Virus record (IMG/VR): IMGVR_UViG_3300042564_001440
Location: 1 to 30,935 of that record
Length of the DNA: 30,935 bases
Origin: a virus
Direction: 5' to 3' (one strand)
This document shows positions 1 to 30,935 of the stretch, piece by piece. Both the position numbers and the translations under genes were made by a program. A model generated the notes under the pieces. The model was given only the letters and a program-made list of their open reading frames with translations. It was not told the DNA's origin and searched no databases. Position 1 is the stretch's first letter. Every line of letters begins with the position of its first letter.

Positions 1-546
1 AGTCATCTCATATGTTTCCGCAGATACAATAGCAACAACTTCATTATCGGAACCTAAGACTGCTTTAATATTAAACACCGGAAGACCTGTTAATATATTA
101 TACTCAAAATCACCTTGCCATTGTGCTTTTATATTAGCACCGGTAGATGGACCAACTACAACATACTCAGTTCCGCTCCAGATTTTTAATTGTCCAACTG
201 TTAAGTCATACCACAGTTGTCCTTGATCAGCAACTTCCGGTTCTGTATAACTAGAATTTAATTTTGATAAAGTTTTAAATTTTGCAGGACTAGTGCCTTC
301 AGCTTGACTATAACAAACATTTAAAGTATTATCCGATGTGTTATACCAAGTCTGTCCCAAAATTGGGCTAGCAGGAGGAGTACTATTGGAAAAACTTTCC
401 AATAGTTTTAAAAAGTTTTCGTTTTGTATTTCACCGTAGCCAGAATAATTTCTACCTACAAATATCAAGTCAGTAGTTTGATCCACTGATGCATCTTGAA
501 CTATGGCAAGTAATTGACCGTTAGTTTTGTTTATAATATATGACAT
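1..546 (-). CDS. Tail fibre paralogue, N-terminal part (cut by window edge)
   Basis: The first 182 residues are visible, with no stop before the left edge. The start ATG (544-546) is preceded by AAGGAC in the end of the previous gene and a 4-base gap. The protein begins MSYIINKTNGQLLAIV and carries the same module as the two genes before it: VDQTTDLIFVGRNYSGYGEI (21-40), NFLKLLESFSNSTPP (44-58), LGQTWYNTSDNTLNV (63-77), then QGQLWYDLTVGQLKIWSG (108-125) and VVVGPSTG (129-136). It then continues into QWQGDFEYN and LPVFNIKAV. This is the third consecutive copy of the module; the C-terminal domain lies outside the window. Confidence 0.75.
   Translation of the reverse strand, partial: MSYIINKTNGQLLAIVQDASVDQTTDLIFVGRNYSGYGEIQNENFLKLLESFSNSTPPASPILGQTWYNTSDNTLNVCYSQAEGTSPAKFKTLSKLNSSYTEPEVADQGQLWYDLTVGQLKIWSGTEYVVVGPSTGANIKAQWQGDFEYNILTGLPVFNIKAVLGSDNEVVAIVSAETYEMT
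148..546 (-). repeat. Fibre N-terminal module, copy 3
   Basis: This segment codes for residues 1-133 of the fibre gene cut by the left edge. Anchors are TTDLIFVG, YSGYG, FLKLLESF, GQTWYN, GQLWYD, LKIWSG and VVVGP. Confidence 0.75.
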
Positions 547-550
547 CTAA

Positions 551-1972
551 TTAAGTCCTTAATCCTGTAAATTGTAATGTTCTATTATGATTCGAACCGC
601 TCCGAGTCTTGGTAGCAAAAAACTCAAAGTTATATGTGTAGAACACTGATGTTGTTACAGGCTGTATGATATTGGTTATAACACTACTTGTTGTCCACTC
701 ACCATATGAATCTAAAACAAACGTGCCTGTTGGCAGTAGTGTAGTTACAGGATTAGGGTTAGAAATATTGAATCCAGTATTTGGAATACCACCTGTTACT
801 TTAACGTAGAATGTAGTACCTGTATTAATTGGATTTAACGATGTGCCGCTTAAACGATCCGAAGTACTATCAGTTCTAATAACTTCATTCCACTCAGGGT
901 ATGCAATATTAGTATAGGTAGTAGCAGTCCATAACCACCGCACTTGACCTACTGTAGAAGTAGTTGTTGCTGTAAAACTATAAGAATATTCAGTAGTTGG
1001 TTCCCAATAAGGATATTCTTGTTGAGAATACAATTTTCGTAATTCAAACTTTCTTACAGATACTTCTGAATTGTAAATGCAAGTAACTGATGCTCTCGAA
1101 CCTGATGGATAATTAACTCCGTCAGTATAGTCAAACGATCTAGCCAATGACTGTGCAATTTCAAAATTAGCTTGAGTATAAGCAAGATAATTAGTGTTGG
1201 TATAACTAAAACTACTTGTAGTCATTGTAGCAGTATAGGTGCCAAATGGTGTTATATTATAATATGATGTTAAATCTACATTAGGGTGTGATCTAACATC
1301 CCAACCGTTGATCAATATTTTTCCAAAGACTTCTAAATCTTTGAATATTGTAACACCGTTAACAATAGAAGAAGTGGACCCAGCACGAGAAGTTCCTGCA
1401 AGATATACTGTAGAAGAGTTCGGAGGCATGTTAAATGACGAGGTAGTTATCATTCCAACATAAGTACCATACGAATTGATCAGGCTGGCTTTTTGTACAT
1501 TGTTCGATTGATCTCTAATAGGACTAGGTGCAGGTAATATTCCAAATGATCCCAACCCACGGGAAGTATCAGGGCCTACTAACAGAAACCGTTGCCCATT
1601 CCAAATACTTAATTGTCCGTTTGGTTCATCAAACCAAATTGTTCCTGTAGATCCTGTTGAATAAGTAAGAGGCGGAGCTCCGTCTACAATCGCACCAGCA
1701 ACACTTTTGAATGTACCAATCGAAGTATCATAGACTTTAAGTTGTTTTTCTGATTTGTTATACCAAAGTTGCCCAGTTTGCGGACTTGTAGGAGGATCAT
1801 TTTCAGGTGATGCAAAATTAGTCAATAATTTAACTAGGTTGTTGTTGTAATACTCACCGTAATTATTAACATTCTTGCCTATTAGTTCTAGGCTGGTAGA
1901 GTAATTATCAACATCGCCTACTGCAATAGTTGATAAAACTGTTCCGTCAGTGTTGTATATAGTATAGGCCAT
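551..1972 (-). CDS. Tail fibre paralogue sharing the N-terminal GQLWYD module
   Basis: The 473-residue protein repeats the architecture of its upstream neighbour: DNYSTSLELIGKNVNNYG (22-39), LVKLLTNFASP (46-56), TGQLWYNKSEKQLKVYD (66-82), then TIWFDEPNGQLSIWNGQ (111-127) and LLVGP (130-134). After residue 140 it diverges: FGILPAPSP, a Thr/Ser/Tyr-rich beta region with many TATTTS-like runs, and no collar domain. The C-terminus ends TLQFTGLRT. The start is one base after the upstream TAA (TAAAATG) and the ribosome binding site is weak (AAAGA), suggesting coupling to translation of the gene before it. It is probably a second fibre or adhesin anchored at the same site as its paralogues. Confidence 0.75.
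   Translation of the reverse strand: MAYTIYNTDGTVLSTIAVGDVDNYSTSLELIGKNVNNYGEYYNNNLVKLLTNFASPENDPPTSPQTGQLWYNKSEKQLKVYDTSIGTFKSVAGAIVDGAPPLTYSTGSTGTIWFDEPNGQLSIWNGQRFLLVGPDTSRGLGSFGILPAPSPIRDQSNNVQKASLINSYGTYVGMITTSSFNMPPNSSTVYLAGTSRAGSTSSIVNGVTIFKDLEVFGKILINGWDVRSHPNVDLTSYYNITPFGTYTATMTTSSFSYTNTNYLAYTQANFEIAQSLARSFDYTDGVNYPSGSRASVTCIYNSEVSVRKFELRKLYSQQEYPYWEPTTEYSYSFTATTTSTVGQVRWLWTATTYTNIAYPEWNEVIRTDSTSDRLSGTSLNPINTGTTFYVKVTGGIPNTGFNISNPNPVTTLLPTGTFVLDSYGEWTTSSVITNIIQPVTTSVFYTYNFEFFATKTRSGSNHNRTLQFTGLRT
1571..1972 (-). repeat. Fibre N-terminal module, copy 2
   Basis: This segment codes for residues 1-134 of the 473-residue fibre. It has the same order of anchors as copies 1 and 3, with GQLWYN at 67-72 and IWFD at 112-115. 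Similarity is clear at protein level but not as a direct DNA repeat, so the duplication is old. Confidence 0.75.
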
Positions 1973-1973
1973 T

Positions 1974-3713
1974 TTATGTCTTTATGTGATAATAGATTGG
2001 GTAGCCACCAGTTGCAGTAGTGACATTTCTCATATCTGGTATATTAAAAGTAGTAAGGTCGCCGCCGTATTGCGTTCCAATAACTTGAAATAAGTTAGTA
2101 TAAGTTCCAGTTTTGGTATGAGTAGCACCGTTACAATATAACCAACCGGCAGTAATAGTTGCAGTCGTTGCAGAAGTTGCATACGCCATGATCATACCAG
2201 TGGATATTAAATTAGGGTATACATCTGCTAGGAAATTTCCTTTGGTAATTTTAGATAACGAACCACTATCTGTTACAATCATTGTAGTAGTACTTGTAGC
2301 AGTTGTTAAAGATGTTTGATCTGTAATTGCATTAGGAGTCAATGTCGTAGTTAATGTTACGCTAGCAGTCCCATCAAACGCTACCGCAGTTGAAGTAGAG
2401 TGACCTGCAACTTGAAAATTTCTCTTAGTTGCTAGAGCAGTAGCAGAAGCACTGTTACCATAAAAATTAGTTGCTGTTGTTCCAAGCCTGTTTACATAGA
2501 TTTGATCAAATGGCATAGCCTCTGATCCCAATATAACATTACCTACAGATGGTAAAATATCTTTTGCTACAGTTACAAAATTACTTAAGGTAGTAACACC
2601 TGTAACTTTTAAATTGCCAGATATAATAGCATTACCAGCTATACTAGCAGAACCCTGTAATGTTAGTCCCACAGTTGTAGATGAAGATGTTGTTATTGTT
2701 ATGTTATTTTTAAAAGTAGCGGAACCGTAAACTGTTAATGCAGTACCGTCAACTGTGCTAGTATTAATAGCAACAGTTTTTTGTTCTCCGTTAAAGTATA
2801 TATAAGATTTATCAGGTACACCAACCCGCATACTTCCTACAGCAAATCCATATTCAACTAATGCAAGATTTGATGAAGTAGATACTGCAATTTTTATTTC
2901 TTTAGTAGGAGAATTAGGACGTCTAACATAAAATCCTAGATTAGATTCGACGACTAAAGAACCGGCATGAGTTTGACGCAGGGAAGCAGGCCAAATATTC
3001 TTTAATACTTCACTTGCTTGAACATAAACACCATTAGAAATTTCTAATACTTTAGCTCTATCTGCAAGACCATTATACTTTGCTGCTACTCTAGTTGTTA
3101 TATTAATACCAGGACTTAGGCTAGGAAAGCCATCAATAACTGTTCTAGGAGTAAAACTGTTGTATGAAATAACCTCAACTACTTTACCGTTGACCCAGTT
3201 TAAAATAACAGGATATGTTTCATTGGTATTACTTACTAAATTTACCGATTCGCTACCAGTCTTATTAGCGCCTGTTGAAATATTAGGACCTACTAATGTC
3301 CAATCTTCACCGTATCTAATTTTAAGTTGACTAGTTCCCGTATCAACCCAGAGATCGCCGTCAATTAAATTTTGACTATACTCTACACTAGGATCATTAG
3401 CTTGTTGATAAATGCCATTTGCACTAGGCCAACGAGCACTGGTAACAGAACCGTTATTAACACGTAAAACTTTACGTCCTGGATTACTAGTATCATACCA
3501 CAGTTGCCCTTCAATTGGATTAACTGGAGGATTAGGACTTGCAAAATTTTCCAATAACTTTAAAAAATCTTGGGCGATTGCAGTACCGTAGCTAACATAC
3601 CCAGGACCTACAAGGTCTAAACTAGTACTGTAGTTGTCTCTAACAGGACCTGTTATAGTAATACTATTTGTTTTATTAGGATCTGAAAAATTTAATGTGT
3701 ATGATGACGCCAT
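1974..3713 (-). CDS. Tail fibre protein with shared N-terminal module and C-terminal tail-collar domain
   Basis: The 579-residue protein has an N-terminal module (1-143) shared with the next two genes: DNYSTSLDLVGPGYVSYG, FLKLLENFASPNPP, IEGQLWYDTSN, then DGDLWVDTGTSQLKIRYG and LVGPN. The middle is Thr/Ser-rich beta structure with short repeats of the type LTVYGSATFKNNITITTS, likely a trimeric shaft. The last 78 residues (502-579) are a phage tail-collar domain: STGMIMAYA, AGWLYCNGATH, NLFQVIGTQYGGD, FNIPDMR, ending YYHIKT. Collar domains occur near the tips of T4 gp12-type short fibres and bacterial receptor-binding proteins. The start lies two bases after the upstream stop. A host-binding role is inferred. 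Confidence 0.8.
   Translation of the reverse strand: MASSYTLNFSDPNKTNSITITGPVRDNYSTSLDLVGPGYVSYGTAIAQDFLKLLENFASPNPPVNPIEGQLWYDTSNPGRKVLRVNNGSVTSARWPSANGIYQQANDPSVEYSQNLIDGDLWVDTGTSQLKIRYGEDWTLVGPNISTGANKTGSESVNLVSNTNETYPVILNWVNGKVVEVISYNSFTPRTVIDGFPSLSPGINITTRVAAKYNGLADRAKVLEISNGVYVQASEVLKNIWPASLRQTHAGSLVVESNLGFYVRRPNSPTKEIKIAVSTSSNLALVEYGFAVGSMRVGVPDKSYIYFNGEQKTVAINTSTVDGTALTVYGSATFKNNITITTSSSTTVGLTLQGSASIAGNAIISGNLKVTGVTTLSNFVTVAKDILPSVGNVILGSEAMPFDQIYVNRLGTTATNFYGNSASATALATKRNFQVAGHSTSTAVAFDGTASVTLTTTLTPNAITDQTSLTTATSTTTMIVTDSGSLSKITKGNFLADVYPNLISTGMIMAYATSATTATITAGWLYCNGATHTKTGTYTNLFQVIGTQYGGDLTTFNIPDMRNVTTATGGYPIYYHIKT
3285..3713 (-). repeat. Fibre N-terminal module, copy 1
   Basis: This segment codes for residues 1-143 of the 579-residue fibre. 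Shared anchors with copies 2 and 3 are a STSLDLVG strand, YxxYG, a FLKLLExFAsP helix, GQLWYD, a second LWxD...LKI strand and LVGP. It is likely the part that docks to the virion. Confidence 0.75.
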
Positions 3714-3715
3714 GA

Positions 3716-4366
3716 TTAGTTCCCAATATTACTCAAGCTCTGAATTCTTATTGTATAATCAATTTGAATTAATCTGTTTAAACTTTTTTGCACAGGATGG
3801 AAAATTACGTGAGTCAACAGCATACCAGTGTTAGGCCCTTCTGTACTAAAAGATTTTAAACCTAGTTCATCAAATACATAAGCACTGTCTCCATTAGTAG
3901 AATTGTCAAATGCTGCTTGATCGCTAGGTTCACCAAAATCTAATAGGCAACTTACTAAGACATCTGTGTATGCTACACCAGCAATATGTCTTGTTTCCAT
4001 GAAGTTTCTTGCAGGATCTAATGAATAACTTTGTTTAGAATCAACAGTTTTATAATAAGTTTGATTATATAAGGCAGCAACATTACCAGTATTGTTAGGA
4101 GTTAGATATGTAATAATACCTGTAGGATCTACTCTAGTTCCACCATTACCAAATACCATTTCTGCAATAGTTCCTTCGCCTTGGTTAGCTATACTCTGTG
4201 CTAGTGCAATAGAGAAATTTTCGTAGTGAATTGCATTTCTTTTGTTAATAAAGACTTCTTTAGTAACGGGGTCATAGATCTTGATATGACCTTGAATGCC
4301 AACACTGCCTGCTTCGTTGGGTTTAGAAGGCGCTGGGGCTATAGGATCTTTTGGTAAATTGCTCAT
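3716..4366 (-). CDS. Conserved-looking phage structural protein of unknown function
   Basis: I do not recognise a named family. The chosen start is the ATG at 4364-4366 (MSNLPKDPIAPAP, 216 residues) because GGAAG at 4375-4379 is spaced eight bases from it. An ATG at 4379-4381 (MEDKNMSNLP) and a TTG at 4394-4396 are in frame but lack a good ribosome binding site. The N-terminus is Pro-rich, followed by GHIKIYDPVTKEVFINKRNA, then MVFGNGGTRVDPTGIITYL. The C-terminus is beta-like and ends LSNIGN, whose codons (GGGAAC) supply the ribosome binding site of the next gene. No membrane segment is visible. Position between the protease and collar-fibre genes suggests a tail, baseplate or fibre-attachment protein. 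Confidence 0.7.
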   Translation of the reverse strand: MSNLPKDPIAPAPSKPNEAGSVGIQGHIKIYDPVTKEVFINKRNAIHYENFSIALAQSIANQGEGTIAEMVFGNGGTRVDPTGIITYLTPNNTGNVAALYNQTYYKTVDSKQSYSLDPARNFMETRHIAGVAYTDVLVSCLLDFGEPSDQAAFDNSTNGDSAYVFDELGLKSFSTEGPNTGMLLTHVIFHPVQKSLNRLIQIDYTIRIQSLSNIGN

Positions 4367-4374
4367 GTTTTTAT

Positions 4375-4379
4375 CTTCC
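4375..4379 (-). promoter_or_regulatory. Ribosome binding site deciding the start of the 216-residue gene
   Basis: GGAAG on the minus strand is eight bases from the ATG at 4364-4366. The two longer in-frame candidates (ATG 4379-4381, TTG 4394-4396) have only AT-rich sequence in front. Confidence 0.55.
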
Positions 4380-4386
4380 ATAATGA

Positions 4387-4394
4387 TATTTATC
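4387..4394 (-). promoter_or_regulatory. Late-promoter-like element before the 216-residue structural gene
   Basis: Read on the minus strand the sequence is GATAAATA, one mismatch from TATAAATA. It lies in the 47-base spacer between the protease stop and the ATG at 4366. The expected transcript start near 4381 would fall just before the GGAAG ribosome binding site, which supports the ATG at 4366 over the in-frame TTG at 4396. Confidence 0.4.
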
Positions 4395-4413
4395 AATATA
4401 ATTTATTCGTATT

Positions 4414-6069
4414 TTAACTTCCGTATCTGTAAATTTTAGGTCTTGGCCATGCCAATCCTGTACTAGGTCGCAGACCTTGATTTACCTTAGGACCTACTTG
4501 CCCCTCTGCTGGACGCTCTTTATAAAAATATAAAAATCTATTAGCAGATCCTTGAAGATCAGTAAAATCTGTTGGGCCGCCTGTGCCTGCTGTAATCTGA
4601 TTAGTTTTAGAATAAGTCTGTATATATGTTAAAGCCAATGATTGACTTAACCTAGGCCAAGTTTCCGCTAGACAAGCTAATGCTCCTGCTACCTGAGGAC
4701 TAGACATAGATGTTCCAGATCGTTTAGTTATATAGTAAGATGTGTTTCTTGCATCGTTAGCATAAACACCCAAGGTAGAATTTACGCTACTCATTATAAA
4801 TCTACCGGGAGCATAGACATCTACTCGAGGTCCACAATTACTTGCATCAAATTTAGAGTCAGCTAAAGAAGAACCAATTGCGCCAACACATATTGCACCA
4901 GCGGCAGCCGTTATTGTTCCTCTCATGTAATAGTAATCTGTGCCAAATGCAGTATAATAGTTATTATAATCATCGGATTCCGATACAGAAGGTGTTGCTA
5001 TTTTAGAAAATTGATTTCCAGCAGCGGCAACAACAATAACTCCAGCAGCCATTAAATCAATTAAATCTTGTTCTATACTTGTATTTCTTTGACTAACTAT
5101 GGCGTATCCAGCAACATTGAAAATTCCATAATTTAACAACTGAGCTGATGTGAATGGTCCAGAAATTGTAGTACCCCTATATCTAACTGAATCAATGAAT
5201 GTAATATCCGTAACAGCAGTTAATCCGTAACTATGATTTGATATAGTAGGATTCTTAATTCCCGTTATGGGATTCATTGGTTTAGTTTGATGCCACACTT
5301 TAATGTAATCTATAAAATATCCAGTGGAACTAGGACTACTGGTGTACGGACTAATATTATAAATGGTGGAATCTCGTGCCCATCCTTGGGTATTTCCAGC
5401 AAATGTACCAGCGACATGGGTTCCATGATCATTGTCAATTGTCCTATCTGAGTATCCATCACCATTATTATCGGGATATGTGGCATCAATATAAGGAGTA
5501 TATACATAAGTTCCAGGTGAGCCACCTGTGACTGATGTTGAAAGTTCAAACCAGTTATATTGATTTACTCGAGATCCACCAGTGCCGTCTGCATTAACTG
5601 CAAACTCAGGGTGGGCTGGATTCATATGTCCGTCTACAATTACTACATCGACGTATTTTCCGCTGGCAGTTACATTAATTTCACCGGTTACATTAAAAAC
5701 ACCATCTGATCCCCAACTAGGTCGTTGCACTCCTTCAACTGATCTGAGTAATCCCCAATTTTTAAAGGTACTAGATACTGAATTAGATTTGTTCCAAAAA
5801 GTACTAGACTGTGTCCAGCTTGGTCTAAATTCCAGGCCGGCTTCTTCAAGTGATAGTTCAACTGCCATAACTCTAGGATCATTGCGGATTAGTCCAGCTT
5901 CTTCGTCAGTTAATCTATAGTGTGTATTTCTGCTAACTGGTCTTCGGTTAGATACAGGTATGGATCTGTCAGGAATGAATAGGGCGCCGCCTAGAGTCTC
6001 CATATCATTATAAAAAGAATCTAGATCCTCGTACTGATGTAAAGTTACAACATATTCGCGCTCTTGCAT
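4414..6069 (-). CDS. Subtilisin-like serine protease (peptidase S8) with I9-like propeptide
   Basis: The 551-residue protein has all parts of the subtilase active site: Asp146 in DVVIVDGHMNPAHPEF (141-156), His215 in DNDHGTHVAGTFAG (212-225), the oxyanion Asn352 in VVAAAGN, and Ser454 in SGTSMSSPQVAGALACLAE (451-469). Around the Asp the usual D-T/S-G is D-G-H. Residues about 5-73 look like an inhibitor I9-type propeptide (YVVTLHQYEDLDSFYNDME, then LTDEEAGLIRNDPRVMAVEL), suggesting autoprocessing. No signal peptide is visible. The start is one base after the upstream TAA, with GGAAGAC as ribosome binding site. Location among fibre genes suggests a virion-associated enzyme that digests host surface protein or matures tail proteins; both roles are inference. 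Confidence 0.9.
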   Translation of the reverse strand: MQEREYVVTLHQYEDLDSFYNDMETLGGALFIPDRSIPVSNRRPVSRNTHYRLTDEEAGLIRNDPRVMAVELSLEEAGLEFRPSWTQSSTFWNKSNSVSSTFKNWGLLRSVEGVQRPSWGSDGVFNVTGEINVTASGKYVDVVIVDGHMNPAHPEFAVNADGTGGSRVNQYNWFELSTSVTGGSPGTYVYTPYIDATYPDNNGDGYSDRTIDNDHGTHVAGTFAGNTQGWARDSTIYNISPYTSSPSSTGYFIDYIKVWHQTKPMNPITGIKNPTISNHSYGLTAVTDITFIDSVRYRGTTISGPFTSAQLLNYGIFNVAGYAIVSQRNTSIEQDLIDLMAAGVIVVAAAGNQFSKIATPSVSESDDYNNYYTAFGTDYYYMRGTITAAAGAICVGAIGSSLADSKFDASNCGPRVDVYAPGRFIMSSVNSTLGVYANDARNTSYYITKRSGTSMSSPQVAGALACLAETWPRLSQSLALTYIQTYSKTNQITAGTGGPTDFTDLQGSANRFLYFYKERPAEGQVGPKVNQGLRPSTGLAWPRPKIYRYGS

Positions 6070-6070
6070 T

Positions 6071-6904
6071 TTAGTCTTCCAGTTTTAATATAGTTAGATC
6101 GACAGTAATAACCCTAGAGGATGAATCTTTATTAGTCACTGCTAGATATATTGTAGAAGTTGATGTAGTATCGTTATTAAATCCAAGAACACCTGGAGTA
6201 ATTAGTTGTGTTAGTCCGCCGGAGGTAGTGATAACTTCTGCAATAACACCACTACCTGGGATCGGGTCATTACCTTCTGTTCTACTAGCGTCAGCAGTTC
6301 TACTTGTAGCATCCGAATATAATCGTATCCAGGCAGGATAGTTAGTAACTAGTTTTGACAATAGGTACGATTTATATCCAGATACTTGACAATTTTCTGT
6401 TGCGGCAGCGGCTAAACTCAATGCTGTAGTTGCTCTAACTGTAGTTCTTGTAGATAAACCAACTACTGTTGCAGGACTCCATGTTGAACTACTAGCACTC
6501 CAGACTAGTGCTTGACCGTTTGCAGGGACAGTCGTTGCAGTATCAACATCAAGAAAAGCATTAATACTTGTAGCAGTATACGCTGCCGGTGTTCCAGTTA
6601 ATGATGAATAAAGACCGCTAGTGGATACCGCAGACAATGTAAGCCACTTAGTATTGTAATTAGTAGAATCAATTTTTGCTAATACTTGATTAGCAGTTCC
6701 ACCTGCAATTACACCAACACCAGCAGTACCCGTGGTGCCCGGTGTCCCATTATCTCCTTTAAATCCACTACTAGTTAAATCTCTTGATATTTGATTTAAA
6801 AAACTTGAGTAATTGACTCGTTTTGTAAGCCGATTGTCAACAACTACAAATGTTGTAGCATTCGTAACACTTGTAATAGTCGGTAATAGCGTAATATTTG
6901 GCAT
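6071..6904 (-). CDS. Tail fibre-like structural protein
   Basis: The 277-residue protein starts two bases after the giant gene's stop; the last codons of that gene (GAGGGATAT) supply the ribosome binding site. The N-terminus, with TFVVVDNRLTKRVNYSSFLN at 18-37, resembles the attachment part of many small phage fibre proteins. It is followed by a very short collagen-like Gly-X-X run at 47-62 and by GGTANQVLAKIDSTNYNTKW (68-87), a motif frequent in phage fibres. NGQALVWSASSSTWSP is a second common fibre repeat. The C-terminal half is Thr/Ser-rich and predicted beta. A structural fibre or fibre-connector role is inferred; the exact partner is unknown. Confidence 0.6.
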   Translation of the reverse strand: MPNITLLPTITSVTNATTFVVVDNRLTKRVNYSSFLNQISRDLTSSGFKGDNGTPGTTGTAGVGVIAGGTANQVLAKIDSTNYNTKWLTLSAVSTSGLYSSLTGTPAAYTATSINAFLDVDTATTVPANGQALVWSASSSTWSPATVVGLSTRTTVRATTALSLAAAATENCQVSGYKSYLLSKLVTNYPAWIRLYSDATSRTADASRTEGNDPIPGSGVIAEVITTSGGLTQLITPGVLGFNNDTTSTSTIYLAVTNKDSSSRVITVDLTILKLED

Positions 6905-6906
6905 GT

Positions 6907-9900
6907 TTAATATCCCTCTAAAGGTTCTCCGTTTTCGTCTGTTAATGCAATACTATTTTCTATGAGAACTTTTTCTCCACCATAGAAATATATGTCTGGT
7001 AATTCTGCTGGTCTTGAACGTAGGAAGTTTGCCTGCGTTCCAGTACTGAATAGCAACGAAGTTGAAGCAGAGTCTGTCCAGAATTCTGCTTCACGCTTAA
7101 CTACCGTTATCCTTGTTCCAGTTGTAATTTCTTCAGCAATATTTAACACTAATGTGCTAGTTCCTGTTATAGTAAACTCCGGCTGTAATATCTCATAACT
7201 CGACGTATTAACTCCGTCAACTTTTATAGACGATGAAGTGTAATAAGAACGGGACTTATCATGTACTATCATTGAAGACTTTCTTAACTGTCGGCCGCCA
7301 TAATAAACTTCAACTTGATCTACAGCATTAGCAAGTGTCGACAAAACAATGCCGTCCCCTGCATGAGTAGAAGTGTTAATCAAAAATGTAGATGTTCCAG
7401 TTGATGCACTAATAATATAAGTTGTAGTATTTGAGCTAGGAATATGTTGAATTAAACTATAATCCGTTGTAGGAATATTTTGGCGTATGCTTTGATCAAT
7501 AACTTCTGTACCAATGTCAGAGAATTTTGCAGGACCAGTTCCTAATGTTGATCTTCTTAGACCACTTAGTACATTACCATCCTTGGCAGTATATTCAATT
7601 CTTTCTCCATCAACATAGATTACTCCAGGTACATTTCTGTCAGGAATAGGCTGTAGCAAATGGTCGCCATTTGCTACAACAATTGTATTATCAGTGTATT
7701 GCAAAGGCTGTGCTAGACGAGTACTAAAATATTCTGATATACGTTTGTAATGATGTCTTCCAAACATATCTTTAAAGATTCTATGGCCCAATACTGAACT
7801 TCCATATGAAGGTGGATTGAATACCATAACAACTATATCATCTTCTGGAAAAATGTCTACAGATCCTGAAAATTCAATTGATCGGAAATCTTCCATTACT
7901 GAATAATCAAATCCAGCGATTAATGGAGTATCATTAACAGTGACCCATACATAATTTTCATTAAGTACTGGATAAGTTAATATTACAGGGTCGTTACCAT
8001 TAAATCGTTCAGTCCTGATCATCATGTTATCATGATCAGTAAAGGACGTTACCTTAATAGTAGCACTATTAACTGGTTGAGTTAGGCGTAAATTTCTACC
8101 AGATACAAAATAGTCATACGTGCCGCCAAGTAATGATTCAATTGCTATAGCATCACCTGTAACAATATTAGGATTAATTAAATTAATAGTTAACGCTAAT
8201 ACTGTAAAATCATATCCTGGTCTTAATTCAATTCCGTTAAGATAGACTTTAACATTGTCCAATGTATATAGGCCGCTGTTTTCAGGTTGCTTAATATTGA
8301 TTGGATATTCTGTTTGACCAGCTTGTACTTTATGATAACTAGCCCAAGGTGGTAGTAATCGGTCTCGGACCGTTGATGTTATTTTTTCAACAATTACTTG
8401 TTCACTTACTGGTTCAATTGTTCCAGGTGCTCTATCAAGAGTTAGATTAGAAGTCGCAGTTGAACCTATGGTATAATACTGTTCATGGAATGTATTAAAT
8501 TTAGGGAAAGGATAATCAAAGAACCACGCTTCTAAATTATATATATTACTGCTTAATCCGTTAACAGTGACCATAGCTCTATTACTATTAGAAGCGGCCG
8601 GAGACAATACATAACCGTAAACTGCTAGATTACTAGGATTTCCAGATGGTGGAACTTCTTCACCGTTTAGCAATACATACACACTTCTTACATCATCAAA
8701 TCCTAGCAAACTAGTAACTGCAACGGTGCCTGTATTTCCAACGGTTGATGGAAGTTCAACTCCTATATATTCACTGTCTACAGTAACGTCGGCTCCTACA
8801 GTAACAAAAGAATATCCTACAATAGTATAAACTAGTTGAATAGGAACAATTATAGTATTATTAAAAATACAGTACTGGGTAGAACTAGTAAATGAAGCCT
8901 CGTTGTTAACCCTGTCAAATACTTTGCCGTTGGCTTGTACTCTAAATCCCAGCGGAGCATCAGGCAACCACGATAATGTAGCTCTAGTTATACCATCAGT
9001 TCCAGCTGCAAATGCACCTGAAACTACCATAGGATAAGATGATGATTCTGCCACTGTGAATACATTAATGCCTATAGAATCTGTAACATACCCTGGAACA
9101 CATTCTTCAGGTGCATAACTATCAACAGCATTTAAAAAGTTGTTTCCATCTATGATAATATCTTCTGGTTTGTATCCAAGAGAAGTGTCACTGATTGTAC
9201 TTCCGTTTATTACACTGTCTAAATTATTATAGTCATTGTTGGTAGAATAGAACTCTAATTCAGTTGCACCAAATAGACTAACATTCATAGTTCCTGAAAT
9301 AGTTGCAGTCGAAGTTGAATATATAGAAACTACTGCTCTATCAAGTCCATCAATAGAATTAGAAATTCTATACCAAATAGTAGTTGTACTTTCTGGTAAT
9401 ACGTCAACAAATGTTGTTGTGCTAACTTCTTTAAATTTTACTTCTGCTCTAGTAACATCAGTGAACGGTGCAAATGTTTGCATTGACAATATTGTTGCCG
9501 ATGACATTGATTCAGTTGCTCGGTACAATAATTTATTAGAAGCTTCTAGATCATTCAGTAGACTTAAAAGTCTAAAACTAGCTCCAGGATTTAATGTAGT
9601 TGATGTGCTACCTAATTCCCATCGGTCAGATCTAATTTCAATATAGTTGTCAGTACATTTCTTTACTTCGGCATTTAAATTAAATCCTGGATCAAGGAAA
9701 ACAGTATATGAATCTGTAGTTACTGGACTAACCGTTCCACTAAATGTTAGTATAGGTGGTACAGAATAACCTATACCAGGCCATCCTGCAAGTACTGAGA
9801 TGTTAGTTACCGTGAGTCCAACTTGAGTTATCTGAACTTTAGCCTGACGGCCATTTGGTAAGTCAGGAGGAGAAACTACAGCAGTGACTAAAGATGTAGT

Positions 9901-12900
9901 TGATGTAGATAAAATTGGCGTTGTTGTGGTATTAATGTAATCAATTCCGTAACCACCAGTACTGTTAACTCCGTTGATTAATATAAAATCACCTGGTTTT
10001 ACCGACGTATTGAAAGACTCTCTAGTATTAATAACAATTGTCGAAAGTGTTGCGGTGGTACCTGTAGAGTATATATGTTTTATTTGTGTGTCTATTTCAT
10101 CAAGAGTACCAATGAATATTCTAGAACCTAAAACTTCAGTTACTACCGTGGTAGATCTAAATATCTGAGTAGATGTATTCAACGGCGCTATAGTTTGTCC
10201 CGGATAAATTCCATCTGATGAATCTGTGTCAATCCATAGACTGTCTTTCTTTAAATCTCCTGTAAGTTTAGCTACTGCATAGCTACTTACAGTGTCTCCC
10301 CAAGGTGCTGAGTCATAACGTGTACCTGTGTTATCCCAGTTAGGAGTTTGGTCAAACATTAACCCTTGTATAGATATACCAGGATACTCCGCGCCTTCCA
10401 TTAGCAACGGTAATTCTTTTCCTGGCATTAGATCAGTAGGATTGTATAGGTTGATAATCCTATCTACAGCATTGTATAAATCAATATTTTTGTTATAGGT
10501 AACTTTAAACACTTGGCCATATGCTGGAACTTTATTTAAAAATACAAATTTACTGTAATGTTTAATGTACTTAGGTACATCTCCTGATCTATCAGTGTTT
10601 AAGAAATATCTATAACGGTGATCCGTCATCTTTTCGCCTGTCCAAGAATTTTCAGGGAACGTTCTTGATACATCTATTCCAACATTTTCTTCTGCAATCT
10701 GATAATATTCTATAGTGTAATCGGTACCAAATACTAATTTACCATCTAACAACGGAGTTATATTTTGTTTATCTGGACTTGCAAGCCAAGATAATGTAAA
10801 TTTATCTAAGGTGCCGTCACAGATAAATGTATCAGTGACTGTTAAATTAGTCAGGTCTCCAACTGTAGAAGTTCTATCAAATTTTAATCCAATTATATTT
10901 TTTCTAACGGCGTCATTGGCCATGATGACCGACACCCTAGCAGTATCATTAGTAGTACTATTTGAGATAGTTACTATTGGAGGGATTACATAACCAGATC
11001 CAGAATTGGTTACAATTACTTTATACAGCTCACCGTTTCTAATGTATGCTTCAGCTGTTGCACCCGAACCAGTATCTCCAGTAGATGTAGTAATAGTTAC
11101 TGTAGGTCTTTGTGTATATCCTGAACCTGCGTACCCCACTTCAATTGCACTTACATAAAACTTATAATTGTCTTTCCAAGATTTATAAGGATATGAATCT
11201 ACTAAAGAGTTATCTAAATCAATTACATCAAGAGAATCTGTAGTTGTATTATAATAAGAAGGCAAATCAAAGTCAGTAGTATATAAATCAGCTTGTTCTG
11301 CTTTGTCATAAACTGAAGTATAATTTCTTATTTTTGTATGATACGGCTTGACTTCATTAATATAATTTTCAAAGTATTCTTCGTTGTTTAATTTATAAAC
11401 AGGTCGTTGATCAAGTGTTCCAATATTATTAAACACATTAATAAAGGAAGTTTTGAATGCCCAGTCAAGTAATTTTTGTTCAGTTAACGTATACTTAACT
11501 GCGGCAAAGAAGAACAAATTCCAATTTACTTTTAATGAATTAATAAAAATATTATTCTTTAATGCAATAAGAATGTAGTACAATTCTTGATCAGGAATTT
11601 GATCATACAAGGTTTCTTCAATAGTTGCACTATCGTAAGCATACTTGCCTATGTTATAATCCCATAAGGTATCTAATAATTGAATAGTTCCTTGTTCTCT
11701 ATAAACAATGTTATAGGAAGGAATGTAATTTCCTCCGCCAGATACTTTCTGAAGAATAGCATATTTGCTATCTCCAATATTTTTAACTTTTACATAGTCT
11801 CCATCAACAACAGATGTTAATGACCCTATTGCAAACAAATCTGAAATTGTGTACTGTATAGTTTTATAAGAATCATAAGTAGCACTAGACCAATCGACTG
11901 TGGTCCAGAATAACGGAGTATTATATTGTTGTGTTTGAACTTTAACCCAAGTTCTTAAAGAATAATCAAAACTATGTTTAGTCCATCTGTTTCCACTATC
12001 ACTGTTAACCTGTACTATTATAGAATGAGAACGGATTTTAACATTTACCAGGCCGTCCGCATATCCATTGCCTGGATTAATAATTGTTGTAGAAATCACT
12101 CGGCCGTCAACATCTAATTCAGTTACAATTTCACCAATTGCCGAACCAGTTGACAATATAGTAACTTTAGGTGCAATGGTATAACCAAAGCCTGGATTAG
12201 TAATAACAACACTTCTTATTTTTCCATTCTCTGCTCGACATTCTAATTCTGCTTTAACAAAATTAATTGTAGACACTTCATCGAGAGACGCAAGGTCTTC
12301 AACTACTGCATCGTATTCATAAGAAAATAATGCAGGTATTTCTTCTACTTTGTTTAGGTTTTCAAAAGAATAATTTCCTACAATTCTATTTTCTTTAAAG
12401 ACAGAATTTACAAATGTAATTAAATTACGTAATGCTGCTAATCGATCTTTGAACAATGTTTGTTGAGGACGAATTCCAATACCATATCTGTTTCTATAGG
12501 TAAGATTTTTTGCAGGCACTACATTTCTGTCTACTGTAGAGTCATGTCCTAATAAACTATCAAAAAGTTTTTTCTCTAACAACGTATTAGGAACACTGGT
12601 ATGATCACCTTCGTTTAACAACAACCATTCAGTGTGTTTAGGAGTAGAAATACTGTAGTCAATAGTAATATTAGCATTGATCCTATTTCCAACTAACATT
12701 GGTTGGACGTTAGCAAATGCTACAGAACTCGGTGATAATATTTCAACAAATTTCAAACCGTTAGCAACTGGGTCTGCAATATAACTTGCAACTTGAAACC
12801 CGCTCAATCTTCTGTTCTCGGCTTTAGGCAAAGTAACTTTATTCTTAACCCAGAAGTAATAAACATTTTCAAACGATCCTGTTACATTATTAAATAATTG

Positions 12901-15900
12901 CTTAACAGAAATAACGCTGTTGTCTGGATACTTAGGTTGTCCACTAATGCTGTTAACTAGTCCTTTAGTAGTATCGGCTTGGGCGGCCCACTCGGCGGGT
13001 AATAGGTCGGATTTGACCCACTCGTATACGTCAATACTGGCACCTGGGAACATTCTACCCCAGTTATTTTTTCTAAATATTTCATCGCCTTGCTCATACC
13101 ACATGAACTTTGCAGTACTTAAATCCCACCATAGTTCACCTACGTGTTCATCTAACCAATTTGTTTCAGTATTAACAATAGTTCCCGCAAGTCCAATAGA
13201 ATATGTAGCTGGGTCAAACGCAGCTTTGAATTTTAATTCTTGTTCGGCAATTCCAGCAATCTTTCCTTTAACTGGATCAATTACATCTAGATAGTCAACT
13301 ACCTCTTCTTTTACTGTATCAATTAAGGCAACACGACCTATCGGTAATACATCGACTGTATTTTCTTGTTCTCTCAAAACTTTCCAACTTTGAGAAGTTA
13401 GATCTGTTTTACTGAATATATATAATTCAGAAGTATCAGTTGTTGATGCTGAATACGGTTGACTAGTAGGAGCCCCAACAAATACTTCGTTGTTAGTTAC
13501 AACCGTGGCGGCGCCATATCTACTACCGGACAATATATTAACATCATTTAATTCGTCTGCTTGTATAAACTTATTACCTACTTTATTATACAGATAAACT
13601 GTGCCAGCATCTGGAATTATTTCGTTAAACTTAGTAGAGCCGCCGTCAAAAGTTGTTTGGCCTGCGCTGCTAGATTCATCAAATAGTTGTTCACGGCTTC
13701 TAGTTTTTCCTAGAGCACCAATACTAATAGTTTGTTCGTCTTTACTAATAGAAATAGAATAACCAAACTTCAAATCATTAGTAGGTAAAGGATTGTCAAT
13801 AATTTGATTTAAAACATATATCCCTGATGTGTTTGTAAAGATTGCAACTTTACCATACGGCTCATTTGTATACTTGATCTCAGGAGCGGAAATTAACAGA
13901 TACTTACCACTATCTGAAACTGCAATGTCATGCCCAAATCTACCACCTTCAGCAAACTCTGCTAAGAACGGATAATTAACAGGCTGAGAATACGACAAAT
14001 CGGTGTTAAACAAATGAACAGTGCCAGAAGAGGCAACGTACCCAGGGGCACTAATTGCAAATCCAATTGAACACTCGGCAATCTTATAACCCCATTGACT
14101 GCCAGCGGATAGTGTAATAGACGAAGTTGTTAACTCAATTCCACGAACATGTGATATTACTGTAGAAGATGTTGTAATACTATAAGCATATACTGATCCA
14201 GTGCCTGCAAATGTAGTAGACCCAGGAGCACCTACTAATAATGTTGTGGAACTAGTGGATGGTACTCGATTAATACAAATAGAATGTCCAAATCTAGAAT
14301 TGTCAGCAGGACGTGGATTTGCTATAACAATTTCAGTAAAGATAGGATAATCTTCTTGTCGACTATCAATTTTAACTAACCCTTCCTTGACATAAGGTCT
14401 AGCATATCCAGAGCCAGTACTTAATACATTAGTACCAGTAACAATTGCGGCTCTAACATAAGTAGCCTCAGGAGCACCTGTGACATATAATTTCTTTCCT
14501 ATATCATATTGTAAAGCATAACCAAACTGTGTAGAACTTGTAGCACTACAGTAAGTTTTTAAGTTACTATTTAAAATATAATCATATTTGCGAGTCCATA
14601 CACTGTTTACTTTATTGAAAACTTTAACACGACCTTGACTGTACGCCCCATCAATTCTCCAGCTAGGAGCAGATACTAGCATTACAGAACTGTCATTTGA
14701 TGCAAAAATTGAAGTTCCGAACCTCTGACCTGCAGGAGTATCAGCAGTGTCAATTGTTGTTACAGAATAGTTTTTAACTTTTTCATAGACCTGCCATTTA
14801 CCGTCAGTGCCGCTGTCTATCCAAACTTTGTCGCCAGCATTTAATTTTAAAAGATCTGTGACTTGAGATAACTCATCTAAATTACTATATCTTGCTTCTT
14901 CAAATTTATATAAGGATCCGTAATTTAATAATGCTTCATTTTCAATGCTAGACAATCCAGTAGAAACTGTGAATTGATTTGTGTTTACAATAGAATTAAC
15001 AATGTAAACTCCGTTAACTTGAGCATTAAATCTTACTACAGAAATAACATCACCTGTCTGAAGTCTGTGATGACTGTCTGTTACGAAAGTAATTTCACTG
15101 CCAGGAGCACTAACAAATACTCCAGATATTTCAGCTAACTGTTTAGCATATCTGTAAACAGTCCAATCTCCATTTTCTTGAAATCCTAGCCAAACTGTGT
15201 CACCGTCTTGTATTGCAGAATTGTTAGCAATGTCCAATAAACTGTTTTTGTTGTAAGCCGTAGATGTAACGTCATCTGGTCTTACATAACCAGCTGTGGT
15301 TAGTTTTAAATTATTATCTTCCCAGGTACCAGCATAGGAACTTATTGTATTTGCAGGGTCATAACCATCTGGTGTTAATAACAATGTTGATGAAGTTATA
15401 TAATTAATTAAAGGATTAGCGTCAGCAGGCAATGTATTAACAAATTTAACTAGATAGGGATTTTCTAAATAGGTGCCTTCTTCTAACTGAAATTCAATTT
15501 CATTTAATGATGAGTAACTTCCATAATGTCCTGTTCTAAAGGCCCACTCTTCTTTAAATGAGAGGTCTCCTTTATTTGTAAATTCGCTGGCCTTGGCCAA
15601 TTTGTCAACTGCATTCTTAGTGCCTTTGTCTTTGATCATGCCTTGATAGAATTTATATTGACTAATTGGATTAGTGAATATATTATTTAGATACGTCCTA
15701 GGAGTATATCCAGTAAGGTGTTGCGCTAATTGCTGTTGACTGTAATCAAAGTTATCAATGTCAAGACTATAAAAATCTTCAAATTGATTAATTTTATAAT
15801 CAAAATTAGGTAGTAATTGAGGAACTGGCTTTTTACTTAATTGTTCCCATTTGGTAAAATCAAATATAGAATCAGAAGTAATTTTTACCAATGACTCGTA

Positions 15901-18900
15901 ATATCTACCATTGTATCTTACAACCTTACCTGGCAGATATGTTTTGTATGCCTGCCAGTCATTGATTTCAACATTGTCATAGACAAAGCCGGGACTGAAT
16001 AAGTCGCCGTTCCAATTCTTCGTTCTAAATCCAGAAAGTTTAATTCTTAGTTGTCTGTACCCTGTTTCAATATCATAGATAATATCGTTGAATACTGTAA
16101 AATTATTAAACACCATAGCGTGTTCTTTTTGCACAGAATTTAATGCAGCAAAGAATAATCCTTCATTAGCATCTCTGGTCTTAATTGTACATATAGTATC
16201 TTCTCTAGCCATGGTAAATTTATCAATAGGATAAGGTTTACCGTCTGCTTTTAATAAACTGTATTCATATTTTCCTGTAGAAATATTATCAACAACAGAA
16301 TTAGGGAAATTATATTTGATGTAATTGGCAAAAGGACTTAAAGTAATTAAGTTGCCATCTGCCCAATTCTGCGTAGTCCAGTACAAAAATTCTTTGCCAG
16401 TAAACTTCCAATTTAACATTTCGTTTAAATCAGAGTTGAATTCATCAAAGATAAATCCCTGTGTTTCGAGATATGCACCATAACCTATGATAACATCATA
16501 TACTGCTTGAATTGTTGTAAATTCTGTGCCGTAAGGAATTTGTGTTACAGTAGATTCAAATTTTGAAGAAGCCTGGACGGCAGCACCGCCTTTAATTGGC
16601 AACTCTGGAAGACCTTGAAATAATGCAGGATCAAATGTAGCTCCTGCATTATGCCCTATTTTAACTCTATAGAACTTGTTATTATATCTTACAAGCTGTC
16701 CTTGTTTGTAATATCGACCGGTAGTAGATTCTACCGATGTATTATCAACTGAACTTACGCCTTTGTTTCCGTTATTAACAACATTTGACCAATCTGAGAA
16801 ATCTTCAGATATACCTCCAACCTTAACAGCACCCGAAGAAAAAGAAGAAATAGGTTGTAGTATTTCAAAATATGGATTTGCTATATCGTAGCCCTTGACT
16901 ATAAAATTACCATTAGATCGTTGGACAATGATTCCAGAAATTCTAGCAGTCTTGATAGGATTGCTGACATTTAAGATCAAAGAATAATCTTCAGATGGTA
17001 GTACAACTCCAGGGCTTGTTGAAGTAGGATCAATGGAGTCAATAATAATTTGTAGCTTGTCTTTACTAACAAACCCGCCAACCTTATGGAAAAGATTAAC
17101 ATTGAGATATTCAAGATCCTGTCTTAATTTTACAATATAATTTTGATCTTTCTGTCTACCTCTTTCAATAATGTAAGATCCAAAGCCTGCAATTTGATTA
17201 TTTGACTCGCCTTCAATAATTAATTTTCTAGGATCTAAATATGAATCATCTTCAGTATAGGTTACTTGTCCAACAGGATTGATAGTAGTTCTACTAACAT
17301 CAAATAAAGACGAACACACTGTACACGGATTTAATAAGGCGGCTGCGGCAAGTAACGAGAATCTGGAATGACTACTTCGTCTCCAAACAAACTCTGCAGG
17401 GCCACGATCGCCAAACTTCCAATATGATTTTTTATCTTGGTATGAATTTGCAGTAACTAAAAAGGTATTAGGAGTTTTTAAATTTCCATCTACGTCAACT
17501 GGGATGATTGATAATAAATCAGGTCTTGCATAGTCAGGTAGATATACATTTTCGCCCCTCAGGTATCCATTTTTCAAATCAGTCCAAAGTTTTGTATTGG
17601 TTGATTTGTAAGGGGCGATGCCGTATTCACTGACCCACCAAGCAGGAGCTTCGGTTAACCCTAACATTTTCCAAGGAATAAGGTTAGGCTGGATAGTATC
17701 GTAAAAATACGTGAAAAGAGTTTTCCAGTGTCCTGAAATTTCATTTTTATCTACAACATCAAGGCTACCTGTGTAATTCCAAGTACGAGGGTTTGTTTCA
17801 TCAAAGGTATTATTAGTAGTAGCATCAACTCCGTAGGTACCTGCCCAACGAGAAAAATCATTTATTAATATACTGTCTACATCAGCAACCGTATAATTCT
17901 TTTTTCTAAAGGCTCCTGGAATTACTGCGTTAATATCAAATATGCTACTGTTATATTGAACCTTAATATTATTAAAAATTCTTAATTCAAATTCTAAAAT
18001 AATATCATCTCTGTAATCATCATAGGCGTTTATTAAACTACCATCGTGTCCTTGAATTACATTTACCTGGCCTGTGGCCAATGTAGTATCAGGAAGTATC
18101 TGAGGAATAGAAGATGGGTACAATCCTAACTTTGATGGAGTAGGAGGAATATAACACCCTAACGTATCAATGTAATAATTAATTGTTATTATATCACCAA
18201 CTGATATAGGAGTTGATAGTATTACAGATCCGTCAATGTAATCAAAAGTATATTGAGAACCATGTATTAAATGTGTTCCATTAATATAAACAATTACGGA
18301 TTGAAAACTTAATCTAGTTAAATCAAATTCAAAACCAATTGGATATTCTACGTTGGCAACGTCAGTAACTGTAAATGTTCTTACTGTTTTGTTTTGCCCG
18401 TAGCCTAACATATCAGAACGCTGATATAAAGATTTAAGATCTTTATCTTTATTAAGAGTTGCTAATATTAAATCAAGTGCATCCGCTGCAGATAGCTGAC
18501 TGTCAACATTTTGTATAGCTTTTAAAAAATTCATCTTAAACTGGTCATAATGTTGCCCAGCTTGTCTAATAGAGTCGACTACGTTGTGTTCTTTCTTACC
18601 AAGAAAAATTTGAGAAAATGTAATTGGACTAGCATTGACTACTAATCTTGAACCATATTTGGCATAGTCAGTTAAGTCTCTTAAATTATTTCCAGTGTAT
18701 GCCGATGTTTTAGCAAGCATCGAATATACATGATCGCCTAACTCACTCAAGGTTAAACTTGAAGCAAATCCATTCAACGGATTATTTGTTAAACTGATAG
18801 GAGTTTCATAGTACCCATTGCCATTAGGAATTTGATCAGTTTCTATTTTTAATAAAACTACCTCGTCTTTTAACAATATACTTTCTGTAGTTAATGTAAT

Positions 18901-20598
18901 CTTCCCGGTAGTAGCAGTTGTGCTTACTGGTATTTTTTTATTATTAACATACGCAGATACGGTCAATTCAGTATTAATAGGCGAATCAAAACAGGTTACA
19001 TTGATAGTATTAGTATTCTCAGATAGGGTTTGAATTTCTAAAACAGGAATTTTATAATCAACAGATTGCGCCCAAACATTAGTTAATACATCATTTAATT
19101 TTAGATAAGTGATTGCTGTTGAAATTGTTCTACTTACATTATTGTTAGTCAATATAATAGTGTCTGTCATAAAATAATTTTTAAACAGATAACTACCAGC
19201 ACCTATATTATTTTGATACTTTAAAGAGAATCCTAAAACTGGATCAACATTACCGGTGCCAACTTCATAACCAAAAATTTGATTTCCTACAAAGTTATTA
19301 GCTTCATCAACCTCAGTATAACTAATTCCAGTGCTAGTAAACAAATCAAATAATGGTGGTTGATTTACAGTTTCGTGTTGCTGGGCATAAATCCATTTAC
19401 TCAATGATGCATTAAAATACCAACTTGTTCCGTAGTATTCTGTACCAAAATTTACACTTACAGAATCCATATCTGTGGGTGTTAAATCTTCGGCTCCTAT
19501 GAGGCGTAGTACAGGGACTTCGCCTGATATATCAAAATTAACTTGAAATATTTTACCTCTTACTGCTAAATCATCATCATTATTAAAAACAACTCGATGG
19601 CCTTGCTGTAATAAAATACCATCAACATAATAACCGTAAGTACCGTCAACTGTACCAAATGCGTCTGTAGTAGAGTCGTCAATTACATCAACGTTTCGAA
19701 TTCCAGATTTTCCAAAATTATAAAGTTTTAAATCTGCTTTAAACTCAATAACAGGACGGTTGGCTCTAGAAGATAACGGATATATTACCGGAATATTATT
19801 AATCTCAGATGTTACTCTGATAATTTCTTTGTGGAACCATCTATTATAACGTGTCCAAGGATTTAAATCTGAACTAGCTCTATTAATTGTAATGTAATCA
19901 GGAGTTAGCGGTAATTTTTTATCACCATCAAACGGATAATCATCAAATTGAACATTGTCAAATGTTTCGTCAAATACGGTAGCAGTTTTATCATAAGAAT
20001 CTAATACATTGTATTCTATTAGTTTAATAGATAATCCCACTCCTTCAACTAGATAAACAATTCCTTCAACTGAAATTTTCATACCGTTGCTTAATAGGTA
20101 ACCATTTTCCATTTCATAAGAAACTTCACCTACAATATCAGCTAATGTTTCCGTGGCCGCTAATGTAATTAAGTTTGGGCCGGTAGGCAACCAATAGTAA
20201 TCTGTAAAGTTGATTAGCTTATCCCAATCAATTAATGGATCATAAGAATAAAATTCTGATCTAAATAACTTGTCAAGATTAGAATTTTTGCCGCCTTGTA
20301 TTCCTATTTCGTTGATCAGGTCATCATAAGACACTACGTCTGTGACGTTATTATTAGAATCTCTAAATACTAACGCAGGTTCTAAATTGTAACTGTTCCT
20401 TAATGAAGATTTTTCATCAAGATAAAAGTCTGTACTAGGATTATAGTTAGGAGTAATCTTGGATCCAACAAATCCTTCCAATCTCTCAACTTGGGGAGTT
20501 TGAATAAATTGATCAATCGTGCTAGATAAAAATTTAGAATTCTTATCAGTTTGTAGATATTCTGGTAATAGGTTAACTGATTTTTTAATATCCGCCAT
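6907..20598 (-). CDS. Giant (4563 residues) multidomain baseplate/tail structural protein at the gp7 position
   Basis: This is one uninterrupted frame of 13,692 bases starting one base after the gp6-like stop, with GGAACC as ribosome binding site. By position it replaces T4 gp7 and possibly further wedge or short-fibre proteins; I see no sequence proof of gp7 homology. Recognisable parts: an N-terminal region with WDKLINFTDYYWLPTGPN; two CBM5/12-like segments (about 1292-1326 and 1545-1571); seven FG-GAP blades starting at about residues 1959, 2024, 2102, 2168, 2220, 2277 and 2360; a fibre-type GELWWDLSTAKFMWYEQG module at about 2485-2502; GxGY beta repeats at about 2793-2850, 3151-3210 and 3597-3620; INEVKPYHTKIRNY near 3080-3093; and near the C-terminus VDGERIEYTAKDG with LSGLRRSTLGTG (about 4323-4355). 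There is no signal peptide and no clear membrane segment. Its likely role is the baseplate periphery and host contact. Confidence 0.75.
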   Translation of the reverse strand: MADIKKSVNLLPEYLQTDKNSKFLSSTIDQFIQTPQVERLEGFVGSKITPNYNPSTDFYLDEKSSLRNSYNLEPALVFRDSNNNVTDVVSYDDLINEIGIQGGKNSNLDKLFRSEFYSYDPLIDWDKLINFTDYYWLPTGPNLITLAATETLADIVGEVSYEMENGYLLSNGMKISVEGIVYLVEGVGLSIKLIEYNVLDSYDKTATVFDETFDNVQFDDYPFDGDKKLPLTPDYITINRASSDLNPWTRYNRWFHKEIIRVTSEINNIPVIYPLSSRANRPVIEFKADLKLYNFGKSGIRNVDVIDDSTTDAFGTVDGTYGYYVDGILLQQGHRVVFNNDDDLAVRGKIFQVNFDISGEVPVLRLIGAEDLTPTDMDSVSVNFGTEYYGTSWYFNASLSKWIYAQQHETVNQPPLFDLFTSTGISYTEVDEANNFVGNQIFGYEVGTGNVDPVLGFSLKYQNNIGAGSYLFKNYFMTDTIILTNNNVSRTISTAITYLKLNDVLTNVWAQSVDYKIPVLEIQTLSENTNTINVTCFDSPINTELTVSAYVNNKKIPVSTTATTGKITLTTESILLKDEVVLLKIETDQIPNGNGYYETPISLTNNPLNGFASSLTLSELGDHVYSMLAKTSAYTGNNLRDLTDYAKYGSRLVVNASPITFSQIFLGKKEHNVVDSIRQAGQHYDQFKMNFLKAIQNVDSQLSAADALDLILATLNKDKDLKSLYQRSDMLGYGQNKTVRTFTVTDVANVEYPIGFEFDLTRLSFQSVIVYINGTHLIHGSQYTFDYIDGSVILSTPISVGDIITINYYIDTLGCYIPPTPSKLGLYPSSIPQILPDTTLATGQVNVIQGHDGSLINAYDDYRDDIILEFELRIFNNIKVQYNSSIFDINAVIPGAFRKKNYTVADVDSILINDFSRWAGTYGVDATTNNTFDETNPRTWNYTGSLDVVDKNEISGHWKTLFTYFYDTIQPNLIPWKMLGLTEAPAWWVSEYGIAPYKSTNTKLWTDLKNGYLRGENVYLPDYARPDLLSIIPVDVDGNLKTPNTFLVTANSYQDKKSYWKFGDRGPAEFVWRRSSHSRFSLLAAAALLNPCTVCSSLFDVSRTTINPVGQVTYTEDDSYLDPRKLIIEGESNNQIAGFGSYIIERGRQKDQNYIVKLRQDLEYLNVNLFHKVGGFVSKDKLQIIIDSIDPTSTSPGVVLPSEDYSLILNVSNPIKTARISGIIVQRSNGNFIVKGYDIANPYFEILQPISSFSSGAVKVGGISEDFSDWSNVVNNGNKGVSSVDNTSVESTTGRYYKQGQLVRYNNKFYRVKIGHNAGATFDPALFQGLPELPIKGGAAVQASSKFESTVTQIPYGTEFTTIQAVYDVIIGYGAYLETQGFIFDEFNSDLNEMLNWKFTGKEFLYWTTQNWADGNLITLSPFANYIKYNFPNSVVDNISTGKYEYSLLKADGKPYPIDKFTMAREDTICTIKTRDANEGLFFAALNSVQKEHAMVFNNFTVFNDIIYDIETGYRQLRIKLSGFRTKNWNGDLFSPGFVYDNVEINDWQAYKTYLPGKVVRYNGRYYESLVKITSDSIFDFTKWEQLSKKPVPQLLPNFDYKINQFEDFYSLDIDNFDYSQQQLAQHLTGYTPRTYLNNIFTNPISQYKFYQGMIKDKGTKNAVDKLAKASEFTNKGDLSFKEEWAFRTGHYGSYSSLNEIEFQLEEGTYLENPYLVKFVNTLPADANPLINYITSSTLLLTPDGYDPANTISSYAGTWEDNNLKLTTAGYVRPDDVTSTAYNKNSLLDIANNSAIQDGDTVWLGFQENGDWTVYRYAKQLAEISGVFVSAPGSEITFVTDSHHRLQTGDVISVVRFNAQVNGVYIVNSIVNTNQFTVSTGLSSIENEALLNYGSLYKFEEARYSNLDELSQVTDLLKLNAGDKVWIDSGTDGKWQVYEKVKNYSVTTIDTADTPAGQRFGTSIFASNDSSVMLVSAPSWRIDGAYSQGRVKVFNKVNSVWTRKYDYILNSNLKTYCSATSSTQFGYALQYDIGKKLYVTGAPEATYVRAAIVTGTNVLSTGSGYARPYVKEGLVKIDSRQEDYPIFTEIVIANPRPADNSRFGHSICINRVPSTSSTTLLVGAPGSTTFAGTGSVYAYSITTSSTVISHVRGIELTTSSITLSAGSQWGYKIAECSIGFAISAPGYVASSGTVHLFNTDLSYSQPVNYPFLAEFAEGGRFGHDIAVSDSGKYLLISAPEIKYTNEPYGKVAIFTNTSGIYVLNQIIDNPLPTNDLKFGYSISISKDEQTISIGALGKTRSREQLFDESSSAGQTTFDGGSTKFNEIIPDAGTVYLYNKVGNKFIQADELNDVNILSGSRYGAATVVTNNEVFVGAPTSQPYSASTTDTSELYIFSKTDLTSQSWKVLREQENTVDVLPIGRVALIDTVKEEVVDYLDVIDPVKGKIAGIAEQELKFKAAFDPATYSIGLAGTIVNTETNWLDEHVGELWWDLSTAKFMWYEQGDEIFRKNNWGRMFPGASIDVYEWVKSDLLPAEWAAQADTTKGLVNSISGQPKYPDNSVISVKQLFNNVTGSFENVYYFWVKNKVTLPKAENRRLSGFQVASYIADPVANGLKFVEILSPSSVAFANVQPMLVGNRINANITIDYSISTPKHTEWLLLNEGDHTSVPNTLLEKKLFDSLLGHDSTVDRNVVPAKNLTYRNRYGIGIRPQQTLFKDRLAALRNLITFVNSVFKENRIVGNYSFENLNKVEEIPALFSYEYDAVVEDLASLDEVSTINFVKAELECRAENGKIRSVVITNPGFGYTIAPKVTILSTGSAIGEIVTELDVDGRVISTTIINPGNGYADGLVNVKIRSHSIIVQVNSDSGNRWTKHSFDYSLRTWVKVQTQQYNTPLFWTTVDWSSATYDSYKTIQYTISDLFAIGSLTSVVDGDYVKVKNIGDSKYAILQKVSGGGNYIPSYNIVYREQGTIQLLDTLWDYNIGKYAYDSATIEETLYDQIPDQELYYILIALKNNIFINSLKVNWNLFFFAAVKYTLTEQKLLDWAFKTSFINVFNNIGTLDQRPVYKLNNEEYFENYINEVKPYHTKIRNYTSVYDKAEQADLYTTDFDLPSYYNTTTDSLDVIDLDNSLVDSYPYKSWKDNYKFYVSAIEVGYAGSGYTQRPTVTITTSTGDTGSGATAEAYIRNGELYKVIVTNSGSGYVIPPIVTISNSTTNDTARVSVIMANDAVRKNIIGLKFDRTSTVGDLTNLTVTDTFICDGTLDKFTLSWLASPDKQNITPLLDGKLVFGTDYTIEYYQIAEENVGIDVSRTFPENSWTGEKMTDHRYRYFLNTDRSGDVPKYIKHYSKFVFLNKVPAYGQVFKVTYNKNIDLYNAVDRIINLYNPTDLMPGKELPLLMEGAEYPGISIQGLMFDQTPNWDNTGTRYDSAPWGDTVSSYAVAKLTGDLKKDSLWIDTDSSDGIYPGQTIAPLNTSTQIFRSTTVVTEVLGSRIFIGTLDEIDTQIKHIYSTGTTATLSTIVINTRESFNTSVKPGDFILINGVNSTGGYGIDYINTTTTPILSTSTTSLVTAVVSPPDLPNGRQAKVQITQVGLTVTNISVLAGWPGIGYSVPPILTFSGTVSPVTTDSYTVFLDPGFNLNAEVKKCTDNYIEIRSDRWELGSTSTTLNPGASFRLLSLLNDLEASNKLLYRATESMSSATILSMQTFAPFTDVTRAEVKFKEVSTTTFVDVLPESTTTIWYRISNSIDGLDRAVVSIYSTSTATISGTMNVSLFGATELEFYSTNNDYNNLDSVINGSTISDTSLGYKPEDIIIDGNNFLNAVDSYAPEECVPGYVTDSIGINVFTVAESSSYPMVVSGAFAAGTDGITRATLSWLPDAPLGFRVQANGKVFDRVNNEASFTSSTQYCIFNNTIIVPIQLVYTIVGYSFVTVGADVTVDSEYIGVELPSTVGNTGTVAVTSLLGFDDVRSVYVLLNGEEVPPSGNPSNLAVYGYVLSPAASNSNRAMVTVNGLSSNIYNLEAWFFDYPFPKFNTFHEQYYTIGSTATSNLTLDRAPGTIEPVSEQVIVEKITSTVRDRLLPPWASYHKVQAGQTEYPINIKQPENSGLYTLDNVKVYLNGIELRPGYDFTVLALTINLINPNIVTGDAIAIESLLGGTYDYFVSGRNLRLTQPVNSATIKVTSFTDHDNMMIRTERFNGNDPVILTYPVLNENYVWVTVNDTPLIAGFDYSVMEDFRSIEFSGSVDIFPEDDIVVMVFNPPSYGSSVLGHRIFKDMFGRHHYKRISEYFSTRLAQPLQYTDNTIVVANGDHLLQPIPDRNVPGVIYVDGERIEYTAKDGNVLSGLRRSTLGTGPAKFSDIGTEVIDQSIRQNIPTTDYSLIQHIPSSNTTTYIISASTGTSTFLINTSTHAGDGIVLSTLANAVDQVEVYYGGRQLRKSSMIVHDKSRSYYTSSSIKVDGVNTSSYEILQPEFTITGTSTLVLNIAEEITTGTRITVVKREAEFWTDSASTSLLFSTGTQANFLRSRPAELPDIYFYGGEKVLIENSIALTDENGEPLEGY
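13390..14770 (-). repeat. Seven FG-GAP blades inside the giant protein
   Basis: Within the 4563-residue protein, seven units of about 52-83 residues share the pattern (R/K/Q)(F/Y/W)G..., then a strand ending in SAP, GAP or GAL, and a third strand of the type GxVxxFN. Visible examples are RFGTSIFA/LVSAPS/GRVKVFNK, SRFGHSIC/LLVGAPG/GSVYAYS, GRFGHDIA/LLISAPE/GKVAIFTN and SRYGAATV/VFVGAPT/ELYIFSK. This matches the FG-GAP repeat of integrin-alpha-type beta-propellers, and seven is the normal blade number. Asp/Asn/Ser-rich loops such as SNDSS, SDSGKY and SKDEQ lie where calcium loops occur in some families, but no full canonical calcium motif is evident. Confidence 0.8.
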
Positions 20599-20599
20599 G

Positions 20600-23500
20600 T
20601 TAGGTTCCGCTAGTTGTTACAATTGCCGAAGTCGATTTTAATTGTGATGCTGTAATGGCATCAATTATTTCTATGTCCGAAATTCCTGCACCATTTATAA
20701 AAAGTTCATTTGATTGACAGGCCACTTCGTATAAACTGCCAAAGCTGCCAACACTCTTAGGTGTAACAACAAAGTTAGTTATGTCAGGTGTTAGTTGGTT
20801 CATTACGTAAGTCGACAATTCACTAAAATAGAATGATTGTCCAAAATCCCAATTCTCTAAAGCAAAGAATTCATTGATTGCTGTTAGTATTCTAGTTTTT
20901 AAATCGTTGTCTGTTGTAGGTCTTTCAGAATTTCTTACTGCTTTAAATTTAGCTTGTAAACTAGTAGTAGCATTGCTGCCAAATAATATTTTATATTTTA
21001 CAGAATGAAAAATAATCTCATCGCTGATAGCTTTGATTGGTTCTAAACTAGCAGAATAGTTTTGTTCTAGACTATAGCTTGTAGGAGGAAGTGGTTCACT
21101 GACTGTATTACCTGCTAGCCAACTTCTTACACTGTTGTCGTATCCAGTTGTTAATACATAGATATCAATAATGTTTGATTTACTAGGATCAATTCGTCTA
21201 TCATTTCCACTATTATGAACATAATGAAAGTTAAGGCCAGAGCGGCCAGGGCGAGCAAAATATTGATCTGTGTATACTAATTTATTATCGGCTACAGACC
21301 AATATTTGATAACATTTATTGCTGGGCTGTAAAAATAAAATAAATCGCCATCAGCTACAGAATATGCCGGATTACCTTTGTAAGAATAAAAATCAATTTC
21401 AGTTTCAAAAGGAATAATTCCCGTTGTTAATTCATATCGGGCACCATTACTTAATTTTTTAAAATAAACAAAATTAGTTTTATGATCTATTGAAGTATTA
21501 GCAATTCGTTCTACATAGTCGGGTTCTACAATTGTTTTAAATGACTCTGGATCCTGAATTTGTCCTGTATTATTATAATCGTAAAAACTTACTTTTATTT
21601 TTTTTGGTTCTATGTACCCATCACTTTCTACTACAGGGCCATCAATTTGCCAGGCATAATCTGATGATAACTTTCCGGTAAAATTATTTCCCGCATACCA
21701 TTTTCCAGTAATTTTTCTAGAAATTTTATTTGTAATGGTATTTAGATAATAGTCTCCGTTATTTCCTAAAGAATTAGATACGTTATCAGTGGTGCCGTTG
21801 TACCATTGCCTGTCAGACGATGGTAAAGAATTAACTGATAACACATCAATTCTGTCTTTAACTACAGTATTAGTAATAAAATCATAGTTAACAGAATCAA
21901 TATCTACATAAAATGCAGTTTCTGCTTCGCTTTCGAATATAAAATATAAATTTCTATATCGAACTTTATAATTTTTTCCAGTCCATACAAATGCTATAAT
22001 CCAACTAGAGTCTATTCCTGCATCCTCTACATTGCCTTGATTATCTAAACTAAAAGAATCTAACAAATTTAAATTAGAATTTAAAATTATATCCCAAGTT
22101 CTTGAATCATTTGAAATTGTTAATCCAAAATTTCGTTGACTCATGCACAAATTAGCAATTTCGTTTTCAATGGAAAAGTTTAAAGTTTGTACGTATTTAG
22201 GAATTACTTCAATTGGCACTGCTCCCTGAGGAACACGACTAGAAAATATTACAGGACCAGTTCCGTCGTCAAGTGATCCTGCGCCACTGTTGCTGCCATC
22301 ACCAATTACCTGATAAACCATGGACCACATATAATCTCTGCCGCCTGCAGGAATAAGTCCCGCGTTGGCGCCAGTTGTAGTAACTGCGACTAGATTATTG
22401 TCAGCATCAAAATATTTTCCAATAGGCGGACTAAATTTAACCAAAGCACCCTGGTTTGCATATTTTAAATTATTTTCTGAATACTCCCCCATTGATACCG
22501 GACCTGTGATATTAGAAAAATATCCTCGGCTTTGCCCCGGAGTTTTGTTAACTTCATTCCAGGTCAACAATAACAATGATAAATCAAGGTTATTATATTT
22601 GTTAATATAAAATGAACGACTTCCAGTTGATAACACCACCGGAGCTAGAGAATTTTTAATAACAGAAAGCACTTGGTTTCTACTAGTAAATTCAAATTCA
22701 AAATATTCTTCAGATTCTTCTTGATATAAAATACCGTCTGCGGCAAAAATGTTAGTTTTACTGTATCCACCAGTTACATCGGATATATCAAAATACTTAC
22801 TCAAACCACTGCTAACACGGTTAACACTTTTAACTTTTAATATATCAGAGCCTGCACTCAACGGAGCAATATTATAATCTTCTCCAGTGATCATTCTATT
22901 TTGTAGGTAATAATTTTGAGGAGCTTTAGTTTGAATACTGGCATTGCTTTCTGCACCTGAACTGTTACTAACAGTGTATTGAAGACTCAATGTCATTTGT
23001 AAGGTGTGTGTTTGTCCAACTCCGTTAACATAAGGAACTTGAATAACAATACCACTCATTTGCTCAGGTTTAATAACATAAGACTGTCCATTGCTCTGTC
23101 TGTAGAATAGTCTAAAGTCACCTTTGGGCAAATCACCAAACACGCCGTCAGCAAAGTTTAAATCAATTTGATCATTTTCTCTAGGAGCGATTGCATAGAT
23201 AGTTCTTAAATTTTTATTAAGACTATTATAAATTACGTTATTGCTATTGTTGATAGTAGGAACATCTGTCCATAAAGTTAAAAAGTTTCCATTCTTATCT
23301 AATTGCCATAACCATACATCTGTATCATTAATGTCAGGTGTGTTAATGCCCACAATCTCATTAGGTACAGGATTGTCTAAAGAGAACTGGACCATACTTA
23401 ATGATCCTTGTTTGAACATTGTAAAGAATCCTGTGTCAGCACTACCAGATCCTTGATTGTCGTTTTTATAAATGAAACTAAATTGATTTGCAGGTTCAGG

Positions 23501-24178
23501 AGCCGCTTCATACACATAAGTTCTATCAATAAATGTACAAGGAGCCACCTCAAATCCCATTGACACTCCGTCAATGTTTTTGTTGAAACTAAACAACGGA
23601 ACATCAGTGTTAGCACCGTTGAAATAATATTGTTCTGTTAGGATACCACTTAATGTTACTCTGTCTGCGGGATTTCCAAAATTAGAACTCATTGCAGAAT
23701 TCATAATATTGATAAACTGTTGATACCAATTAGAATTAGTTGAGTCATTCCACCCAATAGTAGTGTTAGCAAGGTTGTTGCCGTTAGAATCAATTACGCT
23801 GTCTGTTGTAGAGATAGCTGTAACTTTTAAAAACCCGTTTGCAGGTGTATTGCGTTTAGGACGATAGCTAATTAGTTGTGCTAACCGTAGGATACTATCA
23901 CGTCGTTGTGCTGTTTCTAAGAAGTTTTCGCGGGCATTTAAATCAATACGGAATGATAAATTTTGACCCAAGTAAGCAATAAGATCAATAAGGGCTATAT
24001 ACTCACTACTATCAATGAAATCGTTAAAATCTTCTGGATAATTTTCCTGAAGATAGGAAATCATTGTACGTCTTAGTGTTTCAAAATCGTAGCTTTTGAA
24101 GTCAGCATTGCGAAAAGATTGATAAATCTTTTTCCAATCTTCGCCGACGAGTAGTTGAGTGTTAGTTGAAGGGATCAT
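20600..24178 (-). CDS. 6: Baseplate wedge protein, gp6-like (P2 gpJ-related), enlarged
   Basis: The 1192-residue protein begins with the conserved gp6 region: LLVGEDWKKIYQSF (9-22), DFETLRRTMISYLQENYPED (31-50), SEYIALIDLIAYLGQNLSF (58-76), ENFLETAQRRDSILRLAQL (84-102). The C-terminal region, about 1090-1185, has the typical pattern INEFFALENWDFGQSFYFSE followed by a TPDITNFVVTP segment. In T4, gp6 dimers form the inner ring that holds the wedges together and drive the baseplate change before contraction. T4 gp6 has about 660 residues, so this protein carries several hundred extra residues, mostly between about 470 and 1050. The extra part includes a fibre-like LGNNGDYYLNT motif with a following GKWY. 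A gap of 46 bases precedes the gene and holds a late-promoter-like element. Confidence 0.9.
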   Translation of the reverse strand: MIPSTNTQLLVGEDWKKIYQSFRNADFKSYDFETLRRTMISYLQENYPEDFNDFIDSSEYIALIDLIAYLGQNLSFRIDLNARENFLETAQRRDSILRLAQLISYRPKRNTPANGFLKVTAISTTDSVIDSNGNNLANTTIGWNDSTNSNWYQQFINIMNSAMSSNFGNPADRVTLSGILTEQYYFNGANTDVPLFSFNKNIDGVSMGFEVAPCTFIDRTYVYEAAPEPANQFSFIYKNDNQGSGSADTGFFTMFKQGSLSMVQFSLDNPVPNEIVGINTPDINDTDVWLWQLDKNGNFLTLWTDVPTINNSNNVIYNSLNKNLRTIYAIAPRENDQIDLNFADGVFGDLPKGDFRLFYRQSNGQSYVIKPEQMSGIVIQVPYVNGVGQTHTLQMTLSLQYTVSNSSGAESNASIQTKAPQNYYLQNRMITGEDYNIAPLSAGSDILKVKSVNRVSSGLSKYFDISDVTGGYSKTNIFAADGILYQEESEEYFEFEFTSRNQVLSVIKNSLAPVVLSTGSRSFYINKYNNLDLSLLLLTWNEVNKTPGQSRGYFSNITGPVSMGEYSENNLKYANQGALVKFSPPIGKYFDADNNLVAVTTTGANAGLIPAGGRDYMWSMVYQVIGDGSNSGAGSLDDGTGPVIFSSRVPQGAVPIEVIPKYVQTLNFSIENEIANLCMSQRNFGLTISNDSRTWDIILNSNLNLLDSFSLDNQGNVEDAGIDSSWIIAFVWTGKNYKVRYRNLYFIFESEAETAFYVDIDSVNYDFITNTVVKDRIDVLSVNSLPSSDRQWYNGTTDNVSNSLGNNGDYYLNTITNKISRKITGKWYAGNNFTGKLSSDYAWQIDGPVVESDGYIEPKKIKVSFYDYNNTGQIQDPESFKTIVEPDYVERIANTSIDHKTNFVYFKKLSNGARYELTTGIIPFETEIDFYSYKGNPAYSVADGDLFYFYSPAINVIKYWSVADNKLVYTDQYFARPGRSGLNFHYVHNSGNDRRIDPSKSNIIDIYVLTTGYDNSVRSWLAGNTVSEPLPPTSYSLEQNYSASLEPIKAISDEIIFHSVKYKILFGSNATTSLQAKFKAVRNSERPTTDNDLKTRILTAINEFFALENWDFGQSFYFSELSTYVMNQLTPDITNFVVTPKSVGSFGSLYEVACQSNELFINGAGISDIEIIDAITASQLKSTSAIVTTSGT

Positions 24179-24196
24179 ATTCTTTTCTAGATACCA

Positions 24197-24204
24197 TATT
24201 TATT
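24197..24204 (-). promoter_or_regulatory. Late-promoter-like element before the gp6-like gene
   Basis: Read on the minus strand the sequence is AATAAATA, one mismatch from the T4 late promoter TATAAATA. It lies in a 46-base spacer, one of only two long spacers here, 18 bases before the ATG. Transcription starting about six bases downstream would leave a leader near 12 bases. No -35 box is needed for T4-type late promoters. Such AT-rich octamers also occur by chance. Confidence 0.4.
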
Positions 24205-24224
24205 GTAAAAATTAACCATGCACA

Positions 24225-24662
24225 TTATTGCAGGACCAGTCCAATGTTCTGATCGAACAACAATTTCAATGACGATGATTGATCCGTATTTTTCATTACT
24301 AAAACAATATCAATCAAATAGCCTTGTTCGTATTCGTTAACTTGTATTTGTGTAGGATATACTCTCGAATCAGCAGTACAGATTGTTTCAATATCTTTAG
24401 TCAATACATTTCTAATATTAGGAGTCAGTGGTTCCATTAATGTATCCCAGATGATGGTTCCAAAAGTGGGATTCATTACTCGCTGACCTTTTCTTGTGTT
24501 AAAATGATTAAGAATATTCTGTTTAATTAATTCAAAGTCGTAGAGTTTAGATCCTCTATTATCTGGATTAGTGGTGCTAAATCCTTTATAATAATGAGTC
24601 AGCTTGTTAGAGTGTTGACTATTATAGTTTGTAGGAGTAATTTCTAAATTCTTGTAAGGCAT
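24225..24662 (-). CDS. 25: Baseplate wedge protein, gp25-like (GPW/gp25 family)
   Basis: The 145-residue protein matches the gp25/P2 gpW family in size and motif: GQRVMNPTFGTIIWDTLMEP at residues 59-78, the family's characteristic segment in which the Trp-Asp and the Glu-Pro are conserved. Family members sit at the inner baseplate wedge, link the wedge to the hub, and are thought to nucleate sheath assembly. It lies between the spike gene and the gp6-like gene, as W lies between V and J in P2. A likely Shine-Dalgarno sequence (AAAAGGAT) covers the end of the preceding gene and lies 18 bases before the ATG. Confidence 0.92.
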   Translation of the reverse strand: MPYKNLEITPTNYNSQHSNKLTHYYKGFSTTNPDNRGSKLYDFELIKQNILNHFNTRKGQRVMNPTFGTIIWDTLMEPLTPNIRNVLTKDIETICTADSRVYPTQIQVNEYEQGYLIDIVLVMKNTDQSSSLKLLFDQNIGLVLQ

Positions 24663-24680
24663 GGTATATTTATTATCCTT

Positions 24681-26960
24681 TTAAGAGCCAGTTTTTATAG
24701 GGTTGCCACTGCCATCACTAAGGATGCCGCCACTACCTGTACCTACTAATTTACCTTGAAGCTGACCTAAGAAGCATTCATAGTAGCCTTTCTTTTTAGC
24801 CTTGATGTCTGGTGTATTAAACCCAACAGACTTACAAGCTGCTTCAAAATAATTAGGATCTGTTTGTGCAACTTTACATCTGTCAAGCATGTACTTGACG
24901 CTAACCTCAGCAGCAATAGCAGGATCACTTAACAGTTTAGGATTATTAAGAAGGTCTTGACCTACCATCTCTCCGTACCGTTTGTAATTTGCACGGCCAG
25001 TTAATTGGATATAACCTCGCCCTATAAAATTGCCGCCATCTCCAGGTTGTGTATTACCTAAGCCCTTGCCTTTAGATGTAGTATACCCGTATAAAAATTC
25101 AGGCAAGCTGTTATTAGGATTGCCTGCATATTGTTGAGCTAATGCTTTATCACCTTTAAACACACTAGGAAATACCTGCAATAGTCTGTCTGCAGAATAG
25201 TTAAATCCTTCTTCAACTAACTTCCATCGGCATTCGCCTCCAGCAATGCCTAACAAGGCTGCGATGGCAATAGGACTTGTTAAACCGTATTTGGCACAAG
25301 CAGCCTTAAGGGCTGCAATACCAGGGGCTGCAGAACCAGCATTAATATCTTTAGAAAATTCAGGGGTACAAGTTCCGGGAACAACTTCAGGTTGATTAGC
25401 AGGTTCTTGTGTGCCGCTAGCAGGGTTTGGCGGAATACCTGCTGCACTTCTATCTGTCAAAGTAACGTCTGTGGCAGCAGGACTAAATTTTGTAGGATTA
25501 ACGTTTTCGTGTTGTGGCCATGGTTCGTGTGTTGGCACACGTTGCATGATAGTTTTGATAGTTCCTGTATTGTAGAACTTACCATCACTCCAACCGTAGC
25601 TAACTTGTTTATCTGGGAGGCTAAACAATGGTAAATCTGGTGGAGGTTCTGCAGACGTTGCAATGTTAGGAGCGCCGGCTGCTGGACCATTTAAGTGTAC
25701 ATTTGATCCAGATACTAAGACATTACCATTAGCACCTAAATTAAGTGTTGCCGCTGTGCCTAAATTAATATTACCTTCACAGGCAAGACTTACTGCTCCT
25801 TCAGCGGAGAAATTAATATTAGCGCCGGCTTCAACATCATAGCCCGTGGCCACTGTGATATTAGAAGATGCTCCAATTGTTTCATTATGCGATCCTCTGA
25901 CAGAGATTTTTTGGTCGCCGTCTACTACAAGATAATTGTATCCTACAATATTAGTTTCCATGTTCTTGCCTGCTCGCATATGGATGTTGCGGCCTGCCTC
26001 TATGTTAATATCTCGATCAGCACGGAAATTAAAATCTGCTTCAGTATGAATGCTAATGCTGTCTGCGGCATAGATATCAATTTTACCCATACTAGTCATT
26101 TCTAACCAAGTTGTACCTTTACTGTTACCTATGTAAATTAAATCTTGACTGTTGTGTAATAGTATCTGATGCCCTGTTCTTGTTCTAATTCTAACAAGTT
26201 CATTTTGTCCGTTGACATCTCCGTCATCCATGACAAAACTACTGCCGCCTAATCTACTAACTGGTGCTTGTGTATTTCCTTCATAGCCCAACTTACCTCG
26301 TTTGGCACCGGCACTATCATCAAGTGGTCCAGGGGTGCTAATACCAAACACTCCGCTAGGTACTTCTCGTCTAGCACTACTAGAAGTAACTCCACGAGCT
26401 GTGTCCAACAATAAACCCTGCTGTACTAATCTATCTGCAAAAGGATGTACTGGTTTAGCAAATCTTTCTACGTTAGGATTTTCTAACTTCTTAGAACTTT
26501 TATGAAATTCTGCAACTGGCAAATAATCTGTGCCGTATTTCCTACGCTGTTCTTCTGTAACTGCAACTTGTTTGCTGGCAGCAATACCGGGCACCATATG
26601 ATTTTGGAATACATCTGAGACACAGCCCATCCAATAACCTTGATTAGGATCTCCGTCAATGAAGATAACCATAACTGTGGTTCCAATATCTGGTGGTACC
26701 GCCCAGAAACCATAACTTTTCTGAACATCATTAAAGTCACTGCTGTTAGTTCCTTCGTGCCTAATAGAAGTATTGCCTGCAAAAGGACTTAGGTAACGAA
26801 CTACATAAGTTTCACCTTGAAGCTTTGTAGAATTAGGTATACCCTTAATTAACGCAACTTCAAGTCCTCCCATATAAGTAGGATCAAGGTGGTTTGTTAC
26901 TTCTGCAAGGAAGGGGCCCGGTGAAGGTAGAGGGGCACGTTTTCTTGTTTCAAATCCCAT
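24681..26960 (-). CDS. 5: Baseplate central spike protein, gp5-like, with C-terminal GH19-type lytic domain
   Basis: The 759-residue protein has three parts. Residues about 15-125 match the gp5/VgrG N-terminal OB-fold (GPFLAEVTNHLDPTYMGGLE, then FWAVPPDIGTTVMVIFIDGD, GYWMGCV). Residues about 252-425 are the repeating beta-helix needle with strands such as DINIEAGRNIHMRAGKN and INLGTAATLNLGANGNV. After a Pro-rich linker (432-535), residues about 540-735 form a GH19 chitinase/endolysin-type domain: GIAGGECRW (571-579), FNYSADRLLQVFP, and GNFIGRGYIQLTGRANYKR (643-661). E576 is the likely acid catalyst and E583 or E584 the second acidic residue. T4 gp5 instead carries a GH24 lysozyme between the OB-fold and the needle. 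The role would be puncturing the envelope and local cell-wall digestion during entry. The start is five bases after the upstream TAA, with AGGATAA as a possible ribosome binding site. Confidence 0.88.
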   Translation of the reverse strand: MGFETRKRAPLPSPGPFLAEVTNHLDPTYMGGLEVALIKGIPNSTKLQGETYVVRYLSPFAGNTSIRHEGTNSSDFNDVQKSYGFWAVPPDIGTTVMVIFIDGDPNQGYWMGCVSDVFQNHMVPGIAASKQVAVTEEQRRKYGTDYLPVAEFHKSSKKLENPNVERFAKPVHPFADRLVQQGLLLDTARGVTSSSARREVPSGVFGISTPGPLDDSAGAKRGKLGYEGNTQAPVSRLGGSSFVMDDGDVNGQNELVRIRTRTGHQILLHNSQDLIYIGNSKGTTWLEMTSMGKIDIYAADSISIHTEADFNFRADRDINIEAGRNIHMRAGKNMETNIVGYNYLVVDGDQKISVRGSHNETIGASSNITVATGYDVEAGANINFSAEGAVSLACEGNINLGTAATLNLGANGNVLVSGSNVHLNGPAAGAPNIATSAEPPPDLPLFSLPDKQVSYGWSDGKFYNTGTIKTIMQRVPTHEPWPQHENVNPTKFSPAATDVTLTDRSAAGIPPNPASGTQEPANQPEVVPGTCTPEFSKDINAGSAAPGIAALKAACAKYGLTSPIAIAALLGIAGGECRWKLVEEGFNYSADRLLQVFPSVFKGDKALAQQYAGNPNNSLPEFLYGYTTSKGKGLGNTQPGDGGNFIGRGYIQLTGRANYKRYGEMVGQDLLNNPKLLSDPAIAAEVSVKYMLDRCKVAQTDPNYFEAACKSVGFNTPDIKAKKKGYYECFLGQLQGKLVGTGSGGILSDGSGNPIKTGS

Positions 26961-26963
26961 ATA

Positions 26964-29900
26964 TTATCCTATGTTAAAGGTTCCGTTGATTAATTTGTTT
27001 AATGGACTAGCAGATGCGCTACTTCCAAATTTAGCACTAACTGATCCTACTAAATTTTTATCTGGAATAGGAATAGACCCAGTTAGTCCAGATAGTTGAG
27101 ATTGTACAGATGCTGTTTTATCTTTTATAGCATTAATATCTACTGCATTAAACTGCCCAGTTATATTAGAGAACGGATTAATCTGCGATGTAGGTATGCT
27201 AGCTAGTGCAGATGCAACTACACCTGCTGGCAATAAATTGCCCGATATACCTTTAACATTACTAACTCCGTATAAGTTTGCTACCGCAGTAGCACCGCCT
27301 TTGGCAGCAACTTCATTTACATACGCAATATCAACTCCGGGTGCAGGTGCAGTTGAATAAGGAGTAGTAGGAGGAATGTTTTGTATTTTGCTTGGAGAAA
27401 TATAATCTAGTACAACGCCAACGTCTGCAGCCTGTGCAAGGTTAACACCTTCAGGTGTATTGTTTCCAAAACTTGCAATTTGATTTAATGCTTTACTTTG
27501 GTATTGTCCACTTAACCCTGATAGTTGAGAAACATCTAATCCTACCTGTGCGCCAATTGCTTGAGGATCAGCTGCACTTCCACCAAAGGCAGAAATCTTA
27601 CTGCCAATGTCTTTGGCAAAGGGAGATATTTTAGTTCCCAGGCTACTGACTATTCCAACAGCAGCCGCGCCTAATTCTTTTGTTCCACCGAGTATGCTGT
27701 CAACTGCTCCGGTGGCCAGTTTAGTTGGATCGATTGTAGAACCAAACTTAACATCCAATGCTGTAGGATCTAAGGCAACTCCTGGAAGTTTAATTGTAGC
27801 ACCTTCCCCTATACCAGATCCTATGTTTGGTTTGTTAAGAGCAGATGCAATAGCTATACTACCAATTGCTGTAGCAACTGCTCCAACTGCCCTAGGTGCA
27901 GGAATGTTACCAGTTATAACGTTAGACGCTAGGGCTATTAGTGCCGCAGAACCTAGACCTGTTTGATTTATAGCGCCAAGGCCAGACGAGTTTAGTCTAA
28001 TGTTAGAAGCTATGTCAGTAGGCAGTGGTTGTCCTATTATAGAAGAGCCTGCTGCCAGTGCTCCTGACTTTAATACTCTACCAGGAGTCTGCATTAACAT
28101 ACCGGCTGTAGATCCACCAAGGCCTCCTGTGGCCGCAGTAAAGTTACTTAACTCTCCAGGTAGGCCGGGACTTGGCAATCCTCTATCCAGTTGTTCTAAA
28201 GCCGTACTAGAATCTAATCGCTGACTTGGATTTTCTGCTCTAGTAGCATCTGGAACAACTTGATTACCCGGCGCTGGACTAGTAAAATTAGCATCGGCTG
28301 GGTTGCTGGGTTTAATATCTTGGTCTAATATCTGTCCAGGTATTCTTAAAATTTCTAAACGCTGTTTAAAAGTACCATCTTTAAAAGAACTGCCTGCCTT
28401 GTTAACTTTGTAGACTCCACTAAACGGAATTAATTCAGGATCAAAAATCATCATTCCTGTATCGGGATTAATATCAATTGGATTACGAAAATTTATTGTA
28501 ATAAGAACTTCACTGAATATGTGATCAGCTTCACCGTCTTTGGTCTTTCCTCGGCTTTCCGGAGTGGATACGTAGTTGCCAACACCCCCAGTGGCTAGAT
28601 AAAAAGGATCACCTAGTAATTCAATTTCTCCAGTGATCATACTGGCTTTAGAATCAATGATAGCACTGTGCATTTTCTTGGCAAGAATTGCATAAGGATC
28701 ATTTAACGGTTGTCCAGCATTGCCGCCGTCTGACTGCACCGGGCTAGTTTCAACTTTAGTAGGTGGCGTTGGAACTTGTTGTTTTTGTACAGTCTCAGTA
28801 GGAGTTGCATTTTGCCTAACAACTACTCCATTATCGGGAGCTGCTCCTGTTTTTGCCGAAGGGGTATCACTATTTCCCATTGCGGCAGGAACTGCTTCGA
28901 AGAATAAAGTATTAAAATTTAATTTAAAATTTATAATATCGATATTTTTACCTGTGTAGATATAATTGTATTGGCGGAGACTCAATGATTTTAAATTTCT
29001 ATCATCAATTTGTTCTTGGCCATAAGTAGGAATTCGTGTATAGTGGACCTTATAGGGTGTTATTACATATTCAAAATTTTGAAATGGTTTTTTAGTTGTT
29101 TCATTTATAACATTTAAATTTGTTAATTCAACTTTAACCATGAAATAGTTAATCATTCCAAATTGATCAATACTCTTCTTTACGTCTTTTAAAATATTTC
29201 TAGTATATTCACTGTCACGTATTACTGAGCTTATTGCCTCGTGAACATTCATATTCTCAGCAAATTGTACTACTGTCTTGCCCGGCGTGTACTTAATTGC
29301 TTCTGGTTCCTTAGATTGTTGAGCAGGGGTAGGTTGACTAGATCCTTGTTTTTTATATGCATCGGGCTTGTTAGCAGTAGCAGGGTCAACCATTTTGTAA
29401 AGAGCATTATCTTTTAAAATTTCAGACAACTTTGAAGTAGCAATTTCATTAGTAGTACCAGTCCATCCATCAGTGTCTGACCAACTAGGAAATTTAATAC
29501 TATAGGTGTCGTGTTTGTTGCCTAGTGATTCTGATTTTCCATCCTTGTCAGACTTTGAAACCTGTTCATTAATATTTTTAATTAGGTCGCCGAGTATCTG
29601 AGCAACAGATTCGCCCGACATTTGTATAGGTTTCTTAATAACGTTAGGTTCACCAAACGCACGCTCGTTAAAAGGTACTGCTGTACATTTATAACGTGTA
29701 CCTCGTTCTGTAATGTCAACATCTATACCTGTAAGACCTAACGGAAAGAATCTTTCAGATTTGGGAATTTTTTCTGGTTCAGAAAAATTCCCTTTGTCGG
29801 GATAACCCCAAAATTCCAACTTTAGAACAAAACTAGCCTGTAGGTAAGACGGATACCCTGCCGCAATAGCCGCAACGTGCATGGCTTCAATAAATCCATT

Positions 29901-30434
29901 AACACTATATGGTTCTATAACTTCAAATTTAATCTGCGTGGGCAAGGTTGATCCACTACCTTCAGTAAATGCCATTAAGGTATCAATTTCTACGTTCTCA
30001 ATAAACATATCAAATCGACCAGGACTTCGATTATTAAATCCTTGAATCATGCTGGTGTTATTATTAGATACGTCAACATTGGTTTGAGCAGCACTTTGTA
30101 CTCTACGGTCTCGAGGATCAGCATCATCATTTCGTTGAGATAATCGTACATCTTGTTCAGACGGGCCTGCACCTGATATTATAGAGGTACCTTTACCGCC
30201 TGATTTTAAAATAACTAGATCTAATTCACTTTCTCTATATTTTTTAGGATCTTTTAGGTAGTCCTTTTTTAATCCTGCAAGTGTAAAATTATATGTAACA
30301 GATCTATAAGAATTTAGAATGTTAGCTTCAGGCGACTGGGCTACTAGTCTTTTTGTAAGGTCTCGATCTGCCTTGGCTGCATCATTAAAAGGATATTTTT
30401 CTCGAGTTATTTTATCCATTTGCCTTTCATTCAT
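26964..30434 (-). CDS. Large baseplate hub-like structural protein
   Basis: The protein has 1156 residues and lies between gp53-like and gp5-like genes. In T4 the spike gp5 binds the hub protein gp27, so a hub role is the best inference; I see no diagnostic motif that proves it. Residues about 40-285 form a folded N-terminal part (SYRSVTYNFTLAGL at 42-55, then KLEFWGYPDKG at 205-215). A second part spans about 385-515, and a third about 578-700 (ITGEIELLGDPFYL, IPFSGVYKVN). The linkers at 290-380 and 520-577 are rich in Gln, Pro, Ser and Lys and probably flexible. Residues about 720-1156 are low complexity (Ala, Gly, Ser, Pro, Leu) with a hydrophobic stretch at 830-867. The ATG lies one base after the upstream TAA, with AAGGAG in the preceding gene. 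A second ATG five codons in (MDKITREKY) is possible. Confidence 0.55.
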   Translation of the reverse strand: MNERQMDKITREKYPFNDAAKADRDLTKRLVAQSPEANILNSYRSVTYNFTLAGLKKDYLKDPKKYRESELDLVILKSGGKGTSIISGAGPSEQDVRLSQRNDDADPRDRRVQSAAQTNVDVSNNNTSMIQGFNNRSPGRFDMFIENVEIDTLMAFTEGSGSTLPTQIKFEVIEPYSVNGFIEAMHVAAIAAGYPSYLQASFVLKLEFWGYPDKGNFSEPEKIPKSERFFPLGLTGIDVDITERGTRYKCTAVPFNERAFGEPNVIKKPIQMSGESVAQILGDLIKNINEQVSKSDKDGKSESLGNKHDTYSIKFPSWSDTDGWTGTTNEIATSKLSEILKDNALYKMVDPATANKPDAYKKQGSSQPTPAQQSKEPEAIKYTPGKTVVQFAENMNVHEAISSVIRDSEYTRNILKDVKKSIDQFGMINYFMVKVELTNLNVINETTKKPFQNFEYVITPYKVHYTRIPTYGQEQIDDRNLKSLSLRQYNYIYTGKNIDIINFKLNFNTLFFEAVPAAMGNSDTPSAKTGAAPDNGVVVRQNATPTETVQKQQVPTPPTKVETSPVQSDGGNAGQPLNDPYAILAKKMHSAIIDSKASMITGEIELLGDPFYLATGGVGNYVSTPESRGKTKDGEADHIFSEVLITINFRNPIDINPDTGMMIFDPELIPFSGVYKVNKAGSSFKDGTFKQRLEILRIPGQILDQDIKPSNPADANFTSPAPGNQVVPDATRAENPSQRLDSSTALEQLDRGLPSPGLPGELSNFTAATGGLGGSTAGMLMQTPGRVLKSGALAAGSSIIGQPLPTDIASNIRLNSSGLGAINQTGLGSAALIALASNVITGNIPAPRAVGAVATAIGSIAIASALNKPNIGSGIGEGATIKLPGVALDPTALDVKFGSTIDPTKLATGAVDSILGGTKELGAAAVGIVSSLGTKISPFAKDIGSKISAFGGSAADPQAIGAQVGLDVSQLSGLSGQYQSKALNQIASFGNNTPEGVNLAQAADVGVVLDYISPSKIQNIPPTTPYSTAPAPGVDIAYVNEVAAKGGATAVANLYGVSNVKGISGNLLPAGVVASALASIPTSQINPFSNITGQFNAVDINAIKDKTASVQSQLSGLTGSIPIPDKNLVGSVSAKFGSSASASPLNKLINGTFNIG

Positions 30435-30435
30435 A

Positions 30436-30732
30436 TTAACCTAAAACTCCTTTTAAGGTAGATGCTTTGGGCAAATAAATTTTAACGCCAGCTACCATAT
30501 CAAACACCGGATCTTTGATAACTGATCTATTTCTAACGGCAAATACCCACCATAGACTTTGATCTTTGTACAAGTCATAGGCCAACAAATCAGGACGATG
30601 TTCGTAGGTGGCGGTTAATTCAAAAAGGATATCATCTCTTTCTTTGGGTATGTCTCTAAAATTAATAACATCAAGATAGTTATTAACCATCGATGTATTA
30701 TAATAAGGACTTGTTTTAGTGTAGGTAGTCAT
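30436..30732 (-). CDS. 53: Baseplate wedge protein, gp53-like
   Basis: This 98-residue protein carries the signature of the gp53-type wedge family: EHRPDLLAYDLY followed by SLWWVFAVRN (residues 44-68), then IKDPVFDMVAGVKIYLP (72-88). In T4, gp53 is one of the last proteins added to the baseplate wedge and helps join wedges around the hub. The protein is about half the length of T4 gp53, so it represents the conserved core. Its start overlaps the upstream stop by one base and its TAA is one base before the next ATG. The sequence encoding its C-terminus contains AAGGAG, a likely ribosome binding site for the next gene. Confidence 0.8.
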   Translation of the reverse strand: MTTYTKTSPYYNTSMVNNYLDVINFRDIPKERDDILFELTATYEHRPDLLAYDLYKDQSLWWVFAVRNRSVIKDPVFDMVAGVKIYLPKASTLKGVLG

Positions 30733-30935
30733 TAAATGTATCCTTGTCTTCTAAGTGATCCATCGTTGTAGGCAGCAACAGAGAATTTCTGCATTTCATT
30801 TCTACTGTACATCGGTATACATGAGATTGCAATAGTAGATACTACAGGAACTGCGGTGGTTCCAAATCTTGGATCCTTAAATATTGTAAAATAATCCACA
30901 GTGTCGGGCAATTCTATTCTATAACTTGTAATTGC
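30732..30935 (-). CDS. C-terminal end of a probable baseplate tail-tube cap protein (gp48/gp54-like), partial
   Basis: Only the last 67 residues lie in the window; the frame is open to the right edge and ends at TAA (30732-30734). The stop overlaps the start codon of the next gene by one base (TAATG). Visible peptide includes FKDPRFGTTAVPVVS, then ISCIPMYSRNEMQKF, ending RRQGYI. This beta-rich segment, directly before a gp53-like gene, is compatible with the tube-fold proteins that cap the tail tube on the baseplate. The assignment rests mainly on position and general resemblance; another baseplate protein is possible. Confidence 0.45.
   Translation of the reverse strand, partial: AITSYRIELPDTVDYFTIFKDPRFGTTAVPVVSTIAISCIPMYSRNEMQKFSVAAYNDGSLRRQGYI

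Follow-up and report, generated by a model that had tools for sequence, protein, structure and literature searches.

What is the protein encoded by a 13,692-base frame that lies where T4 carries gene 7, and what does it replace in the baseplate? In T4 the gene order is 6-7-8. In the window, by which we mean the whole stretch of 30,935 bases analysed here (the IMG/VR record IMGVR_UViG_3300042564_001440 consists of this contig only), the order is gp25-gp6 followed by a giant.

The giant frame and its neighbours

The giant ORF opens with ATG, separated by a single base from the stop codon of a gp6-like gene, and runs for 4,563 codons with no internal stop. It takes up 44% of the window, as the first, sequence-only reading of this DNA had described. 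The wedge genes are arranged as follows.

6907..20598, minus strand: giant virion/baseplate protein, 4563 aa (PHROG 10938, E 8e-293, and relatives)
20600..24178, minus strand: gp6-like wedge protein, 1192 aa, directly upstream of the giant (PHROGs and hhalign)
24225..24662, minus strand: gp25-like wedge protein (Pfam GPW_gp25, 3.9e-8)

The upstream neighbours are gp6-, gp25-, gp5- and gp53-like by PHROGs and Pfam. The gp6-like ORF matches phrog_10646 (1e-279) and phrog_219 (1e-20), and its hhalign match to T4 gp6 (E 1.4e-4) served as the gp6-gp6 control. The gp5-like hub protein (24681-26960, minus strand) ends in a GH19 chitinase/endolysin-type domain, not in T4 lysozyme.

On the other side, the giant is followed by a 277-aa protein (6071-6904, minus strand) that has a short collagen-like GXX stretch and belongs with PHROGs 9627 and 15343, both of unknown function. 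Two genes downstream of the giant is a 551-aa subtilase (4414-6069, minus strand; Peptidase_S8, 7e-23); judged by its sequence, it may act in tail maturation or as a protease at the host surface. Subtilase motifs were found in 3 of the 9 relatives of the giant having enough downstream sequence. Positions 1-3713 (minus strand) hold three tandem genes with similar N-terminal segments, of a pattern like LVGRNYSGYGE..FLKLLESFSN.PP, and differing C-termini; the 579-aa member has a tail-collar-like segment at its end.

Purifying selection acts on every part of the giant gene. When it was compared codon by codon with five relatives, dN/dS came to about 0.06-0.33 in every 500-codon block, values that are rough since synonymous sites are near saturation.

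A known family of giants

The full-family profile of PHROG 10938 matched the giant in four stretches (E 8.2e-293), and blastp returned nine jumbo-phage members of that PHROG. With the N-terminal third as query, tblastn found 59 phage records, every one below 60% identity; all of those inspected are jumbo phages. Relatives in jumbo phages include PA5oct gp355 (3,857 aa), RaK2 ORF070 (3,326 aa), Phosso 294 (4,555 aa), SCTP-2 140 (3,807 aa), Atu_ph07 gp180 (4,449 aa), GAP32_230 (3,341 aa) and the proteins of Munch (3,342 aa), XaC1 (3,332 aa) and Vibrio 2.275 (3,771 aa). CBB gp236 is a family member alongside PA5oct gp355. More distant homologues lie directly after gp6 in XacN1 (3,313 aa) and RAS14 (3,138 aa), and AP-J-162 has a listed "structural protein" of 4,455 aa (PMC11242549).

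From IMG/VR, 91 relatives were fetched in two scans (11 close ones, and 80 kept from at least 576 alignment-scan matches). Both ends lie inside the locus in 25 of these, and since these complete relatives span 4,046-4,969 aa, the size of the giant is the norm for its family. The sequence-only reading had singled out the size as remarkable. This view had to be given up, as proteins of up to 7,312 aa occupy this slot in cyanophages. The giant is thus a newly found member of a known, poorly characterised family, which is among the largest proteins that jumbo phages encode.

Others have reported the giant in the virions of two relatives: the record note for PA5oct gp355 gives ESI-MS/MS detection, and CBB_236 was found by mass spectrometry with 21 peptides and 7.72% coverage (PMC5259590). 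In SCTP-2, a second very large protein of 3,096 aa adjoins the giant (L005, 21272-30562).

Gene position after gp6

The placement of a baseplate protein at the T4 gene 7 position, right after gp6, held in the window and well beyond it. The giant directly follows gp6 in all 87 IMG/VR loci that could be tested, with gaps of -20 to +30 nt, and in 11 phage genomes (PA5oct, RaK2, Phosso, Atu_ph07, GAP32, Munch, XaC1, Vibrio 2.275, XacN1, RAS14 and CBB). SCTP-2 is the exception, where the giant gene does not adjoin gp6. In Mel-JY01, a 629-aa gp6 is followed by a 386-aa gene product for which no link was found. Giants right after gp6 are normal in jumbo phages and, as shown below, in cyanophages.

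Conserved cores and variable modules

Across 83 long relatives, conservation is broad at residues 1-1900 and 2400-3350, and residues 2000-2300 and 3400-4563 are variable. Residues ~890-1725 and 2412-2684 make up the deepest core, which is recognisable in XacN1 and RAS14 as well. The parts are listed from the N-terminus.

17149..20598, minus strand: residues 1-1150, well-packed predicted unit common to the family (AlphaFold2 pLDDT 88.6, pTM 0.81)
18835..19047, minus strand: residues 518-588, predicted small beta domain of T4 gp10 / CBA120 TSP4 type (VIA, Foldseek)
18139..18381, minus strand: residues ~740-820, probable gp10-like module (hhalign to T4 gp10)
15424..17931, minus strand: residues 890-1725, deepest conserved core (hmmsearch E ~1e-25; covered in nearly all of the 83 relatives)
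15874..15957, minus strand: residues 1548-1575, CBM5/12-like segment (Pfam PF02839, 3.8e-10)
13399..14751, minus strand: residues ~1950-2400, variable insert of FG-GAP/propeller type (Pfam FG-GAP_2 and coverage)
11149..13461, minus strand: residues 2380-3150, second conserved core (AlphaFold2 pLDDT 80.5)
10927..11163, minus strand: residues 3146-3224, GxGY repeat module (phrog_460, 2.4e-10)
6910..10551, minus strand: residues ~3350-4563, variable C-terminal region (coverage 8-45 of 83)

The model of residues 1-1150 has relatives in BFVD at TM 0.6-0.83, and, taken as a whole, its shape recurs only among predicted proteins from other phages, including the Atu_ph07 giant. Against solved structures, Foldseek and VIA returned small domains only. 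The best of these is the domain at residues 518-588, for which VIA gave Z 7.5 to 7rfv (59 residues superposed, rmsd 1.8) and Z 7.6 to 9d84_B; its list is headed by phage adaptor domains, with Z below 8. Foldseek gave a probability of 0.99 for the same domain, but an E-value of 8.8e-3. As modelled, the gp10-type X-domain fold is present here as a small module. When seven segments of the giant were compared with T4 gp6-gp10 by hhalign, weak matches to gp10 were the only ones, with residues ~740-820 and 4090-4304 reaching E 4.6e-4 in 40 pairwise tests. Pfam found no full-length gp10, with no match to PF07880 or PF21939 (the gp9/10 N-terminal and gp10 C-terminal domains). For the model of residues 2380-3180, Foldseek and VIA listed no fold relative and no convincing PDB match, and phmmer of the whole giant against the PDB found no match.

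Three of the segment types named in the sequence-only reading thus hold up: the fibre modules as the gp10/TSP4-like fold, the carbohydrate-binding-like segments as the CBM5/12 stretch and, marginally, the propeller. The CBM5/12 stretch looks, from its sequence context, like a structural rather than an added host-binding part, because it sits in the most conserved part of the giant. The propeller-type segment barely passes, with FG-GAP_2 at residues 2114-2139 scoring 23.7 bits against a cut-off of 23; coverage in this region falls to 42 of the 83 long relatives. The GxGY repeat module also occurs in the giants of cyanophages and in other tail/neck proteins (S-CAM3 giant by hhalign, E ~1e-10), and residues 4290-4370 in the C-terminal region form another module common to the S-CAM3 giant (hhalign E 4.6e-6).

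Cyanophage giants in the same slot carry a gp7 core

In cyanophages, the order is gp25-gp6-giant-gp8, with the gp8 position named in only some records (ACG-2014e/f, S-CAM3). The giants range from 3,045 to 7,312 aa: S-CAM3 (3,045), ACG-2014e (3,495), ACG-2014f (4,225), MED4-213 (4,458) and, computed from coordinates, S-CAM22 (~6,273; L203, 2855-18501) and P-RSM3 (~7,312; L204, 1-15090). The P-RSM3 protein was deposited as "similar to gp7", and one cyanophage slot giant as "baseplate wedge initiator". A profile of their N-terminal core matches T4 gp7 at residues ~709-757 (hmmsearch E 1.7e-4) and gp7 of T4-like relatives at E down to 1.1e-5. It also finds a 284-aa protein of Det7 type that occupies this slot (best E 4e-4). 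The motif FYSTKGT..SYKFLFKVLY is shared by the cyanophage core, T4 gp7 and the Det7-type protein, and phrog_17744 joins T4 gp7 (3.5e-6) with a cyanophage giant (7e-10). According to a published statement, cyano- and pelagimyophages lack gp7 (PMC7029224). This statement is touched by our finding that the cyanophage protein between gp6 and gp8, including that of P-RSM3 and S-CAM22, carries the T4 gp7 core.

Is the giant T4 gp7?

Direct searches of the giant for gp7 were negative. The gp7 profiles (phrog_964 and Pfam Gp7_helical/5th/6th) gave no match, and no segment had a significant profile match to T4 gp7 by hhalign or hmmsearch. The cyanophage core profile was not significant against the jumbo giants by hmmsearch, and iterating a joint profile built from the gp7 cores of cyanophages, T4 and Det7 failed to lift the giants above noise. 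Tail_P2_I was useless as a gp7 yardstick, missing even T4. Structure prediction in segments, as the sequence-only reading had proposed, gave a confident model for residues 1-1150 and a good one for residues 2380-3180. Neither returned gp7 from the PDB, a negative of limited weight because the models are large, and residues 1580-1760 lie outside both.

Two stretches resemble the gp7 core.

20485..20577, minus strand: residues 8-38, possible gp7-type core-bundle helix, LLPEYLQTDKNSKFLSSTIDQF (window scan)
15529..15645, minus strand: residues 1652-1690, KGT motif QYKFYQGMIKDKGTKNAVDKL, possible second half of the gp7 core (conservation and window scan)

Of 108 windows scanned against the N-terminal core of the cyanophage giants, residues 8-38 ranked first, but their score of 19.4 is below the reversed-sequence null of 23.0. 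Against the cyanophage gp7 core, residues 1652-1677 scored highest of the 108 windows, at 22.1, and no reversed window exceeded 18.2. The spacing is FY-6-KGT in the giant versus FY-2-KGT in gp7, and hmmsearch found no significant match of this motif to the gp7 core. Both motifs were spotted by eye before scanning, and several target profiles were tried, not all agreeing. The two are therefore suggestive only: a lead near noise that has not passed a test.

The 242-aa XM1 gp17 is the orthologue of the 1032-aa T4 gp7 (PMC10457771), which shows how widely the gp7 slot varies in size, and the proteins compared here suggest a range from fewer than 250 to more than 7,000 residues across contractile tails. 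From the position after gp6 and the cyanophage slot giants with a gp7 core, the best reading is therefore that the giant is the gp7-slot wedge protein of a jumbo-type T4-like myophage, which we regard as probable. In the baseplate it likely takes the place of T4 gp7, though this is not proven. This offers a likely function for a family labelled only "virion structural protein" in jumbo-phage records.

A mechanism can be proposed by analogy with T4, XM1 and pyocins (PMC10457771), in which contact with the receptor would widen a wedge scaffold of two gp6 chains plus one gp7-type chain and so start sheath contraction. Each wedge would contain a single copy of the giant, linked to two copies of gp6 by a bundle of core helices, and its long inserted and C-terminal modules would reach outwards to form or carry the baseplate periphery. 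Binding of peripheral adhesins to the cell would then widen the gp6-giant ring and release the sheath. The single copy per wedge, the gp6 partnership and the triggering role are all drawn from that analogy.

Alternative readings

A stronger form of the gp7-slot reading, overlapping with it, is that the giant is a fusion replacing gp7, gp8 and gp10. The sequence-only reading had raised such absorption of several baseplate proteins, and it is possible. In nine jumbo records, the gp6 profile matches all, the gp7 and gp8 profiles match no whole protein, and the gp10 profile gives at most short partial matches in some, a pattern that fits the idea, although a missing profile match does not prove that the gene is missing. 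The gp8 family profiles find true gp8 only in T4 and cyanophage; in jumbo relatives they match the GxGY-repeat stretch only, mostly inside the giants, and gp10-like modules also lie within the giant. However, no full-length gp8 or gp10 region was found in the giant (phrog_977 and phrog_438, the T4 gp8 profiles, do not match it), and in PA5oct a gp10 C-terminal match falls on a separate protein. Gigantism alone does not amount to absorption, because a separate gp8 is retained in cyanophages whose slot proteins are just as large. We consider full replacement somewhat unlikely. Equally tentative is its detailed version, in which one polypeptide per wedge would do the work of T4 gp7, gp8 and inner gp10, with a new 1,150-residue fold, inserted fibre-docking modules and a gp7 core split into the helix at 8-38 and the KGT core at 1652-1690, ~1,600 residues apart.

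Alternatively, the giant could be a peripheral fibre-network or tail-pin protein, a gp10/TSP4-like organiser, with the real gp7 being small, unrecognised and elsewhere. The only solved-structure matches of the giant are small gp10/TSP4/T7-adaptor-type domains, gp10-like modules recur in it, no gp7 profile matches it, and in SCTP-2 it lies apart from gp6. The tight gp6 linkage in the 87 loci and 11 genomes argues against this, as does the fact that the most conserved parts (890-1725 and 2412-2684) differ from the gp10-like modules; small gp10-type domains would fit an enlarged gp7 as well. This reading is unlikely.

That an assembly or frame error fused several genes into the giant ORF, for which its unusual length alone would speak, is already refuted by the relatives and has a negligible chance of being right, because purifying selection acts throughout the gene and 25 complete relatives of similar length occur in other contigs, with similar giants in cultured phages.

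Comparison with known systems

The giant, as a probable gp7-slot wedge protein, has its gene position and a probable gp6-gp7 wedge role in common with T4 gp7 (phrog_964) and XM1 gp17, which have 1032 and 242 aa against its 4,563; T4 gp7 has no significant sequence match to it. With the X-domains of CBA120 TSP4 and T4 gp10, it shares the predicted fold of residues 518-588, and 740-820 and 4090-4304 are probable gp10-like modules. In the giant, however, these modules lie within a much larger protein, and no enzymatic tailspike part was seen.

The cyanophage giants (PHROGs 4406, 2885 and 701) likewise occupy the slot after gp25-gp6 and have the GxGY repeats and one C-terminal beta module in common with the window giant. 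The two groups are related only in modules, with no full-length similarity; the gp7 core motif is clear in the cyanophage giants but marginal in the window giant, and a separate gp8 follows the cyanophage giant where annotated (ACG-2014e/f, S-CAM3). The closest counterparts are the jumbo-phage giants of PHROG 10938. At 3.3-4.6 thousand residues, they differ from the window protein in the variable insert and C-terminal modules, and share with it 24-30% identity over the first 1150 residues, the conserved cores and, except in SCTP-2, the position after gp6.

Follow-up and report, generated by a model that had tools for sequence, protein, structure and literature searches.

The window, by which we mean the whole stretch of DNA analysed, is a single virus record of 30,935 bases. 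PHROG matches on its minus strand reveal gp53-, gp5-lysozyme-, gp25- and gp6-like genes followed by a giant open reading frame of 4563 amino acid residues. This is the baseplate operon of a jumbo myophage of the RaK2/PA5oct type, and it contains the following genes:

30436..30732, minus strand: gp53-like baseplate wedge gene (PHROG 7145, E 6e-23)
24681..26960, minus strand: gp5-like baseplate hub with a lysozyme part (PHROG 13211, E 8e-52; PHROG 181, endolysin, E 2e-34)
24225..24662, minus strand: gp25-like baseplate wedge gene (PHROG 43, E 1e-15)
20600..24178, minus strand: gp6-like baseplate wedge gene, directly upstream of the giant gene (PHROG 10646, “baseplate wedge subunit,” E 1e-279)
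6907..20598, minus strand: giant structural protein carrying the propeller (ORF of 4563 residues; PHROG 10938, “virion structural protein,” E 8e-293)

Residues 1-1540 of the giant protein match 59 phage records, every one at less than 60% identity. The closest named relatives over this portion are the PA5oct-type Pseudomonas phages, Phosso, Atu_ph07 and SCTP-2, with the RaK2 and PBECO4 types ranking lower, and in the seven cultured relatives that we read the giant gene comes after a gp6-like or equivalent large gene. PA5oct gp355, a relative of the giant protein, bears an ESI-MS/MS mark in its record. For CBB_236, the neighbour of the wedge protein CBB_237, a published study gives 21 peptides in mass spectrometry and 7.7% coverage (PMC5259590); this position and the low coverage suggest that CBB_236 is the corresponding giant protein. 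The mass spectrometry of these relatives supports a location of the giant protein in the virion, which, together with its location inside the baseplate operon, bears out the view of an earlier note, made from the sequence alone, that the propeller is embedded in a phage tail protein.

The giant gene lies directly after the gp6-like gene, and the order is the same for gp7 in T4. Homology of the scaffold, i.e., the chain flanking the propeller, to T4 gp7 or gp8 was rejected: hhalign of the N- and C-terminal scaffold profiles returned probabilities of 0.2 and 0.1 against gp7 and no match against gp8, a comparison of these profiles with the PDB found no match, and the model of residues 2405-3160 (pLDDT 73.3, pTM 0.56) had a best known-fold match of Z 4.4. 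With no profile match to gp7 and no known protein well matched by the model, the equivalence is an argument from gene order only, by which the giant protein probably stands in place of gp7 beside gp6 in the tail wedge.

In mid-chain, the 4563-residue protein contains seven consecutive FG-type motifs starting at residues 1959, 2024, 2102, 2168, 2220, 2277 and 2360, the same seven units that the earlier note had read between residues 1959 and about 2403. Six of the seven satisfy a strict FG...GAP regular expression, which in 2000 shuffles of the protein occurred 0.0045 times on average and once at most. The note had named three FG-GAP families for a search: PF14312 (FG-GAP_2) matches marginally, its 23.7 bits (E 5.4e-5) reaching the curated cut-off of 23 although none of the individual stretches does so by itself, whereas PF01839 and PF13517 gave no match at E<=1 in the Pfam search of the window. 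FG-GAP_2 is thus the only propeller family reported there by Pfam. T4 is without a PF14312 match, which agrees with the note's statement that the propeller is not part of the standard T4 baseplate. Searched against the PDB as a lone sequence, the region matches integrin alpha-4 at E 0.014 only; as a profile of 29 sequences it matches integrin alpha-4 at E 5.1e-6 and alpha-M at E 8.3e-5.

An AlphaFold model of residues 1850-2470, built on the 29-sequence alignment, has a pLDDT of 77.5 and a pTM of 0.78; most propeller blocks lie at 75-96, while both ends and some loops are low. The best 50 Foldseek matches listed are all integrin chains, with moderate TM-scores (mostly 0.42-0.49 by query length, at most 0.67 by short targets). 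The best VIA-align match is the head of integrin alpha-M (Z 36.8, rmsd 3.1 A, 357 residues, model residues 93-557), and against 1tye_A, a propeller-only chain of 452 residues, Z is 34.9 over 378 residues spanning 1-452 of that chain. The integrin matches begin at model residues 92-94, at a strand about 15 residues ahead of the first FG motif, the position at which integrins have their closing strand. As modelled, residues ~1942-2406 close into a propeller of seven blades, of the integrin alpha/FG-GAP class. The prediction of such a closed fold was therefore sound, and its borders of 13390-14770 are refined to 13381-14775, with the following parts:

13381..14775, minus strand: complete predicted seven-bladed propeller domain, residues ~1942-2406 (AlphaFold model; VIA-align Z 36.8)
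14749..14769, minus strand: N-terminal strand, residues 1944-1950, probable closing (“velcro”) strand of blade 7 (DSSP strand 95-101; role by comparison with integrins)
14578..14724, minus strand: blade 1, residues 1959-2007 (motif, model strands)
14320..14529, minus strand: blade 2, residues 2024-2093, with a long 2-3 loop (motif, model strands)
14152..14295, minus strand: blade 3, residues 2102-2149, with the best FG-GAP_2 stretch, 2114-2139 (Pfam, motif, strands)
13975..14097, minus strand: blade 4, residues 2168-2208 (motif, model strands)
13795..13941, minus strand: blade 5, residues 2220-2268 (motif, model strands)
13552..13770, minus strand: blade 6, residues 2277-2349, with a long conserved 2-3 loop carrying a TTFDG motif (motif, strands)
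13408..13521, minus strand: blade 7, residues 2360-2397 (motif, model strands)

Some phage propeller proteins are depolymerases, and one slot among the relatives (L086) gave a weak, sub-cut-off match to the Pfam endosialidase barrel. A catalytic propeller, such as a glycan-degrading sialidase or other depolymerase, is nonetheless very improbable here, given that the 50 best structural matches listed are chains of integrins, which are not enzymes, and that FG-GAP_2 alone represents the Pfam propeller families in the window.

Upstream of the propeller in the chain are two further features:

15874..15957, minus strand: CBM_5_12 module, residues 1548-1575 (Pfam PF02839, E 3.8e-10, 40.1 bits against a cut-off of 26.2)
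14776..14838, minus strand: W-rich segment, residues 1921-1941, abutting the start of the propeller, with a weak likeness to chitin-binding modules in profile comparison (2rts, E 0.005)

The first of these is well above its cut-off and lies about 370 residues ahead of the propeller; in relatives, CBM_5_12 matches to the W-rich segment are mostly under the cut-off.

The integrin alpha heads (9t3y, 5e6r, 1tye) belong to the same seven-bladed class, with whole-domain matches at Z of about 35-37 and both FG and GAP motifs, but identity is about 18%, and the phage propeller lies mid-chain in a phage protein and is without the motif DxDxDG. In the integrin alpha propeller, DxDxDG loops bind calcium. 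There are none in residues 1942-2406 of the window, and among relatives the motif occurs in 26 of 127 slots, never more than once per slot; integrin-like, metal-dependent binding is therefore not indicated, and the likeness to the integrin head is at most one of shape.

Among phages, one paper places the seven-bladed propeller gp131C (PDB 4GBF) at the rim of the baseplate in the jumbo myophage phiKZ, where a role in receptor binding has been suggested but not confirmed, and describes Gp45 of Staphylococcus phage phi11 as a receptor-binding baseplate protein whose propeller module is tied to a sugar receptor (PMC4901313). The former differs in being the C-terminal domain of another protein and is absent from the sequence matches of our propeller profile, whereas the latter has five blades and is a dedicated homotrimeric receptor-binding protein. 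The viral library reveals FG-GAP-type propellers also in an uncultured Caudovirales phage, cyanophage S-TIM5 and Atu_ph07, but these (UFOVP1367_22, the S-TIM5 virion protein and Atu_ph07 gp320) are listed as separate proteins, two of them beside tail genes. None of the papers listed in our search of the open-access literature deals with a phage baseplate protein that carries an FG-GAP propeller. Seven-bladed baseplate propellers of jumbo phages have a precedent in phiKZ gp131C, and one of integrin type inside this giant protein appears to be new.

Which relatives possess the propeller was examined by a search of viral contigs that was blind to it, using residues 1-1000. At least 588 relatives were found, and the best 80, i.e., the most similar, were used. 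A profile built from 191 blade cores was then run at a threshold of >=5 bits on 142 giant proteins, namely that of the window, those of 54 + 80 contig loci and those of seven cultured phages; at least five of the 80 loci lie on contigs that the first set, the source of the profile, already includes. It gave 578 matches in 129 of the 142, against two in the reversed-sequence control. The 13 proteins that lack a match are those of the seven cultured phages and six of 1344-1960 residues, which end before or near the slot.

The slot is bounded on both sides by alignable scaffold. Both borders are present in 70 of the best 80 of the at least 588 relatives. Every one of these 70 slots contains a blade; two or more occur in 68 of them and three or more in 56. 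In 127 proteins, 553 blade matches fall within slots and none elsewhere; matches per protein are few, and the blade number of seven is established for the window only. With an independent profile, FG-GAP_2, eight of ten slots sampled at even steps matched at E<=0.01, seven of them over the cut-off.

The cultured giants differ. RaK2, PBECO4, PA5oct, Atu_ph07, Phosso, SCTP-2 and Vibrio phage 2.275.O have the same scaffold flanking the slot, but none of these seven (examined out of 59 matching cultured records) has a blade match. In RaK2 and PBECO4 the scaffold is alignable on both sides of slots of only 138 and 137 amino acid residues, versus 620 and 619 in the window. The slots of the cultured phages range from 115 to 1529 residues and hold other inserts or none, and in five of them the contents matched no Pfam family above cut-off. 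The propeller alone, searched against 50,697 phage records, gave two weak matches, neither within a comparable giant gene. As judged from these alignments, the propeller is a clade-wide, self-contained, mid-chain cassette in a fixed slot.

Among the 70 environmental relatives the slot measures 520-1808 residues (median 709). In four close relatives (L002, L006, L009 and L015) an insert of about 120 residues separates blade 6 from blade 7 and gave no Pfam match and no convincing PDB match; further relatives have inserts of about 60-185 residues within blades 3 and 5. In L134 and L129 some 800-1000 extra residues come after strand 2 of the second blade and, as read from the sequence, appear to belong to a loop of the propeller. 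Large inserts occur on both loop sets, alignment-based placement of loops being uncertain. Of the 23 listed long gaps, 10 were scanned and matched only CBM_5_12, under its cut-off; to the eye some inserts resemble Ig-like or lectin-like domains, but we do not put this forward as an identification.

In pairs of close relatives the dN/dS of the propeller is 0.10-0.18 and that of its flanks 0.04-0.14, and in seven of seven pairs the propeller value lies above both flanks, by 1.1-2.9 times. The propeller is under purifying selection. Positive selection is not seen in the propeller values of 0.10-0.18, at a dS of 0.88-1.79 that is partly saturated.

A dN/dS so far under 1 speaks against a leftover or neutral expansion, that is, a dispensable and merely tolerated insertion without contact function. 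The same is true of the alignment of nine relatives, in which strand identity is 66.8% versus 59.0% in the top loops (2-3 and 4-1, named by integrin analogy) and 50.1% in the bottom loops, and of the blades found in all 70 slots from the best 80 of at least 588 relatives. Although the lack of the propeller in 7/7 cultured giants examined, the spread in slot length from 520 to 1808 residues and the few recognisable blades that remain in some members would fit such an expansion, we consider it improbable.

The earlier note had proposed, as a check, to compare related phages for faster variation in the loops of one face. The per-loop comparison of the two faces in seven close relatives is weak and not significant (p=0.18), and the small difference runs opposite to the face with which integrins bind; one-sided hypervariable loops as a clear sign of a binding face were accordingly rejected. 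The fastest change is found elsewhere in the chain:

9229..10248, minus strand: residues 3451-3790 of the giant protein, the fastest-changing stretch tested (identity profile against close relatives; dN/dS 0.12-0.34 in six pairs)

This stretch changes as fast as the propeller or faster in all six measurable pairs, is mostly absent from the close relative L006, and is the better candidate of the two for host specificity.

Propellers often serve as protein-docking discs. It is possible, and we advance it tentatively, that this one is a structural disc on which another virion protein (tail fibre, neighbouring wedge or downstream tail proteins) docks, with no host contact. Purifying selection, the non-significant loop faces, the faster-changing region elsewhere and the presence of the propeller in 70/70 environmental relatives with both borders (of the best 80 of at least 588) are all in keeping with this idea. 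However, RaK2, PBECO4 and five more cultured relatives manage without a propeller, its loops accept large inserts, which a tight docking disc would be expected to resist, and its rate of change exceeds that of either flank in each of the seven pairs.

Clade-wide presence, absence outside the clade, faster change than the flanks and tolerance of large inserts are best fitted by an exposed surface through which the tail makes contact, which the propeller probably is. A giant protein in the place of gp7 would hold the propeller outside the baseplate, where its loops, which accept further inserts, could form the contact surface, most likely for accessory adhesion to the host envelope or its glycans. 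Because the scaffold finds no place among known baseplate proteins by sequence or fold comparison, projection from the baseplate, as put forward in the earlier note, is something that we infer, as are the copy number and the contact with the host. Precedents are phiKZ gp131C, whose role is unconfirmed, and phi11 Gp45. We put at about even the chance that the cassette sits on the baseplate exterior and serves in accessory adhesion to host envelope or glycans. The free-standing FG-GAP proteins amid the tail genes of other phages support adhesion; counted against it are the propeller's low dN/dS (0.10-0.18), the faster residues 3451-3790, the p of 0.18 for the loop faces and the lack of DxDxDG.

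Alpha-I integrins tolerate inserted domains, as does the phage propeller. A bolder and rather unlikely reading is that a large and so far only environmental clade of jumbo phages has equipped the main giant protein of its baseplate operon with an adhesion head like that of integrins, the loops being a landing platform for domains of up to about 1000 residues, comparable with the integrin I-domain. If so, the tail of each lineage would have a surface contact peculiar to it, and the cultured relatives would fill the slot otherwise. Host contact by giant phages is poorly understood, and the giant proteins of their baseplate operons are almost without annotation; a fixed slot in a protein of more than 4000 residues offers a concrete site at which to test tail-host contact, and the propeller-filled slot a marker for recognising the clade in metagenomes.

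FG-GAP proteins were also noted in other phages. In Agrobacterium phage Atu_ph07 (NC_042013.1, 243018-244199; L158), the product annotated as “hemagglutinin protein,” gp320, has FG-GAP_2 matches and is encoded close to two genes with a tail sheath annotation. An unrelated small uncultured phage (LR797314.1; L144) encodes a 473-residue FG-GAP protein at 14482-15903, two genes past a large hypothetical gene that itself lies behind the tape measure gene. Sinorhizobium phage Phosso (PV764938.1), whose own slot is without a blade, has 55 FG-GAP_2 matches outside it, in proteins (L157, L159) that look like multi-propeller phage proteins:

48338-57826 and 57900-68978: adjacent hypothetical giants of 3182 and 3702 residues
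~92124-94532: smaller proteins of 429 and 398 residues

With regard to the host, a search of genome contigs with the propeller profile for host assignment found no relative. At 4414-6069 the window encodes a subtilase (Pfam S8) that among phages is matched best by cyanophages, with 44% identity over 99% to Synechococcus phage S-CREM1. All 39 matching phage records are named as Synechococcus, Prochlorococcus or Marine phages, which hints at a cyanobacterial host or at gene exchange.
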